DNA of 64,000 bases from Candidatus Borkfalkia faecavium (lineage in GTDB: Bacteria; Bacillota; Clostridia; Christensenellales; Borkfalkiaceae): NCBI GenBank assembly GCA_019114755.1, contig DXEW01000020.1, positions 1 to 64,000 on the forward strand, given 5' to 3'. Of the stretch, positions 1 to 64,000 are shown one piece after another. The translations under genes were made by a program, and so were the position numbers. Position 1 is the first letter of the stretch. Each line of letters starts with the position of its first letter. A model generated the notes under the pieces. It ran no database searches. It had not been told where the DNA came from and saw only the letters and a program-made list of their open reading frames with translations.

Positions 1-2
1 AG

Positions 3-1937
3 TGGCTGACTATAAAGCGACTTAAAAAGCTCAAAGAGTTCACGGTCACGACTTGGGAGAAGATGCCTGAACATGACGATGAAATTGTCATCGGTGCGGA
101 GAAGAAAGGGAAAGGTTTGGAGATTATCTCCACGAGCGCATTGCACGCGCTCATCGTCGGCACGACGGGCAGCGGCAAGACGACGGGCTTTGTCGATCAG
201 AACATAGCCATTCTCGGTAAAAGCCGCGGCAAGCCGAGTATGATTATCGCCGACCCGAAAAAGGAACTGTACGAAAAGCACGCAAAGCAACTTGAAAGTG
301 AGGGTTACAAAATTTCTACGCTCGATTTGCGCGAGCCGTATTCGTCGGCACGATGGAATCCCATGCAGGTACTCATCCGCCGTATCCGTCAGGTGAAAGA
401 GTTGCAGAACGACCTAAAACAGGAGGACGGCAAATACTACGCCTGCGGCGAGGTGTTCTTATCCCACCGTGACGCGCGCACGAGGGTGCAGGAGTTAAAG
501 GACGAGATCTTCGAGAACGCGATGGATTTGGTATATACGCTCTGTCCCGTCCAAAACAAAGACCAGCCCACATGGGAAGAGGGTGCGCGTAACCTCATCT
601 TCGGTCTGGTGCTTGCCTTCTGCGAGGATGTCATTTCGGGCAAGATGGACGAAAAGCAGTTGCAGCTCTTTAACGTGTACCATAATGTGACCAAATATTG
701 CTCTGAGGACACGACGGCATTAAAGCAATACCTGCTCGAAGGCAGGGATGAGTTTTCAAAGGTGAGGGGGCTTGTCAACACGGTACTCATCACGAGCGAC
801 AAGACATTGACGAGCTATCTTTCCGAAGTCAACAGCTATATGCAGCAGCTCTCGGACGACGGCATTCTCTCCATGACGAGCGAGAACGACATCGATATAG
901 CGAACATGGACGAAAGTCCGAACGCGCTGTTTGTCATCGTGCCGGACGAGCGGTTCACGCGCCACCGATTTGTTACGCTGTTTCTCACGCAGACCTATAA
1001 GGAGCTGGTCGAAAAGGCGAATACCAATCTTCGTAAGAAGCAGACGGATACGGCGATCTTAAAACGCCGCGCCTATTACATTTTGGACGAGTTTGCAAAT
1101 CTTCCGAAGATGGAGAACATCGAAGGCATGGTCACGGTCGGGCGTTCAAGGGGTATCCGGTATCTGTTCGTGTTACAGAGCTTTTCACAGTTGAATGCCA
1201 AGTACGGGAAAGACGTTGCGGATATTCTGAAGTCCAACTGCAATGTAAAGTTGTTTATCGGCTCGGACGATGCGGAGACGAGGAAAGAGTTTTCCGAACT
1301 TTGCGGGCAGAAGAAGGTCAAGAGCTTTTCGGTGAATACAAGCGCGGAAAACCCTGCGTCCTCGAATACGGGCGCGAGCAATCAGCCGCTCATAACGCCG
1401 GGGATGCTCGAGCGTTTGAACGGCGACGAAAAGGGCGACGCGATTGTTTCGGTGAGAGGCTATGAGCCGATCTGGACGCGGTTCACATCGTCGTATGAGC
1501 TAAAACACATTTATTTTGCGGCGGGTAAGGCGGATATTGGGAAGCGCGAAGCGCGGTTGTTCGACAAGAGTCAATATGTGTTTGATATTTGCGGCGGAAG
1601 TCAGGCAGAGGAAGAAGAAAGACAGCTCATCGCGATCGAGCAGCGGGAGCGGGAAGAAACAGGGAGTGCGCCGAACATTGCCGAGCTCGACGCGGCATGG
1701 TCAAAGCAGCGCGAAGCGATCCGGAAGAAGGTGAGTTCTGCCGCGGCGGTCCTCGGCGATGAGGATGCTCAGGCATTGGTGGAAGCAAAGTTGGAGAATA
1801 AGCAGATGCTGATCGCGCTTCTCTTGCAGGAGTACACCGATCTTTCTGTTCGCCAAAAGCTCAACACACTCTCGGCATATCTGAGCGAAGCGCTCCCCAA
1901 ACTGCTCGAATTGCAGGAAAAGGTAAGAAATTCATAA
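3..1937 (+). CDS. VirD4/TraG-type conjugative coupling ATPase, 5'-truncated by window edge
   Basis: Walker A GTTGSGKTTGF, YYILDEFANLP, GRSRGIRYLFVLQSFSQL; frame open upstream of the ATG at 63 to the window edge. Confidence 0.9.
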   Translation, partial: WLTIKRLKKLKEFTVTTWEKMPEHDDEIVIGAEKKGKGLEIISTSALHALIVGTTGSGKTTGFVDQNIAILGKSRGKPSMIIADPKKELYEKHAKQLESEGYKISTLDLREPYSSARWNPMQVLIRRIRQVKELQNDLKQEDGKYYACGEVFLSHRDARTRVQELKDEIFENAMDLVYTLCPVQNKDQPTWEEGARNLIFGLVLAFCEDVISGKMDEKQLQLFNVYHNVTKYCSEDTTALKQYLLEGRDEFSKVRGLVNTVLITSDKTLTSYLSEVNSYMQQLSDDGILSMTSENDIDIANMDESPNALFVIVPDERFTRHRFVTLFLTQTYKELVEKANTNLRKKQTDTAILKRRAYYILDEFANLPKMENIEGMVTVGRSRGIRYLFVLQSFSQLNAKYGKDVADILKSNCNVKLFIGSDDAETRKEFSELCGQKKVKSFSVNTSAENPASSNTGASNQPLITPGMLERLNGDEKGDAIVSVRGYEPIWTRFTSSYELKHIYFAAGKADIGKREARLFDKSQYVFDICGGSQAEEEERQLIAIEQREREETGSAPNIAELDAAWSKQREAIRKKVSSAAAVLGDEDAQALVEAKLENKQMLIALLLQEYTDLSVRQKLNTLSAYLSEALPKLLELQEKVRNS

Positions 1938-1950
1938 AAGGAGGGATGAT

Positions 1951-3297
1951 TTGAAAAAGTTTTTATTGGCAGGGCTGGCGGTATGCGGCCTGCTCGCATT
2001 CGCGGCACTGGCGGGTTGTGCCGCATCGGAAAGCAATGCGGATCCACCAGCGGCAGGGGAAGAGAGGACAGCTGTTGTCCGGAGCGTGGCGGAAGGGGTA
2101 TCGCCGCAAGCTGCGGCGATTGCAAGCGTACCCTGCGACCATACCTTTGCCGCGGTGCAGACGGTGGAGCCGTCCTGTACGGAGCAGGGCTATACCTTAT
2201 ACGCCTGCTCGCAGTGCGGGCAGAGCTACACGGACGACTTTACCCCCGCGAAGGGTCACACGATGCGAGAGGTCGTCGTGGAGCCGACTTGCACGCATCA
2301 GGGGTATACGACGCATTTTTGCACCGTCTGCGGCTATGAGTATTCAGACGCTTACAAGGAGGAGCGCGGGCATAAGTATGTTTCGGAAAAGATAGACTCC
2401 ACCTGTACGCAGGCGGGCTGCACGCTGCATACCTGTTCGGTCTGCGGTGAAAGCTATCGGGACGATTACCGCGAAGCGCTCGGGCATGCGTATGCCGAAG
2501 AGACGTTTGCTCCGACCTGCACGAGCGAAGGGTATACGAAGCAGACCTGCTCAAGGTGCGGCGACGAGGTAACGATGGACTATGTGCCCGCACTCGGGCA
2601 TACATACACCCAAACGGCGATCGCGCCGACGTGTGTGAGCTACGGATATACCGAACACCTCTGTTCCGTCTGCGGGGACCGAACTGTCATGGATTATATC
2701 GAGGCGACAGGGCATACGTTTCTCGACGTGCTGGTCGAAGCGACGCCCGAGAGCATCGGCTATACGCGGCATATCTGCATCGTCTGCGATTACAGCTATA
2801 TCTCCGACTATGTAACGAGCGGTGATACGGGCTATATCGAACCGCCCGAACAAGACCATGCGCATGCGTATGCGTTCTATGTACAGGATGCGCCCGAGGA
2901 GAAGTACTTCATCGCGCGCTATGTCTGTGACTGCGGCGCGAGCGCCGTGGGCAATGTGTCGGTTACGGCGACGGATCAAAGCGGCACGGCGGTACAACTT
3001 TCTGTCAACGAATACGGGCAGGTGGACTATTCCCGCCTTTCGGGAAGCTATACGGTGCGAATCACGGACGGAGCGGGGGAACTTCTCAAAGAGTTTTTTC
3101 TGACGGTGGAAGGGGAACCGCCCGAAGGCTTGCCCGAGGACAAGCCGCAGGAGCTGCCCGAAGAGACGGAACGGGGAGAAGAGGGCGGAAGCACGGGGAC
3201 GACGGTCCTGTTGCTGTTCATCCTTATATTACTCGCCGCAGGCGGTGCCGCGGCATGGCTTCTTATCAGAAGGAAGAAAAAGAAAAATCAAAAGTAA
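1951..3297 (+). CDS. Surface lipoprotein with about 6 C-x2-C/GH repeats and C-terminal TM anchor
   Basis: TTG start with RBS aggaggg; lipobox LAGC; repeats CTxxGYTxxxCSxCGxSY...GHxY; C-terminal LLLFILILLAAGGAAAWLLIRRKKKK. Confidence 0.75.
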   Translation: MKKFLLAGLAVCGLLAFAALAGCAASESNADPPAAGEERTAVVRSVAEGVSPQAAAIASVPCDHTFAAVQTVEPSCTEQGYTLYACSQCGQSYTDDFTPAKGHTMREVVVEPTCTHQGYTTHFCTVCGYEYSDAYKEERGHKYVSEKIDSTCTQAGCTLHTCSVCGESYRDDYREALGHAYAEETFAPTCTSEGYTKQTCSRCGDEVTMDYVPALGHTYTQTAIAPTCVSYGYTEHLCSVCGDRTVMDYIEATGHTFLDVLVEATPESIGYTRHICIVCDYSYISDYVTSGDTGYIEPPEQDHAHAYAFYVQDAPEEKYFIARYVCDCGASAVGNVSVTATDQSGTAVQLSVNEYGQVDYSRLSGSYTVRITDGAGELLKEFFLTVEGEPPEGLPEDKPQELPEETERGEEGGSTGTTVLLLFILILLAAGGAAAWLLIRRKKKKNQK

Positions 3298-3313
3298 AGG
3301 GAGGATATAAGAT

Positions 3314-3610
3314 ATGAATTTTAACTTACTTACGGAAACCGGACTGGACAGTAACCTTGCCGAGATCGTGGCAAAATTGCAGAGCCTGATGGATAGCTTC
3401 TGGGTGTATATTGTCATTGCACTCGCGGCGGTCGTCGTCATCTGGGGCGCGTACATCGGCATCAAGATCGCCATCGCGCACAGGAACGAAGAAAAGATCA
3501 ACGCCAAAGACATGGTGAAGCAGCTCATCATCGGCATCGTCATCATATTCGTCGTCGCGATGGGTGCACCGCTTCTCATTAACGGTCTGTCCGCTTGGGT
3601 CGGCGCGTAA
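3314..3610 (+). CDS. VirB2/TrbC pilin-like small two-TM protein
   Basis: 98 aa, two hydrophobic segments separated by charged HRNEEKINAKD, immediately before TrbL-like and VirB4 genes. Confidence 0.65.
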   Translation: MNFNLLTETGLDSNLAEIVAKLQSLMDSFWVYIVIALAAVVVIWGAYIGIKIAIAHRNEEKINAKDMVKQLIIGIVIIFVVAMGAPLLINGLSAWVGA

Positions 3611-3628
3611 AAACGGGAGTCTGAACAG

Positions 3629-3658
3629 AAAGGCGGCGTGTTATTTGCCGCCTTTCAT
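3629..3658 (+). terminator. Intercistronic hairpin after the pilin-like gene
   Basis: aaaggcggc-N9-gccgccttt followed by catttt. Confidence 0.6.
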
Positions 3659-3681
3659 TTTCAGATAACGGAGGAGGTTAA

Positions 3682-4899
3682 ATGCTGATATTTTTACAGG
3701 AGATAGGCTTGCAGCTCTTTCTATGGCTGTTGCAGCTTGTGGACGGGCTGATGGACTTATTTTCCGCCATGACGGGCATTGCCACGGTCAACTACCACGG
3801 GCAGCAAGTCAATCTTATCGAGTTTATCGTCGGCGACTCCGCCATCGGCACCGTCTTTTGGTGTATTTTCATCACGGCGGTGGGGCTCACCTGTATCTTT
3901 GCGATCGCGGGGCTCATCAAGAATATGATCTCCGGCAACCGCGGTGTGGCGACGGTCGTGGGGAAGTTCTTTCTCGCACTTTTGGGAACGATGGCAATGC
4001 TGGCGGTCGTGATCCTCGGTATCCTTATCGCCAACGGCTCGCTGCAGCTTCTGGCGCGCATCTTTCAGGTGGAGAACACGACCAAGCTCTCCAACGCCAT
4101 TTTCAATGCCTGCGTCGGTGATTGGCTGAACGGGTATTCGGCGGGGGATGTGGACGTGACGTCTCTCACGGTGCGCGAGATCCTGGGCGGTTACGATACG
4201 GCGCTGTTCGGGATCTGGCCTACGTCCTGGAAGGGGAACGGCATGGTCGACCCGAATACGTTCCTGTATCTTCCCTCGCTCGTAGCGGGCATCGCGCTCT
4301 GCGTGGCGCTCGTGATCGCCGTTCTCAATCTCGCAAAGCGCGTGTACGAGATCGTTTTTGCTTACTTCACGATGCCGATCGCCATGTCAACTTTGCCGCT
4401 CGACGATGGGGCGCGGTTCAAAAACTGGCGGGAACTCTTCGTCTCCAAACTCATCCTCGCCTATGGCGCGGTGTTCGCGGTCAATATCTTTGCGCTCATC
4501 CTGCCGCTCATCAATGTGGTGCATCTGGACGGGGTCAATAGCTTTGGCAACGCCATGTTCACCATCTTCATGATCGTGGGCGGCGCGATGCTCATCCCTG
4601 CGGGGCAGACGTTGTTTGCAAGACTATTCGGGCAGGCGGACGATATGCGTGCCGGTGGCGGGTGGCTGAGAAGCGCGTTCTACGGCGGGCGCATTGCAAG
4701 TGCCATGACGGTAGGACTTGCGGCGAAAGGCATCAAGGCGATCGCTTCCCGCAAGAAGGGCGACAGCGGTAACGGAAACAGCAGCGGCGATTCGGGCGAC
4801 GGTTCGTCCGGCGGAGATGAGAGCGACAAGTACAGCGACGGCGGCGAAAGCGCGAGCGCGCCGGACGGAGGAAGTGAAGAAGGAGGGGAAAGCAGTTGA
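3682..4899 (+). CDS. TrbL/VirB6-like multi-TM conjugal transfer protein
   Basis: 405 aa, multiple TM segments, hydrophilic Ser/Gly/Asp-rich C-terminal tail, position before VirB4. Confidence 0.75.
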   Translation: MLIFLQEIGLQLFLWLLQLVDGLMDLFSAMTGIATVNYHGQQVNLIEFIVGDSAIGTVFWCIFITAVGLTCIFAIAGLIKNMISGNRGVATVVGKFFLALLGTMAMLAVVILGILIANGSLQLLARIFQVENTTKLSNAIFNACVGDWLNGYSAGDVDVTSLTVREILGGYDTALFGIWPTSWKGNGMVDPNTFLYLPSLVAGIALCVALVIAVLNLAKRVYEIVFAYFTMPIAMSTLPLDDGARFKNWRELFVSKLILAYGAVFAVNIFALILPLINVVHLDGVNSFGNAMFTIFMIVGGAMLIPAGQTLFARLFGQADDMRAGGGWLRSAFYGGRIASAMTVGLAAKGIKAIASRKKGDSGNGNSSGDSGDGSSGGDESDKYSDGGESASAPDGGSEEGGESS

Positions 4900-7520
4900 G
4901 GATCATTCCGAAAAAAATTAAAGTGAAGAATACGGTATGGAAGTGCTATTCCATGACGGATGTGATTGTGGCGCTGTTTGTGTTTGCGCTCATCTTCATC
5001 GCAGTCACGGCTGGGAATTGGGCGTTTGCGATCGTTATGGGTTTGATAGCGGTAGTTATGTTCATGCCCACGCCCGACGGTATCTTTTATACCTGTATCT
5101 TTGAAAATGTAAAATTCCTGTTCGCCAAAAAGAGATATACGGCGGACGCGAAAAATCCGAAAGAAAACATAGACACGCTTTTGGGCCTGAAAGAAATCAA
5201 AACAAACGGCTTGCTCGCATACAGCGGCGGAATGTTCGGAAGGGTCATCAAGGTCGGGCAAAAGAACTTCGGTATCGAGGACGTAGTGCAGCAGAATATC
5301 GACATCAATTACATAGCCAACGCCTTAAAACTGCTCGACGCCAATCAGAGCGCGGACATCATCAAGATCGACCGCCCCGTGAATTTAGACGGTTTCTCGG
5401 AAGACCTGTTCGCCCGTCTTTCCGCATTGCGGGAAGAAGAGCCGCAGACGCGGGAGATCCGCCGCGGCATTTTGCAGGAACGCATCGACCGCATCGACAA
5501 GCTCAACAACATCCGCAAGCAGTATCTGTCCGACTATTATATTGTAGTGTATGGCAGGAACGAGCTTGATTTAGAGAGTGCGGCGATCAATATCGCGGGC
5601 GAAGTCGGCAAGAGCGGATTGTCTACAAAACTGTTAGGGCAAAGAGAGGCGGCTGTGTTTCTGAAATACAGTTTTTCTCGCAATTTTGACGAGCGGGAGG
5701 AAAAGGAGATTGCGGATGAGGATTTGCTCGCATGGGTAAAGCCGAAAGAAGTGGTGTTCCACGGTAACAGGTACGTCATTGACGGAACGGAGGCGAGCGT
5801 GCTTGCGGTCGCAGACTATCCTCTGCGCGTCAAAAACGCATGGGGCGCAAAACTGTTCAATATCCCCAACACGAAGATCGTGATGCATGTTCGGCCCGTG
5901 GACAAGTACAAGGCGATCCGCCGAATCGACAAGTGCATCGGCGAGATGGAAACCAAGCAGATCGTGGCGGAAAAAGCGAGCGAGGCGAACAGCGCGGAAA
6001 CACATCAGGAAACCATGAACGCGCTTCTCGATAGTTTGCAGACGGAAAACGAAAGCCTTTTGGACGTTACGCTGACCGTCACCGCCTATAACTATCTCAA
6101 AAACGAGAATTACAAAAAGGCGGTGCGTAGGGCAATGCTTACGGAAAACTTCAAACCGTCCACACTGTACGGCTTGCAGATCGAAGGCTTTAAGACGGCG
6201 GCGGTATCGCCCGTAAGCACGCTCAAAAATCACGAGCGCGGCATCAACAGCTCAAGCCTCGCGGCGGTGTTTCCGTTCGTGCGGACTTGTGTTTTGGACG
6301 AGGGCGGTATTCTTCTCGGCGAAAATAAGACGAACGGCTATCCGTTCATTCTCAATCTCTGGAAGAGGGGGAATCTGTATCAGAACAGCAACGCTATGAT
6401 CATCGGCAAATCGGGCTCGGGGAAGTCGTATTTTCTCAAAACGCTCATCGCGAACGAGTGGGCGAACGGCACGAGAGTGATCGTATTAGACCCCGAAGCC
6501 GAGTATCTGACGCTCACCCGAAACCTTGCAGGCAATATCATTGACGTGGGCAACGCAAAGGAGGGGCGCATCAACCCGTTCCATATCTATAAAATACTCA
6601 CGGAGGACGGCACGCCTGCCGATCCGAAGGTCACGTTCAATACGCACCTGAAAATGTTGGAATCGTTTTTCAAGATCGTACTTGCGGATGCGCCCGTGGA
6701 CGTCATCGAACTCATCAATAACCTTGTGGTGGAAACTTATGAGCGGATGGGTATTACGGAGAATACCGACTGCTCGGCATTCCCTGCGGACTACTTCCCG
6801 TTGTTTTCCGACCTTTTGGAAACATTACAGAGCAAAAATAAGGAAAGTATGGATGAGCTTACCAAGAGGGATATGCGCACGGCGGAACTGTATTTGCAGA
6901 AGTTTGTTTCGGGTAGGTATTCGGACATCTGGAACGCGCCGTCCACGTTAAAGACAGACGCAGACCTCATCGACTTCGATTTTCAAAGCCTGTTTGCGAA
7001 TAAGAACAATACGGTGGCGAATGCGCAGATGCTGCTCATTTTCCGATTCATCGAGCAGGAAGTCATCAACGCGAGAGAGAAGAACAAGGGCGGGGCAAAC
7101 CTTCATACGCTCATCATCGCGGACGAGGCGCATCTCTATATCGACCCGAAGTTTCCCATCGCGCTCGACTTCTTCTATTCGATGTCAAAGCGTATCCGCA
7201 AGTACAACGGCTCGTTCGTTCCCGCCACGCAGAATATCGCCGATTGGAATGCGAACGAAGAACTGCGCGGCAAGACCTCGGCGATCATCAAGAACAGTCA
7301 GTATAGCTTCATTTTCAAACTGTCCGCGCCCGACATGAAGGACGTACTTGACATTTACAAAGCGGGCGACAGCTTCAACGACGAGGAGCAGCGCATGATC
7401 ATCTCGGCGGTGACGGGGCAGACGTTCTTTGTGGGGAGTACGGAGCTTCGCAACTGCATTCTCGTCAAAGCAGGGGATTATACGCAAGGCTTATTTGAAG
7501 AAAAGGAAGGGCATCAATGA
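4896..7520 (+). CDS. VirB4-type conjugative ATPase with N-terminal PrgI-like membrane segment
   Basis: Walker A IIGKSGSGKSYFLK, Walker B LHTLIIADEAHLYID, SMSKRIRKYNGSFVPATQN; TTG start overlaps previous stop; two N-terminal TMs. Confidence 0.9.
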   Translation: MRIIPKKIKVKNTVWKCYSMTDVIVALFVFALIFIAVTAGNWAFAIVMGLIAVVMFMPTPDGIFYTCIFENVKFLFAKKRYTADAKNPKENIDTLLGLKEIKTNGLLAYSGGMFGRVIKVGQKNFGIEDVVQQNIDINYIANALKLLDANQSADIIKIDRPVNLDGFSEDLFARLSALREEEPQTREIRRGILQERIDRIDKLNNIRKQYLSDYYIVVYGRNELDLESAAINIAGEVGKSGLSTKLLGQREAAVFLKYSFSRNFDEREEKEIADEDLLAWVKPKEVVFHGNRYVIDGTEASVLAVADYPLRVKNAWGAKLFNIPNTKIVMHVRPVDKYKAIRRIDKCIGEMETKQIVAEKASEANSAETHQETMNALLDSLQTENESLLDVTLTVTAYNYLKNENYKKAVRRAMLTENFKPSTLYGLQIEGFKTAAVSPVSTLKNHERGINSSSLAAVFPFVRTCVLDEGGILLGENKTNGYPFILNLWKRGNLYQNSNAMIIGKSGSGKSYFLKTLIANEWANGTRVIVLDPEAEYLTLTRNLAGNIIDVGNAKEGRINPFHIYKILTEDGTPADPKVTFNTHLKMLESFFKIVLADAPVDVIELINNLVVETYERMGITENTDCSAFPADYFPLFSDLLETLQSKNKESMDELTKRDMRTAELYLQKFVSGRYSDIWNAPSTLKTDADLIDFDFQSLFANKNNTVANAQMLLIFRFIEQEVINAREKNKGGANLHTLIIADEAHLYIDPKFPIALDFFYSMSKRIRKYNGSFVPATQNIADWNANEELRGKTSAIIKNSQYSFIFKLSAPDMKDVLDIYKAGDSFNDEEQRMIISAVTGQTFFVGSTELRNCILVKAGDYTQGLFEEKEGHQ

Positions 7521-10033
7521 ACAGAGTAAAGAAAAATCGAATTTGCATCATTTTGGCGGCGGTCATGGCGGCGGTGTGCCTCTGCCTCTGTTTGCGGGTG
7601 GATATGACGGCGGCCGCGGCAGCGACGCCGCGCTACACCATGACCTTTTCAGGAACATATAAAAATAATTCCTGGGGAGCGGACGGGCTGACGACAAGCA
7701 TCAGCAACGAGACGAGTTACGGGCTGAAGACGGGGAGTTCGGCGGGCAGAAAGGAATATATGAGCCTGACGCTGGAGGGCAGTTCCACTGCGGGCAGCGC
7801 CACGCTTTCAAACGGCGGGTATGTCACCTCGCCGCGGGTCACGATCACGGCGTCGCTGGAGGCGGACGTATCTCTCTATCGCGGCAGCAGGTTGATCGCG
7901 TCCGGCAATACGTCTGTTTCTGCAGGCGTGTCGGACGGCGAATATCGGGTAGAGGTGTTCAAAGAAAACGGCGGCGGCGCGGGGTACACGCAGTGGGGGT
8001 ATGAGCTGGAACTCTATTCCTATTTTAATATAGATACCACGGCGCCCGTGGGTACGATCGAAAGCGGCGGCAAGGCCGTCTCGTCGGGCGGCAGCGTGAG
8101 CGAAGATTTTTCCTTCCGCGCCGCAGACAGCGGCAGCGGGGTCGCAAAACTGGAATATCGGGAGCCCGGCTCGTCGTCATGGAAGAGCTATACGGCGGGG
8201 AAGGTTATCTCCGCCGCGGGTGAAAGAGGGGAATATACTTTCCGCGCGACCGACCATGCCGGCAATACTTCAGTTAGTTCCGTCACGCTGGAAAACGCGC
8301 ACGCACATCACTACACGGCAAAGGTCATGCCGCCGACCTGTACGACGGGCGGCTATACCCAATACACCTGCACGGAGTGCGGCGACAGTTATACCGGGGA
8401 TCGTACGGCGGCGCTGGGGCATGATTATCTTTCGACGACGAGCGGCGTTTCCTGCACCACGGGCGGGACCATCCGCTTTACCTGTTCCCGCTGCGGGGAT
8501 AGCTATACCGAAGATATCCCCGCAACGGGGCATAGTTATCAGAGCAAGACGGTCTCTCCGACCTGCACATCGGGCGGTTATACCCGCCATACCTGTACCC
8601 GCTGCGGAGACAGCTATACGACCAATCGCACGCAAGCGCTCGGGCATAGCTACACGGTATCGTCCGAGCGCGATCCGACCTGTACAAGCGGGTCGGTGAC
8701 GGTCTATCGCTGTACGCGCTGCGGCAGCACCTACTCGGACGAGGATTCCGACGCTTTGGGTCACAGCTATGACGCGGATGTCATCAACCCCACCTGCACG
8801 GCGGGCGGCTATACGGTGTTCTCGTGCAGGAGATGCAGCTATAGTTATACAGGCAATTCTACGGCAGCCTTGGGGCATAGCTACAAGGCAACGACGACGC
8901 CGTCTTCCTGTTCGACGGATGGATATACCACTTATAAATGCATCCGTTGCGGCGCAAGTTATACCGACAGTCCCACGCAGGCGACAGGGCATAGCTATGT
9001 CGCCGAGATCGTCTCATCCACCTGTACGGAGCGGGGCTATACCGTCTATACTTGCAGCAAGTGCGGCGACAGCTATCGCACCAATGAGACGCAGCCGCTG
9101 GGGCATACCTATGTCATTTCCACGGAAGGGGCGACCTGTACGGAGAGCGGCGTTTCCGTATATACCTGCACCCGCTGCGGGTCGAGCTATGAGGGCGGGC
9201 TGACGGCACCGCTCGGGCATAACTATGTGGCGGAGCAGAGACCCGCAGGATGTACGGTGGAGGGCGGCACCGTCTATACCTGTACGCGATGCGGAGACAG
9301 TTATAACGGAGAGCCGACGCCGCCTCTCGGCCATGCGTATATCTCCAAAGCCGTCGCCGCGACGTGTGCAGAAGGGGGATATGTTCTCCACACTTGCAGC
9401 CGCTGCGGGGACAGCTATCAGGACAATGAGACGCAGCCGCTGGGGCATAATTTCGTGACGGAGGAACGCCCGCCTTCCTGTACAGAAAGCAGCCGCACCG
9501 TCTATATCTGTCAGGTATGCGGCTTTGAAAAGGCGGAAGAGACGGGGACTTACCCGACGGGTCACGACTATGCTTCCAGCGTACTTCATGCCGCGACCTG
9601 TACGCAGGCGGGGGAGCGGAAGTTTGTCTGCGACAAGTGCGGAGAAGAATATATCGAGACTATCCCGGCGACTGGCCACACTTATGCGATCACCGATTCG
9701 ACCACGCAGGACGGCGTGACCATCCGCACCTATACCTGTTCGGTCTGCGGCGATACTTTCGCGCAGGAGCTCGGCGATCAGTACGAGGAAGTGGCGTCTT
9801 ACATCGAATATTTGTTCGAGCAATACCGCCCGTATATGATTTGGGTATTCCTTGCTACGGCGGGCGTGTGGAGCATCGTGATGGGAGTTTGCTTCGCCAT
9901 TGCCCAAAAACATGAGGAGAAGGAGAAAGCCAAGCGCATGATCTTCAACTACCTCATCGGTCTTGTCGTCATCTTCTGTATCCTCGTTGCCGCCCCGCTC
10001 CTCGTTCGCGGCATCGCTGCGCTCGTGACGTAA
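7517..10033 (+). CDS. Secreted protein: Ig-like N-terminal region, 12-13 C-x(9-11)-CxxC-x(n)-GH repeats, C-terminal VirB2-pilin-like two-TM domain
   Basis: Signal sequence; repeats such as TCTSGGYTRHTCTRCGDSYTTNRTQALGHSY; C-terminus AIAQKHEEKEKAKRMIFNYLIGLVVIFCILVAAPLLVRGIAALVT resembles ORF 3314-3610. Confidence 0.8.
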   Translation: MNRVKKNRICIILAAVMAAVCLCLCLRVDMTAAAAATPRYTMTFSGTYKNNSWGADGLTTSISNETSYGLKTGSSAGRKEYMSLTLEGSSTAGSATLSNGGYVTSPRVTITASLEADVSLYRGSRLIASGNTSVSAGVSDGEYRVEVFKENGGGAGYTQWGYELELYSYFNIDTTAPVGTIESGGKAVSSGGSVSEDFSFRAADSGSGVAKLEYREPGSSSWKSYTAGKVISAAGERGEYTFRATDHAGNTSVSSVTLENAHAHHYTAKVMPPTCTTGGYTQYTCTECGDSYTGDRTAALGHDYLSTTSGVSCTTGGTIRFTCSRCGDSYTEDIPATGHSYQSKTVSPTCTSGGYTRHTCTRCGDSYTTNRTQALGHSYTVSSERDPTCTSGSVTVYRCTRCGSTYSDEDSDALGHSYDADVINPTCTAGGYTVFSCRRCSYSYTGNSTAALGHSYKATTTPSSCSTDGYTTYKCIRCGASYTDSPTQATGHSYVAEIVSSTCTERGYTVYTCSKCGDSYRTNETQPLGHTYVISTEGATCTESGVSVYTCTRCGSSYEGGLTAPLGHNYVAEQRPAGCTVEGGTVYTCTRCGDSYNGEPTPPLGHAYISKAVAATCAEGGYVLHTCSRCGDSYQDNETQPLGHNFVTEERPPSCTESSRTVYICQVCGFEKAEETGTYPTGHDYASSVLHAATCTQAGERKFVCDKCGEEYIETIPATGHTYAITDSTTQDGVTIRTYTCSVCGDTFAQELGDQYEEVASYIEYLFEQYRPYMIWVFLATAGVWSIVMGVCFAIAQKHEEKEKAKRMIFNYLIGLVVIFCILVAAPLLVRGIAALVT

Positions 10034-10163
10034 AAAATGCGGAACTTACCTTTGCTATTCAGCCCGTAAAAATTTTTTCGGGAAAATGCTCCGAACCCCT
10101 TGACAAACGGGAGAAAATGTGATATTCGTATTAACACGAAGAAAGAGAAAAGGAGGCGCACTC

Positions 10164-10526
10164 ATGAACGCACAGGAAATCATTGCAAAAGCGGACAGGG
10201 GAGAGGGGCTGACCGAAGAAGAGATCAGAGTCTATCGTGAAGCAGTCAAGCCTGTCAAGCACACCTACGGCAAGTACGGAACGCTCGCCAAGAAGTATCT
10301 GGAAGAGGAGAATGTCGGCAAGTATTGGGCTATTGAAAACCTTCCCGAATACCTGCACGGCATCGACCGTCAGGCAGGCGAGCTGTACGAAACCATGTAC
10401 GCTAAGCTGTCCAATGATGAGAGATATAAACGGACGGGCAACTTTATGGAGGACTACCGCAGACAGACGGAAATTCAAAAGTTGATTGAGGAAGAGATAC
10501 TCATTGAACTTGTTTATGTGGATTGA
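10164..10526 (+). CDS. Hypothetical ICE accessory protein (120 aa)
   Basis: ATG with RBS aggagg; shorter start preferred over ORF-track GTG 10119. Confidence 0.65.
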   Translation: MNAQEIIAKADRGEGLTEEEIRVYREAVKPVKHTYGKYGTLAKKYLEEENVGKYWAIENLPEYLHGIDRQAGELYETMYAKLSNDERYKRTGNFMEDYRRQTEIQKLIEEEILIELVYVD

Positions 10527-10539
10527 CGGGAGGTGTAAC

Positions 10540-10662
10540 ATGAGGACTGTTTTAGGAATCGGAAAGGGGTTGCTGAAAGCGATGTTCATAGGGGTTGTGT
10601 TTATCGGAACCTGCGTCATGAACTTTATCGGCGCGATCATCTGCGCGATAGCGGGAAATTGA
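10540..10662 (+). CDS. Small single-TM protein (40 aa)
   Basis: RBS gggaggt before ATG; MRTVLGIGKGLLKAMFIGVVFIGTCVMNFIGAIICAIAGN; below ORF-track size cutoff. Confidence 0.5.
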   Translation: MRTVLGIGKGLLKAMFIGVVFIGTCVMNFIGAIICAIAGN

Positions 10663-10672
10663 GAGGTGGAGC

Positions 10673-10909
10673 ATGGAACGTAAACCGGATACGCCCGTTC
10701 GCAAGAGTCGCAGGAAGTACGAAGAGCGGAATAAGGACGAGCGGAAAGAAAAGAACAAGGTGTGGGGAACGAGCATCGACCGCCAATACGCGAACGAGAT
10801 AGACGAGTTCCTCGCAAGGCATGACCTTACAAAGGTGGAGCTGATCGTTGCAGGGTACCAAGCCTTGCGGGGTCGCTATGGCCCGGAAGAACAACAGAAT
10901 AAGCAATAA
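10673..10909 (+). CDS. Small basic, possibly DNA-binding accessory protein
   Basis: 78 aa; basic N-terminus; RBS gaggtg. Confidence 0.55.
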   Translation: MERKPDTPVRKSRRKYEERNKDERKEKNKVWGTSIDRQYANEIDEFLARHDLTKVELIVAGYQALRGRYGPEEQQNKQ

Positions 10910-10915
10910 GTTTGA

Positions 10916-10943
10916 GAGCGCAAGGACTACGGCTCTTGCGCTC
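10916..10943. terminator. Hairpin after small ORF operon
   Basis: gagcgcaag-N10-cttgcgctc. Confidence 0.5.
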
Positions 10944-11077
10944 CTGACTTCTTAAAGACAACTGAATATCAATTCCAAACGGCATAAGAAAGAAAATGAA
11001 CATTGGAGAAATGGAGCGCAACGGACTTATGCCGCTGCATTGCATCTTTCGGTGTTTTTAAGCGGGAGAATGAGGGT

Positions 11078-11260
11078 GTGAATAAGAGACATAGAACTAT
11101 CAATTTAGGGAACAAGAATTATATAATTAAAAGTCATTTCGCGGGAGGAAACAAAATTGATGAAGTATTGATGAGGGCGGCTATTTTTGCGGCGCAAGAA
11201 GAAATTCGGATGATGTCAAATCAAGAATCAGGGATATGCGATCAAGGAGGGGATCCTTGA
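11078..11260 (+). CDS. Small protein translationally coupled to recombinase (60 aa)
   Basis: GTG start after gggagaatgagg; stop TGA overlaps recombinase TTG start (TTGA). Confidence 0.5.
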   Translation: MNKRHRTINLGNKNYIIKSHFAGGNKIDEVLMRAAIFAAQEEIRMMSNQESGICDQGGDP

Positions 11261-12879
11261 AAATAAAAAGCAATAATTGCATAGTAGGTATATACGTTAG
11301 GCTGAGCCGAGACGATGAACGTGCGGGTGAGTCGTTATCGATCGAAAATCAAAAGTCTTTACTTGTGCGATACGTCAACGAAAAGGGCTGGATTCTACAT
11401 GATATATATGTAGATGATGGAATTTCAGGCACTACGTTTGAACGCGAAGGTGTGCAAAGGTTACTTGCCGATGCTAAAAGTGGTATCATAAATACGATCT
11501 TAGTCAAAGATATGTCGCGCTTTGGTAGGAATTACATTCAAATCGGGCAGTATATCGACTATGTTTTTCCTATGTATCATATTCGGTTCATTGCTGTCAG
11601 CGATAACATAGATACAGGAAGTGATAACACCGTTGCAATGGACATGATGCCCATTACAAATGTATTTAATGAATGGTATGCCGCTAACACAAGCCGAAAA
11701 GTGCGGCAAATATTTATTGCGAATGCGAAACGCGGCAAAAGCAATATGTCGCATCCGCCGTATGGTTATTTGTTTAGTGATGACGGTTCACGGAAATTTG
11801 TGATCAATACAGAAGTAAGCCCAAATGTTGAGCGCATATTTGAGATGCGAGCCAGCGGGCTGCCTCCGGCGCGGATCGCCGAAAGATTTAACGAAGAACA
11901 TATCACTACGCCGCAGGATTACAAAGCACAAAGATTTGGTAAATATGCAGCCATAAAGACTTACCATCTGTGGACGGATGCTTCTGTAAGAAAAATTCTC
12001 GACAATCCGGCATATATTGGCAATTTAGCTTTACAACGAAGGACATCTGTTTCGTTTAAAAATCATAAGGCTGTATATCGCCCGGAAGAAGAATGGATCG
12101 TTACAGAAAATGCGCATCCTGCTATTATTTCCAAAGAGCTTTGGCGCAGGGTTAAAGAAGTAGAAAAGTCTGTCAGTCAAGGGAAAAAAACTCGAAAAGG
12201 GTATACCCATCCACTTTCAGGTTTTCTGTTTTGCGCTGATTGTGGAGGAAAAATGAAACTGGACTATTATGCTTTAAAGCATAACGGTGAAGTGACCGGT
12301 ATAGTTTATACTTTTAATTGCGGCAATCATAAACGGTTAGGGAAAGCATATTGTTCAAGTCATTATATCAAGGCAAAGGACCTAGAAAAATTTGTGCTCG
12401 ATGATATTAAAGCGATGGCTTCTTGTGTGACTTTGAATGAAGCAGAAGTGCGCAAACAGTATTTAGAACGCAAAACGAAATTGGCGGAAGAAGAGTTGAT
12501 GCATAATCGAAACGAGTTCGATCAAAAGCGCAGGCGTTGTGATAAACTTGACCAGCTAATAGAAACTGCGTTTGAAGAAAAGATCGCCGGGAATATGCCG
12601 GAAGATTTGTGCGTGAAACTTATCGAACGCTATTCAACAGAGCGCCGGCAACTACTCGGCGAGATCGAGGCTATGGATAAGCAGGAAGCTTTAATAGCTA
12701 ATGTTCAAAATGATGCCGACGACTTTATCGCAAGAGTAAAAAAGCATATGTTTGATGTTACGCTTACACGGGCGTTATGCTTTGAGCTTATTGATAAAAT
12801 CGTTATAGGCAGAGCTGTTTCAGGTGAGCCGCAAAATATAGAAATATATTACAAAGTTGACTTGAACTTTATTCAATGA
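11257..12879 (+). CDS. Large serine recombinase (TnpX/TndX-type integrase)
   Basis: VGIYVRLSRDDE...ESLSIENQKSLL, DDGISGTTFEREG, KDMSRFGRNY; recombinase zinc-ribbon FCADCGGKMK; TTG start with aaggagggg RBS. Confidence 0.92.
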   Translation: MKIKSNNCIVGIYVRLSRDDERAGESLSIENQKSLLVRYVNEKGWILHDIYVDDGISGTTFEREGVQRLLADAKSGIINTILVKDMSRFGRNYIQIGQYIDYVFPMYHIRFIAVSDNIDTGSDNTVAMDMMPITNVFNEWYAANTSRKVRQIFIANAKRGKSNMSHPPYGYLFSDDGSRKFVINTEVSPNVERIFEMRASGLPPARIAERFNEEHITTPQDYKAQRFGKYAAIKTYHLWTDASVRKILDNPAYIGNLALQRRTSVSFKNHKAVYRPEEEWIVTENAHPAIISKELWRRVKEVEKSVSQGKKTRKGYTHPLSGFLFCADCGGKMKLDYYALKHNGEVTGIVYTFNCGNHKRLGKAYCSSHYIKAKDLEKFVLDDIKAMASCVTLNEAEVRKQYLERKTKLAEEELMHNRNEFDQKRRRCDKLDQLIETAFEEKIAGNMPEDLCVKLIERYSTERRQLLGEIEAMDKQEALIANVQNDADDFIARVKKHMFDVTLTRALCFELIDKIVIGRAVSGEPQNIEIYYKVDLNFIQ

Positions 12880-13000
12880 GTGCGGGATGAAGGGCTTTGG
12901 CGGTTACAGTCCATTGCCGCCAACAGCCACCGCAAGGGAAAATTTGGAGGAAAAGAAAAGGGCAGAGCAAAAATAGATCGCCGCATTATACTGTAAACGG

Positions 13001-13040
13001 AATGCCGATGCGCCTGTACGAAGGGCATCGGCATTTTTTT
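13001..13040 (+). terminator. Intrinsic terminator
   Basis: aatgccgatgc-N13-gcatcggcatt followed by T-run. Confidence 0.75.
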
Positions 13041-13110
13041 GTTTTACCCAAGCCAAAGCAAAAGGGAGCTGCCCCGCAGGCGCATCGTGCGTGCGGGCGG
13101 CTGTTTTTAC

Positions 13111-13178
13111 GACCAGTTACGAAGAAGAGGCGCCACTTGCGAAAAAGTTGTGCCGCTTTTTTGTTTTTGTGTTACAAT
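13111..13178 (+). promoter_or_regulatory. Candidate response-regulator direct repeats (20-bp period) and -10 TACAAT upstream of GH3-1
   Basis: ccagttacgaagaag (13113) and ccacttgcgaaaaag (13133), 20 bp apart; tacaat at 13173. Confidence 0.45.
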
Positions 13179-13403
13179 ATGCCCGCAAATACGGACAGCC
13201 GCCTCATACGGGAAGCCGCTTCAAAAAATCGGCCGATCTTTGGGGGAAGTTTCCTCTTTGGGGGCAGCAGCTTGGCGGGGCAATATCCTCCTCGGGGGCG
13301 GGCAGTTCCTGCGAGGGCGGCGCCCCCTGCGGGCGGGCGCATCCTCTCGGAGGGGCAGCATCCCATCGGGCGGCGATCCGCAAAATACAAAACGGAGGTT
13401 TTT

Positions 13404-16370
13404 ATGATCCTTAAACGGCTGAGTCGTGGACTCACGACGGTATTCACGGTGATCTTCACCGTGGTGCTCGGGCTGACGGCGCTGGCGTACCAGGCGGAAG
13501 CGGACGTCAACCAGATCTTGGGCACGTCGTCGTACGAGATCGTCCAGAATGAAGGGGCGGAAGAGACGGACACCCGGTACTTCAAACAGAAGACGAGATC
13601 GATCGACGAATTTATGCAGCAAAAGCTGGATATCATCGAACAGGTGACCGACGAAGGCACCGTCCTTCTCAAAAACGAAAACAGCGCACTGCCGCTGGCG
13701 GCGGGTGCGCGGGTGACGCTGTTCGGCAGGGCGAGCTATAACTCTGTCTATGGCGGCGATTCCGGCAACGCGCAGATCGGCAACCTCGGCAACCAGAACA
13801 TCAACTGGACTTTCCGCCGCGGGCTGGAAGAGGCGGGATTTGCCGTCAACGACGAGATGTGGAACTTCTACGCCCAGCGCAACATCGCCTATAACGCAGA
13901 TCCTTCCGCCGAAGTTGCGCCCGACCAGCTGCCTATGGGCAGCGTATCCGGCTATGCGGATGCGGGTATCGTCGTCCTTTCCCGCGTGACGGGCGAAGGC
14001 GGCGACGCGCCCGACGGCTATTATGAACTGACGCAGACCGAGCTTGACCTGGTGAACGCCGCCAAAGAGGCGTGCAGCAAGGTCGTGGTCATCATCAATT
14101 CGCCCTCGCCCATCGCCATCCACGCCCTCAAAGAGGACGCGGGCGTGGGCGCCATCCTGCAGATCGGGGGCCTGGGCGCCCTCGGCACAAAATCGGTGGG
14201 CAAGATCTTGGCGGGCGAGGTCAGCCCGTCGGGCAAGCTCATCGATACCTACGCGGCGAGCTCCCGCTCTTCGGCGGCGTACCAGTCGGCGGGCACGGTC
14301 GCCTATGCCAATGCGGACGCCGTCTCCGCTGCCGCTACCTCCATCGGCATCGGCGCGGGCGGCACCAAGTACACGGTGTTCAGCGAGGGCATCTACGTCG
14401 GCTATAAGTATTATGAAACGCGCTATGAAGACTGCGTGCTCGGGCAGGGCAACGCCGCCTCTTCCGCGGGCGTGTTCGCAAGCAGCGGCAACTGGAATTA
14501 CGACGAAGAGGTAGACTATCCCTTCGGCTACGGCCTCTCGTACACCGATTTCTCGCAGGAGCTTACAGGCCTGACGGTGGAAAACGACGTGGTCACCGCC
14601 ACCGTGCGCGTCACCAACGAAGGCGACGTGGCGGGCAAAGAAGTGGTGCAGCTGTACGTGCAGTCGCCGTACACGGAGTACGACAAAGAGAACGGCGTGG
14701 AAAAATCTGCCATCCAGCTGGTCAACTTCGGCAAGACGGGCATCCTGCAGCCGGGCGCATCGGCGGAAGTGACGCTGAAGATGGACCTGTACAACATCGC
14801 CAGCTGGGACTATAACAAGGCCAAGACCTGGATCCTGGACGAGGGCAGCTATTATTTCGCCGTAGGCGAGAGCGCGCACGACGCCCTCAACAACGTGCTG
14901 GCCGCCAAGGGCGCAGACGTCGCAGGGGATAAAGATCTGGCGCGCGTCTGGGAAAACGACGCCTTCCGCACCCTCGGCGAATATGAATTTACGGAAGCGG
15001 GCTTCACCACCGAAAACGGCCTCTTCCACAACAATACCGAGACCGCTTATACGAACCGCCTGGACGAGGCAGACCTGAACGACCTCGTGGGCGAAGGCAC
15101 CACCACCTATCTGTCCCGTTCCGACTGGAGCGGCACCTGGACGGAGGGGCTGAAGGCGGTCACCGCCACCGAAGAGATGATCGACCAGATCGCCTTCCTT
15201 TCCGATTATCAGAAGGGCGAGCCGGTGGGCGATTCCTACACCTACGGCGCAGACACCGCCTTCAACATCCTCATGGCAAAAGGCAAATCGTACGACGACG
15301 AGGTGTGGGAAGATATCCTGAACCAGCTGATGGTGGAAGAGATGATCGCCATGGTGGGCAAAAACTTCGGCGCCATCGACCCCGTGCTCGGCCTCAACTT
15401 CCCCGGCACCAACGACAACGACGGCGTCGGCTCCGGCCCCTGCGTCGGCTATCCCTCTTCGCTGGATACGGGCAGCACCGTCATCGAAGGGGAAACCAAG
15501 TACAGCGCCATCGAGCCGCGCATGTATCCTTCCGAAACGGTAGAGGCCGCCACCTTCAATCAGCAGCTCGTCTACGATTTGGGCGAGGTGATGAGCGAAG
15601 ACTGCTTCTATACCGGCATGACCACCCTGTGGGGCCCCGGCCTGAATATCCACAGGCATCCCTATTCCGGCCGCAACTTCGAATACTTCTCGGAAGATTC
15701 GCAAATGACCTACATCATGGGCGCGCAGATCACCGCGGGCGTGCAGTCGAACGGCGTCATCTGCGGACCCAAGCACTTCGCCTTCAACGATCAGGAGACC
15801 GACCGCTACGGCTTTGCCGTGTACACCAACGAGCAGGCGGGGCGCGAAAACAGCCTGCGCGGCTTTGAAGGCGCAGTCGCCGTCGCCAAGGCCAAAAACG
15901 TGATGACTTCCCTCAACCGCGTCGGCTGCCGCTGGATGGGTATCAATACCGCCCTGCAGAACGACGTCCTCCGCAGCGAGTGGGGCTTTGACGGCTACAC
16001 CATCACCGACAACGCCTTAGAGCCGTACATGTGCGGCAGATCCATCGCCCTCGGCACCGATAAACTGATGCTGCTGCCCGGCAACGAGCGCAACGACGAG
16101 CTCAATAAAGAGGCGCTGCTGGCAGACAGCACCCTGTTCGCCGCCGTGCGCCAGGCCTGCCACCGCATCCTGTATGTTTACGTCAACAGCAAGGCGATGA
16201 ACGGCATCTCCGCCGATACGCAGATCGTGCCCGTCACCCCTTGGTGGAAGACGGCGCTGGTCAACGTCAACGTCGTCCTCGGCTGCCTCGTCGCCCTCGG
16301 CATCGTCGGCTGCATCGCCACCTACGACTGCCGCGGCAAGAACGCAAAAGTCAAAGTAGAGGAGGAATAG
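13404..16370 (+). CDS. GH3-1: membrane-anchored, domain-permuted glycoside hydrolase family 3
   Basis: N- and C-terminal TMs; GH3_C-like VTDEGTVLLKNENSALPL and FGYGLSYT first, then CGPKHFAFNDQETDR, NEQAGRE and GFDGYTITDN; RBS cggaggttttt. Confidence 0.88.
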   Translation: MILKRLSRGLTTVFTVIFTVVLGLTALAYQAEADVNQILGTSSYEIVQNEGAEETDTRYFKQKTRSIDEFMQQKLDIIEQVTDEGTVLLKNENSALPLAAGARVTLFGRASYNSVYGGDSGNAQIGNLGNQNINWTFRRGLEEAGFAVNDEMWNFYAQRNIAYNADPSAEVAPDQLPMGSVSGYADAGIVVLSRVTGEGGDAPDGYYELTQTELDLVNAAKEACSKVVVIINSPSPIAIHALKEDAGVGAILQIGGLGALGTKSVGKILAGEVSPSGKLIDTYAASSRSSAAYQSAGTVAYANADAVSAAATSIGIGAGGTKYTVFSEGIYVGYKYYETRYEDCVLGQGNAASSAGVFASSGNWNYDEEVDYPFGYGLSYTDFSQELTGLTVENDVVTATVRVTNEGDVAGKEVVQLYVQSPYTEYDKENGVEKSAIQLVNFGKTGILQPGASAEVTLKMDLYNIASWDYNKAKTWILDEGSYYFAVGESAHDALNNVLAAKGADVAGDKDLARVWENDAFRTLGEYEFTEAGFTTENGLFHNNTETAYTNRLDEADLNDLVGEGTTTYLSRSDWSGTWTEGLKAVTATEEMIDQIAFLSDYQKGEPVGDSYTYGADTAFNILMAKGKSYDDEVWEDILNQLMVEEMIAMVGKNFGAIDPVLGLNFPGTNDNDGVGSGPCVGYPSSLDTGSTVIEGETKYSAIEPRMYPSETVEAATFNQQLVYDLGEVMSEDCFYTGMTTLWGPGLNIHRHPYSGRNFEYFSEDSQMTYIMGAQITAGVQSNGVICGPKHFAFNDQETDRYGFAVYTNEQAGRENSLRGFEGAVAVAKAKNVMTSLNRVGCRWMGINTALQNDVLRSEWGFDGYTITDNALEPYMCGRSIALGTDKLMLLPGNERNDELNKEALLADSTLFAAVRQACHRILYVYVNSKAMNGISADTQIVPVTPWWKTALVNVNVVLGCLVALGIVGCIATYDCRGKNAKVKVEEE

Positions 16371-16373
16371 GCA

Positions 16374-16772
16374 ATGAAAAACATTCTCTCTAAAAAGGGC
16401 GCAGGCTTTTACCTGCAAGTTCTCACCATCCTCTGCGCCGTCGTCGGGCTGATCGCCTATACCGTCGCCGGGCAAGACAGTTACGGCTTTGTCCCCGCGG
16501 TAGACGTGCTTTTGGCGCTCGGCATCGTCTGCGGCATCGTATTCTGCGTCAAAGACTTCTTCCGCGCCGGGCCCATCCTCACCATGGCATTCTTAGGCTC
16601 CGCCGTGGGCGTGTTCCTGCTCTCCCGCTTCATGTACTACGCCCACCAGTTCTACGGCATCGCTTCCGACCCCATCACGGGCGCCATGGTCGCCACCACC
16701 GTCGCCTTCATCGGCATGCTGGTGTTCGGCATGATTTCGGCATTCTTTGCCTGGGATAAAGAAGGTGAATGA
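16374..16772 (+). CDS. 4-TM membrane protein coupled to GH3-1
   Basis: 132 aa, four hydrophobic segments, starts 3 nt after GH3 stop. Confidence 0.7.
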   Translation: MKNILSKKGAGFYLQVLTILCAVVGLIAYTVAGQDSYGFVPAVDVLLALGIVCGIVFCVKDFFRAGPILTMAFLGSAVGVFLLSRFMYYAHQFYGIASDPITGAMVATTVAFIGMLVFGMISAFFAWDKEGE

Positions 16773-16773
16773 T

Positions 16774-17571
16774 ATGAAGAGTTTATCCTTAAAAAATAAG
16801 ATCATGGCGGCACTGGCCATCGCCCTCTGCGCCGTCATCGTCGGCTTCCTCATCTATACCGCCGTCGTCATCGTCAACGGCGTAAAGCCCAAGGCGCCCG
16901 CCGTCATCGGCGACGATACCGTGTACGATGTCAATTTCGGCGGCAATATTTCCCTTCTCGGCGTCGACTACGACGTAGAGCTGCAGGGCAACGACGGCGA
17001 GTTCACCGTCAACGCCGGCCGCATTTCCGGCGTCACCGGCGGCACCTACACCTTCACCGAAGGGCAGGGCTGGACCTTCTCGTTTGCCGATGCGGGCAGC
17101 ACCGTCGTACGCTCGCAGTTCGACGATGCGAGCAAGACCTTCTCGTTCGTGTACCACCTCGACCTCGGCTCGCGCGGCGCGGGCAACCTGCGCTTCTCCT
17201 TTACCGATGAAGACTTCACCGTAGACGGCGAGCCGTGGGCGGATATCCCTTCCTTCGGCGGCACGGCTGTCTGGTTCGGCGGGGCTGTCTCTGCGGGATG
17301 CAGCTGCTCCTGCGATGCGGAAGGAAACTTCACCATCTTCTCGGAGCCTACGGCGGCGGCCGCCATCACTTCGATCACGGGCACGTATGAATTTACGGGC
17401 GGCGTCTATGTGCTGACGGCGGCAGACGGCACGGTATATACTTCCACCGTCAATGCCGACGGCCTGCACGAGATCGCCTTGAAGGTGTTCTGCCCGCAGC
17501 TGGCAGCCTACGGCGACGCCATCGCCTATACCGATCTCGTCCTTACGCAGATCGTACTCACGGTCGATTAA
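16774..17571 (+). CDS. Membrane-anchored extracellular protein, unknown function
   Basis: N-terminal TM then polar beta-rich sequence; same operon direction. Confidence 0.65.
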   Translation: MKSLSLKNKIMAALAIALCAVIVGFLIYTAVVIVNGVKPKAPAVIGDDTVYDVNFGGNISLLGVDYDVELQGNDGEFTVNAGRISGVTGGTYTFTEGQGWTFSFADAGSTVVRSQFDDASKTFSFVYHLDLGSRGAGNLRFSFTDEDFTVDGEPWADIPSFGGTAVWFGGAVSAGCSCSCDAEGNFTIFSEPTAAAAITSITGTYEFTGGVYVLTAADGTVYTSTVNADGLHEIALKVFCPQLAAYGDAIAYTDLVLTQIVLTVD

Positions 17572-17602
17572 GTTCACCGGCTCAAGCATTCTTCCTGAAA
17601 AG

Positions 17603-17632
17603 GGGGCGCTCCGCAATTTTGCGGAGCGCCCC
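17603..17632. terminator. Strong GC hairpin at operon end
   Basis: ggggcgctccgc-aatttt-gcggagcgcccc. Confidence 0.55.
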
Positions 17633-17695
17633 TGCATGCTTACAGGCAAAGCCGCGCGCCGTGGGGGGCTGCCAAGAACAGCCGGCGGCAAACGG

Positions 17696-17724
17696 TTGCC
17701 TTTTGCGTCGGCGGATGGTATACT
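17696..17724 (+). promoter_or_regulatory. SigA-type promoter of RR-1/HK-1
   Basis: TTGCCT-N17-TATACT. Confidence 0.65.
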
Positions 17725-17883
17725 ATAAGGATAAAATACGGGTCGTTTCTTTCCCGTACAATAGAATGACAGCCGGGCCGAAGCCCTCGGGGGAGAGCGC
17801 TTCGGCTCGGCAACGGGGATCCCCGTTGCTTTTTGCGCAGCAAAAAGCAACTCCCTTGTTCGGCAAAATAAGGAGGAAAGCAC

Positions 17884-18597
17884 ATGCTCAACATCGCCAT
17901 CGTAGAAGACGAGCCCGCCCACGCGGAGGTGCTGCGCGGCTTTTTGCAGCGCTACGCCGCCGAGCGGGGCGAAGAGGTCGCGGCCGAGGTCTTCCCTTCG
18001 GGGCTTGATTTTGTCAGCGACTATCAGCCCCGTTACGACGCCGTGTTCATGGATATCGAAATGCCGCACATGAACGGCATGGACTGCGCCTTCAAGCTGC
18101 GCGAGCGCGACGCCGAGGTGCCGCTCGTCTTCGTCACCGGCATGGCGCAGTACGCCGTCAAGGGCTACGAGGCGGGCGCCATCGGCTACATGCTCAAGCC
18201 CGTGGAGTACTTTCCCTTCGCCGTGCTCATGGACAAGGTGAAGCAAAAGGCGGAACTGAGCGGCAAAAAGCGGCTGAGCATCGGCAGCGGAGACCGCGTC
18301 CGCCGCATTTCCCTGCAAGATCTTTGGTATGTGGAAGTGCTCGATCATTATCTCATCTACCACTTGGCGGGCGGCGAAACATGGCAGTGCCTGGGTAAGA
18401 TGAAAGAGCTGGAAGACGCCCTCGCCGGCGAAGGGTTTTTCCGCTGCAGCAACTGTTATCTGGTCAACCTGCGGCATGTGAAGGGCATCGACGGCAGCGA
18501 GGCGGCCGTGGGCGGCGACGCCATCCAGATCAGCCGCCGCCGCAAAAAGGAGTTTTTGCTGGCGCTCAACGCCTATCTGCAGAGGGGAGGGGTATAG
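17884..18597 (+). CDS. RR-1: LytTR-family response regulator
   Basis: IAIVEDE, VFMDIEMP receiver motifs; LytTR tail CSNCYLVNLRHV...ISRRRKKEF. Confidence 0.9.
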   Translation: MLNIAIVEDEPAHAEVLRGFLQRYAAERGEEVAAEVFPSGLDFVSDYQPRYDAVFMDIEMPHMNGMDCAFKLRERDAEVPLVFVTGMAQYAVKGYEAGAIGYMLKPVEYFPFAVLMDKVKQKAELSGKKRLSIGSGDRVRRISLQDLWYVEVLDHYLIYHLAGGETWQCLGKMKELEDALAGEGFFRCSNCYLVNLRHVKGIDGSEAAVGGDAIQISRRRKKEFLLALNAYLQRGGV

Positions 18598-19887
18598 ATG
18601 GCAGACTTTCTCAACGGAGATATCTTCGGCTACCTGCTGCACGCGGCGGAAGTGCTCATCGCGCTGGCGCTGTTCACCGTCGGGCTCAAGCGCCGCCGCC
18701 TGTTCCCCTTGCGCGTTGTCGTCGTCTGCCTGCTGTATCTGGCGCTGGCTGTGGGGCTGGGGCTGCTGTTCGAGCGCTATTTCCCCGTGATACGGTATTT
18801 GTGCGCCTTCTTGCTCTCGCTGACGCTCATCCCCCTGTGCTACCGCGTAGAGCTTTGGGACGGGCTGTTCCGCGCCTCGGCTGCGGCAGCCACGCAGAAC
18901 CTCTCCTATTCCGCCGCGGCGCTGGTGGCGGGCTTGGGCGGCTGGGATCCGCTGTTGGTGCAGCTGCCCTATGCGATTCCGCAGGCGGCGGTGTATCTGG
19001 CGCTGCAGGCGGTGATGTTCTTCTTCTGTTTCCGAGAATTGAAGCATGCCGACGCCGACTTCGCCCGCGAGCGCTATCCCCTGGTCATCGTCTCCGTCAT
19101 CCTCAGCATCGTCATCTATGTCATCCAGCTGGACCGCCGCTCGGCGGAAAGCGCCGACTTCGTCGCCTGGCAGGTAATGTTCGTCAGCTTCGATATCCTG
19201 CTGCTGTGCATGCTGTTCGGCCTCTCCGAGCGGGGCAGGCTGCGGCGCGAAAACGCCATATTGGACCAGCTGCGCGCCGGCGAAGAGCGCCAGTACGAGC
19301 TGGACCGCAGCGCCATGGAGATGATCAACATCAAATGCCACGACTTGAAGCACCGCCTCCTCGCCCTGCGCGATATGCATGGCGAGGAACAGGCGCGCGC
19401 CCTGCAAGACGTGGAAAATGCCGCCAACATCTATGACGCGGTGGTGCAGACGGGCTGCAAGCCGCTCGACCTCATCATCAAGAACAAAGTCCTCTTGTGC
19501 GAAAAGTACGGCATCCGCTTCTTTTATATGGCAGACGGCGAAAAGCTCTCCTTCATGTCGGCGGTGGATATCTATTCACTGTTCGGCAACGCGCTGGATA
19601 ACGCCATCGCCGCCTCGCAGCAGGTAGAGGACGAAAGCAGGCGGCTCATCAACCTCGCGGTGGCGGCGCGCGGGCGGCTGCTCACCATCCATGTGGAAAA
19701 CTATACCGCGCAGGAACCCGCCATCGGCGCCGACGGCCTGCCCCGCACCACCAAGGCAGACGCCGCCAACCACGGCTTCGGCATGATCAGCATGCGCCGC
19801 ACGGCGGAAAGCTACGGCGGGGTCATGTCCGTCTCCTGCAAAAATCATATCTTCAGCCTGGATATGACCATCCCCATCAAAAAATGA
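18598..19887 (+). CDS. HK-1: GHKL (AgrC-like) sensor histidine kinase
   Basis: Multi-TM N-terminus; NIKCHDLKHRL; LFGNALDNAI; NHGFGMISMRR. Confidence 0.9.
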   Translation: MADFLNGDIFGYLLHAAEVLIALALFTVGLKRRRLFPLRVVVVCLLYLALAVGLGLLFERYFPVIRYLCAFLLSLTLIPLCYRVELWDGLFRASAAAATQNLSYSAAALVAGLGGWDPLLVQLPYAIPQAAVYLALQAVMFFFCFRELKHADADFARERYPLVIVSVILSIVIYVIQLDRRSAESADFVAWQVMFVSFDILLLCMLFGLSERGRLRRENAILDQLRAGEERQYELDRSAMEMINIKCHDLKHRLLALRDMHGEEQARALQDVENAANIYDAVVQTGCKPLDLIIKNKVLLCEKYGIRFFYMADGEKLSFMSAVDIYSLFGNALDNAIAASQQVEDESRRLINLAVAARGRLLTIHVENYTAQEPAIGADGLPRTTKADAANHGFGMISMRRTAESYGGVMSVSCKNHIFSLDMTIPIKK

Positions 19888-19942
19888 CGGGGATATAACG
19901 ACGCGGCGGGCCGAAAAAAGACAAAAATACAAAAAAGACATC

Positions 19943-19971
19943 AAAAAAAGAGCCCCTGCGGCTCTTTTTTT
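19943..19971. terminator. Bidirectional intrinsic terminator between convergent genes
   Basis: aaaaaagagccc..gcggctctttttt. Confidence 0.85.
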
Positions 19972-19978
19972 ATATCGG

Positions 19979-20674
19979 CTATTTCCAGTACAGCGTCTTT
20001 TGCGACGGGTCTGTTCTGTCTATCAGCAGGCACACCCTCTCTTTTGCCGCGCATACCGCGCCCACGGCGGGGCTTTGCAGGCACTCTTGCAGAGAAAGCG
20101 CCGAAAGGTCCAGGCAGTTCGCCCGCGCATCGGCAGCGAGGGGCAAAATGCGCGCGTCTTGGGGGAAGTTCGCGGGTGCGTGCAGCTCGTACAGGCCGTG
20201 TTCCGCCTCCGCGGGCGCGCGTTCGCAAAAGTGCAGCTCCGCCAGCAGCGAGCCGAGGCCGCCGTCTTCGGCGGCGCTTTGTACAATATTCATGCTCAGT
20301 TGCGTCGGTTTGCTGCACCAGGCGACCCATTCGCTGCGGTCAACGTATATCGCTTCGGCAAAGACCACTTTTTGAAACAGCGCCTGCAGCGCCTCGGCGG
20401 CAGCCGTATCGCCCGCGTCGACGGTTATAATGCTCGTGTATTGTACCTCTGTCTGTTCTGCGCGCTTTTTATGGGCGCAGAGCGAAAACAGCGCCGAAAG
20501 TATGCTTGGCCGCTGGGCGAGCGCCCTCGCCTGCGGCTTTATCGCCTGCTGCTGCGCGGGGGTGAGGTCATATCCTATCCGCCGCCGCAAGGCGGGCAGT
20601 TCGCGCCATTCCCGCGGCTGCTCGAACAGGGCGTTCAGGTAAGCGGCTGCGTCTTGGATCTTGATCGCTTGCAT
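19979..20674 (-). CDS. Hypothetical protein (231 aa)
   Basis: Long ORF; start at MQAIKIQDAAAYL. Confidence 0.6.
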   Translation of the reverse strand: MQAIKIQDAAAYLNALFEQPREWRELPALRRRIGYDLTPAQQQAIKPQARALAQRPSILSALFSLCAHKKRAEQTEVQYTSIITVDAGDTAAAEALQALFQKVVFAEAIYVDRSEWVAWCSKPTQLSMNIVQSAAEDGGLGSLLAELHFCERAPAEAEHGLYELHAPANFPQDARILPLAADARANCLDLSALSLQECLQSPAVGAVCAAKERVCLLIDRTDPSQKTLYWK

Positions 20675-20806
20675 ATTTCCATTTTTCTCTATTATGTTTC
20701 TGAATATAGTATAACGCCATTCGCCATAAAAGTCAATCACTTTATAAAAATGAAAGATGAAATTTCACCCGGCAGGGGAGGGGCGTTTGAAAGGCTCCGA
20801 TCATTG

Positions 20807-20967
20807 GCGTACAGGTGCGGGCGAGCAGGTACGGGTGAGCAGACGCAGGCGATACAGGTGCGGGCGTATAGGTGCGGGCGTACAGGTGCGGGCGTACAGA
20901 TATGGGCGGTACAGGTGCGGGCGGTACAGGTGCGGGCGGTACAGATGTGGGCGTGCAGGTGCGCGTA
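20807..20967. repeat. Minisatellite: about 11 copies of a 14/15-bp unit gcg(g)tacaggtgcgg
   Basis: Direct reading of repeated units. Confidence 0.9.
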
Positions 20968-21030
20968 ATAAAAAAACGAGGGCAGATCTTCTTGCCCTCG
21001 CCGTTTGATGATGAAATATTTGTGGCAAAT

Positions 21031-22134
21031 TCAGCGCAAGCCCTCTTTTTCGCACAGGGCAAAGGCGCTGGCGATGACCTTGTCCATGTCGTAATACTTA
21101 TATTCGCCCAGTCTGCCGCCGAAGATGACGTCCGGCCGCTCCGCCTTTAAGGCGTTGTAGCGCTCGTTGAGGGCGGTGTTCTTTTCGTCGTTGACGGGGT
21201 AATACGCCTCCATGCCCTCGGCGTACTCGGCGGGGTATTCGCGCGAGATGATGGTCTTGGGCTGCTTGCCGAAGTTGAAGTGCTTGTGCTCGATGATGCG
21301 CGTGTAGGGCACCTCGTATTCTGTGTAGTTGATGACGGCGTTGCCCTGGTAGTCGGGCATGTCCAAAACTTCCGTCTCAAAGCGCACGGTGCGGTAGTCG
21401 AGCTTGCCGAGCTTGTAGCCGAAGAATTCGTCGGCGCGGCCGGTGTACACCGTCTTGCCGAAGGTGTCTTTGGTATCTTTGATGAAGTCGGCGTAGTCGG
21501 TATTCAGAACGATCTTCGCCCCCGCGAACATCTTTTCCGCCATCTTGGTGTAGCCCTCGGTGGGGATGCCCTGGTACTTGTCGTTGAAGTAGTTGTCGTC
21601 GTAGGTAAAGCGCAAGGGGAGCCTGCGGATGATGAAGGCGGGCAGGTCTTTGCAGCTGCGCCCCCACTGTTTTTCGGTATAGCCCTTGACGAGCGTCTCG
21701 TACACGTCGCGCCCGACCAGGCTGATGGCCTGCTCCTCGAGGTTTTGCGGCTGTTTGCCGCCAAGCTCGGCGCGCTGCCGTTCGATGATCGCCTGCGCCT
21801 CTTCGGCAGTCTTCACGCCCCACAGCTTTTCAAAGGTATACATATTGAAGGGCATGCTGTAGATGGTGCCCTTGTAGTTTGCCTTGACGCGGTTGATAAA
21901 CCCGTTGAACCCGGCAAAGCGGTTGACGTATTCCCACACCGCCTCGTCGGATGTGTGGAAGATGTGCGCGCCGTACACGTGCACGTCGATGCCCTCCACC
22001 TGCTCCGTGTAGATGTTGCCGGCGATGTGGCTCCGCCGCTCGACGACCAGGCAGCTCTTGCCCGCGCGCAGCGCATGTTCGCAGAACACGGCGTTGAACA
22101 GCCCCGCGCCCACCAGCAGATAGTCATAGTGCAT
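21031..22134 (-). CDS. glf: UDP-galactopyranose mutase
   Basis: YDYLLVGAGLFNAVFCEHALRAGKSCLVVERRSHIAGNIYTEQVEGIDVHVYGAHIFHT. Confidence 0.95.
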   Translation of the reverse strand: MHYDYLLVGAGLFNAVFCEHALRAGKSCLVVERRSHIAGNIYTEQVEGIDVHVYGAHIFHTSDEAVWEYVNRFAGFNGFINRVKANYKGTIYSMPFNMYTFEKLWGVKTAEEAQAIIERQRAELGGKQPQNLEEQAISLVGRDVYETLVKGYTEKQWGRSCKDLPAFIIRRLPLRFTYDDNYFNDKYQGIPTEGYTKMAEKMFAGAKIVLNTDYADFIKDTKDTFGKTVYTGRADEFFGYKLGKLDYRTVRFETEVLDMPDYQGNAVINYTEYEVPYTRIIEHKHFNFGKQPKTIISREYPAEYAEGMEAYYPVNDEKNTALNERYNALKAERPDVIFGGRLGEYKYYDMDKVIASAFALCEKEGLR

Positions 22135-22187
22135 ATGTTTTTCCTCCGAAGGTTTTGTTTTTTATGTTTTGGAAGCCGCCGCTCCGT

Positions 22188-23252
22188 TTATTTTTTCGAA
22201 GCCGCCGCGGAGATCTCTTGCGGCGCCTGGATAAAGGAGAGCTGCGCGTGCGAAGGGTCGGTCATGTAGGCGCTGTAACAGTCGAACACGTCCGAAGCCT
22301 TTCCGTCCATCACCACTCTGCCCCGCTCGATCCAGATGGCGCGGTCGCACAGCTTGCGCACGATGCCCCCGTGCGAGACGATGAGGAAGGTCAGCCCCTT
22401 TTTGCGCAGTTCCGTCAGGCGCGCCGTGCACTTTTTGGAAAAGGCGGCGTCGCCGACGGAGAGGATCTCGTCGATGAGCATGATCTCCGATTCCATGTTG
22501 ATGGCGATGGAAAAGCCGAGGCGCGCCATCATACCAGAAGAATACGTCTTTACGGGCGAGTAGATAAAGTCGCCCAGTTCGGCAAAGTCGAGTATGTCCG
22601 GAAGTTTTGCCTCGATCTCTTCTTTGGTGTAGCCCATGATGGCGGCGTTGAGGAAGATGTTCTCCATCCCCGTGGCGTTGCCGTCGAACCCCGCGCCCAG
22701 CCGCAGCAGGGGAGAGATGCGCCCGTCAAAGCGCGCATAGCCCTCCGTCGGCTCCATGATGCCGGAAACGATCTTCAAAAGGGTGCTCTTGCCCACGCCG
22801 TTGCGGCCGATGAGCGCCACCGCCTCCCCCTTGTGCACCTGAAAGCTGATATCTTTGAGGCAGACGAACTTTTCGCGCTTCAAATCTCCCTTCAGCGCCC
22901 GCACCACCCACTCTTTGAGGGAGTTGACGCCCACCTCGTATTTGGTGAACTTCATGGTAACGTGCGAGGCTTCCAACACCACACCCTCGGGCATGGGCGG
23001 CTTTTCTTTCGCCGCCCTGCGGGCGGCGGCGGAATCGCGCAGCTTGCGCAGCGGTTTTTTGAGGCATTCGGGAAGGATGCGGGAAGCAAAGCGCATGACG
23101 GGGCCGCGGCTTTGCGCCTGCGCCGCCTGCCGAACATCCTGCGGGGCGGCCTGCGCGGGCGCTCCCTGCGGGGCGGTTTCTATTTTCTTCGCATCCATAC
23201 CGCCTGCGGCGGCCGCTCTCTGTGCGGGGATGCCGTTTGTCTTTTGTTCCAT
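22188..23252 (-). CDS. Polysaccharide/teichoic acid export ABC ATPase (TagH/Wzt-like)
   Basis: ALIGRNGVGKSTLLKIVSGI, YSSGMMARLGFSIA, LIDEILSVGD. Confidence 0.9.
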   Translation of the reverse strand: MEQKTNGIPAQRAAAAGGMDAKKIETAPQGAPAQAAPQDVRQAAQAQSRGPVMRFASRILPECLKKPLRKLRDSAAARRAAKEKPPMPEGVVLEASHVTMKFTKYEVGVNSLKEWVVRALKGDLKREKFVCLKDISFQVHKGEAVALIGRNGVGKSTLLKIVSGIMEPTEGYARFDGRISPLLRLGAGFDGNATGMENIFLNAAIMGYTKEEIEAKLPDILDFAELGDFIYSPVKTYSSGMMARLGFSIAINMESEIMLIDEILSVGDAAFSKKCTARLTELRKKGLTFLIVSHGGIVRKLCDRAIWIERGRVVMDGKASDVFDCYSAYMTDPSHAQLSFIQAPQEISAAASKK

Positions 23253-23261
23253 GGCGGCCTC

Positions 23262-24068
23262 CTATAAGTTCGCGGCGATGCGGTTGCGCACGGCGTATAA
23301 AAAGGCGTAGCCCAGCAAAAAGGCGCCCACGCCGAAGGCGTAGCAGATCAAAAGCTCGCGCGCCCCCGGCACCGCGCCCGAAAGCGCGTCTCGGAAGTAG
23401 CTGACGTAGTGGTACATCGGGTTGTAGGCGATGATCTTTCCCACCCGCTCGTCCAGCCTGTCAACGGTGTAAAAGAGGGGCGTCAGGTACGTCCATAGCG
23501 TCAGCAGCACGCCGTACAGGTGCATGAGGTCGCGGAAAAACACATACAGCGCCCCCAAAAAGTACGAAAGCCCCAGCGAAAACAAGGTCAGCGCCGGCAG
23601 CAGCACGATCACAAGCAGTATCTGCCAGTGAAAGGTGAACTGCCCCGTACAGGCGAGGATGATCGCCACCAGCAGCAGGGCGATGAACGAAAACCCGAAG
23701 GTCACCAGCGCCGAAAGCACGTTGGCGGTGGGGAACAGGGTGATGGAGACGCGCGTCTTCTGCAGCATGTCTCGCTGGCCGACCAGGCAGGTCAGCGACG
23801 AGCTGGTAGAGCCGCGCATGACGGCGAAGATGATGTTGCCCGAAAGCAGGTACAGCGGGTAGGGCAGGTTGCTGACCATATCCCTGCCGAAGATGTTCGA
23901 GAACACGAACCACATCACCAGCATGTTCAAAAGGGGGTTGAGCACCGTCCACAGAACGCCGATAAAGGAGCGGTAGTATTGGTTTTTGATGTTCCTGCGC
24001 ACCAAAAGCCCCAGCAGAAAGCTCTGCTGGCGCACTTTGCGCAGGGTGGGGTGTTGTATTCGTTCCAT
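23262..24068 (-). CDS. Polysaccharide export ABC permease (TagG/Wzm-like)
   Basis: RRNIKNQYYRSFIGVLWTVLNPLLNMLVMWFVFSNIFGRD; start set at MERIQHP. Confidence 0.88.
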   Translation of the reverse strand: MERIQHPTLRKVRQQSFLLGLLVRRNIKNQYYRSFIGVLWTVLNPLLNMLVMWFVFSNIFGRDMVSNLPYPLYLLSGNIIFAVMRGSTSSSLTCLVGQRDMLQKTRVSITLFPTANVLSALVTFGFSFIALLLVAIILACTGQFTFHWQILLVIVLLPALTLFSLGLSYFLGALYVFFRDLMHLYGVLLTLWTYLTPLFYTVDRLDERVGKIIAYNPMYHYVSYFRDALSGAVPGARELLICYAFGVGAFLLGYAFLYAVRNRIAANL

Positions 24069-24186
24069 ATATTTTTTTCTCCGTATGCGGCCGCCCTTCT
24101 TCCGTGTGCCCTGCGGGCGCCTCTCCGGCGGCTGCGGGCACGGTATGCCTTGCGGGCGTTTGCGGATCGCCAAACCCTTTGCGGGT

Positions 24187-25512
24187 TCAGCGGAGCGCCT
24201 CTGCGAGGGCGGCGGCGTAAAAGTCAGTCAGGCGCGCGGCCTCCGTGCGGATATCGAAATGCGCGGCGGCAAGTTTGGCGGCGTTGTCCGCCTTGGGCGG
24301 AAGGCCGCCCGCCATCGCCTGCGCCCAAATTTCGGTGTCGAGGGGAAGGAATTTTGCCCCGCCGCAGATGTCCGCCTCGCGCGTCACCTTGTCCGAAAAC
24401 AGGCAGGCGATCCCCGCCGCCTGCGCTTCCGCCGCCACCACGGGCATCCCCTCGTACAGGGAGGGGAGTACCAGCGCGTCGGCGGCAGCATACCACGGGG
24501 CGGGGTCCTGCGGGGGCAAAAACAATACGCTCTTTTCGATGCCGCGCATCTTTGCATGGGCGCGCAGCGCCTCTTTCTGCGGGCCGTCGCCGAGGAGGGC
24601 GAGCGCCATGGGGCGCAGGGGCAGCGCCGCCGCAAAGGCGTCTAACAAAAAGAACAGATTCTTTTGGGGAACGAAGCGCCCTGCGAACAGCAGCAGCCGT
24701 ATGTTTTGCGGCAGTGCGGGGGGCAAACCTTGCGCGGGGGCTGCGGAGGCAGAGCCCTGCGGCAGCGCTGCGGGGGAAAAGTCCTGCGGAAGAATTGCGG
24801 GGGCCGCGCAGGCAAAGCGCGAAAGGTCTACGGCGTTGGGTAAAATAAACGCCTCGTCCGCCTTTTTTCGGTACAGACTCTCTGCCGCCAGCTTCCCGCA
24901 GGCCATGCGGTGGGTGGCGAAGATCGCCGCAAAGGGGCGCAGCGCTGCCTTGGCGAAACAGTGGTCAGACTGCCTGTCGAAGCTGCTGTGCGCGTGGCAG
25001 ATGCGCACGGGCACGCCCGCGGCCTTGGCCGCCGGCAGCACGAGGGCGGAAAGCGTCGTCATATGCGCATGCACCGCCGCATACCCGCCGTCGCGGAAGG
25101 CGCGCCGCAAAGCGCGCATGGCGGCGAGCGGGTGCCTGTCGATGCGGGGGAAGGAAAATACCTTCGCTTCCGGGTCGATGGCGCGCACCTCTTCGGCAAA
25201 ATCGCCGGGAATGCGCCCTGCGGCCGTTTCGGCGCCGCCGCTTCCTTGCAAACAGCCGCCTTTGCCCGCGTTTCCGTTTGCGCCGCCGTTTTGCGGGCTT
25301 TTTCCGTCCGCCGGTGCGCCGCTTCCTTCACAAATAAGATCGGCGCCGCCGCTTCCTTCATACACAAAAAAATCAAAGCAGAACCGCTCTTTGGGGGCGA
25401 AGCGCATGTAGTTTAAGATGCACGAGCGCACGCCGCCCAGCGACGCATCCCCCAGCACCTGCGCGATCTTCTCCCTGCCGCTTTCCGTGCGGCGCAAAAC
25501 AAAGCGCCCCAT
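24187..25512 (-). CDS. Family-4-type glycosyltransferase
   Basis: LLLFAGRFVPQKNLFFLLDAF, LALLGDGPQKEAL, ALVLPSLYEGMPVVAAEAQAAGI. Confidence 0.9.
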   Translation of the reverse strand: MGRFVLRRTESGREKIAQVLGDASLGGVRSCILNYMRFAPKERFCFDFFVYEGSGGADLICEGSGAPADGKSPQNGGANGNAGKGGCLQGSGGAETAAGRIPGDFAEEVRAIDPEAKVFSFPRIDRHPLAAMRALRRAFRDGGYAAVHAHMTTLSALVLPAAKAAGVPVRICHAHSSFDRQSDHCFAKAALRPFAAIFATHRMACGKLAAESLYRKKADEAFILPNAVDLSRFACAAPAILPQDFSPAALPQGSASAAPAQGLPPALPQNIRLLLFAGRFVPQKNLFFLLDAFAAALPLRPMALALLGDGPQKEALRAHAKMRGIEKSVLFLPPQDPAPWYAAADALVLPSLYEGMPVVAAEAQAAGIACLFSDKVTREADICGGAKFLPLDTEIWAQAMAGGLPPKADNAAKLAAAHFDIRTEAARLTDFYAAALAEALR

Positions 25513-26201
25513 CAGCGGTCGGTAGAGGGGCGCAGCTGTGCCCGCGTTTCCGGGCGCACGGTATACGAGCGCGTCACTTCCAGCTTCAGGGCGCGCATCT
25601 CTTCCTGTGTGGGGCGGCGCAGATAGCGCTTTTCGCCCTTGAAGACGACGCCCACGGTGCGGAACAAGATCTTTATATCCATCCGCGGCGAAAAGTGCAT
25701 GGCGTAATAGGCGTCATAATACTTGCGCTCGAAGATGTGCAGATTTCCGTTGCCGTAGATCTGCCCCAGGCCGGTAAGCCCCGGGCGCACTTCGAACTTG
25801 ACCATCTCCCAGTCTTCGTAGTCGCGGTCGAAGTCGGGCAGCAGGGGGCGGGGGCCGATGAAGCACATGTCCCCTTTGAGGATGTTCACAAGCTGCGGCA
25901 GCTCGTCTAACTTGTACTTGCGGAGAAACCTGCCCACTTTGGTCAGGTTTTTGTCGTCGTCTTCGATCACCCGCTTGTGCTTGTCGTAGGGGACGCAGTC
26001 GCTCTTCATCGAGCGGAATTTGTAACAGGTGAACTTTTTCCCGCCCAGCCCCGTGCGGCGCTGGCGGACGAGCACCTTGCCGCCGTCTTCGGCGTTGATG
26101 CACACGGCGATGACCGCCATCAGCGGCCACAGCACCAGCAGTGCCAAAAGCGCCAGCACAAAGTCGAGGCAGTATTTTATTCTCAGGTAAACAGTCTGCA
26201 T
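25512..26201 (-). CDS. Undecaprenyl-phosphate sugar phosphotransferase
   Basis: KFRSMKSD, KYKLDELPQLVNILKGDMCFIGPRPLLP, VRPGLTGLGQIYG. Confidence 0.93.
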   Translation of the reverse strand: MQTVYLRIKYCLDFVLALLALLVLWPLMAVIAVCINAEDGGKVLVRQRRTGLGGKKFTCYKFRSMKSDCVPYDKHKRVIEDDDKNLTKVGRFLRKYKLDELPQLVNILKGDMCFIGPRPLLPDFDRDYEDWEMVKFEVRPGLTGLGQIYGNGNLHIFERKYYDAYYAMHFSPRMDIKILFRTVGVVFKGEKRYLRRPTQEEMRALKLEVTRSYTVRPETRAQLRPSTDR

Positions 26202-26281
26202 TTTCTTCCGCTTCAGGCGCGGGCGGCGCCGCGCTGCTTTCTCTCCCATCGTATTTCCGCTGTATTATGATAGTTACAAAA

Positions 26282-26310
26282 ATTATAGCATATGCGGCGC
26301 GATTAGGCAA
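26282..26310 (-). promoter_or_regulatory. Promoter of polysaccharide cluster
   Basis: Minus strand TTGCCT-N17-TATAAT. Confidence 0.65.
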
Positions 26311-26419
26311 GCAAACGGGCAAGAAACCCGCATATTTTTGGCGGGGTTGCCCTCTTTTCATATTTTTTTTGAACGATACACAAATTCGCCCGCTTTTTGC
26401 GCTTTTTTGTCGAAAGCAC

Positions 26420-26448
26420 TTGAAATTTGCCGCTTCTTCTCTTATAAT
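26420..26448 (+). promoter_or_regulatory. Promoter of RR-2/HK-2
   Basis: TTGAAA-N17-TATAAT. Confidence 0.7.
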
Positions 26449-26539
26449 AGATTCAGAAATTTTGCAAGGGGCAAGCCCCTTCTCATTGCCGCAGGCAATG
26501 AGAAGCCCGCTTCCTTGCGCCGTATATAGGAGGGAGTGG

Positions 26540-27253
26540 ATGGAAGAGACGTTCAATATCGATATCGTGGAAGACGACGAGGGGAGCGTGCGCGCCCTCA
26601 CGTCTATGCTGGCGCGCTACGGCAAAGAGGCGGGGGTGCAGTTTACCGTCCGCACCTTTGCCGACGGGTTTGCCTTCATCTGCGACTACGACGGCAGCGC
26701 CGACGTGGTGTTCATGGATATCGAAATGCCCAACCTCAACGGGCTGGACGCCGCCAAAAAGCTGCGCCGCGTAGACGGCAGCGCCGTGCTGGTGTTCATC
26801 ACCAACCTCGCCCAGTACGCCATCAACGGCTACGAGGTAGACGCCACCGACTTTATCGTCAAGCCCCTGGCGTGGCCGAGCTTTTCGCTCAAGCTCAAAA
26901 AGATCCTCCACACCTGCGCCCGCAGGCGGGCGGCGAGCGTGCGGTTAGACACGCAGGAAGGCCAGGTCGTTCTCGAGCGGGGCGAGATCTATTACGCCGA
27001 AAGCGACAAGCACTACGTCACCTTCCACACGGCGCGGGGGAATTTCCGCGTGCGCATGTCGATGGCGGAGGCGGAAGCGTCGTTCAAAGACTATAACTTC
27101 GCCCGCTGTTCCACTTCCTTCCTCGTCAACCTCGCCCGCGTCACCCGCATCCGCCGTGACAGCGTCAGCGTCGGCGGGGAAGAACTGCCCCTCAGCCGCA
27201 CCAAAAAACAGAGCTTTTTAGACGCGCTCACTCTGTTCACGGGAGGCAATTGA
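26540..27253 (+). CDS. RR-2: LytTR-family response regulator
   Basis: IDIVEDDEGS, VFMDIEMPNLNG, FITNLAQYAINGYEVDATDFIVKP; RBS aggaggga. Confidence 0.9.
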   Translation: MEETFNIDIVEDDEGSVRALTSMLARYGKEAGVQFTVRTFADGFAFICDYDGSADVVFMDIEMPNLNGLDAAKKLRRVDGSAVLVFITNLAQYAINGYEVDATDFIVKPLAWPSFSLKLKKILHTCARRRAASVRLDTQEGQVVLERGEIYYAESDKHYVTFHTARGNFRVRMSMAEAEASFKDYNFARCSTSFLVNLARVTRIRRDSVSVGGEELPLSRTKKQSFLDALTLFTGGN

Positions 27254-27254
27254 A

Positions 27255-28543
27255 ATGGACGCCTTTGTCGATTGGTATTTGCACAACATCAGCATGGGCG
27301 GCCCTGCGCGGGTGGTGTTCGCTACCGAGATCTTCATCGCCGAGCTCCTGTTCATGCTCCCGTACAAGCGCCGCCGCGGCTTTGCCTGGCGGGCGCCTCT
27401 GTCGGCGGCCTTGTACATCGCCGTCGCCTTCTTCTTCCCCGAACAGTGGCTGCATTTGGGGTCGTACATCACCATTCCCGTGTTCGCGCTGTCCATCCTC
27501 CTGCATAAATTCTGCTCGGGGTATTCCTTCAAAAAAGTCGCCTTCAACTGCATCGGCGCCTACGCATTGCAGAATATCTCCGTCAACGTCGCCATCGTGG
27601 TGCGCGCACTGCTCCCCTGGGCGGCGGAGTACCGCATCCTGACCGACTTTCTCTGGCCGCCGTCCTCTTCCCCCTCGGCTGGCTGTGTTTTGCCCGCCGC
27701 AGCGGCAAGGATGAAGACATCAACATCAACCGCGTGTGGATGATGCTGCTCACCGTGGGCGTGGTGCTGCTGGTGGATATCCTGGTCAAGATCGCCAATT
27801 ATTTCCCCGGCGACAGCGCCGACGGCGTCATGCTGCGCGTCAGCATGACCTTTTCCGACATCCTCGCCCTCCTCTTGCAGTACAGCTCTTTCCGCGCGGG
27901 AAAACTCGAAAAGGAAAAGCTGCGCACCGAAGCGCTCTTGCAGGCGGAGCAGGAGCAGTACCGCCTCTCGCGCGAGACCATCGAGCTGGTCAACATGAAG
28001 TGCCACGACTTAAAGCACCGCCTCGCCCAGATCCGCGCCGAAGGCGGCGGCGTCGAACAGCTCAAAGACGTGGAAGAGGCCGTCCTCTTCTATGAAAACG
28101 TCGCCAAGACGGGCAACGACGCCTTAGACAGCGTCCTCACCCAAAAGTCGCTCTCCTGCGAAAAGCACGGCATCGCCTTCACCTATATGGCAGACGGCGC
28201 CGGGCTGGAAGCGATGCAGCCTTCCGACGTGTGGTCGCTTCTCGGCAACGCCCTGGATAACGCCATCGAAAGCTGCGCGCAGGAAGGGGACCCGCAAAAG
28301 CGCATCGTGTTTTTGAATATCGGCGCCAAAGACGGGCTTTTGCGCATGCGGGTGGAAAACTACTGCTCCCGCCCCGTCCGCTTTGAAGAGGGGCTGCCCG
28401 TCACCACCAAGGCAGACAGGCAGAACCACGGCATCGGCGTGCGCAGCATCCGCTACATCGCCCAAAAGTACGGCGGCAACGCCGTGTTCTCGGCGGAAGA
28501 CGGCTTCTTCCGCCTCAGCGTGCTCATACCGCTGGCATCGTAA
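27255..28543 (+). pseudogene. HK-2: GHKL sensor kinase interrupted by a frameshift near 27640-27660
   Basis: ORFs 27255-27743 and 27734-28543; frame 2 reads LAAVLFPLGWLCFARRSGKDEDININRVWMML continuously from about 27650; NMKCHDLKH and LLGNALDNAI intact. Confidence 0.75.
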
Positions 28544-28601
28544 TACATTTGCGCTCATTTTTCACGGGGCGGAGGCGTTTGCTTCCGCCCTGTTTGTATA
28601 T

Positions 28602-28661
28602 CGTGCCGATTTTGTGCGGAATTTGCCAAAAATGTGAAAAATTCAAAATTTGTGCTATGAT
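28602..28661 (+). promoter_or_regulatory. Direct repeats (20-bp period) and -10 TATGAT upstream of GH3-2
   Basis: tgccgattttgtg at 28604, tgccaaaaatgtg at 28624; tatgat at 28656. Confidence 0.55.
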
Positions 28662-28898
28662 AGTCGCGGTGACGGGGAAAACGGCCGCCGCAGCGGAGGA
28701 AAAAAACCGCCGCAGCGGAAGGCAAACGGGCGTTTTTTCCCTTCCGGCAGGCGCCGCCCCGCTCCTTTCCCGGAACATCCGTTCGATTTGATATTTTTTG
28801 CGCATTTTCAAGTGATTTGGAAGCATCTACAGCATGCAGTACGAAGAAACGGAAAGCGCGTAAAAATTAACAAATAAAAAATTTTCATGGAGGACTGT

Positions 28899-31800
28899 AT
28901 GCGGACAGTATCAAAGCACACAAAACTTTGGGAAGGCCTGACGGCGCTGTTTGCGGTCCTGCTGGTGATCGTGCTGATCGCCACCAGCATCTGCAACACG
29001 TACGCATCGACCATCAACGACGCGCTCGGCCTGAAAGACAGCGAGTTCGTCAACGACGACGTCGATCCCGATGCCGACCTCGAGTACTACAAGTCGACTT
29101 TCGGCGACCTCACCAAAGAGGAAAACCTGAAAGAGATGATCGCCTTCCTGCAAAAGCAGAACGAAGACGAGATGCGCGAAGGCGCGGCCCTGTTGTATAA
29201 CCAGAACAACGCCCTGCCTTTGGGCAAGGGGCTCAAGGTCTCTACCTTCGGCAACGGCGCCAAGAACCCCGTCAGGACGGACGGCGGCGCCAGCACCAGG
29301 GTCAGCGAAGACGTCTCCATCAACCTGAAGGACGCGCTGGCGGCGGAAGACATCGAGGTCAACCCGACCATCTGGGACGCGCTCCCCACGACTGCGTACA
29401 CGATCGCCGGCTATGCCATCCCCCGTGGTTCGACCACCGGTTCCTGGGGCGGCGCAGGCTACAACGAGAACAGCATCGAGTTCTATCAGCAGCAGATGGC
29501 AAACGTGGGCGATTATGACGACGCAGCCATCATCGTCATCGGCAGAAAGGGCGCCGAAGGCACCGACAACGCCATGTCGATGGCAGACAACACCACCGGC
29601 GAGATGATCAGCTCTCTGTCCCTGTTCGAGAACGAGAAACAAATGATCAACCTCATCGCCGACAGCGGCAAGTTCGACAAGGTCATCCTCGTGCTCAACA
29701 CGGGCGGCTACGCCATGGAGACGTATGAGGTGGAAGACAAGGTAGACGCCATCCTCATGATGGGCAACCCCGGCCGTTACGGCCTGACGGGCGTGGCTGA
29801 GATCCTCAGCGGCACCACCAATCCTTCTGGCAAGCTGGTCGATACCTATGCCAAGAATTCGCTCTCCGCTCCCGCGGTGGTCAATTCGGGCACGAATACC
29901 CCCTTCTTCTCCAACTCCGGCCTGCCTTCCGATATGGAAGCGTATGAAGTCGTCCGCGGCGGCGCCGGCACCTTCGGCGGCAAGATTCCCGCAAACGAGC
30001 AGGTCGCGCTCATTTCCATCCAGGTGGAAAACATCTACATCGGCTACCGCTATTATGAGACCCGCTATGCCGACGTAGTCACCGGCGACGGCAACAAGAA
30101 CGCTTCCAGCGGCGTGGGCGCTTCCTTCGGCGCCAGCGAATGGAAGTACGAGAATGAGATCTCTTATCCCTTCGGCTACGGCCTCTCGTATACGACCTTC
30201 GAACAGTCGATCGAGAGCATCAACACCGACGGCGACGACGTCGTGGTGGAAGTCAAAGTCAAGAACACCGGCTCCGTTGCCGGCAAAAACGCCGTGCAGG
30301 TGTATGCACAGACCCCGTACGGCGAATATGAAAAGGAAAACATGGTAGAAAAGGCAGGCATCCAGCTCGCCGGCTACGGCAAGACCGGCCTGCTCGCCCC
30401 GGGCGCAGAGGAGACCGTCACCGTCACCATCGACAAGTACCTGCTCGCCTCGTATGACGACAACAACCTGAAGGGCTACTACCTCAGCAGCGGCGACTAC
30501 TACTTCGCCGTCGGTTCGGACGCGCACGACGCCCTCAACAACGTATTGGCGCTCCGCGGCTTCGGCGTGGCAGACGGCATGGTCGCCTCCACCGCGCAGG
30601 ACAACAACGCCGCAGGCAATGCGGACCTGGCGCGCAAGTGGACATTGAACAGCCGCGACGAAGAGTCGTATATGTATTCCGAGACGGCGAACGGCACGCC
30701 CGGCACGCGCGTCACCAACCAGTTTGACGACTGCGACATCAACTATTGGATCGAAGATGCCGCCACCTATCTTTCCAGAAGCGACTGGGAAGGCACCTAC
30801 CCCGTAGAGCAGACCACCGTCGCCGCGACGGACGAAATGCTCGAGCGCATGGGCGGCACGGAAAACGGCATCCTTTGGTACGAGACCCCCGAAGACGCGC
30901 CCGACTTCAATACCGTCGCCGCAAACTTCGGCAACGACCAGGGCATCACCATCGCCTCCATGAGGACTGTTCCCATCTCCGAAACGGAAGCGTGGAGAAA
31001 CTTCATCTTCCAGGCCGACCTCGAAGAGTTCGCTATCTGCTTGGGAGAAAGCTTCTCCGGTTATCCGGCGGCGGGCGCATATATCCCCGCAGCGCCCATC
31101 GGCGACGGCACCAACGGCGGCGCGGGCGGCAGCGACGTTACGGTCGGCAGCACCACCTATTCCGCCGTGCAGTATACTTCCAAAAACATCCTCACCGGCA
31201 CCTTCAACGACGAGCTGTATGCCGGCCGCGGCAGGGCCATGGGCGAAGAAGCGCACCTGGCAGGCAAGTCTGAATGCTTCAACCTCGGTATCGACCTGCA
31301 CAGGACCCCGTTCGGCGGCCGCAACTCCGAGTACATGAGCGAATGCCCGACCCTCACCTACCTTGCGTCCATCCCCGAAGTGAAGGCGATGCAGGAATGC
31401 GGCGTGGCTGCGGCTCCCAAGCACTTCGTCGGCAACGATCAGGAGACCGGCCGTGACGGCGTGGCGGTGTTCTTCACCGAGCAGGCCTTCCGCGAAGGCA
31501 GCCTCCGCGGCGGCGAAGGCGCGCTCCGCGTGGCCAACGCAGGCGGCATCATGCAGTCCTTCGAGCGCCTGGGCACCGACTTCGCCTCGCTGGATACGGC
31601 GATGAACACCAACGTCCTCCGCACCGAATGGGGCTGGGACGGCAACATCATCACCGACGCAGTTCCCATCGAGAGCGGCGATACCTGGGGCAACGGCTAC
31701 AGGTCGCACACCCTGGAAATGCTCGCCTCCGGCACCAACGACTTCTGCCTCGACTTTGCGGGCGAACACGCTCCTAAGGCCTTGGAGTGGGCGAGAGAGC

Positions 31801-32024
31801 ATAACGACGGCTACATCCTCGAAAAACTGATCGATTCCGTCATCCATCACGCGTTTGTGGTCAGCAGAACGGTTCCTACCAACGGCATCAGCGGCAGCGG
31901 CCACATGGAATACTACAGAGTCTGGTGGGAAGATGCGCTCCTGGCGGCAGCCATCGTCTGCGGCGTGCTTGCGGCAGCGGGTGCGGTCCTGCTGGTGATC
32001 GGCAAAGTAAAGGAGGAAGACTAA
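28899..32024 (+). CDS. GH3-2: membrane-anchored permuted GH3 glycosidase
   Basis: N- and C-terminal TMs; FGYGLSYT before AAPKHFVGNDQETGRDGV, TEQAFREGSLRG, GWDGNIITDA; RBS ggagg before ATG 28899. Confidence 0.88.
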   Translation: MRTVSKHTKLWEGLTALFAVLLVIVLIATSICNTYASTINDALGLKDSEFVNDDVDPDADLEYYKSTFGDLTKEENLKEMIAFLQKQNEDEMREGAALLYNQNNALPLGKGLKVSTFGNGAKNPVRTDGGASTRVSEDVSINLKDALAAEDIEVNPTIWDALPTTAYTIAGYAIPRGSTTGSWGGAGYNENSIEFYQQQMANVGDYDDAAIIVIGRKGAEGTDNAMSMADNTTGEMISSLSLFENEKQMINLIADSGKFDKVILVLNTGGYAMETYEVEDKVDAILMMGNPGRYGLTGVAEILSGTTNPSGKLVDTYAKNSLSAPAVVNSGTNTPFFSNSGLPSDMEAYEVVRGGAGTFGGKIPANEQVALISIQVENIYIGYRYYETRYADVVTGDGNKNASSGVGASFGASEWKYENEISYPFGYGLSYTTFEQSIESINTDGDDVVVEVKVKNTGSVAGKNAVQVYAQTPYGEYEKENMVEKAGIQLAGYGKTGLLAPGAEETVTVTIDKYLLASYDDNNLKGYYLSSGDYYFAVGSDAHDALNNVLALRGFGVADGMVASTAQDNNAAGNADLARKWTLNSRDEESYMYSETANGTPGTRVTNQFDDCDINYWIEDAATYLSRSDWEGTYPVEQTTVAATDEMLERMGGTENGILWYETPEDAPDFNTVAANFGNDQGITIASMRTVPISETEAWRNFIFQADLEEFAICLGESFSGYPAAGAYIPAAPIGDGTNGGAGGSDVTVGSTTYSAVQYTSKNILTGTFNDELYAGRGRAMGEEAHLAGKSECFNLGIDLHRTPFGGRNSEYMSECPTLTYLASIPEVKAMQECGVAAAPKHFVGNDQETGRDGVAVFFTEQAFREGSLRGGEGALRVANAGGIMQSFERLGTDFASLDTAMNTNVLRTEWGWDGNIITDAVPIESGDTWGNGYRSHTLEMLASGTNDFCLDFAGEHAPKALEWAREHNDGYILEKLIDSVIHHAFVVSRTVPTNGISGSGHMEYYRVWWEDALLAAAIVCGVLAAAGAVLLVIGKVKEED

Positions 32025-32025
32025 T

Positions 32026-32442
32026 ATGAACGCATCGAGTAAATTGAAGAGCAAAACGGTCGGCTTCTGGCTGGCGTGCGCGGCGATCCTCTTCGCCATC
32101 GCGGGGCTCATCGTCTTCGGTATCTATCAAAGCCAGAAGGGCGTCGGCATCGGCGGCATCTACGCCTTCATCATCATCGGCATCCTCTGCCAGGTCGCGC
32201 TCTTCTTCTATGACGGAAAGCTCGGGCCCGTGCTGTCCATCGCCGCAGCCGTCCTGTACGCGCTGGCGTTCGGCTTCAGCGTCAGCGGCGGCGTAGGCAA
32301 CATCACCGACTACTTTACCGGCGTCGTCTGCTTCGGCATCCCCGGGCTCGCACCGCTGAACTTCGTCATCGCGGCGCTCCTGCTCATCAGCACGATCTTG
32401 TCTATCGTCGTCTGCTTCATGCGCAGGGAAAAGAGCGAGTGA
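32026..32442 (+). CDS. 4-TM membrane protein coupled to GH3-2
   Basis: 138 aa; starts 1 nt after GH3 stop; same layout as ORF 16374-16772. Confidence 0.7.
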   Translation: MNASSKLKSKTVGFWLACAAILFAIAGLIVFGIYQSQKGVGIGGIYAFIIIGILCQVALFFYDGKLGPVLSIAAAVLYALAFGFSVSGGVGNITDYFTGVVCFGIPGLAPLNFVIAALLLISTILSIVVCFMRREKSE

Positions 32443-32489
32443 GCATAGGAAAAGCGATATGTGCCCTATGTTTGAGTAAGTGATAGAGG

Positions 32490-32521
32490 CGGCTTCGGGA
32501 TCTTTTCCGGAGCCGCTTTTA
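32490..32521 (+). terminator. Intrinsic terminator
   Basis: gcggcttcgg..ccggagccgctttt. Confidence 0.65.
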
Positions 32522-32648
32522 CCGCTGCGGGGCGCGCCTGTTTTGCGTACCGCAAAGGGCTGCATGCGTGAGGCGCGCCGCAAAGGGCTGCTTTGTCCGC
32601 GCAAAGGTGCTATACTGAAACAAAACCGAAAAACGGCGGAGAGTGGGT

Positions 32649-33938
32649 ATGACGGAAGAAAAGAAGAGTATCATCAAATGCGATCTCGTATCGCTGGCAG
32701 GGTTTGCGGCGGTGTGCGCCGCCGCCCTGTGGAAGCTGATCGCCGCGGCGGTGCTCGGCGAGGCGGTCAATTTTATCACCGCGGCGGCTGTCTCCCTGCT
32801 GGCGGCGCTGCTCGGCCTCGTCGCCTGGCGGGGGCGCGTCCCCGCGCTGTGGGCGGCGGTATGCGCGGGCAGCATCGTGCTGGCAAGCTGCGTCAACTAC
32901 GGCGGTTGGGGCGAAGAATTTTCCTGCATCGTCTGGGCGGCGGTATCGGGCGCCTGCGCCGTCGCGGGCACGGCGCTGCAGATCTTCGAACGGGCAAAGC
33001 CGCGCCGCGGCTTTCTCGTCCCCCTCGTCGCCTTTGCCCTGGCGGCCGTCTTCTGCCTCGGCAGCTGGGCGGGGCATGCCTCCGCCGCCCGCGGCCGGGA
33101 GGGCGCGGCAGGGCACGAGCTGTGGCAGGTGTCCGCCCGCTACGATACGCAAGCCTGCCCGCAGCCGGGCAGGGTAGAGGAGCTGGCGTATGAGACGCGC
33201 GCCTACGCAGCGGACGGCCACGCCGTCACCAAGCGCGCCTATGTGTATCTGCCCTACGGCTATACGGAGGAGGAGCGGTACGATATCCTGTATCTCCTGC
33301 ACGGCACCGGCGACGACGAGGCGTATTGGCTGGTCGAGTACGGTTACAACAAGACCATGCTCGATAACCTCATCTATCACGGCGATATCCGCCCCGTCAT
33401 CGTCGTCACGCCCACCTGGTATGTCGAAGGCGTGTGCGAAGACGACCCCGACGCGCTCACCTATTCCTTCAAAGACGAACTGAAAAACGACCTCATCCCC
33501 GCGGTCGAGGGCACCTATTCCACCTACGCCCAAAGCTGCTCGCGGGAAGACCTCATCGCTTCGCGCGACCGCCGCGCCTTTGCGGGGCTCTCGCGGGGAG
33601 CTGCGACCACCTGGCATTCCGCCTACTGCGGCGCGCTCGAATACTTTTCCATGTTCGGCGCCTTCAGCGGCATGCTGACCCCGCAGGAAGAATTTGCCCC
33701 CACGCAGGCGGGCGAGCAGGCGGAATACGAGATACAATATCTGTACAATACCTCCGGCGCCTTCGACTTTTTGCTTTCCGAACATTGGCGGGGCTTTGCA
33801 CGGCTGCTCGCTTCCGAACCGCGCCTTGTTTGGGGCAAAAACTGCTCGTTCGACGTGTTCCCCATGGTGTACCACCATATGGAGTCGTGGCATATCGCCC
33901 TGTACAACGCCCTACAGCTCTTCTTCCCTGCGGCGTAA
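32649..33938 (+). CDS. Membrane-anchored esterase-D/CE1-like alpha/beta hydrolase
   Basis: DILYLLHGTGDDE, VIVVTPTWY, FAGLSRGAATTW (GxSxG); N-terminal TM block. Confidence 0.82.
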   Translation: MTEEKKSIIKCDLVSLAGFAAVCAAALWKLIAAAVLGEAVNFITAAAVSLLAALLGLVAWRGRVPALWAAVCAGSIVLASCVNYGGWGEEFSCIVWAAVSGACAVAGTALQIFERAKPRRGFLVPLVAFALAAVFCLGSWAGHASAARGREGAAGHELWQVSARYDTQACPQPGRVEELAYETRAYAADGHAVTKRAYVYLPYGYTEEERYDILYLLHGTGDDEAYWLVEYGYNKTMLDNLIYHGDIRPVIVVTPTWYVEGVCEDDPDALTYSFKDELKNDLIPAVEGTYSTYAQSCSREDLIASRDRRAFAGLSRGAATTWHSAYCGALEYFSMFGAFSGMLTPQEEFAPTQAGEQAEYEIQYLYNTSGAFDFLLSEHWRGFARLLASEPRLVWGKNCSFDVFPMVYHHMESWHIALYNALQLFFPAA

Positions 33939-33948
33939 GCGCATATCT

Positions 33949-34006
33949 TGCCGTTTTTGTGCGGAAGCTGCCAAAAACGTGCAAAACCTGCAATTTGTGC
34001 TATACT
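33949..34006 (+). promoter_or_regulatory. Orphan copy of the GH3-2-type promoter
   Basis: tgcc at 33949 and 33969, tgca at 33989; tatact at 34001; near-identical to 28604-28661. Confidence 0.5.
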
Positions 34007-34254
34007 GATGGCGGCAAAAGGGAAACGGGCCGCCGCACTGTCCGCTTCGGCAAAGCGGTTTGTTTTGACTTGGTCAGGGGCGGAAGGCGGCAGGATGAAG
34101 CTTGCACCGCCCGCGGGTGCAGAGCCGCAGAACGGGCGCATATGCCCGCGGGTCCCTTTCAAAAGCCTTTTTGCCTGCAAAAAGCGTTTATTACTGAAAA
34201 AGCAATGCGGAGGGGGCCTCCGTCCGCCGCATGCAGTGCTTTTCTCCCCCCAAA

Positions 34255-34281
34255 GCCGCCGCGCAAAGTTTGCGCGGCGGC
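34255..34281. terminator. Palindromic hairpin
   Basis: gccgccgcgcaaa-g-tttgcgcggcggc. Confidence 0.5.
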
Positions 34282-34483
34282 TTCTCGCCTGCCCCCGCAA
34301 AGTTCGCGGGCGGGCGCGCGGGCGACTTCTTTCGCGGGCGCGCTGCGGCAGATAATGGTGAGGGCGGCGGATATGGGCAGGCAGATATGGGCGGGCGCGG
34401 CGCATTCTTTTTTACAAATATGCCGTACCCCCTTGCATTTTCGGCAAATTTGTGGTAAGATCGATAAAAAGGAGGGAACAGAG

Positions 34484-34687
34484 ATGGCAGACGATTTTTG
34501 GAAGGACATCGGCGACATGTACGACCCGTTCGGCACTTTCGATAGAGACGGTGACGGGCACGACCGCGGCGAGGCGTGGGAGGCGATCGACTTTGAAGAC
34601 GCCGTTTCCCGCCGCAGAGAGCAGGAAGAAGACGACCTCGCCGAATTTTACGGCGACGAGGACGAAGGGGAGGACGAGGAGTACTGA
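34484..34687 (+). CDS. Small acidic protein with DxDGD motif (67 aa)
   Basis: RBS aaaggaggga; MADDFWKDIGDMYDPFGTFDRDGDGHDRGEAWE. Confidence 0.7.
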   Translation: MADDFWKDIGDMYDPFGTFDRDGDGHDRGEAWEAIDFEDAVSRRREQEEDDLAEFYGDEDEGEDEEY

Positions 34688-34810
34688 GCGTCCCGCTTCT
34701 TTGCACGGCGCCAAAGAAAAGCGATTGCCCGAAACGAAAAATATCCTCCGCACCGCTGCGGAGGACATTTTTATGCGCTGCACTATACGGGGAACAGCCT
34801 TTGTGTATAT

Positions 34811-35905
34811 TCAGGCGATGGTCTCCGGCCACTGCTGCTGCGGCGGTTCCGGCCAAAATCCGCCGATCCACGGCTGGAGGTAGTAGTACCCCAGCAGCCC
34901 TATGGCGATGCCGGCGGCGAAGGAGCCTGCCAGCCACAGCCAGTCGGAAAGGCGCAGGCGGAAGGAACGGCGGTAGAAAAAGTACGCCGCCAGCCCGCAC
35001 GTGAAGATGATGGGCATGGTGATGAGGTCGAAGGCATTCGCGAGCCCGTTGGCGGAAAAGACCGCCGCAAAGCAGAAGACGTACAGGGGGATCATCAGGC
35101 GGTAGCCGAAGGGGGAATCGGACGGCTGTTCGATGGTCTCCGTCTTGTGCCTTGCCGCCGTCCAAAACAGCCCGAAGTACGCCGCCGCCCCCTCGACGCC
35201 CGCCACCGCGCAGGTGAGCGCGGAGACGTCTTTCAAATCGATGCCGTCCCCGAGGATGGCGGAAGCGAAGGCGGAGCCGATCTCATCCAGCGGCTTATCG
35301 GTCAAAAAGTGGTATTGCAGCCCTTTGAGCGCGTCGGGCGCGTAATAGGGGATGAGCGTATCCAGCCACCAGAAGGGCATCAGCAGCAGCGCCATGCTTC
35401 CCAGTTCAAAGACGATGCCGTCGATAATGGTGCTCGCGCGGGTGAAGAGGAAGCAGTTGATGCCGAACAGCGCCAGCCCCGCGGGGATGAGGGCGGCGAA
35501 ATAGCCCGCGTAATATCCCATTACAAACAGATTGTCGCGGAAGGCGATGACGGCGACGCCCGCCGCAAAGGACACGGCGTAGGGCACGAACACGAGCAGC
35601 AGCCCCGCAAGCAGCCGCTGCAGCAGCAGGGCGCCCCGCTTGACGGGCAGCGAATACCATAGGTCGGCAGAGCGCGTCTTCATGCGGTAAGAAAATTGCA
35701 GGACGGGCACGATGTAGCACAGCACGCCCAAAATGGAGGCGGGCACGGGCGTCAGCGGGTTTATCGCGTGCAGCGTGCCGTCGGAATATTCCCGGACCAA
35801 TTCGGTGCTCAGCGCCGCCACCACGAACACGACCGCCGCCACGGCGGTGAATACGATGAGGGGCAGAAGGATGCGTTTGAGTTCGTAAACAAATTGCCGT
35901 TTCAT
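34811..35905 (-). CDS. ABC-2-type permease
   Basis: 364 aa multi-TM; coupled to ATPase. Confidence 0.8.
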   Translation of the reverse strand: MKRQFVYELKRILLPLIVFTAVAAVVFVVAALSTELVREYSDGTLHAINPLTPVPASILGVLCYIVPVLQFSYRMKTRSADLWYSLPVKRGALLLQRLLAGLLLVFVPYAVSFAAGVAVIAFRDNLFVMGYYAGYFAALIPAGLALFGINCFLFTRASTIIDGIVFELGSMALLLMPFWWLDTLIPYYAPDALKGLQYHFLTDKPLDEIGSAFASAILGDGIDLKDVSALTCAVAGVEGAAAYFGLFWTAARHKTETIEQPSDSPFGYRLMIPLYVFCFAAVFSANGLANAFDLITMPIIFTCGLAAYFFYRRSFRLRLSDWLWLAGSFAAGIAIGLLGYYYLQPWIGGFWPEPPQQQWPETIA

Positions 35906-36780
35906 TGCAGGTACCCCCTGTTTTTCACTTCACAGATGAACAGTTCTTCAAAATCGACGGGGATCTCTTCGATGAACAGGGGATGCAGCTTGTCGAGCTC
36001 GGCGAGGTATGCTTCCTTGTCGCCGCGCACGATCAGCTTTGCCACCCTGCCGCTGGCCTCGAAGGAGACGCAGGCAAAGGGGAAGTCTTCCCGCCGCGCT
36101 TCGTGGCTCAGCGCCACCTGGAATTTTGTCACCTGTTCCAGCGCCCCCTGCAAGTCGCCCGAGTCGGCGATCTGCCCGCCGTCCAGCAGGGCGAAGCCGC
36201 TGCAGATGTCTTCCAGCTCGCGCAGCGAGTGCGAAGAGATGATCACCGTGCTCTCCCGCTCTTCCTGCAGTTCGATCAGCCCGCGCTTGCATTCCAGCCG
36301 CGCCAGAGGGTCCAGCCCGTCAAAGGCTTCGTCCAAAAATAAATAGCGGGGGCGGCAGGCCAGCGCCAGGGCGATGAACAGCTGCCGCTTCATCCCCTTG
36401 GAAAAGGTGCGCAGCGGCGCCTTGCGCGCCAGGCGGAAGCGCTGCTCGTACTGCTCGTATACGTCTATATGGAAGGGGTAGAAGGCGGAATACAGCTCGA
36501 TGAGCTTTTGCGCCGTGGTGTCCGCCGCGTAGTACGGGTCGTCGGGCAGGAAGAACAGCTCTTTTTTCGCCGCCGGGCAGTCGTACACCTCCTGCCCGCC
36601 GATGCGCACGCTGCCGCCGTCCGCGCGCAGCACGCCCGAAAGCAGGCGCAGCAGCGTCGATTTGCCCGCGCCGTTGATGCCCACCAACCCGAAGATGCTG
36701 CCGTCCGGCACGGTCAGGTCGATGCCGTCCAGCACCTTTTTGGCGCCGAACGATTTTTGTAATCCGCTGATCACTATCAT
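35902..36780 (-). CDS. ABC transporter ATP-binding protein
   Basis: LVGINGAGKSTLLRLLSGV, FSKGMKRQLFIALALACRPRYLFLDEAFDGLD; start at MIVISGLQKSFG. Confidence 0.92.
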   Translation of the reverse strand: MIVISGLQKSFGAKKVLDGIDLTVPDGSIFGLVGINGAGKSTLLRLLSGVLRADGGSVRIGGQEVYDCPAAKKELFFLPDDPYYAADTTAQKLIELYSAFYPFHIDVYEQYEQRFRLARKAPLRTFSKGMKRQLFIALALACRPRYLFLDEAFDGLDPLARLECKRGLIELQEERESTVIISSHSLRELEDICSGFALLDGGQIADSGDLQGALEQVTKFQVALSHEARREDFPFACVSFEASGRVAKLIVRGDKEAYLAELDKLHPLFIEEIPVDFEELFICEVKNRGYLQ

Positions 36781-37340
36781 CTTTTTTCTCCTTTTTCGGC
36801 TTCGCCGAACAGCTGCTTTATAAGTGCGTGCGCCTCGGCGGCGCTCACGCCCGCCTGCCTGAGCCGAAGCAGCGCCTCTTTTGCGCGGAGGAGCGCTTCC
36901 TGTCTTTCCGCGCCTGCAAGCGCCTCTTGTCTTTCCGCGCCTGCAAGCGCTCCCTGCATTGCGGCGGGCTTTTTCTTGTCTTGCGCGGCTGCCGCGCCTG
37001 TATCGGCGCTCCCGTCCGCATGTTCCGCCTGCGGCGGCCCTTCGGCATATACGCCGCCCGTCCGGCCGCTCCCCGTTTCGCCGCCCGGCGGCTTTTCTTC
37101 CGCCTCTGCGCGCACGAAGGCGCCCTTTTTGGGCAGGGTGCGGATGAGCCCGCGCTTTTCCAGCTCGCTGTACGCCCGCTCCACCGTGTTGGGGTTGATG
37201 CCCAGCTGCATGGCAAGGCCGCGGCAGGAGGGCAGCTTTTCGCCCGCGCGCAGCGCGCCCGTGCGGATGTATTTTGCGTAGGTCTCCACGATCTCTTCGT
37301 AAATATTCCTCTTTCCGCTCAGATACACTTCCATCGCCAT
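36777..37340 (-). CDS. GntR-family (YtrA-like) transcriptional regulator
   Basis: YEEIVETYAKYIRTGALRAGEKLPSCRGLAMQLGINPNTVERAYSELEKRGLI; overlaps ABC ATPase start. Confidence 0.88.
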   Translation of the reverse strand: MAMEVYLSGKRNIYEEIVETYAKYIRTGALRAGEKLPSCRGLAMQLGINPNTVERAYSELEKRGLIRTLPKKGAFVRAEAEEKPPGGETGSGRTGGVYAEGPPQAEHADGSADTGAAAAQDKKKPAAMQGALAGAERQEALAGAERQEALLRAKEALLRLRQAGVSAAEAHALIKQLFGEAEKGEKR

Positions 37341-37362
37341 GCTCCCGCAGCCGTGCTGCCAC

Positions 37363-37419
37363 AACTGTATTAACTGTATTATCTGTATTAAGTGTAGCAC
37401 AAAAAACCGACTCTGTCAA
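37363..37419 (-). promoter_or_regulatory. Promoter and 9-bp iterated candidate operator of the GntR-ABC operon
   Basis: Minus strand TTGACA-N17-TACACT; plus-strand repeats aactgtatt, aactgtatt, atctgtatt. Confidence 0.7.
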
Positions 37420-37555
37420 GGGGCGGAAGAATATTTTTTGCGCGATTTGTGAAAAAGTTGAGGGCGCGGCAAAAGTTTTTTCCTCTGTCAAGGGTCGGGC
37501 GCATATTTTTTGCGCGTTTTGTGAAAAAGTTGAAGGGGGCACGAAAGTTTTTGCC
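37412..37555. repeat. Imperfect tandem duplication of about 70 bp
   Basis: ctctgtcaagggg..atattttttgcgcgatttgtgaaaaagttgagg and second copy ctctgtcaagggt..atattttttgcgcgttttgtgaaaaagttgaagg. Confidence 0.85.
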
Positions 37556-37570
37556 CCCGCCCCCGCCGCG

Positions 37571-37599
37571 TTGACAATTTTGCCCGCATATGGTATAAT
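37571..37599 (+). promoter_or_regulatory. Perfect-consensus SigA promoter of ABC exporter
   Basis: TTGACA-N17-TATAAT. Confidence 0.85.
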
Positions 37600-37756
37600 T
37601 TGGAAATCACTTTACAAAAACAAAACCGCCGCAAAAGCGGCAAAAGCGCCCGCCCCGCAAGGGACGGAACAGCCGCCGCAGAGGAAAGGCAAGCCCCGCA
37701 GAGCCTTCCCTCCCAAAGGCGGAAAGTCGCCCGCCGGAAGGGCGGAAAGGAAGTTT

Positions 37757-39541
37757 ATGCTGCGGATATTTAAGACATTGCATTGGAAAGAATGGCTGTA
37801 CGCGGCCCTGTCGGTCGGCTTCATCGTCTTGCAGGTGTGGCTGGACCTGACCATGCCCGACTACATGTCACGCATCACCCTGGCCATCACCGGCGGCACG
37901 CCGGATATGGCGGAAGTGTGGAAAGACGGCGGCCTCATGCTCGCCTGCGCGCTGGGCAGCGCCTTAAGTTCGGTCGCGGTGGGCTTTTTTGCCGCCCGCA
38001 TCGGGGCTGCGGTCTCGTACCGCCTGCGCGCGTCGGTGTTCGGCAGGGTAGAAAGTTTCTCCATGCAGGAGATCAACCGCTTTTCCACCGCTTCCCTCAT
38101 CACCCGCACCACCAACGACATCATGCAGGTGCAGATGATCATCTCCATGGGCCTGCAGGTGGTCATCAAGGCGCCCATCCTCGCCGTGTGGGCGATCGCC
38201 AAGATCACGTCCACCCACTGGCAGTGGTCGGCGGTGACGGCGGCGGCCGTGGTATTGATGGTGGGGATGATGCTGTTCCTGCTCATCGTGGTGTTCCCCC
38301 AATTCCGCCGCGTGCAGAAGCTGACGGACAACATCAACGCCGTCACCCGCGAAAACCTCACCGGCGTGCGCGTGGTGCGCGCCTGCAACGCCGAAGCGTA
38401 TCAGGAAGAAAAGTTCGCCGCCGCCAACGAGGCGCTCACCAAAACGCAGCTGTTCACTTCTCGCGCCATGGCGATGCTCGCGCCGGTGATGACCATGCTG
38501 ATGAGCGGGCTCACCCTCGCCATCTACTGGATCGGCGCCTATCTCGTCGAGGGCGCCGCCGATTTTACCGCCAAAACGGAGACCTTCGCGCAGATGGCGG
38601 CCTTTTCCGGCTACGCCATGCAGGTGGTGGCGGCGTTCATGATGCTCGCCATCATCTTCATCATCCTGCCCCGCGCCATGGTCTCGGTGCGCCGCATCGA
38701 CGAGGTGCTAAAGACCGAGCCTTCGATCACCGACGGCTCCCTCTCCGCCCCGCCCGAAGGGTCGCCCGTCGGCACCGTCGAGTTCAAAAACGTGTCCTTC
38801 CAATATCCCGACGCGGGCGAATATGTGCTGCACGACATCAGCTTCAAGGCGGAACGGGGGCAGACGGTCGCCTTCATCGGCTCTACGGGCAGCGGCAAGT
38901 CTACCGTCGTCAACCTCATCCCCCGCTTTTACGACGCCACGGAAGGGGAAGTGCTGGTAGACGGGGTCAACGTCAAAGACTATACCCTCCGCGCCCTGCA
39001 TGACAGGCTCGGCTACGTTTCGCAGCGCGCCGTCATGTTTTCGGGCACCGTGGAAAGCAACGTCGCCTACGGCGAAAAGCAGGGGCTTACCTTCGATGAA
39101 GACAAGGTCAAAGCGGCGGTGCGCGTGGCGCAAGGCGATTTTGTGGAGCAGAAGGAAGACAAATACGGGGCGCACGTGGCCCAGGGCGGCTCTAACTTTT
39201 CGGGCGGGCAGAAGCAGCGCCTCTCCATCGCCCGCGCCGTCTGCCGCGAGCCGGAGATCTTCATCTTCGACGATTCCTTCTCCGCCCTCGACTATAAGAC
39301 GGATAAGCTCTTGCGGCGGGCGCTGAAGCGAGAAGCCGCGGGGGCGACCGTGCTCATCGTCGCCCAGCGCATCGGCACCATCCGCGACGCCGACCTCATC
39401 GTCGTGCTCGACGAGGGCAGGGTGGCAGGCAAGGGCACGCATGAAGAGCTGATGCGCTCCTGCGAGGTCTACCGCGAGATCGCCTATTCGCAGCTTTCAA
39501 AAGAAGAACTGGAAAATACCGCGGGAGGTGAACGCGCATGA
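37757..39541 (+). CDS. ABC exporter half-transporter 1 (permease-ATPase)
   Basis: TM domain; FIGSTGSGKSTVVNLIPRFYD; FSGGQKQRLSIARAV. Confidence 0.92.
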   Translation: MLRIFKTLHWKEWLYAALSVGFIVLQVWLDLTMPDYMSRITLAITGGTPDMAEVWKDGGLMLACALGSALSSVAVGFFAARIGAAVSYRLRASVFGRVESFSMQEINRFSTASLITRTTNDIMQVQMIISMGLQVVIKAPILAVWAIAKITSTHWQWSAVTAAAVVLMVGMMLFLLIVVFPQFRRVQKLTDNINAVTRENLTGVRVVRACNAEAYQEEKFAAANEALTKTQLFTSRAMAMLAPVMTMLMSGLTLAIYWIGAYLVEGAADFTAKTETFAQMAAFSGYAMQVVAAFMMLAIIFIILPRAMVSVRRIDEVLKTEPSITDGSLSAPPEGSPVGTVEFKNVSFQYPDAGEYVLHDISFKAERGQTVAFIGSTGSGKSTVVNLIPRFYDATEGEVLVDGVNVKDYTLRALHDRLGYVSQRAVMFSGTVESNVAYGEKQGLTFDEDKVKAAVRVAQGDFVEQKEDKYGAHVAQGGSNFSGGQKQRLSIARAVCREPEIFIFDDSFSALDYKTDKLLRRALKREAAGATVLIVAQRIGTIRDADLIVVLDEGRVAGKGTHEELMRSCEVYREIAYSQLSKEELENTAGGERA

Positions 39542-41352
39542 GCGAACAGGTCAAGCGGCCGCAGCGGCGCGGCCCGCACGGCAGGGGGCCTGCCGAAAAG
39601 CCCAAAGATTTCAAAAAGGCGATGGCGCAGCTGCTGCGGTTCTTAAAGCCCTTCCTCGTCCCCGTCGTCGTGGCGCTGGCCTTCGCCGTGGCGGGCACCG
39701 TGCTCAATCTGTTGGGGCCCAACTATGTGGAAGACCTCACAGACCTCATCGAGGCGGGCTTTCTTGCCCCCATCGACATGGCCGCCGTCACCCGCGTGTG
39801 CATCCTCCTGGTAGTGCTGTACGGCTGCGGGCTGCTGTTTTCGTATATCCAGGGGCTGATCATGGCCTCGGTCACGCAGAAAAACGCCAAGGCGCTGCGC
39901 ACCGCCATCTCGCAGAAGATCAACCGCCTGCCCTTGAAGTACTTCGATTCGCACGCCATCGGCGACGTGCTCTCGCGCGTCACCAACGACGTTGACATGA
40001 TCGGCCAGACGCTCAACCAGTCGCTGGTCACCTTCGTCACCGCCGTGGTCATGCTGATAGGCTCGGTGGTGATGATGTTTGTCACCAACTGGGTGATGGC
40101 GCTCACCGCCATCATCGCAAGCCTTGTCGGGTTCGTGTTCATGTTCCTGATCATGGGCAAGTCGCAGAAGTACTTTGTCCGTCAGCAGCGGTTTTTGGGC
40201 GAGATCGACGGCCACATCGAAGAGGTGTACGCCGGGCACAACGTGGTCAAGGCGTACAACGCCGAGCAGGCGGTCGAGCGGCAGTTTGCCGACATCAATT
40301 ATAAGCTGTACACCAGCGCCTGGAAGGCGCAGTTCTTCTCGGGACTGATGCAGCCGCTGATGGCGTTCATCGGCAACCTGGGCTATGTGGCCGTGTGCGT
40401 GGCGGGGGCGCTGCTCGTCTCGTACGACGTCATCGGCTTCGGCGTCATCATCGCCTTCACCCTGTATGTGCGCCTGTTCACCTCGCCGCTGTCGCAGTTG
40501 GCGCAGGCGTTCACCTCCATGCAGACGGCGGCGGCCGCCTCCGAGCGCGTGTTTGAATTTTTATCGGAAGGGGAACTGTCCGACGAAAGCGGCAAAACGG
40601 CGTACCTTGCGCCCGAAAAGGTGAAGGGCGAGGTGACGTTCGAGCACGTCCGCTTCGGCTACGACCCCGGCAAGATCATCATTCACGACTTTTCTGCCGT
40701 CGCGCATGCGGGGCAGAAGATCGCCATCGTCGGCCCCACGGGTGCCGGCAAGACCACCATGGTCAACCTGTTGATGCGCTTTTACGAGCTGGACGGCGGC
40801 TGCATCCGCATCGACGGCATCCCTACCAGCGACCTCACCCGCGAAAACATCCACGATCTTTTCTGCATGGTGCTGCAGGATACCTGGCTGTTCGAGGGCA
40901 CCGTGCGCGAGAACATCGTCTACAGCAAGCAGAACGTGCCCGACGAGGACGTGGTGCGCGCCTGCAAGGCGGTGGGGCTGCACCACTTCATCCGCACCCT
41001 GCCCCGCGGCTACGACACCGTGCTCGACGACAAGGCCAACCTCTCCGCCGGGCAGAAGCAGCTGGTCACCATCGCCCGCGCCATGATCGAAAACGCGCCC
41101 ATGCTCATCTTAGACGAGGCGACCTCCTCCGTCGATACCCGCACCGAGGTGCTCATCCAGCAGGCGATGGACCGCCTGACGGTGGGCAGGACGTCGTTCA
41201 TCATCGCCCACCGTCTGTCCACCATCAAAAATGCCGACCTCATCCTGGTGATGAACGGGGGCGACATCGTGGAAAGCGGCACCCACGCGCAGCTGCTGGA
41301 GCGGGGCGGCTTCTATGCGGAATTGTATAATTCTCAGTTTGAACAGGCGTGA
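39538..41352 (+). CDS. ABC exporter half-transporter 2
   Basis: IVGPTGAGKTTMVNLLMRFYELDGG; LSAGQKQLVTIARAM; ATGA overlap with previous gene. Confidence 0.92.
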   Translation: MSEQVKRPQRRGPHGRGPAEKPKDFKKAMAQLLRFLKPFLVPVVVALAFAVAGTVLNLLGPNYVEDLTDLIEAGFLAPIDMAAVTRVCILLVVLYGCGLLFSYIQGLIMASVTQKNAKALRTAISQKINRLPLKYFDSHAIGDVLSRVTNDVDMIGQTLNQSLVTFVTAVVMLIGSVVMMFVTNWVMALTAIIASLVGFVFMFLIMGKSQKYFVRQQRFLGEIDGHIEEVYAGHNVVKAYNAEQAVERQFADINYKLYTSAWKAQFFSGLMQPLMAFIGNLGYVAVCVAGALLVSYDVIGFGVIIAFTLYVRLFTSPLSQLAQAFTSMQTAAAASERVFEFLSEGELSDESGKTAYLAPEKVKGEVTFEHVRFGYDPGKIIIHDFSAVAHAGQKIAIVGPTGAGKTTMVNLLMRFYELDGGCIRIDGIPTSDLTRENIHDLFCMVLQDTWLFEGTVRENIVYSKQNVPDEDVVRACKAVGLHHFIRTLPRGYDTVLDDKANLSAGQKQLVTIARAMIENAPMLILDEATSSVDTRTEVLIQQAMDRLTVGRTSFIIAHRLSTIKNADLILVMNGGDIVESGTHAQLLERGGFYAELYNSQFEQA

Positions 41353-41510
41353 TCGCCCGCAGAGGGCGCATCGGCCCGGCGCTTCGGCCAAGACCCGGAC
41401 GCCGGGTCTTTTTTTATATCGAATGACGGGGAAATTTTATATCGAAGGGCGAAAATTTTTATATCGAATGGCAGAAAAAGCGGAGGGATCGCTCCCTCCG
41501 CCTGCGGCTT

Positions 41511-43280
41511 CTAACCGATCTTGAACAGGTTCATCGTCACGCCGGTGTAATTGAAGGTGCCGCCGCTCGAAACGAGTTCGAGGGTGGCGGGCGTGCTCGT
41601 CACCGTAAAGATGATCGAGGCGGACTGGGCGCTCGTCTCGTTTGCCGTCGTAAACACGTGCTGCGTGGCGGCGCCGTTCAGCGCCGTGCCGTTCAAGCTG
41701 AATTGCAGCAGGTTTGAAACGGGCAGCTGTGCGTTGGCAGGCGGCGCGGCCGTGCCGTTATAGGCGGCAAAATAGGTGCCCGGCTGGTCAATGGTGAACA
41801 GGGCGGAATTGTCCGCGTGCGAAACGGCCGTGCCGTTTTGCAGCGCGGTGCGGTCAAAGACGACGGCGGCATTGTTCGCCACCTGCTGCGACGGGGTGGA
41901 ATATGCCGTCATCGACTCCAACGGCGCACTCGCCCCCGTCGCCCCCTGCGGCCCGGTCGCACCGGTCGCCCCGGTCGCCCCGGTCGCCCCCTGCGGCCCG
42001 GTCGCTCCGGTCGCCCCGGTCGCCCCGGTCGCTCCCTGCGGGCCGGTGGGGCCGGTCACACCTTGAATACCCTGAATACCTTGCTCGCCCTGCGGCCCCG
42101 TCGCCCCGGTCGCACCAGCTGCACCTTGAATACCCTGCGGGCCGGTCGCCCCCGTTGCGCCTTGGGGCCCGGTGGGGCCGGTCACACCTTGGATACCCTG
42201 AATACCTTGCTCGCCCTGCGGCCCCGTCGCCCCGGTCGCCCCGGTCGCACCTTGGGGGCCGGTCGGGCCCGTTACACCTTGAATGCCTTGCTCGCCCTGC
42301 GGCCCCGTCGCCCCGGTCGCTCCGGTCGCCCCGGTCGCTCCCTGCGGGCCGGTCGGGCCTTGGGGACCGGTGGCACCCGTTGCTCCCTGCGGGCCGGCGG
42401 GGCCTTGGGGGCCGGTCGCCCCTGTCACGCCTTGGATGCCTTGTTCGCCCTGTGGGCCGGTAGGGCCCTGTGCGCCCGTGGGACCCGTTATGCCTTGAAT
42501 ACCCTGCGGGCCTGTCGCACCCGTTGCTCCCTGCGGGCCGGTCGGGCCTTGGGGCCCCGTCGCGCCTTGTGCTCCCGTGGCCCCCGTTGCTCCCTGCGGC
42601 CCAGTCGCTCCGGTTGCACCTTGGGGGCCGGTCGGGCCCGTTACACCTTGGATGCCTTGCTCGCCTTGCGGCCCCGTCGCCCCGGTCACGCCTTGGATAC
42701 CCTGAATACCTTGCTCGCCCTGCGGCCCCGTTATGCCTTGGATACCCTGCGGCCCGGTCGGGCCCGTTACGCCTTGAATACCTTGCTCGCCTTGCGGCCC
42801 CGTCGCCCCGGTCGCCCCCTGTGCGCCCGTTGCGCCTTGGGGCCCTGTGGGGCCGGTCACACCTTGGATACCCTGAATACCTTGCTCGCCTTGCGGCCCC
42901 GTCGCCCCGGTCGCACCTTGGGGGCCGGTCGCCCCGGTCGCCCCTTGGGGACCGGTCGACCCGGTCGGGCCAGTTACGCCTTTAATGCCCTGCGGGCCGG
43001 TCGCACCCGTTGCTCCCTGTGCGCCCGTCGGGCCCTGCGGCCCCGTCGCTCCGGTCACGCCTTGAATACCCTGAATACCTTGCTCGCCCTGCGGCCCCGT
43101 CGCACCGGTCGCCCCCGTTGCTCCTTGCAGGCCGGTTTGACCGGCGGGGCCTTGGGGACCGGTTTCGCCACGCGGGCCCATGGTGCCGCGCAGTACGGTC
43201 ACCTGCATCGAGCTTTGAGGGCAGCAGGGGATGCATTCGCAGCCGCACATGCCGTGAGGAAAAATTATACGATCGTCCAT
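41511..43280 (-). CDS. BclA-like collagen-like surface/exosporium protein
   Basis: [22 protein letters not shown] then long GXY tract and C-terminal globular domain; RBS aaaggag. Confidence 0.88.
41935..43175. repeat. GXY-coding repeat tract with higher-order [19 protein letters not shown] periodicity
   Basis: Translation of minus strand. Confidence 0.9.
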
Positions 43281-43487
43281 GAAAGTTCTCCTTTGTTTTC
43301 GGGCGGTTTTGCCCGCTATCATGTATATGCGCCGGCGCGCCGCGCGTGTGCCGTTTTCGGCATCCACGCATATAAGAGGCATTGCTGCATTCGTATTGGC
43401 CGCGTGAGCATTTATTCCTAAAAGTCTTCCGTAACTGCCAATGTGCATCGGCGCGGCAGCTGCCGTTTTGCGTATAGATGTTTGTCG

Positions 43488-43516
43488 TTGCATTTTTGCG
43501 GGGAAAGTGTTATAAT
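43488..43516 (+). promoter_or_regulatory. Promoter of ORF 43544-44206
   Basis: TTGCAT-N17-TATAAT. Confidence 0.7.
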
Positions 43517-43543
43517 TGGGTAAGATCGGTCGGGAGGAGGAAA

Positions 43544-44206
43544 ATGATGACAAGTCCGGAAGAGTTTTATAAGGTACGGTTACAAGGAAAAAACGAGCAG
43601 CAGGTGCTTTCCGTGATCGAAGGTATACGGCAGCGCATGGAATGGCTGAAAATGCAGATCGAAGATCCCCGGCGCGCATATGGCGAAGGGGAAGAAAACC
43701 TCGGCAAAAGGCGGCAGCTTGTGATGGAGCGGGAGTATCTTGCGCTGGCAAAGAGGGCACTTGCCGATTGCGGCGGAAAATATGTCCCGTCGAAGGCAGA
43801 ATTAAAGGCAGCCGCCTTTGACAGGCGCTTGCAGCACATCTGCCGGGCAGAGTTTTCTTCCGAGTGTCTCTTTCGGGATCGTTTTTTGCGCGTCATCACC
43901 GTCGATCCCGTTACGGGAGAGATCGCCTATAAAGAGTTGATCGGCATGGCATATTGCGAAATATCGATAGAGGATGGCTGTCCGCGCAGCAGAGAAGAGC
44001 TGATCGGCCGCCTGCAGGCGCTGCATTTGGGGGAATGGAGAAGGGCGTATTTCCCCGAGCAGTACGGCATGAGCGTTTTAGACGGCGAGCAGTGGGAGCT
44101 GCGGTTTGCCTTTGCAAACAGCAAGCGTTCGGTCATCTTTGAGGGAAGCAACGTCTATCCCTTCAATTTTGATGAAGTACGGCAGTTGTTCGGGCAAAGA
44201 TATTGA
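43544..44206 (+). CDS. Hypothetical protein (220 aa)
   Basis: Strong RBS ggaggagg and promoter. Confidence 0.7.
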
Positions 44207-44263
44207 AGTGCCGCAAAGGTGCGCGGCTGCGATCGTTTCTGCACGGCCGCCGTCTTCCCTCCT

Positions 44264-44395
44264 TCTTATTATTATATAAAAAAGGAAAAACGGCAGCCCG
44301 TATGAGCTGCGATCGTCCTCTTTTGCCGGTCGCCTTCCTTCTTATTATATAGAAAAGGAAAAGCGGCAGCCCGTATGAGCTGCCGCTGTGCGCTA
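44264..44395. repeat. Two copies of a ~48-bp hairpin-containing unit
   Basis: cttcttattattatataaaaaaggaaaaacggcagcccgtatgagctgc and cttcttattatatagaaaaggaaaagcggcagcccgtatgagctgc. Confidence 0.85.
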
Positions 44396-44569
44396 TAAAG
44401 GGCGGCGCCGTCGGTGCGGCCGCCTGTGCGTTTTTGCATTTTTGTCGAGCGCCGCTTGCTTTTGATCGATCCGGCGCCGTCGCTATGGCCGCCCGTGCGT
44501 TTTTGTATAAACAACAAGGCAAAGCCTGCGCCTTGCCCTGTTGTGAGCAGCGGCTAAGGCCGCCGCATA

Positions 44570-45655
44570 TCATGGTTTCGTATCGCCTTGCGCCGTTTGT
44601 TCCAACGAGGCAAAATAGCGCGCGTTGTGCAGGTAATTTTCGTCCTGCGGCTTGCAGCGCCCCGCAAGCTCGTTGCAGGCGCGGGCGCGGGGGATGTCTC
44701 CCAACTTGTCGTAACACACGCACAGCCACATGTAGGGGATATAGCCGCTTGCATCGGGACAGACGAAGCCGCCCGCCTCCGCTTTGCCCGTATGCAGGGC
44801 GAGGCGGAACCAAAAGATCGCCTGCTTCCAATTTCCTTCTTCCACAAAAAAACGGCCGACGCAGCAGCAGGTCTCGGCGCGGGGCGGGGCATAGGCAAAG
44901 CTGCGCAGCAGCGCCTCCAGCTGCTCTTGTCTGCGCCCGCAGGCGGCGTGGCAGTGCGCCAGGCCGCGGCAGGCGCATATTTTATCTTCCGCCCACCCGC
45001 TGCCGCGTAAAAACCATTCGTACGCGCAGGCGGCCGTATCGTACAGCCCGCTGTCTTCCAGCTCGCGCGCAAAATAATATTTTTGACGGCTGCACGGCGT
45101 CTTGCCGTCGGCAAACAGGCGGGCGAAGATGCGCAGGTTCCTGCCCTGTTCCTTATGTTCCGCGCGCAGGTGCGTGACGGAAATATCCGCCTGCGCCGTA
45201 GTTCCGCTCACTTGCAGCGTCTCGTGCACGGCACCTTCCCATACAAAGCCGCAGCTGCGCCGCACGATGCGTTCGCGGCGGAAATGCAGCGTCACGTTTC
45301 CGTGGGCGTCGAAGGCGGCGTCGTAGCGCAGATACCAGCAGTCCGCCTCGCCGAGGCGGGGTTTGAGGGCAAGAAGCGCCTGCCGCGCCTGCGGCAGCAA
45401 TACGTCGTCGGCGTCCAGCCACATGATGTAGTCGGTGCGCGCGGGCGCAAAACTCGCGTTGCGGGCGGCGGCAAAGTCCTGCCGCCAGGGGAAGCGGAAC
45501 ACGAACGGCGTAAACTGGGCGGCGATGCGCGGCGTATTGTCGTGCGAGCCCGTATCGGTGATATAGATCTCGTCGAACACGCCCTGCACGCTCTGCAGGC
45601 AGCGCCCGAGCACCTCTTCCTCGTCTTTTACGATCATGCACAGTCCCAGCGTCAT
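44570..45655 (-). CDS. Family-2 glycosyltransferase with C-terminal TPR-like region
   Basis: LGLCMIVKDEEEVLGRCLQSV, DEIYITDTGSHDNTPRIA, YIMWLDADD. Confidence 0.9.
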   Translation of the reverse strand: MTLGLCMIVKDEEEVLGRCLQSVQGVFDEIYITDTGSHDNTPRIAAQFTPFVFRFPWRQDFAAARNASFAPARTDYIMWLDADDVLLPQARQALLALKPRLGEADCWYLRYDAAFDAHGNVTLHFRRERIVRRSCGFVWEGAVHETLQVSGTTAQADISVTHLRAEHKEQGRNLRIFARLFADGKTPCSRQKYYFARELEDSGLYDTAACAYEWFLRGSGWAEDKICACRGLAHCHAACGRRQEQLEALLRSFAYAPPRAETCCCVGRFFVEEGNWKQAIFWFRLALHTGKAEAGGFVCPDASGYIPYMWLCVCYDKLGDIPRARACNELAGRCKPQDENYLHNARYFASLEQTAQGDTKP

Positions 45656-45784
45656 GGCATTCCTCTTTGGTGCGCGGGCTTTGCCGCCCGCTACTGTATC
45701 TTACGCAATTTTTTTTGGGAAGGTGCAAAAAATCCTTTCTTTTTTTTGAAATTTTTGCTATAATGATGTAGTCATCGCAAATAT

Positions 45785-45861
45785 GTGTCCGTAGCGCAAT
45801 TGGATAGAGTGACAGCCTCCGACGCTGTAGGTTCCGGGTTCGATTCCCGGCGGGCACACCA
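45785..45861 (+). tRNA. tRNA-Arg(CCG)
   Basis: Acceptor GTGTCCG/CGGGCAC, anticodon loop CTCCGAC, T-loop ggTTCGATTCC, encoded CCA. Confidence 0.93.
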
Positions 45862-45896
45862 AAACGGCAGCCACCCGTATGGGTGGCTGCCGTTTT
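45861..45896 (+). terminator. Perfect 16-bp-stem terminator after tRNA-Arg
   Basis: aaaacggcagccaccc-gtat-gggtggctgccgtttt. Confidence 0.9.
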
Positions 45897-46141
45897 GGCA
45901 TACCCGCCGGAAGCGAACCCGAAGGGTTCGCGCGAGCGAAGCGACGCTCCGCCGACTCGTCGCCGGCAAGGCGCCATGGCAGGCAGCGCGCTATGCTTGC
46001 CGCCTTGCCTGAAGCGCCTGCCGCTCCTCTTCCCAAAAATCTCGCTTCGCTGCGATTTTCGGGAGCCCTGATTTTTGAGCTGCGCAGTCGATCCGTCTCT
46101 TTTTAATGCAGAATGTAAAATTGAGGATGGTTTTGATTTTC

Positions 46142-46192
46142 AGAGATCCTTCGGCGCGCGCGGGCTACGCCCGCGCTTACTCAGGATGACAG
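46142..46192. repeat. Dispersed-type intergenic repeat (agatccttcgg...actcaggatgaca)
   Basis: Resembles the tgtcatcctgag...gaaggatct palindromic intergenic repeats seen in many Bacillota genomes; only one copy noted here. Confidence 0.4.
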
Positions 46193-46457
46193 GAGAGGGA
46201 GACTGCGCCGTGCCGGAGCGGGGTGGCTGTGGGGGCTGCGCCGTGCCGAAGTAGGGTGACCTGAGGGGAGGCGTATTGATTCTTTCGGGGCTTCGGCGAT
46301 CGGCGGGCACAGGCGGCACTTTTGTATGCCCGCCGCTCTTTTTGGGACGGCGGGCAGAGAGTTGTTGCCTGCAATTTTTTCCGGGTGCCGCAAAGCAAAA
46401 GCAGCCCCGCTGCAGCGGCGAAACAAAACAAAACCAGCCTCGCTGCTGCGGCAAAGA

Positions 46458-47039
46458 TCACTGATCGAACGTCTCTTCCAAGAGCAGGTTGAGCTCGCCT
46501 ATATCGGCGGCGATGGGCGGAAGTTCTGCAAGTCCGTCGGGGCCGCCGCAGTCGTCGCACGCCATGCCGCCGCAGAGGTTTATCAGGCGGGGCGGGGAGA
46601 CTTTTTGCGCCTCTTCCGCCTTTTCCACATAGATCGTGACAGCCCAGCCGTCGCCGAAGTCGTATTCATACAAAAATTTTTTCACGTTGAGAAGGATCAG
46701 CTCGAGGCAGACGTCCTCTTCAAAATAAAAATTCGGAGGCAGGTCGTCCACGTTGCCGTCGGGGCATATGCCGATCTTCATCTTCCGCACGGTGAACAGG
46801 TGCAGGTGCATATCTTCCCACCCGAAGGCGATCTGTATGGCGGAATGCAGGTCGGCAAAGCTCATGCTGCCGGGGATCTCTAAGTGCCGCCAGATCTCCG
46901 TGTCGTTCAGGTGCATCAGCAATCTATAGCGCTGCGGGTGCGCGCCGGCGGGCGGCTTGATCTCGCCGTTTTTGGCAAATTTTCCGCGGCGGACGATGCC
47001 GCCCTGTGCGGCCGTCTCGCTGCTTTTCTTTCGGGGCAT
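46458..47039 (-). CDS. Plasmid pRiA4b ORF-3-like family protein
   Basis: EIWRHLEIPGSMSFADLHSAIQIAFGWEDMHLHLF, FLYEYDFGDGWAVTI. Confidence 0.85.
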   Translation of the reverse strand: MPRKKSSETAAQGGIVRRGKFAKNGEIKPPAGAHPQRYRLLMHLNDTEIWRHLEIPGSMSFADLHSAIQIAFGWEDMHLHLFTVRKMKIGICPDGNVDDLPPNFYFEEDVCLELILLNVKKFLYEYDFGDGWAVTIYVEKAEEAQKVSPPRLINLCGGMACDDCGGPDGLAELPPIAADIGELNLLLEETFDQ

Positions 47040-47144
47040 ATTCTTTTCCTCCGTATCCGTGCTGCCCCGCTCTGCGGGGTGCCGGTTTCAGCATACCATG
47101 CTCGCCGCAGTTTGTCAACCGTATCTGCCTTTTTCCGCGCGGTA

Positions 47145-47173
47145 TTGACAAAATGCGGCGCGTTTGGTATACT
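47145..47173 (+). promoter_or_regulatory. Promoter of RR-3/HK-3
   Basis: TTGACA-N17-TATACT. Confidence 0.8.
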
Positions 47174-47252
47174 ATAAAGGAAAAATGTGAGGCGCCCGCC
47201 TTGCAAGGGAGACGGCGCTTCGACCAAGAGAAATGGAACAAGGGAGGGCGAT

Positions 47253-47972
47253 ATGATCCGCATCGCCATCGTGGAGGACGAAAAGAAGCACGCCGATATC
47301 CTCACGGGCTATTTGGAGCAATTCGGCAGTGCCGAAGGGGAGACGTTCGATGTTTCCCTGTTCAAAGACGCATTTTCTTTTTTGGAAGAATACCGCCCGG
47401 AATACGACGTCATCTTCATGGATATCATGATGCCGGGCATGGACGGCATGCAGGCGGCGGCAAAGCTGCGCCAAAGGGACGGCAACGCCGTCCTCATCTT
47501 CGTCACCAGCATGGCGCAGTTCGCCGTCAAGGGGTACGAAGTCGCCGCCTTCGATTTTATCGTCAAGCCCATGTCGTATTACGATTTCTGCATCAAGATG
47601 CGGCGGGCGGTGTTTTCCGTGCGCAGCCGCGACGACAGGTTCATCGTCGTGCCGGCGGAAGGGGGCGATTTGCGCATCTCCGTGCGCGATCTGCAATACA
47701 TCGAGGTCTCGGGGCATAACTGCCGCTACCACATCGCCCCGCACCGCGTGGCGGAAGGGCGCAACACCATCCGCAATTTGTCGGCACTGCTCGCTCCCTA
47801 CCACTTCATGCGCTGCAACAGCTGCTATCTCGTCAACCCGTCGTGGATCTCGTATGTGGGCGGGTATACCGTGCGGGTGGGGGAGGACGAACTGCAGATC
47901 AGCCACCCGCGCAAGAAGGAGTTCGTGCGCGAATTCAACGAATGGGCCGCGCGCGGCGGCGGGAGGGCGTGA
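47253..47972 (+). CDS. RR-3: LytTR-family response regulator
   Basis: IAIVEDEKKHADIL, VIFMDIMMPGMDG, RCNSCYLVNPSWISYV. Confidence 0.92.
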   Translation: MIRIAIVEDEKKHADILTGYLEQFGSAEGETFDVSLFKDAFSFLEEYRPEYDVIFMDIMMPGMDGMQAAAKLRQRDGNAVLIFVTSMAQFAVKGYEVAAFDFIVKPMSYYDFCIKMRRAVFSVRSRDDRFIVVPAEGGDLRISVRDLQYIEVSGHNCRYHIAPHRVAEGRNTIRNLSALLAPYHFMRCNSCYLVNPSWISYVGGYTVRVGEDELQISHPRKKEFVREFNEWAARGGGRA

Positions 47973-48072
47973 CATGAGCGAGTTTTCTTTGTGCGGGAGG
48001 GCGTGACATGAGCGAATTTTTCTTTTATATTCCGGCGGCGGGAGGGCGTGACATGAGCGAATTTTTCTTTTA
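47961..48072 (+). repeat. Triplicated RBS/start region of HK-3
   Basis: gggagggcgtgacatgagcga[g/a]tttt at 47961, 47995, 48040. Confidence 0.95.
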
Positions 48073-49402
48073 CGTTTCGGGCAGCTGGGTCTTTTTGATC
48101 GTGCTGTGCGCGGGCGAACACCTGATGACGCCGGCGGGGCGCAGGCGGGAAAAGTATGCCCTGCGCTATGCCCTGAGCTTTTTGGCGCAGGCGGCCGTCG
48201 CCGTCCCCGTCACGGGGGTGTATTTCATCGTCGCCTCGGCGGGAGATGTGCTCGCCGCCAACATCGCCGCCGTGGCGGCGTATGTGGCCATGTTCCTCGT
48301 GTCGCTGGCGGGCATGCGGCTGTGCTTTGCCGGGCCCTTCCGCGAGTGCGTGCTCAGCGGCGTGGCGGCATACGCCGCGCAGCATATCGGCTATAACCTG
48401 TTCGGGCTCGTCAATTACAATAACGCGCTGACGGGCGCCTGCTACATGCTGGGGGCGGGCGCGGGGTACGTCCTGACCACGCTGATCCAGCTGGCGGTCT
48501 CTGCCGCCGTGCTCGCCGCCGTCCGCCTGGTGTTCGCGCCGCGCGGCGAGGGGGAGGGCAGCATCCAAAGCGGCAGCGTCACCGTGCTCGCCGTCGTCAC
48601 CCTGCTCATCGTGCTGGTCGCCAACGGCGCGCGCAGCGTCTTTGCGGCGGAAAGCGCTTCCCTCTCCGCCCTGTGCAGCGTGCTGCTCGTCTGCTGTTGC
48701 GTCTTCATCCTCTTCCTGCGCTCGGACATGCTGGAACGGCGGCGGCTGAAGCAGGAGATCGGCGTCATCGAGTCGCTGCGCGCCAAAGAGCTGCGCCATT
48801 ACGAGCAGCTCAAGAGCAATATCGACCTCGTGAACGTCAAGTGTCACGACATCAAGCACTACATCGACCGCGCGGGCGCGGGCGGCGGCATCGACCCCGA
48901 AGAGCTGAAACACCTCGTCAACATTTACGACAGCGAGATGAAGACGGGCAACGAGACGCTGGACATCGTCCTTTCCGAATACCGCATCTACTGCGCCTCG
49001 CACGGCATCCTCTTCACCGCCTTTGCCGACGGCGCCGCCCTGCGCGGGATGGGCGTGGCGGACATCTGTTCGCTGTTCGGCAACATCATGGAAAACGCCG
49101 TCGAGGCGTGCGAGCGCGTGCAGGACCCCGCCCGCCGCGTCATCAGCCTCAACGTGCGCAGCCTGGCGGGGCAGGTGTCCGTGTGCGCCGAAAATTATTT
49201 TGAAGGGGAAGTACGCTTTGCCGACGGCCTTCCCGTCACCCGCAAAGAGGATACCTTCCGCCACGGCTACGGCGTCAAGTCTATCCGCATGATCGCCGAA
49301 AAGTACGGCGGCACCATGCAGTGCGGCGCTGCGGGCGGTCTGTTCAGCGTGCGCGTGCTCTTCCCCGCTCCCGCCGAAAAGAAGGGCGCGGCGCAAGGTT
49401 AG
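48053..49402 (+). CDS. HK-3: GHKL sensor kinase (alternative in-frame start 48008)
   Basis: Multi-TM; NVKCHDIKHYI; LFGNIMENAVEAC; RHGYGVKSIRM. Confidence 0.9.
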   Translation: MSEFFFYVSGSWVFLIVLCAGEHLMTPAGRRREKYALRYALSFLAQAAVAVPVTGVYFIVASAGDVLAANIAAVAAYVAMFLVSLAGMRLCFAGPFRECVLSGVAAYAAQHIGYNLFGLVNYNNALTGACYMLGAGAGYVLTTLIQLAVSAAVLAAVRLVFAPRGEGEGSIQSGSVTVLAVVTLLIVLVANGARSVFAAESASLSALCSVLLVCCCVFILFLRSDMLERRRLKQEIGVIESLRAKELRHYEQLKSNIDLVNVKCHDIKHYIDRAGAGGGIDPEELKHLVNIYDSEMKTGNETLDIVLSEYRIYCASHGILFTAFADGAALRGMGVADICSLFGNIMENAVEACERVQDPARRVISLNVRSLAGQVSVCAENYFEGEVRFADGLPVTRKEDTFRHGYGVKSIRMIAEKYGGTMQCGAAGGLFSVRVLFPAPAEKKGAAQG

Positions 49403-49461
49403 GACAATATTTGCAAGTTTAGGACGGTCCTATTGACGGATCGTCCTTTTTGTTTTATACT
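49393..49461 (+). promoter_or_regulatory. LytTR-like direct repeats (20-bp period) plus promoter for GH3-3
   Basis: gcaaggttaggac at 49393, gcaagtttaggac at 49413; TTGACG-N17-TATACT. Confidence 0.7.
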
Positions 49462-49567
49462 GCGGCCGTCGGAAGGGGAAAGAGATAATTCCCCTTCAAA
49501 AAAATCAGGGCCGAGCCGAAGCAAACGGGCCCTTTCCTTCGGCTCGGCCGATCAAACGGAGGTCAAT

Positions 49568-52500
49568 ATGCAAGGAAAGCTCAAAATGCGCAACGGCAAA
49601 GTGCTCGCCATCTGGATCCCCATCCTGGCGGTGCTGCTCGCTCTGCTGATCGCGCTGAACGTGCTGGCGGGTATTTTCGGCGGCGTGCTGGATACCTCGC
49701 TCGGGCGGGGCGAACGGCACACCATCAAGCCCGAAAACACCGAAACGTGGGACACGGAGTATTACGAGGAGCGCTATGGCACCCTCGAAGAGGCCGTGGC
49801 CGCTTCCCAAAAGGTGATGAAGCAGGTAGACGACGAGGGCACGGTGCTGCTGAAAAACAACGGCGTCCTTCCCCTGAAAGACAAGACGGTGACGCCTTTC
49901 GGCAGAGGATATGCCCATCCCATCTACAACGGCATGCAGGAGGGCGGCTCCATCCTCTATACGGAGCCTGAAAAGGGCGTCAGCCCCGCGGAGGCGCTGG
50001 AAGAGGACGGCTTTACCATCATCAGCGCCGCTGCCGACAAGCAGCCCGCCGATATGGGCCTGACCACGGACGGCGGCTTCGGCGGCTACATCCAGGACGA
50101 CGACGGCTCCTGGATCCAGGTGTTCAAGTATGAAAACTATCCCGACGCGCCGCGGAGCGCCGAGGGGACCAGCCGCCACAACACCATGTCGTTCGGCGGC
50201 GACAACCAGATCCCGGAACTGAAAGCAGACGTCTATAACGACATCCCCGCTTCCGAACTGGAAAAGATGAAGGACTCCGCCGGGCTGGTATTTGTCAGCC
50301 GCAGCGGCAGCGAGAGCCTGGATAAAAAGGCGGACGCCTATGACGACGGTACCCCGCACTTCCTCGCCCTCTCCAAAAACGAAAGGGACATGATCGCCTA
50401 CGCCAAAGAGCACTGCGGCAGCGTCATCCTCATCGTCAACTCCTCCAACCCCGTCGAGCTCGCGCCCGTCATGCAGGGCGAGCTGGAAGTGGACGCCATC
50501 ATCTGGGCGGGGCACCCCGGCGACCAGGGCTTCCGCTCGGTGGCGGACATCCTGGCGGGGGAAGTGAACCCCTCGGGCAGGCTGGTCGATATCTTCGCGA
50601 CCGACTTCACCAAGGCCCCTTCTTACAACAACTGGGGCAAGTTCCGCTACACCAATGCGGACAAATCTCCCTTCGTGGAATACCGCGAGGGCATGTACAA
50701 CGGCTACCGCTATTACGAGACCGCGCACGACATCGGCGCCGCAGGCTTCGTCTACGGCGAGCTGGACGGGCAGGGCGGCGTGGTGACGCCGGGCGAAGTG
50801 GCGTATCCCTTCGGCTACGGCCTCTCCTATACCACCTTCGAGCAGAAGATCTCTTCCTTCACCGCGGGCGACACCTTTACGGTGACGGTAGACGTCACCA
50901 ACACGGGCGACATGGCGGGCAAAGAGGTGGTGCAGCTGTACTACACCCCTCCCTATACCGACGTCGATCAGGATCTGCTGATCGAAAAACCGACCGCGAC
51001 CCTCGTCGCCTTCGGCAAGACGGAGAGCATCGCCCCCGGCGAAACCAAGAGCGTCACTCTCACCTTCGATAAAGACGAGCTCGCTTCCTACTGCTACACC
51101 CGCGACAACGGCGACGGCACCACCGGCTGCTACTTCCTCGAAGAGGGCGAGTACAGCTTCACCCTGCGCGCCAACAGCCACGAGGTCATCGAAGAAAAGA
51201 CGTGGAAAAACGGCAGCGACATCTGGTACGACAACAGCGATCCCCGTCCCTCCGAGATCGAGATGCAGGCGGCGATGGCGGACGACGGCACCCTGCTCCC
51301 GTATCCCGAAAAGCGGGCCGAAGACCCCGACGCAAAGTTCATCGCCGCGACCAACCTCTTCCCGTACATGAGCGAATATATGCAGGAAGAGAGCGTGATG
51401 CTCACCCGTGCAGACTGGAACAAGACCCTTCCTTCCGCCCGTACCCCCGATAAGGATGTGAGCGAAAAGTTCTCGTCCATGTTCAACCTCGAAGACACCT
51501 TCGATTATAAGACGGACGAAAAGCTGGGCAACGTGGAAGGGAGCGCCGTGTACAGCGAGTCGGTCACCGAAAAGGCGGATAAGCTGCTCACCGTGCTCGA
51601 CATGCGCGGCAAAGATTATTACGACGAAGATTGGGAAGCCCTCCTCGACCAGCTCGATTACGACGCCGACGCCGACGATATCAAGCAGATCCTCGTCGCC
51701 GAGTCGTACTTCACCAACGGCGTCGATTCCATCGGTCTGCCGCCCAGCCGCCACTGCGAGGGCGCCAACGGCGTCCGCCTCAACAACGGCAACGACCTGG
51801 CGACCGACGACCGCGAGACCTCCGCATGGTGCATGGCGCCCATGATGGCCTCCACCTGGAACACCGAGCTCATCCGTCAGGCGGGCGAGGCGATGGGGCA
51901 GGAAGGCCTGCTCGGCGGCAGACAGGGCCGCATGGCGCCCGCCTTCAACCTGCACCGCTCGCCCTTCCAGGGCCGCGTGTTCGAGTATTACAGCGAAGAC
52001 CCGCTGCTCTCGGGCAAGATGGCGGTCGCCATGGTCAACGGCACCTCTTCGATGGGCATGTTCGACTACATCAAGCACTTCGGCCTCAACGACCAGGAGA
52101 CCTACCGCGACAAGCGCCTGAAGACGTGGGCGAACGAGCAGGTCATCCGCGAGCTGTACAACAGACCGTTCGAGATCGCCATCCGCGAAGCGCGCAAGAC
52201 CATCAAGTACACGGCAGATCAGGAAGGCACGGTCAAGACCAAGGTGATGCGCGGCGTATCGGCAATGATGGGTGCGCAGAACTGCTTCGGGCCCGTCACC
52301 GCCTTTGCCAACTACGATCTGATGACAAAACTGGTGCGCGAAGAGTGGAACTTCAACGGCGTCATCATCACCGATATGTTCAGCGGCAGCGAGTCGTTTA
52401 TCGAGCTCACCATCCGCGCCGGCACGGATACCTGGCTGGTGTGGCAGGATACCAACCCCGCCGTGCATACCGATACGGCCACGGGCAAGTCGCTCGCGCG

Positions 52501-52732
52501 CACCGCGCTGCACCGCCTGTCGTATACCATCGCCAACTCTTCCGTGCTGCAAGACAGCCCTCCGGGAACGATCATCTACTATGATATGTCTCCCTGGCGC
52601 GTGGGCCTGTTGGTCGGTACCATCGTCGGCGGCGTCGCCATCGGCGCGGCGGCATTGTGGCTGGTGATCCGCACCGTGCACAGCATCCGTCACCCCGAAC
52701 AGTACCGCACGAAGCAGAAGAAGGAAAACTAA
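49568..52732 (+). CDS. GH3-3: membrane-anchored permuted GH3 glycosidase
   Basis: N- and C-terminal TMs; VDDEGTVLLKNNGVLPL, FGYGLSYTTFEQ, HFGLNDQETYR, NFNGVIITDMF. Confidence 0.88.
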   Translation: MQGKLKMRNGKVLAIWIPILAVLLALLIALNVLAGIFGGVLDTSLGRGERHTIKPENTETWDTEYYEERYGTLEEAVAASQKVMKQVDDEGTVLLKNNGVLPLKDKTVTPFGRGYAHPIYNGMQEGGSILYTEPEKGVSPAEALEEDGFTIISAAADKQPADMGLTTDGGFGGYIQDDDGSWIQVFKYENYPDAPRSAEGTSRHNTMSFGGDNQIPELKADVYNDIPASELEKMKDSAGLVFVSRSGSESLDKKADAYDDGTPHFLALSKNERDMIAYAKEHCGSVILIVNSSNPVELAPVMQGELEVDAIIWAGHPGDQGFRSVADILAGEVNPSGRLVDIFATDFTKAPSYNNWGKFRYTNADKSPFVEYREGMYNGYRYYETAHDIGAAGFVYGELDGQGGVVTPGEVAYPFGYGLSYTTFEQKISSFTAGDTFTVTVDVTNTGDMAGKEVVQLYYTPPYTDVDQDLLIEKPTATLVAFGKTESIAPGETKSVTLTFDKDELASYCYTRDNGDGTTGCYFLEEGEYSFTLRANSHEVIEEKTWKNGSDIWYDNSDPRPSEIEMQAAMADDGTLLPYPEKRAEDPDAKFIAATNLFPYMSEYMQEESVMLTRADWNKTLPSARTPDKDVSEKFSSMFNLEDTFDYKTDEKLGNVEGSAVYSESVTEKADKLLTVLDMRGKDYYDEDWEALLDQLDYDADADDIKQILVAESYFTNGVDSIGLPPSRHCEGANGVRLNNGNDLATDDRETSAWCMAPMMASTWNTELIRQAGEAMGQEGLLGGRQGRMAPAFNLHRSPFQGRVFEYYSEDPLLSGKMAVAMVNGTSSMGMFDYIKHFGLNDQETYRDKRLKTWANEQVIRELYNRPFEIAIREARKTIKYTADQEGTVKTKVMRGVSAMMGAQNCFGPVTAFANYDLMTKLVREEWNFNGVIITDMFSGSESFIELTIRAGTDTWLVWQDTNPAVHTDTATGKSLARTALHRLSYTIANSSVLQDSPPGTIIYYDMSPWRVGLLVGTIVGGVAIGAAALWLVIRTVHSIRHPEQYRTKQKKEN

Positions 52733-52961
52733 ACAAGGCACACGGCCGCAAGGGAAAGGCGGTCGCAGCGGAAAAAAGCGCTCTCCCCGCCAGGGGAGGG
52801 CGCAATATTTTTCGGGGGGAAAGAAGGGGCGCTCGAGAGCGGAGAAGGGGAATTTGAACGCGAACAGGCGGCTCTGCGGCGGGTTTTTTGCAAAAAGGGC
52901 GGTACGGACAAAAAATTTTCGCTTTTTCAGATAAAAATTTTCGCCGCGGGCGGATATATCC

Positions 52962-52991
52962 TTGAAAAGTCGATGAATATTGCTGTATAAT
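52962..52991 (+). promoter_or_regulatory. Possible promoter upstream of ECF sigma gene
   Basis: TTGAAA-N18-TATAAT. Confidence 0.55.
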
Positions 52992-53170
52992 AATACTCGG
53001 GCCGAAAACTTATTTTCGGCATTTTTATACATATTATCGGCAGAAAAAATTTTCGGGCCGCGGCAGACCGCCCGCCCGATACCGCCGCCCGCGCCAAAGC
53101 GGGGGCGGGGTGAGACCGCCAAAGCGGGGCGATCAAAGGCCGCCGTTCGGGCGGCGGCGCAGAGGGTAAG

Positions 53171-53695
53171 ATGAACGAGAGAGAAAACCTGGAATTGGGA
53201 GAGCTGATCGTCCGCATATCGCAAGGGGATACGGGCGCCATCGGCGAAATATTTGCCAGGGTCGGCCCGGCGATGCTGGCGGCCGCTGCTTCTTACCTGA
53301 AAAACAGGGCGGACGCGGAAGACGTGGTGCAGGAAAGCCTGGTCATCATCGTCACCAAGGCGGGCAGCTTCCGCGAAAACAAGAACGCCAAGGCGTGGAT
53401 CAACGCCATCGTCTACAACACCGCCAAAAATAAGCTGCGCAGTTCCTTGCGCCGCCGCGAGAGCGGGCTGGACGAGGCGCAGGAGATGAGCACCGGCTAC
53501 GACGAAGACACCCTCATCGTCAACGAGATCTTTGAAAAGCTGACCAAAGCCGAGCGCAAACTGGTCATCTACCGCTATTGGTATCAGTGCTCCCTTTCGG
53601 AGCTGACGCACATTTTCCACTGCTCCAAATCGACGGTGAAGTACCACCTGGATAAGCTGGAAGACAAGCTCAGAAATTTTTATCAAAAAGATTAA
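53171..53695 (+). CDS. ECF-type RNA polymerase sigma factor
   Basis: YLKNRADAEDVVQESLVIIV; C-terminal HTH LSELTHIFHCSKSTVKYHLDKLEDKL. Confidence 0.88.
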   Translation: MNERENLELGELIVRISQGDTGAIGEIFARVGPAMLAAAASYLKNRADAEDVVQESLVIIVTKAGSFRENKNAKAWINAIVYNTAKNKLRSSLRRRESGLDEAQEMSTGYDEDTLIVNEIFEKLTKAERKLVIYRYWYQCSLSELTHIFHCSKSTVKYHLDKLEDKLRNFYQKD

Positions 53696-53763
53696 AAATT
53701 TTTCGCACGAACACCCGTTTTCGGGTGTTATATTATAGATAGCACAACAGGAGGAACACTGCC

Positions 53764-54648
53764 GTGAAGCCCTGCCGCCTGCAATATAAGGCGCTTTCCC
53801 TCTCTCTTGCCGCATTGTTTGCGCTTGCGGGCATGTTTGCCCTCTGCGCTTCGCCCCGCCCCGCTGCGGCGCAGGGAGCGCAGGAGATCTATTATTGCGA
53901 TACCTACTACACGGGGGCAAACTACGGCGGAGGCGGCCTGCGGGAAGACGGCGAGTACATCTACCGCGACAGCTATACCGTCGGCGAAAATTACCGCGTG
54001 GCGCAGGCGCCCTCGTACGGGAGCGATAATCAGAGCGTGCAAAACTACTGCGCCGTTTCGGCGGGCAGGAACATCGTCGTCTATTACGACAGGGCCTTCC
54101 CCGACCTCATCCCCGGTTTCGAGCCGGGCGTGTCCGCGGGCGGCCAATATATCTACCTGCCCGACCTCGGCTATGAGGAGACGGAAGAGGTGTTCGATAT
54201 CCTCTACGACGAGATGAAGACCAACGTCGGTGGCGCCGGCACTTCGGGCACCAATTTCAAAAACGGGCTGAAAACGTACGCGCAGGACCGCGGCTACAGC
54301 CTTTCCTATTCTTCTTTTTATGAAGACAGGGAAAACGTCGATCTGGCGGCGTTTGAAGACGCCATCGACGCCGGCAAGGTAGGGGTGCTGCTCCTTACAA
54401 AGTATAATTTTATCTATTCGATCGACCACGGCAGCGGCAGCACCTATCTCGACCGCTGGATCTCCGATATCGCGCATATCATGATGGTATACGGCTATAT
54501 CACCGTCCGCTATTACGATAACGGCTCGCTGATCGGAACGGATACATTTTTGCAGGCTTCCAGCGGGTTCAACACCGCCGACCAGGGCTATATCCGCATG
54601 GACGACTATTTACAGATCGAGGAGGCGCTGATCGTCAACGTTAGCTGA
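53764..54648 (+). CDS. Secreted protein, possible C39-like papain-fold peptidase
   Basis: Signal peptide; SVQNYCAVSAGRNIVVYYD and DIAHIMMVYGY resemble Cys/His sites of C39-like peptidases; GTG start with aggagg. Confidence 0.5.
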   Translation: MKPCRLQYKALSLSLAALFALAGMFALCASPRPAAAQGAQEIYYCDTYYTGANYGGGGLREDGEYIYRDSYTVGENYRVAQAPSYGSDNQSVQNYCAVSAGRNIVVYYDRAFPDLIPGFEPGVSAGGQYIYLPDLGYEETEEVFDILYDEMKTNVGGAGTSGTNFKNGLKTYAQDRGYSLSYSSFYEDRENVDLAAFEDAIDAGKVGVLLLTKYNFIYSIDHGSGSTYLDRWISDIAHIMMVYGYITVRYYDNGSLIGTDTFLQASSGFNTADQGYIRMDDYLQIEEALIVNVS

Positions 54649-54656
54649 TCGTTTGT

Positions 54657-55337
54657 ATGGAAAAGAAAAAAGACGCGCTCGCCGCGCTGCGGGCGTATGC
54701 AGATAAAAAGCCCTCCCGCAGCGAGGGGGCAGAAGAGGCCGCACGGCTGACCGGGCGGCTGTACGGGGCGGAAGGCACCGCCCGCGGCAGGGGTGCCCTT
54801 GCGTTGGCACGCCGGCCCGCCCTGCTCGCGCTTCTTGCCGCGGCGCTGGTGCTGACGGCGGCACTGCTGTTCGCCTTTTTCTACGGCGGCGGGCAAAAAG
54901 AGCCGATGTATTTCGAAGATTCTTCCATTTACACGGAGACCATCGAAGATATCGGGCAGTTTCAGCAGGAAAACGGCCTTTCCCTGTCGCTGTTTGAAGG
55001 GGACTTCCTCGGCTCCAAATACACCGCCGTGCGCTATATAGAAGACGGCCGCCTCCTGTACGTCAGGCAGACTGCGGCCGCGCTTACGGAGGAGGGGCCG
55101 GATACGATCACGCTGAGCATCTGCATCAGCGAGGGGCGCTTCCCGGGGTTCAACGTCTTTACGCAGCTCGATCAAACCATGCAGGTGGGCGGCATTGAGG
55201 CGGCATACGGGCAAGACAGCGTGGATGAAAACACCTTCTATGCCAAATTCACCGCCGGCGGCTTCGCGTACTGTTTGAAGCTCGTCACCTTCGGGGATGC
55301 GCAGGCGCTGGAAAGCTACATCGCGCAGCTGCTTTGA
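54657..55337 (+). CDS. Single-TM protein in sigma operon, possible anti-sigma
   Basis: Hydrophilic N-terminus, TM LLALLAAALVLTAALLFAFFYG, extracellular C-terminus. Confidence 0.5.
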   Translation: MEKKKDALAALRAYADKKPSRSEGAEEAARLTGRLYGAEGTARGRGALALARRPALLALLAAALVLTAALLFAFFYGGGQKEPMYFEDSSIYTETIEDIGQFQQENGLSLSLFEGDFLGSKYTAVRYIEDGRLLYVRQTAAALTEEGPDTITLSICISEGRFPGFNVFTQLDQTMQVGGIEAAYGQDSVDENTFYAKFTAGGFAYCLKLVTFGDAQALESYIAQLL

Positions 55338-55550
55338 CGTTTTTTTGCCGAAAAGGCGGAAACGCGCATCGCGCGATGTCTTGAAATATTTTTATTTATC
55401 AATTTTGCACACACAGAACGGTTTTTTGCAAACATTTGGGGTGTCCGGTCCGCAAGGGCCGGGCACTTCAATTTTACAGACAGTTGCGCCCGTTTCATGG
55501 ATACCGCTATTACACCAACAGGCAAGCCCGCGGGCTTGCCTGTTTCTCTT

Positions 55551-55739
55551 TGGCGGAAGGTGAGGGGGCGTTGTTTCAGGATGTGTTTTTTCCAAAGCGA
55601 GCAGAAGGGTTGCAGATTGTGCACTTTCAAATGCGAGGACGAGGGAGTTTACTCAGGCGTAAATGACCGAAGTCCGAGACATGAAGAAAGGGCGCAAGAT
55701 GCGCCCTTATCCTCGCTTTGGCGGAAGGTGAGGGATTCG
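55551..55739 (-). repeat. Two partial copies of tRNA-Ser 3' end
   Basis: tggcggaaggtgaggg at 55551 and tggcggaaggtgagggattcg at 55719, identical to tRNA 3' end at 55870. Confidence 0.85.
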
Positions 55740-55869
55740 TAAGGAGCCGCGGGAAGCGGCGACGGAACAGCGGCCGTTCGCCGCAGGCGCGGGCGCGTCA
55801 CGTTATTTCGGCGATCCCTCACCTGCAGCGGCGGCAAAAAGGGAGCAGCGTTTGCTGCTCCCTGTTGCC

Positions 55870-55957
55870 TGGCGGAAGGTGAGGGATTCGAACCCCCGGA
55901 GGCTTTCACCTCTTCAGTTTTCAAGACTGACGCCATCGACCACTCTGCCAACCTTCC
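55870..55957 (-). tRNA. tRNA-Ser(TGA)
   Basis: Minus strand GGAAGGT...loop CTTGAAA...variable arm...ACCTTCCGCCA. Confidence 0.92.
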
Positions 55958-56040
55958 GTCTATATACGGCCGCAGCCGGCAGCCGTAATTTTCTAAGCCA
56001 TTGTATCAAAAAGCGCGGCGCTTGTCAACCGATTTTTAAG

Positions 56041-56240
56041 CGGGCGGCAATGTGACGGAAGGGGCGGCGGAAGGAAGGGGCGGCAATGTGACGGAAGGGG
56101 GCGGAAGGAAGAGACGGCGGGTAAAACGGGAGGGCGGCGGAAGAAAGGGGCGGCAATGCGGCAGAAGGGGCGGAAGGAAGAGACGGCGGGTAAAACGGGA
56201 GGGCGGCGGAAGGAAGGGCGGCGGGTGAAACGGCGAGGGG
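56041..56240. repeat. GGCGGAAGG-rich minisatellite with 69-bp period
   Basis: cggaaggaagagacggcgggtaaaacgggagggcggcgga at 56102 and 56171. Confidence 0.9.
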
Positions 56241-56401
56241 CGGGCGCGCCCGTGCGGGGGCGGGCGGATAAGTACAGGCGGCGGGCAGGGAAGGGGCGGC
56301 CGCTTGCGGCGGCGCAGGGAAGGGCGAGCGGGGCCTGCGGAGTGTATATATGAAAAAATAAAGTATCTGTATAAAATTCAATACAAAAATGCCTGCGGCT
56401 G

Positions 56402-56430
56402 TTGACAAGTTCACCCGAGTATAGTACAAT
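56402..56430 (+). promoter_or_regulatory. Promoter of RR-4/HK-4
   Basis: TTGACA-N17-TACAAT. Confidence 0.75.
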
Positions 56431-56462
56431 AAAGGTATATATTGCAAGGGAAAGGGGAGCCA

Positions 56463-57182
56463 ATGAAGAACATCGCCGTCATCGAAGATCAGGAGGGGGC
56501 AGCCTCCAAGCTCATATCCTACATCGAGCGCTTTTCGGCGCAGACGGAACAGAAATTCAACGTCGTGCGCTTCCGCACGGGCACGGAATTTTTAGAAGAT
56601 TACCGCGCCGTGTACGCCGTCGCTTTCATGGACATCCAGATGCCCGGCATCAACGGCATGGATACCGCCATGGAGCTGCGCCGCCTCGACAAGACCGTCT
56701 CCATCATCTTCATCACCAACCTCGTCCAGTACGCGCAGAAGGGCTACGAGGTAGACGCCGTCGGCTTCCTCGTCAAGCCCGTCAACTATTACGACTTTTC
56801 GATGAAGTTCCAAAAGGCGCTCGACATCTATGTGATGAACGAAGACCGCGCCATCACCTTAGACCTTCCAGGCGGCATGTGCCGCATCTCCACCGACAAG
56901 CTCATGTTCGTGGAGATCATCAGCCACCGCCTGTATTACCACCTCGTCGACGACGTCATCGAGATGACGGGCGTGCTTTCCAATGTAGAAAAACAGCTGG
57001 CGGAGTACGGCTTTCTGCGCTGCAACAAGTGCTACCTCGTCAACCCCAAGTTCATCGTCAGCGTCAAAAACAACAACGTGCAGGTGGGCAACCACACCCT
57101 GCAGATCAGCCGCCCCCGCAGGGCGGCGTTCATGGCAGAACTTGCCAACTGGTTCGCGGGCAGCGGCGGGGGAAGAGCGTGA
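56463..57182 (+). CDS. RR-4: LytTR-family response regulator
   Basis: IAVIEDQEGAASKL, AFMDIQMPGING, RCNKCYLVNPKFIVSV. Confidence 0.92.
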   Translation: MKNIAVIEDQEGAASKLISYIERFSAQTEQKFNVVRFRTGTEFLEDYRAVYAVAFMDIQMPGINGMDTAMELRRLDKTVSIIFITNLVQYAQKGYEVDAVGFLVKPVNYYDFSMKFQKALDIYVMNEDRAITLDLPGGMCRISTDKLMFVEIISHRLYYHLVDDVIEMTGVLSNVEKQLAEYGFLRCNKCYLVNPKFIVSVKNNNVQVGNHTLQISRPRRAAFMAELANWFAGSGGGRA

Positions 57183-58558
57183 TGGACATGCCCGATATCC
57201 TCTCCCTCTATGTGCGGGTCATCCTCGAATTTATTTTGGAAATGACGGTGTTCTGCGCCCTCACTTCCTGCCGCCTGCAGCGGGCGCGGTACTTTGCCCT
57301 GCGCGTCGTCTGCGGCATGGCAGGCATGGCGGCGGCGGGCTTTGGCATCAGCTTTTTCTATGCCGCCTTCGGCGCCACCGTCTGGGGCAGGATCGCCGTA
57401 TATATCGTGCTCTTCCTCTTATTTACGGGATATATGCGCCTCTGCTTTGACGAGCCGTACAAGATCGTGCTGTTTTGCTGCAGTTACGCCTATGCGGCGC
57501 AGAACCTGGTATACAAGCTGTTCCTCTTCTTTTGGAGCATCGGCGAAGAGTTCCGCCTCTACGACGGCTGGGGAAATCATTTCGAGCTCTTCTACCGCCT
57601 CTTCTATTATCTCTTCTTCGCGGCGGCCGCGGCGGCGGCGTACTTTTTGTTCATCCGCCCGCTCACCCGCCGCCTTTCGGAACGGCAGCTGAATTTCCGC
57701 ACCTTCATCATCTCCGTCATCGTGCTCGGCATCACCGTCATCCTCTGTTCGATAGACGACATCTTTTTTGCCAAACTCAGCGACTACCGCGAGAACCGCT
57801 ACGAAAATTTTGACTACTTCGTACTCAGCCAGACGGGCCACGCCTTCTCCGTCGTCTGCTGCGCCCTGGTGATGATGCTCATCTCCCGCACGGTGGAGCG
57901 GCGCGAATTGCAGGAAGAGCTCTCGTACCTGCAATACGAGATGCGCCAGCGCGAACAGCAGTACGAGATCTCGAAAGACACCATCGACCTCATCAACGTC
58001 AAGTGTCACGATATCAAATATAAGCTCGGCTCGCTGCTGGCGGGGCAGGGGCAGGGGAGCGAAAACGCCGTCAGCGACCTGTACGAGAGCATCTCCATCT
58101 ACGACACCAAGGTCTCCACCGGCAACGACTTATTAGACGTGCTGCTCACCGAAAAGAGCCTCTACTGCGAACAGCACGGCATCACCTTTTCCTGCCTGGC
58201 GCAGGGCGAAAAGCTCGCCTTTATGGACCGCGGCGACCTCTTCTGCCTGTTCGGCAACATCATCGACAACGCCCTCGAAGCCGTCCGCGGCCTGCCCGAG
58301 CGGGAAAAGCGGGTCATCAACCTCTCCGTCAAGAGCAAAAACGACCTGCTCATCGTGCAGGAAGAAAACTACTTCGGCGGGCAGCTCTCCTTCAAAGACG
58401 GCCTGCCCGTCACCACCAAGGAAGACAAAAACTACCACGGCTTCGGCACCCGCTCCATCCGCATGATTGCCCGCAAGTACGGGGGAGAACTGACCACGGG
58501 CGTTTCCGGCGACGTGTTCCACCTCAACATCATCTTCAGCATGGGCGAGGCAAGGTGA
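57182..58558 (+). CDS. HK-4: GHKL sensor kinase
   Basis: Multi-TM; LINVKCHDIKYKL; LFGNIIDNALEAV; YHGFGTRSIRM; overlaps RR-4 stop. Confidence 0.92.
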   Translation: MDMPDILSLYVRVILEFILEMTVFCALTSCRLQRARYFALRVVCGMAGMAAAGFGISFFYAAFGATVWGRIAVYIVLFLLFTGYMRLCFDEPYKIVLFCCSYAYAAQNLVYKLFLFFWSIGEEFRLYDGWGNHFELFYRLFYYLFFAAAAAAAYFLFIRPLTRRLSERQLNFRTFIISVIVLGITVILCSIDDIFFAKLSDYRENRYENFDYFVLSQTGHAFSVVCCALVMMLISRTVERRELQEELSYLQYEMRQREQQYEISKDTIDLINVKCHDIKYKLGSLLAGQGQGSENAVSDLYESISIYDTKVSTGNDLLDVLLTEKSLYCEQHGITFSCLAQGEKLAFMDRGDLFCLFGNIIDNALEAVRGLPEREKRVINLSVKSKNDLLIVQEENYFGGQLSFKDGLPVTTKEDKNYHGFGTRSIRMIARKYGGELTTGVSGDVFHLNIIFSMGEAR

Positions 58559-58764
58559 GCGGCCTTTGCAGGGGCCGTTCCTGCTCCCGGCGGAGAGCTG
58601 CCTCTTCCCGCTCTCTTTCTGCCGCTCTGGCTCGGCCGACGGTGCCGATGCGGCCAACGCGGAAAAATGCAGAAAACCGCCTCGGAATTTGCAGAACAAG
58701 TAAAAAAAACGACAGTTTAAGCAGCGCCCGCCTACAGCGCGCGTTTTTCTGTTATACTGGAGCC

Positions 58765-59547
58765 ATGAAACGAGAAAGGAGCAAAAGCAATATCCACCAT
58801 AAGATTGGCGCGCTGCTGTGCGCGGCGCTCTGTTGTACGGGGTTTGCCGGCTGTTCGCCTGCACCCAGCACGCCGCAGCATTCCGCCGCAGGTATTCCGG
58901 ACCGTTTCACGGCGGAAGAGGACAAGATCGCCGTGTTTTCGCAAGGAGATGCGGACGGCTTTTTTGCGGCGGACGGGTGGAAGAACGGGTTTCCGTTCAA
59001 CTGTCATTGGAAAGGCGAGTGTATCCGCTTTGACGGCGGGGTCATGAGCATGACGGTGCGGCAGGAAGAAGACGGTTCCTTTTCGGGCGCCGAATACCGA
59101 TCTCGCTCTTATTTTTCATACGGCTATTATTCGGTCAACATGAAGGCTGCCAAGTGTTCCGGTGTCATCTCTTCTTTTTTTACGTATACGGGGCATCCGT
59201 GGGACGAGATCGACATCGAATTTTTGGGCAAAGACACGACCGGCATCCAGCTGAATTATTATACGAACGGCGTCGGCGGGCACGAATATTTCTATCGCCT
59301 CGGCTTTGACGGAGCGGAAGATTTTCACGAATACGGTTTCGACTGGCAGCCCGATTCGATCACCTGGTATGTAGACGGCAAGGCCGTATACCGCGCCACC
59401 GAAGAAATCCCTTCTGCGGATGCGCAGATCATGATGAACGTATGGAACGGCGAAGGCGAAGGCTTTACGGAGTGGTGTGGCCCGCTGGATACAGGCGCAT
59501 TGCCGGCGACGGCGCAGTACGAATGGATCGCATACCGCGCGGCATAA
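58765..59547 (+). CDS. GH16 beta-glucanase (lichenase-like) lipoprotein
   Basis: Lipobox FAGC; catalytic HPWDEIDIEFLGKD; FHEYGFDWQPDSITWYVDGK. Confidence 0.92.
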   Translation: MKRERSKSNIHHKIGALLCAALCCTGFAGCSPAPSTPQHSAAGIPDRFTAEEDKIAVFSQGDADGFFAADGWKNGFPFNCHWKGECIRFDGGVMSMTVRQEEDGSFSGAEYRSRSYFSYGYYSVNMKAAKCSGVISSFFTYTGHPWDEIDIEFLGKDTTGIQLNYYTNGVGGHEYFYRLGFDGAEDFHEYGFDWQPDSITWYVDGKAVYRATEEIPSADAQIMMNVWNGEGEGFTEWCGPLDTGALPATAQYEWIAYRAA

Positions 59548-59592
59548 GTCCGCTTTGGTATATAAACAAGAATTTTATTAAGGAGGAATTGT

Positions 59593-62199
59593 ATGAAGAG
59601 CAAGACGAAAAAGCTGCTCGCCATCGGGCTTTCGCTGGCATTGGCGGCAGGCTGCACTATGGTGCTGTCCGCATGCGACCCCGAAGAGGAGCCGCCCGTG
59701 CTGACGGATGAGCCGTTGGCGGGCGAAACGGTGGCAGACTTTACCCAAGGGGAGTCTGAGCGCTTCTTCTCTTCGGACGGCTGGACCAACGGCAGCGTGT
59801 TCAACACCTGGTGGTCGGGCAGCAACGTGCTGTATGAAGACGGCGTGATGCAACTGACCATCGACGAGAACCCCGACGGCTCGGAAGAGAACAACAACGA
59901 GTACTTCGGCGGCGAGGCGCGCTCGCACGAGTGGTACGGCTACGGCGACTTTGAAGTGCGCATGAAGCCCGCCAAAAAAGCGGGCACGGCGAGCACCTTC
60001 TTCACCTGCACCGGCGATTACGACACCAACCTCGAAGGCGAAAAGAATCCTTGGGATGAGATCGACATCGAGTTTTTGGGCAAAGACACCACGCAGGTGC
60101 AGTTCAACTACTATGTGAACGGCCAGGGCGGGCACGAGTACATGTACGATCTCGGGTTCGACGCTTCCGAAGAGTTCCATAACTACGGCTTCCGCTGGAC
60201 GGAAGACTATATCTGCTGGTTCGTGGACGGCGAGCCCGTGCACAAGGTAGAGGCGAGCGAAGGCAACCCCATGCCCGCCGCTGCGGGGCGCATCCTCATG
60301 AACTACTGGTGCGGCACCTCCGAGGCGGAGGGTTGGATGGGCGCGTACAGCGACCCCGGCGACGAAGGCCCCGTATATGAATGGGTCAAGACCAGCGGCG
60401 ACGTGTACATGAGCGACATCAAGGAAGAAGAAGAGGGCAATGTGCCCGAAGTTCCGGAAGGGACGGAGGCGCAGAAGCTGCTGTTCAACGGCGACTCCTA
60501 TGAAAGCGACGCCGCAGAGGCGGCGGAGACGGTCACCCTGACCTACGAAAACATTGGCGGCGGCTCCTATCAGCCCGCCAGCGCCGACATCGCCGCCGTG
60601 GCGGGGGAACACAACACCTTCACCGCTAAGATCAAGAACAACGGCACCGAGGCGGTGCAGGCGCGCTTCGATATCCTGGGCGCCAACCAAAACCCGCCGC
60701 CCGAGGGGCTGAACACGGCGGCGGTCAACCTCTCCGCAGTCAAGGCGGACGGCACGCAGCTGCGCACCGATACCGACTGGGGCGGTTCGTTCATCGACCT
60801 CGCGGCAGGGGAAGAGGCGGTCGTCTTCATCACTTATAACAATGCCGACGCCGTGCGCGGGGCGGTGACCACCCTCAACGTGTTCTTAGACAGCGCCCGC
60901 GGCGACGAAAATACATACAGCGGCAGCGTCACCCTGTCCGAGATGATGTTCTTCACGAACGAGGGCGCGGTTCAGCCCGGCGTGCCCGGCGGTTCCGACT
61001 CCTCCGTGCAGATCAACGGCGCGGATATCCCCGTGCAGGGCAACGACTACACCGTCACCGTCGGCGAGGACAACGCCATGCACGTCACTTATACGGGCAT
61101 CCAGGGCGCCACCTATAAAAACGTAAACATCACCGATATCTCCGCCGTCGCCAAAGACAACAATACCTTCACCGCCAAAGTCACCAACAACGGCAGCGAA
61201 ACGCTGACTTTGCGCATCGACGTGATGGCGAACGAGCAGGTCACGCCCAATACCAAGGCGTGCAACATCTCCGCCACCATGGACGGGCAGGCGGTGTATA
61301 CCGACCGCGAGTGGGGCGGCTCCACCTTCGAGATCGCCGCCGGCAAAACGGTCACCGTCAAGGTCGTGTACGACGCCTCTTACGGCCCGCAGAGCCTGCA
61401 GATGATGTTCGATTCTTCCATTTATGAAGATACCGCCGTCCACAGCGGCGACGTCACCGTCGCCGAAATGGCGTTTTCAAAGGCTTCGGCGCCCGCGCCC
61501 GACCCCGTGCCCGAACCGGAGCCGGAGCAGCCGGGCGAAGGCGAAACCGAACAGCCCGAACAGCCGGGCGAAGGAGAAACGGAGCAGCCGGGTGAAGGCG
61601 GCGAAGAGCCCGAGCAGCCGGGCGAAGAGGAAATGACCGAAACGCCCATCGACCTGACGCAGGACACCATCGCCGGCAACGTCGGCGAAGGGAACGTGTA
61701 TACGGCAGAGGTCACGGAAGAGGGCGCGCTGAACGTCGCCTATACCGACCTGGCGGGCGGGCAATATGAAAACGTCAAATTCTCCGTCGCCGAGATCGCG
61801 GGCGAGAGCACGGTGTTCTCTCTGAAAGTCACCAATAACGGCAGCGAAAAAGTGACGCTGCGCATCAATATGCAGTCGGCAACGCAGGTGACGGAAAACA
61901 CCAATGCGTGCAACCTCTCCGCCACGATGGACGGGCAGGAAGTGTATACCGACCTGCAGTGGGGCGGCTCTAAGTTCGAGATCGAAGCGGGCAAGACCGT
62001 TTCCATCGAAGTCACCTTTGACGCGACGAAAGACCTGCAGAGCATCGAATTTATGATCGATTCCTGCATCGACGGCGATACGGGCGTCCATTCCGGCGAC
62101 GTGACCTTCTCCGAAATGAAGCTGCTCGCCGAAAAGGCCGAGCAGCCGGGCGAAGAGGAAACGGAGCAGTCCGAAGCGGACGCCGGCGCGGCCGCATAA
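59593..62199 (+). CDS. Multidomain GH16 beta-glucanase with three C-terminal CBM-like repeats
   Basis: NPWDEIDIEFLGKDT; three ...NTFTAKV.NNGSE.LTLRI...WGGS.FEIAAGKTV... repeats; PEPEPEQPGEGE linker. Confidence 0.9.
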   Translation: MKSKTKKLLAIGLSLALAAGCTMVLSACDPEEEPPVLTDEPLAGETVADFTQGESERFFSSDGWTNGSVFNTWWSGSNVLYEDGVMQLTIDENPDGSEENNNEYFGGEARSHEWYGYGDFEVRMKPAKKAGTASTFFTCTGDYDTNLEGEKNPWDEIDIEFLGKDTTQVQFNYYVNGQGGHEYMYDLGFDASEEFHNYGFRWTEDYICWFVDGEPVHKVEASEGNPMPAAAGRILMNYWCGTSEAEGWMGAYSDPGDEGPVYEWVKTSGDVYMSDIKEEEEGNVPEVPEGTEAQKLLFNGDSYESDAAEAAETVTLTYENIGGGSYQPASADIAAVAGEHNTFTAKIKNNGTEAVQARFDILGANQNPPPEGLNTAAVNLSAVKADGTQLRTDTDWGGSFIDLAAGEEAVVFITYNNADAVRGAVTTLNVFLDSARGDENTYSGSVTLSEMMFFTNEGAVQPGVPGGSDSSVQINGADIPVQGNDYTVTVGEDNAMHVTYTGIQGATYKNVNITDISAVAKDNNTFTAKVTNNGSETLTLRIDVMANEQVTPNTKACNISATMDGQAVYTDREWGGSTFEIAAGKTVTVKVVYDASYGPQSLQMMFDSSIYEDTAVHSGDVTVAEMAFSKASAPAPDPVPEPEPEQPGEGETEQPEQPGEGETEQPGEGGEEPEQPGEEEMTETPIDLTQDTIAGNVGEGNVYTAEVTEEGALNVAYTDLAGGQYENVKFSVAEIAGESTVFSLKVTNNGSEKVTLRINMQSATQVTENTNACNLSATMDGQEVYTDLQWGGSKFEIEAGKTVSIEVTFDATKDLQSIEFMIDSCIDGDTGVHSGDVTFSEMKLLAEKAEQPGEEETEQSEADAGAAA

Positions 62200-62284
62200 A
62201 GCGCGGCAGCTGCAGGCACGGCCTGTTTTTGCAGGCACACTATAAATAAGCGGGGTATCCCGCCAACATCAAAGGGGATCTGAT

Positions 62285-64000
62285 ATGAAAGAAAACAAGA
62301 AAAATCTCAGCCTCATCCTCATGTCGGTCGGCATGGCGCTCATTTTGGCGTTTTCCATCGTCGTCAACGTGCTGGCGTTGGGGCAGTTCGACAACATTCT
62401 CACCCAGTTCTTCCGCAAATCGCCCGACAGCCTCGCAGGCGACACGTTGGGCGCGGACGTAGACTATTATGAAAGCGACTTCGGCAGCGCCGCCGAGCTG
62501 TACGCCTATGAAGAAGAGGTGGTCGCCGAGATCGCGCAGGAGGGCGTCACGCTCCTCAAAAACGACGGCGTTTTGCCCCTGGCGGAAGGCACCACGCTCA
62601 GCCTGTTCAGCCATTCTTCGGTAGACCTGGTCAGCGGCGGCTCCGGCTCGGGCTCGGGCAGCTTCGAGCTGACGGCAAAGCTCAAAGAGGGGCTGGAAGG
62701 CGCGGGCTTAAAAGTCAACGAGTCTTTGTGGAACTTCTATGAAAGCGGCGCCGGCTCTTCGTATACGCGCGGCATCGGCGTCATCAACTACGGCCTCGGC
62801 GCCGACTGGCGCATCAACGAATGCCCGCTCAGCGTCATCACCGCCGATCATTCCCTGACCTCCACCTTCGGCGGCACCACCGCCATGTTCGTCCTCTCCC
62901 GCACGGGCGGCGAGGGCGGCGACGAGGCGCGCGACATGGCTGCCTTCGGCGGCAAGTCCGGCCAGCATTATCTCGAGCCGGACGAGACGGAGCTGGAGAT
63001 CATCTCTTACCTCAACGACACCTTCGACGACGTCATCCTGCTCGTCAACTGCAACAACGCGATGGAGCTGGGCTGGGTGGAAGAGTACGAGAACATCTCC
63101 GCCGTCGTCAACATGCCGGGTGCGGGGCGCACGGGCGTGTACGGCCTCGGCCGCGCGCTGGTCGGCAAGGACAAAGACGGCAAGCAGATCTCGCCGTCCG
63201 GCCACCTCGTCGATACCTTCGTGTACGACAACTTCTCTTCCCCCGCCATGCAGAACATGGGCGACTACAACTACGAGGGGACAGATTACTATTACGTCAA
63301 CTACGCCGAGGGCATCTACATCGGCTATAAGTACTACGAGACCCGCTACGAAGACGTGGTCACCTCCCGCGAAGGCGCAGGCAGCTACGACTACGCCTCC
63401 ACGGTGACCTATCCCTTCGGCTACGGCCTTTCCTACACCACCTTCGAATGGTCCGATTTCTCCATGACCCCCGCCGACGAAGATGGCAACATGACCGTCT
63501 CCGTCACCGTCACCAACACGGGCGACTATTACGGCAAAGACGTGGTGCAGGTGTATGTGCAGTCCCCGTACACCGAGTACGACATCGAACACGGGGTGGA
63601 AAAGGCGGCGGTCACCCTCGTCGGCTTCGATAAGACCAAAAACCTCGCCCCGGACGAATCGCAGACGCTGGAGATCGCCGTCAACGCCGAAGACTTCGCT
63701 TCTTACGACGCCGAAGGCTATAAAACGTATATCCTCGAAGAGGGCGACTACTATGTGACCGCGGCGGAAGACGCGCACAAGGCGGTCAACAACATCCTCG
63801 CGGCAAGGAGCGAAGGGGGCGATGCTTCCGTCGACCTTTCCAAGATGGTGGGGGATAGCGACGCATCCTTCGTCGGTACCTATGTGCAGGCGGAAACGGA
63901 CGCCGAAACGTACGCTTCCTATGCCAACGAAAACGGCGAAGGGGAGATCACCAACCGCTTCGACTATTCCACCATCGAAGGCGCCGTCTACCTCTCCCGT
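62285..64000 (+). CDS. GH3-4: membrane-anchored permuted GH3 glycosidase, 3' truncated by window end
   Basis: Open frame from ATG 62285 to 64000; N-terminal TM; IAQEGVTLLKNDGVLPL; FGYGLSYTTFEW; catalytic half beyond window. Confidence 0.85.
   Translation, partial: MKENKKNLSLILMSVGMALILAFSIVVNVLALGQFDNILTQFFRKSPDSLAGDTLGADVDYYESDFGSAAELYAYEEEVVAEIAQEGVTLLKNDGVLPLAEGTTLSLFSHSSVDLVSGGSGSGSGSFELTAKLKEGLEGAGLKVNESLWNFYESGAGSSYTRGIGVINYGLGADWRINECPLSVITADHSLTSTFGGTTAMFVLSRTGGEGGDEARDMAAFGGKSGQHYLEPDETELEIISYLNDTFDDVILLVNCNNAMELGWVEEYENISAVVNMPGAGRTGVYGLGRALVGKDKDGKQISPSGHLVDTFVYDNFSSPAMQNMGDYNYEGTDYYYVNYAEGIYIGYKYYETRYEDVVTSREGAGSYDYASTVTYPFGYGLSYTTFEWSDFSMTPADEDGNMTVSVTVTNTGDYYGKDVVQVYVQSPYTEYDIEHGVEKAAVTLVGFDKTKNLAPDESQTLEIAVNAEDFASYDAEGYKTYILEEGDYYVTAAEDAHKAVNNILAARSEGGDASVDLSKMVGDSDASFVGTYVQAETDAETYASYANENGEGEITNRFDYSTIEGAVYLSR

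Follow-up and report, generated by a model that had tools for sequence, protein, structure and literature searches.

A VirB2-like pilin domain fused to an exchangeable outer module in conjugative elements of Candidatus Borkfalkia and its relatives

Integrative and conjugative elements (ICEs) of Candidatus Borkfalkia faecavium and related gut bacteria encode a protein in which a large outer part is joined to a C-terminal VirB2-like pilin domain. The outer part is exchanged as a module, since it can be unrelated between elements whose VirB4 ATPases are 95-99% identical, the break in similarity lying inside the fusion gene. The C-terminal domain is homologous to the free pilin of the same element. 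From these comparisons we lean towards the reading that the fusion is a surface recognition protein (adhesin) attached to the Gram-positive conjugation machine via its VirB2-type pilin domain, the swappable outer tip probably being the recognition arm for mating. To our knowledge, recipient recognition by Gram-positive donors is known for just a few adhesins. A VirB2-type pilin fused to a swappable outer module is apparently undescribed, since neither a pilin-adhesin fusion of this kind nor a pilus on these elements was found in the open-access literature searched. A review describes Gram-positive T4SSs as lacking conjugative pili (PMC12857230), and VirB2 has been said to be absent from Gram-positive T4SSs outside Patescibacteria (PMC12857230; PMC12102498).

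The element and its gene neighbourhood

The window, by which we mean the whole stretch of 64,000 nucleotides analysed, begins a 134-kb contig, and the transfer end of an ICE occupies its first 13 kb. The genes of the window described here are on the forward strand unless stated otherwise. A VirD4-type coupling protein (63-1937; PF02534, E 8e-49; NF045973, E 7e-74) is followed by a repeat or bead protein (1951-3297) with a lipoprotein-like signal, 5-6 CxxC units, a C-terminal transmembrane segment and a Lys-rich tail, for which the CD1107-like family PF14283 gives a weak match (0.017). Then come a stand-alone VirB2-like pilin of 98 aa (3314-3610), a VirB6-like polytopic membrane protein (3682-4899; NF045848, E 8.2e-50) and a Mbov_0397-like VirB4 ATPase (4896-7520; NF045975, E 3.3e-171, with a bit score narrowly below the cutoff). 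The start of the fusion gene (7517-10033) overlaps the stop of virB4 by 4 nt. Downstream are a small protein of the TnpV family (10119-10526; PF14198, E 8.3e-10), a 78-aa ORF without Pfam match that is conserved in synteny (10673-10909) and the large serine recombinase of the element (11236-12879; PF07508, PF00239 and PF13408).

The window's own relaxase is out of view because window base 1 is also the first base of the contig. A sister element from another genus, 91-96% identical from virD4 to virB4, has a MobL relaxase and an ArdC-like gene upstream and a tyrosine integrase at its opposite end. The ICE setting proposed in the original prediction is borne out by TnpV and the serine recombinase of the window and by the relaxase and tyrosine integrase of the sister element. 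As near-identical transfer regions go together with different integrases (serine type in the window, 11236-12879; tyrosine type in L161:1587-3011), the integration modules are exchanged too. A search against a defence library gave no match, and no RNA families were found in positions 1-20000.

In nearly every element of the family, a counterpart of the bead protein at 1951-3297 separates virD4 from the pilin gene; it diverges faster than VirB4, and no wholesale swap of it was seen in close pairs.

Architecture of the fusion protein

The fusion gene encodes 838 aa from an ATG start, and the product is arranged as a signal peptide, two beta-sandwiches, 12.5 CxxCG..GH units and a two-helix C-terminal domain. 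According to hydropathy and translation, the putative signal peptide (aa 1-36; 7517-7624) has a basic start, a hydrophobic stretch at aa 9-27 and an AxA-like end. It is followed by the exchangeable tip (7625-8290), consisting of beta-sandwich 1 (aa 37-172) and the Ig-like beta-sandwich 2 (aa 178-258), both confidently predicted by AlphaFold (pLDDT mostly above 90). The Ig-like region noted from the sequence at the outset corresponds to an OmpL47-type domain at aa 198-253 (E 2.8e-10). Twelve complete 38-aa C-x9-C-x2-C-G...GH units (aa 263-721; 8303-9679) come next, then a half unit with CxxCG and without the first Cys (aa 722-748; 9680-9760), in keeping with the 12-13 repeats originally counted; the intact fusions all have such a half unit ahead of the pilin. 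The VirB2-like T4SS_pilin domain occupies aa 753-837 (9773-10027), with long helices predicted at aa 755-797 and 802-837. As judged by sequence, the fusion combines the features looked for in a Gram-positive conjugation adhesin of the PrgB and TIEpLS20 kind (export, a stalk, attachment to wall or membrane, a place in the transfer region), namely the signal-peptide-like start, the unit array, the two-helix end and the site after virB4. A fold search with the full-length model returned GhpA and complement proteins, which are multi-domain beta rods, with TM-scores of about 0.1, and these matches were not used.

The pilin domain and the free pilin

The C-terminal domain of the fusion is homologous to the element's own free pilin. 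The alignment made by eye in the original prediction was reproduced by BLASTP over 86 aa without gaps (33% identity, 58% positives, E 6e-12) and by profile-profile comparison (probability 99.1%, E 1.5e-18). The prediction depended on the VirB2-like nature of this domain, which is confirmed: the C-terminal 93 aa alone score 30.7 bits against PF18895 (T4SS_pilin), above the gathering cutoff of 26.6, while the entire 838-aa protein scores 24.9 bits, slightly below it. All 23 relatives tested match PF18895 as well, with E values up to 0.01. The free pilin of the window matches PF18895 (E 1.6e-4) and the Mbov_0395 pilin-like family NF045849 (E 2.4e-6) below both cutoffs, and 22 of 22 relatives match the latter.

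Both proteins have two hydrophobic helices, which lie at 32-50 and 71-89 in the free pilin. In the fusion, TM1 (777-795) and TM2 (812-830) are separated by a short charged loop (796-811), an arrangement looked for in VirB2 pilins in the wide sense. The genes adjoining the pilin encode VirB6 and VirB4, which is the linkage expected of VirB2. The pilin domain is predicted to form a two-helix hairpin (mean pLDDT 84.7). Free and fused pilins have 18 identical residues in common, each at least 85% conserved in both forms (W, G, N, E, K, A, M, N, G, P and L among them); they are distributed over helices, loop and flanks, and several are the polar loop residues N, E, K and N, which do not face lipid. 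The free pilin is very conserved across the element family (alignment A4), and the fused domain less so.

PF04956 (TrbC/VirB2) is absent among the Pfam matches of the fused pilin, and no pilin is found among the PDB sequence or fold matches of this domain. Comparison of the hairpin with solved structures gave nothing significant, two-helix hairpins being too plain. The link to VirB2 therefore comes from PF18895 and from the free pilin.

The Cys/His units

The first Cys, the CxxC and the His are all kept in 276 of the 280 complete units of the family, so that the full set of potential ligands is nearly always there, and the half unit before the pilin is without the first Cys in every case. Each complete unit is predicted to be a small beta structure of three strands. 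With three Cys and one His apiece, the units would suit a metal site better than simple disulfides, and the one observation that may speak for Zn is the joint retention of C, CxxC and H. Solved Zn domains show no homology over the whole unit, alignment with fingers and rubredoxins being limited to the CxxCG knuckle; for the same reason, matches of the units to Pfam zf-CHY and to zinc fingers in the PDB were not taken as homology. The idea of a length ruler, in which more units would go with a shorter tip, was set aside because the correlation is weak (rho -0.30, p 0.06).

Family and distribution

Using the fused pilin as a query, 85,462 species genomes were scanned and 68 loci were obtained, mostly from uncultured Clostridia, Candidatus Borkfalkia and Coproplasma, together with Pumilibacter intestinalis CLA-AA-M10 and two Bacilli bins. 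With that of the window counted, 42 proteins are long and uncut, or 41 intact fusions once L142 is removed; the fusion noted in a single element does occur in other ICEs. L142, which has 809 aa and no units, was excluded along with L140 and L113; in these three a partial pilin is joined to unrelated sequence, and the joins were taken for rearranged or assembly junctions. Nearly all relatives are metagenome bins, in which chimeric joins are possible, though unlikely across so many. The copy of P. intestinalis CLA-AA-M10 (L115:8156-10279) has an in-frame stop right before the pilin domain, while copies elsewhere are intact.

All 41 intact fusions have at least three units (range 3-13). The part before the first unit varies from 184 to 756 aa among 40 intact members with 3 to 13 units, and the whole ectodomain fused to the pilin measures 485-1009 aa across the family. 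In each of the 38 intact copies with virB4 in view, this gene is immediately upstream of the fusion, mostly overlapping it; some of the overlaps are too long, because the start codon assigned is the first possible one. A free VirB2-like gene is present in the same element in 26 of the 30 intact copies with virB6 in view. As for the other four, L133 and L134 carry a 259-284-aa form made of ectodomain plus pilin instead, and two contigs are cut.

An order-level sample contained a pilin match in 58 of 396 genomes and the fusion in about a dozen, and in a phylum-level sample just one other genome of 399 had any pilin match, in a short frame. A plasmid collection searched with the fused and the free pilin gave no match. 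Viral contigs yielded two loci, at least one of which (L159) has an ICE-like gene order.

Exchange of the outer module

The element of the window and its sister loci L078/L040 in another genus (G215) share 91-96% DNA identity and have identical fused pilins, yet no long DNA similarity exists over 7487-8481, which corresponds to the signal peptide, the tip and the first unit. In the pair L111 and L114 the VirB4 proteins are 99% identical and the DNA is 94% identical through the pilin gene, virB6, virB4 and about 60 nt into the fusion gene; DNA similarity is then lost across tip and units (3 vs. 12 units) for 1.6 kb and 2.1 kb, and it returns at 85% over the last approximately 300 nt, encoding the pilin. 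The same pattern is seen in L097/L111 and L095/L105. For these comparisons the tip was taken to end 12 residues ahead of the first unit. Among eight pairs with at least 95% identical VirB4, tip identity is 91-98% in two and 23-60% in six, where shuffled tips reach up to 28%. Across 30 elements, pilin identity can be predicted from that of VirB4 (Mantel rho 0.80, 0 of 2000 permutations), whereas tip identity can be predicted only weakly (rho 0.20, 82 of 2000 permutations).

L111 and L114 are two bins of one rabbit sample, and a chimera is conceivable there. As a general explanation of the swaps chimeras are poor, since the missing correlation between tip and backbone extends across 30 elements from many studies. 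A recognition module that is selected for change would be expected to show this pattern of exchange. The tip of one distant relative is of the BspA-type LRR kind (PF13306, E 6.8e-21). No silent tip copies were found in the window's own genome (90% complete), which contained only bead and pilin matches. The G+C content of the tip and unit DNA (7517-9680) is about 59%, compared to 52% for the whole element stretch (1-12879) and 60% for the chromosome part; this could be due to origin or to the amino acid make-up of the repeats.

Relation to known systems

The pilins of Patescibacteria (PMC12102498) belong to the same family, PF18895, and to a monoderm-type T4SS, with genes for VirB4, VirB6 and VirB2-like proteins close together. 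Pilin genes in tandem, as in Patescibacteria (PMC12102498), are also seen here in L056, L069, L071 and L076. However, the Patescibacteria pilins are small and occur in arrays (PMC12102498), whereas here one of them is fused to an ectodomain of 485-1009 aa, in ICEs of Christensenellales and some Bacilli.

Families built on Mycoplasma ICE proteins Mbov_0395, Mbov_0396 and Mbov_0397 (NF045849, NF045889 and NF045975) are also related, VirB4 and VirB6 matching strongly and the free pilin weakly; the window pilin and, narrowly, VirB4 stay below the equivalog cutoffs. The consecutive Mbov numbers suggest the gene order pilin-VirB6-VirB4, as found here. We know of no pilin fusion in Mycoplasma ICEs.

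In terms of function, the closest work-alike would be PilV, and TIEpLS20 would be closest among Gram-positive systems; neither is linked to VirB2. Exchangeable tips of the PilV minor pilins of TP114 choose recipients, as proven experimentally (PMC9045228). PilV of IncI plasmids and TP114 likewise combines a constant assembly part with an exchangeable adhesive part (PMC9045228), but it is a type IV pilus pilin with C-terminal tips that a shufflase switches, whereas the present fusion has a VirB2-type pilin, an N-terminal tip and no second tip copy in its own genome. TIEpLS20 (pLS20 p34) is a stalked adhesin needed for efficient mating in liquid (PMC8092201). Together with PrgB of pCF10, it resembles the fusion in being a Gram-positive conjugation adhesin with a signal peptide, an adhesive part and a stalk (PMC8092201). 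Unlike the fusion, TIEpLS20 and PrgB are not linked to a pilin, and their domains and stalks differ.

Proposed role and alternative explanations

Export by Sec would leave the N-terminal tip outside the cell, and the signal peptide suggests that both ends of the fused pilin are outside, as in VirB2, the two helices and the charged loop crossing the membrane with VirB2 topology. The pilin domain might then dock onto the free pilins or assemble together with them, serving as a minor subunit or as the first one, and the rod of 3-13 possibly metal-stapled units would reach across the cell wall and bring the tip into contact with the recipient or some other surface. A new tip would then retarget the element. 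The original reading of the protein as a tip or minor pilin presenting an adhesin gains from the pilin homology; its adhesin part is backed strongly, if indirectly, by the module swapping and the BspA-type LRR tip.

The domain could instead be a mere two-helix anchor taken from the neighbouring pilin gene, making the protein a membrane-tethered adhesin that never enters a pilus or pilin assembly. This we regard as rather unlikely, although conjugative pili are unproven in Gram-positive bacteria (PMC12857230), the fused domain is the less conserved of the two pilins and the second bead protein has a plain transmembrane anchor. A simple anchor needs neither the polar loop nor the Gly, Pro and Asn positions held in common with the free pilin, and the close tracking of VirB4 by the fused pilin domain also argues against it. 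The constant place of the fusion right behind virB4, seen wherever an intact copy and virB4 are both in view, would also suit a structural part of the T4SS that spans the wall or extends the channel in place of missing VirB5/VirB8-type parts, a stalk of 3-13 units perhaps fitting wall thickness and the outer diversity reflecting drift or differing walls. Such a role seems improbable, because the outer part is replaced wholesale at 95-99% VirB4 identity rather than by slow drift and the number of units goes from 3 to 12 even among such close elements. Slightly more improbable still is surface exclusion or shielding, or an outer part that varies to evade pilus-binding phages or antibodies and not for recipient choice: exchange of surface-protein modules suits any antagonistic selection, but exclusion proteins would hardly need a pilin domain, and nothing else specific speaks against this idea.

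Beyond the adhesin reading itself, we tentatively consider a wider possibility, which we hold with well under even confidence, that one class of Gram-positive ICEs assembles VirB2-type pili in which a pilin-adhesin fusion, its rod stapled by metal, serves as the tip or a minor subunit, and that swapping of the adhesive module between elements changes mating partners, as a VirB2 counterpart of PilV in bacteria considered to lack conjugative pili. A pilin-adhesin fusion with such a swappable module, recurrent in elements of gut Christensenellales, would tie the adhesin directly and physically to the transfer machine. It would also make recipient choice in the gut genetically accessible and give grounds to seek real pili in Gram-positive conjugation.

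Other proteins with pilin domains or repeats

A second kind of pilin fusion, of about 275-285 aa, was observed at L049:12294-13148 (reverse strand), L051:800-1630 and L071:746-1603. After a signal-peptide-like start, these proteins have an ectodomain of about 150 aa that matches no Pfam family, and they end in a VirB2-like domain; they stand beside the free pilin or replace it. In a divergent element, the pilin gene and virB6 are separated by the gene of a bead protein of 2140 aa (L065:4050-10472), which has 24 units as well as DUF1542 repeats. The CxxCG..GH unit is used outside the element too, as a chromosomal open frame of 2041 aa (L009; G000:C12:77168-80014) carries many of them. On the reverse strand of the window, a 749-aa ORF (41511-43760) contains a long array of collagen-like Gly-X-Y repeats.

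Follow-up and report, generated by a model that had tools for sequence, protein, structure and literature searches.

The junction between the sensor kinase gene HK-3 and the glycoside hydrolase gene GH3-3, at positions 49393-49461 of the window (the whole stretch of 64,000 nucleotides that was analyzed), is likely to be a LytTR operator of the response regulator RR-3 that feeds a terminator-embedded GH3-3 promoter, and would be the place where two transcription units meet. All three genes lie on the forward strand. RR-3 (47253-47972), the predicted reader of the operator, consists of a receiver and a LytTR domain, both above the Pfam cut-off (Response_reg, E 3e-18; LytTR, E 2e-8), and its phospho-acceptor D57 is invariant in the alignment. 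HK-3 (48008-49402) has a GHKL ATPase domain (HATPase_c_5). The predicted target, GH3-3 (49568-52732), is a family 3 glycoside hydrolase with an N-terminal hydrophobic segment and Glyco_hydro_3, Glyco_hydro_3_C and Fn3-like domains.

The nearest full-length structure to RR-3 was ComE (4cbv). A PDB search with the LytTR stretch of RR-3 alone returned a chance match only; a family profile search of the PDB found AgrA and ComE. The start of the HK-3 gene carries a tandem repeat (ggagggcgtgacATGAGCGA..., about 34 bp, two to three copies, 47959-48060), so that several start codons are possible for HK-3.

The RR-3, HK-3 and GH3-3 genes make up a single cassette, which belongs to a large paralogous family. 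Of the 12 LytTR proteins encoded in the assembly, four map to the window, and relatives from the same family and order have up to about 27 similar response regulators (RRs), usually followed by a histidine kinase (HK) gene and then often by a GH3 gene. Two GH3-3 relatives with named records come from metagenome assemblies of uncultured Firmicutes/Clostridia, in one case from water deer colon. When the junction was used as a DNA query against relatives, the main match was the GH3 start of one related genome, and a homology search alone would therefore miss a conserved architecture. Using the RR-HK gene order as an anchor overcame this limit. About 200 RR-HK loci were compared, 160 fetched at the outset and 39 new ones added later as a check; the comparisons covered 150 regions downstream of HK genes, 159 regions upstream of RR genes, and 36 RR clusters.

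The initial annotation had described a 20-bp-spaced direct repeat abutting a promoter, and this description held. The repeats gcaaggttaggac (49393-49405) and gcaagtttaggac (49413-49425) are identical at 12/13 positions, differing in one base, and have a period of 20. The first repeat includes the HK-3 stop codon TAG (49400-49402), and the GH3-3 promoter follows with the -35 hexamer TTGACG (49433-49438), a spacer of 17 and the -10 hexamer TATACT (49456-49461). Five sigma-70-like sites including this one were found in 4.5 kb, where shuffled sequences give 1.4. In the register defined by the -35-anchored comparison across cassettes, half-site 1 is CAAGGTTAG (49394-49402, overlapping the HK-3 stop codon) and half-site 2 is CAAGTTTAG (49414-49422, 20 bp after half-site 1), with 11 bp between them and exactly 10 bp from half-site 2 to the -35. 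The LytTR half-site consensus is [TA][AC][CA]GTTN[AG][TG]. Half-site 2 matches it at 8/9 positions and half-site 1 at 7/9, with GGT in place of the core GTT.

By itself, the repeat counts for little: direct repeats with at least 12/13 identity at periods 13-40 number 54 in the window. It is set apart from chance by where it lies and by the fact that independent cassettes have repeats of the same period and register. When 250 bp around the HK stop were scanned for direct repeats of at least 10/12 at periods 13-39, the 150 HK-downstream regions gave 16 repeats at period 20 and 15 at period 21, with 0-8 at other periods. Upstream of the RR genes (159 regions), the counts were 14 at each of periods 20 and 21, and 0-6 at others. 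HK and RR coding stretches, scanned as a control, gave no peak at 20/21. The peak remained after de-replication to one locus per RR cluster, at both 65% and 50% RR identity, and the period-20 peak appeared again in the 39 fresh loci, most of which are close relatives of known ones. The initial annotation had made its proposal depend on conservation of the repeats in orthologous loci, and repeats of 20-21 bp in fixed register were indeed found in many RR-HK cassettes.

Identity between 9-mers, anchored on the -35, peaked at offset -18/-19 with period 20 (4.1-4.3/9, mean 2.4), with period 21 next, and the match to the LytTR consensus was 6.2/9 at offset -19 vs 3.5-4.9 at other offsets. Inspection of aligned cassettes by eye showed the same order in many of the 36 RR clusters: a 9-mer, 11-12 bp, a second 9-mer, 10 bp, and the -35. 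The words themselves differ between cassettes. The word at the HK flank recurred before the RR gene of the same cassette in 19/149 cases at p<0.05 (7.5 expected) and in 7 at p<0.01; control spacings gave 4-5 and 0-1, respectively.

This layout agrees with what has been published for the class. The 9-bp direct repeats of LytTR systems are usually 12 bp apart, in some cases 11 or 13 bp, and strongly favor a position 10 bp upstream of the -35 (PMC6193735). The suggestion of the initial annotation that the pair is of the LytTR type is supported by half-sites 11 bp apart, the second ending 10 bp before the -35, next to a regulator of receiver and LytTR domain composition. By its sequence layout, the putative RR-3 operator is a member of the known LytTR direct-repeat class, and it shares paired 9-bp direct repeats, a LytTR regulator and the 10-bp distance to the -35 with AgrA P2/P3, the HdrR/BrsR LRS operons and ComE. 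It differs from these systems in that the target is a glycoside hydrolase gene beside its own RR-HK pair, and in that half-site 2 merges into the stem of a terminator. Promoters activated by AgrA have over-long -35/-10 spacers of 18 and 20 (PMC4227749); the spacer of the GH3-3 promoter is 17, and the promoter itself therefore does not imply strict dependence on RR-3. In the Firmicutes polysaccharide utilization locus Ros-7 of Roseburia, an HK and an RR with a LytTR domain likewise lie beside glycoside hydrolases (PMC5320581), but loci of that type comprise several genes and include transporters, whereas the cassettes described here are minimal RR-HK-GH units present in many copies per genome.

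If each regulator reads its own site, residues of the RR and bases of the half-site should covary. A search of about 230 RR columns against 10 half-site positions returned RR residue 218 and half-site base 2 (position -18) as the top pair: His goes with A in 34/36 half-sites and Arg with C in 79/98. In a cluster-level permutation, this pair reached p 5e-5 with clusters at 65% identity and p 0.0012 at 50%. Judged as the highest-ranking pair of the search, it had a search-wide p of 0.005 with the 65% clusters and was not significant with the 50% clusters (p 0.15-0.39). LytTR columns as a set covaried with the site more than receiver columns did (p 0.0005). A hold-out made up mostly of RR-flank sites was noisy (His to A, 16/20; Arg to C, 17/32). 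For the fresh loci, the prediction for residue 218 was recorded beforehand; Arg went with C in 20/24 half-sites and His with A in 2/2, a result that is supportive but not decisive because it includes a single His-type regulator and mostly close relatives. The covariation is what would be expected of regulators that read their own sites, and RR-3 fits the pattern, with His218 and an A at base 2 of both half-sites. Structural modeling places residue 218 at what would be the opening of a C-terminal helix after the last strand, in the same region as AgrA R233; the two are likened by region, not as equivalent residues. DNA binding by AgrA requires R233, which lies in the C-terminal loop; the alanine mutant does not bind (PMC4227749).

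A second junction in the window, on the same strand at 58691-58758 between HK-4 (57182-58558) and a GH16 gene, has half-sites GCAGAACAA (58691) and ACAGTTTAA (58712), a hairpin at about 58723-58745 and a -10 TATACT at 58753. Its regulator, RR-4 (56463-57182), has Arg218, and the half-sites have C at base 2. Only 6 bp separate the end of the predicted -10 from the first ATG (58765), which makes either the start or the promoter there doubtful. Upstream of RR-4, a G-rich tandem array with units of about 35 and 69 bp occupies 56042-56239.

A close enzyme relative offers a further comparison. In one related genome (G028:C8, loci L069/L217), the GH3 protein is 91% identical to GH3-3 (87.5% at the DNA level), with similarity starting 10 bp before the start codon; the adjacent RR shares only 36% identity with RR-3, and the adjacent HK only 40% with HK-3. 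The junction keeps the design, with a half-site ACCATTCAG, 10 bp, TTTACA in a hairpin loop, a T-tract and TATACT. The regulator there has Arg218, and base 2 of the half-site is C. On this comparison, the predicted operator goes with the regulator and not with the enzyme, and the break in similarity may reflect either a regulator swap or a transfer of the enzyme gene.

The neighboring regulator very probably docks at the 13-base word. TTAGGAC occurs only twice in the window, both times in the repeats, and TTAGGAC-N13-TTAGGAC without mismatch occurs only at this junction in the assembly (89.9% complete), where an exact-word search found no second mismatch-free copy of the repeat word. Near matches to the RR-3 word (AAGTTTAGGAC or AGGGC, 20 bp apart) were seen in six loci of other genera (L131, L135, L140, L147, L156 and L187). 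The region upstream of RR-3, inspected for signs of autoregulation, contained no matching repeat, and the word therefore has no confirmation from elsewhere in its own cassette. It could be argued that the site, though of the LytTR type, serves another one or several of the roughly 12 LytTR regulators of this genome, as their number and the resemblance between several cassette words would allow. We consider such cross-regulation unlikely, because the word is found once in the assembly, within the RR-3 cassette, because RR-3 has the residue expected for A at base 2, and because among cassettes the RR residue agrees with the cassette's own word.

The initial annotation had made no mention of a terminator that overlaps both repeat 2 and the -35. 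The hairpin AGGACGGTCC-TATTGAC-GGATCGTCCT (49421-49447, forward strand; 10 bp stem, 7 nt loop) is the best intrinsic terminator of the region, with folding z-scores of -3.8 to -5.2, and is directly followed by the T-tract TTTTGTTTT (49448-49456). Its 5' arm begins inside half-site 2, its loop holds the TTGAC of the -35, and its 3' arm together with the T-tract makes up the -35/-10 spacer, with TATACT beginning at the last T. As in ordinary tandem operons, where a terminator is followed by a promoter, a G+C-rich stem-loop and a T-tract lie downstream of the HK-3 stop; unlike in such operons, the promoter is not a separate element. We infer that 49421-49456 would end the RR-3/HK-3 transcript.

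The strength of this hairpin and the abundance of comparable repeats in the window (54, see above) might suggest that the junction is a terminator only, and the repeat a by-product of the stem combined with chance. However, no part of repeat 1 falls within the stem, cassettes with unrelated words and cassettes that lack a hairpin have repeats of the same period and register, and RR residue and base covary; together, these observations make this reading improbable. Also improbable, and somewhat more so, is that the inverted repeat is an operator or another DNA element for a protein instead of a terminator. Repressors classically bind inverted repeats at the -35, but the listed cases have a T-run after the stem, and pairing is preserved as the sequence of the stem varies, so that an RNA hairpin fits better than a sequence-specific site. 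In one RR clade, picked by RR similarity and promoter call and not by the hairpin, we counted 31 double changes in the stem vs 14.8 in shuffled data, a difference that relatedness can inflate. Pairing in this clade was 75% at the expected center vs 43-57% when slid by 1-3 columns.

Embedded promoters, defined as a hairpin containing the -35 with the -10 after its T-run, were found in 40/150 HK-downstream regions, 3/159 RR-upstream regions and 0-2/150 shuffled regions. A separate scan of all fetched DNA (about 1.5 Mb, both strands) gave 40 such elements downstream of HK genes vs 18 elsewhere. The embedded form is distributed over about eight RR clusters at 50% identity, with two of them (c08 and c09) holding most cases, and about three quarters of the cassettes have no embedded terminator by the rule used.

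The overlap of terminator and promoter may have no function of its own and simply reflect compaction of a short intergenic space. We give this an even chance; it bears on nothing but the overlap, and the operator reading could hold alongside it. Overlap was present in 37/64 cassettes with less than 80 bp between stop codon and -35 and in 2/26 above that distance, and a separate upstream terminator was found in 22/51 non-overlapping cassettes. Nothing decisive speaks against compaction. The -35 recurs in or beside the hairpin loop, not anywhere in the stem, and compaction alone would not require this, but the fixed half-site register might impose that position. Phrase searches of the literature, a weak test, returned nothing relevant on terminator/promoter overlap in bacteria and no named precedent for a -35 inside a terminator. 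A shallow keyword search of open-access text likewise found no prior description of a fused operator, terminator and promoter or of its repetition in a large cassette family.

Beyond the junction, two strong hairpins (z -4.0) lie in the GH3-3 leader (49465-49567), immediately ahead of the ribosome-binding site; the longer one is absent from the related GH3 at L069. Positions 1-13000, upstream of the GH3-1/RR-1 region, contain conjugation genes (a coupling protein, a TraG-like ATPase, a T4SS pilin-like protein) and a probable recombinase (11236-12879), which suggests an integrated mobile element. The window also encodes tRNA-Arg(ccg) (45785-45861) and tRNA-Ser(tga) (55870-55957); the edge word of the latter, ggcggaaggtgaggg, recurs in scattered copies at about 55550 and 55720.

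In the reading that we favor, an RR-3 operator feeding a terminator-embedded promoter, HK-3 would phosphorylate RR-3, whose LytTR dimer would bind CAAGGTTAG and CAAGTTTAG, 20 bp apart, and switch on GH3-3 by activating the sigma-70-type promoter 10 bp downstream. LytTR biology supplies the model for each step between phosphorylation and activation, and we further infer that RR-3 is the cognate regulator, that it binds here and that it activates rather than represses. The RR-3/HK-3 transcript would stop at the terminator starting inside half-site 2. With the -35 in the loop and the spacer built from 3' arm and T-tract, read-through from the RR-HK pair into the GH3 gene would be cut off, leaving GH3-3 on its own RR-gated promoter and insulated from its neighbors. 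Polymerase recycling after intrinsic termination has been documented in vitro (PMC6978380). It is conceivable, though a long shot, that the fusion is functional in this sense, the polymerase that ends the RR-HK transcript keeping sigma and re-initiating at the GH3 promoter when the LytTR regulator is bound. If so, expression of the sensor pair would feed polymerase directly to the target gene, and a natural element built for polymerase recycling would be new.

Since the same layout is present in dozens of sister cassettes, regulators and docking sites can be compared pair by pair. Every cassette couples one LytTR regulator to an operator of its own whose position is known, and with many such pairs per genome throughout a bacterial family, the cassettes form a natural data set for the rules of DNA recognition by LytTR domains, a class that includes regulators of virulence and competence. 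The data set already points to one candidate contact, between residue 218 and half-site base 2. With its compact design, the terminator-embedded promoter would permit a sensor operon and its target to be either strictly insulated from each other or coupled. Finally, for uncultured gut bacteria, the cassette layout offers predictions of the sensor to which a given glycoside hydrolase responds.
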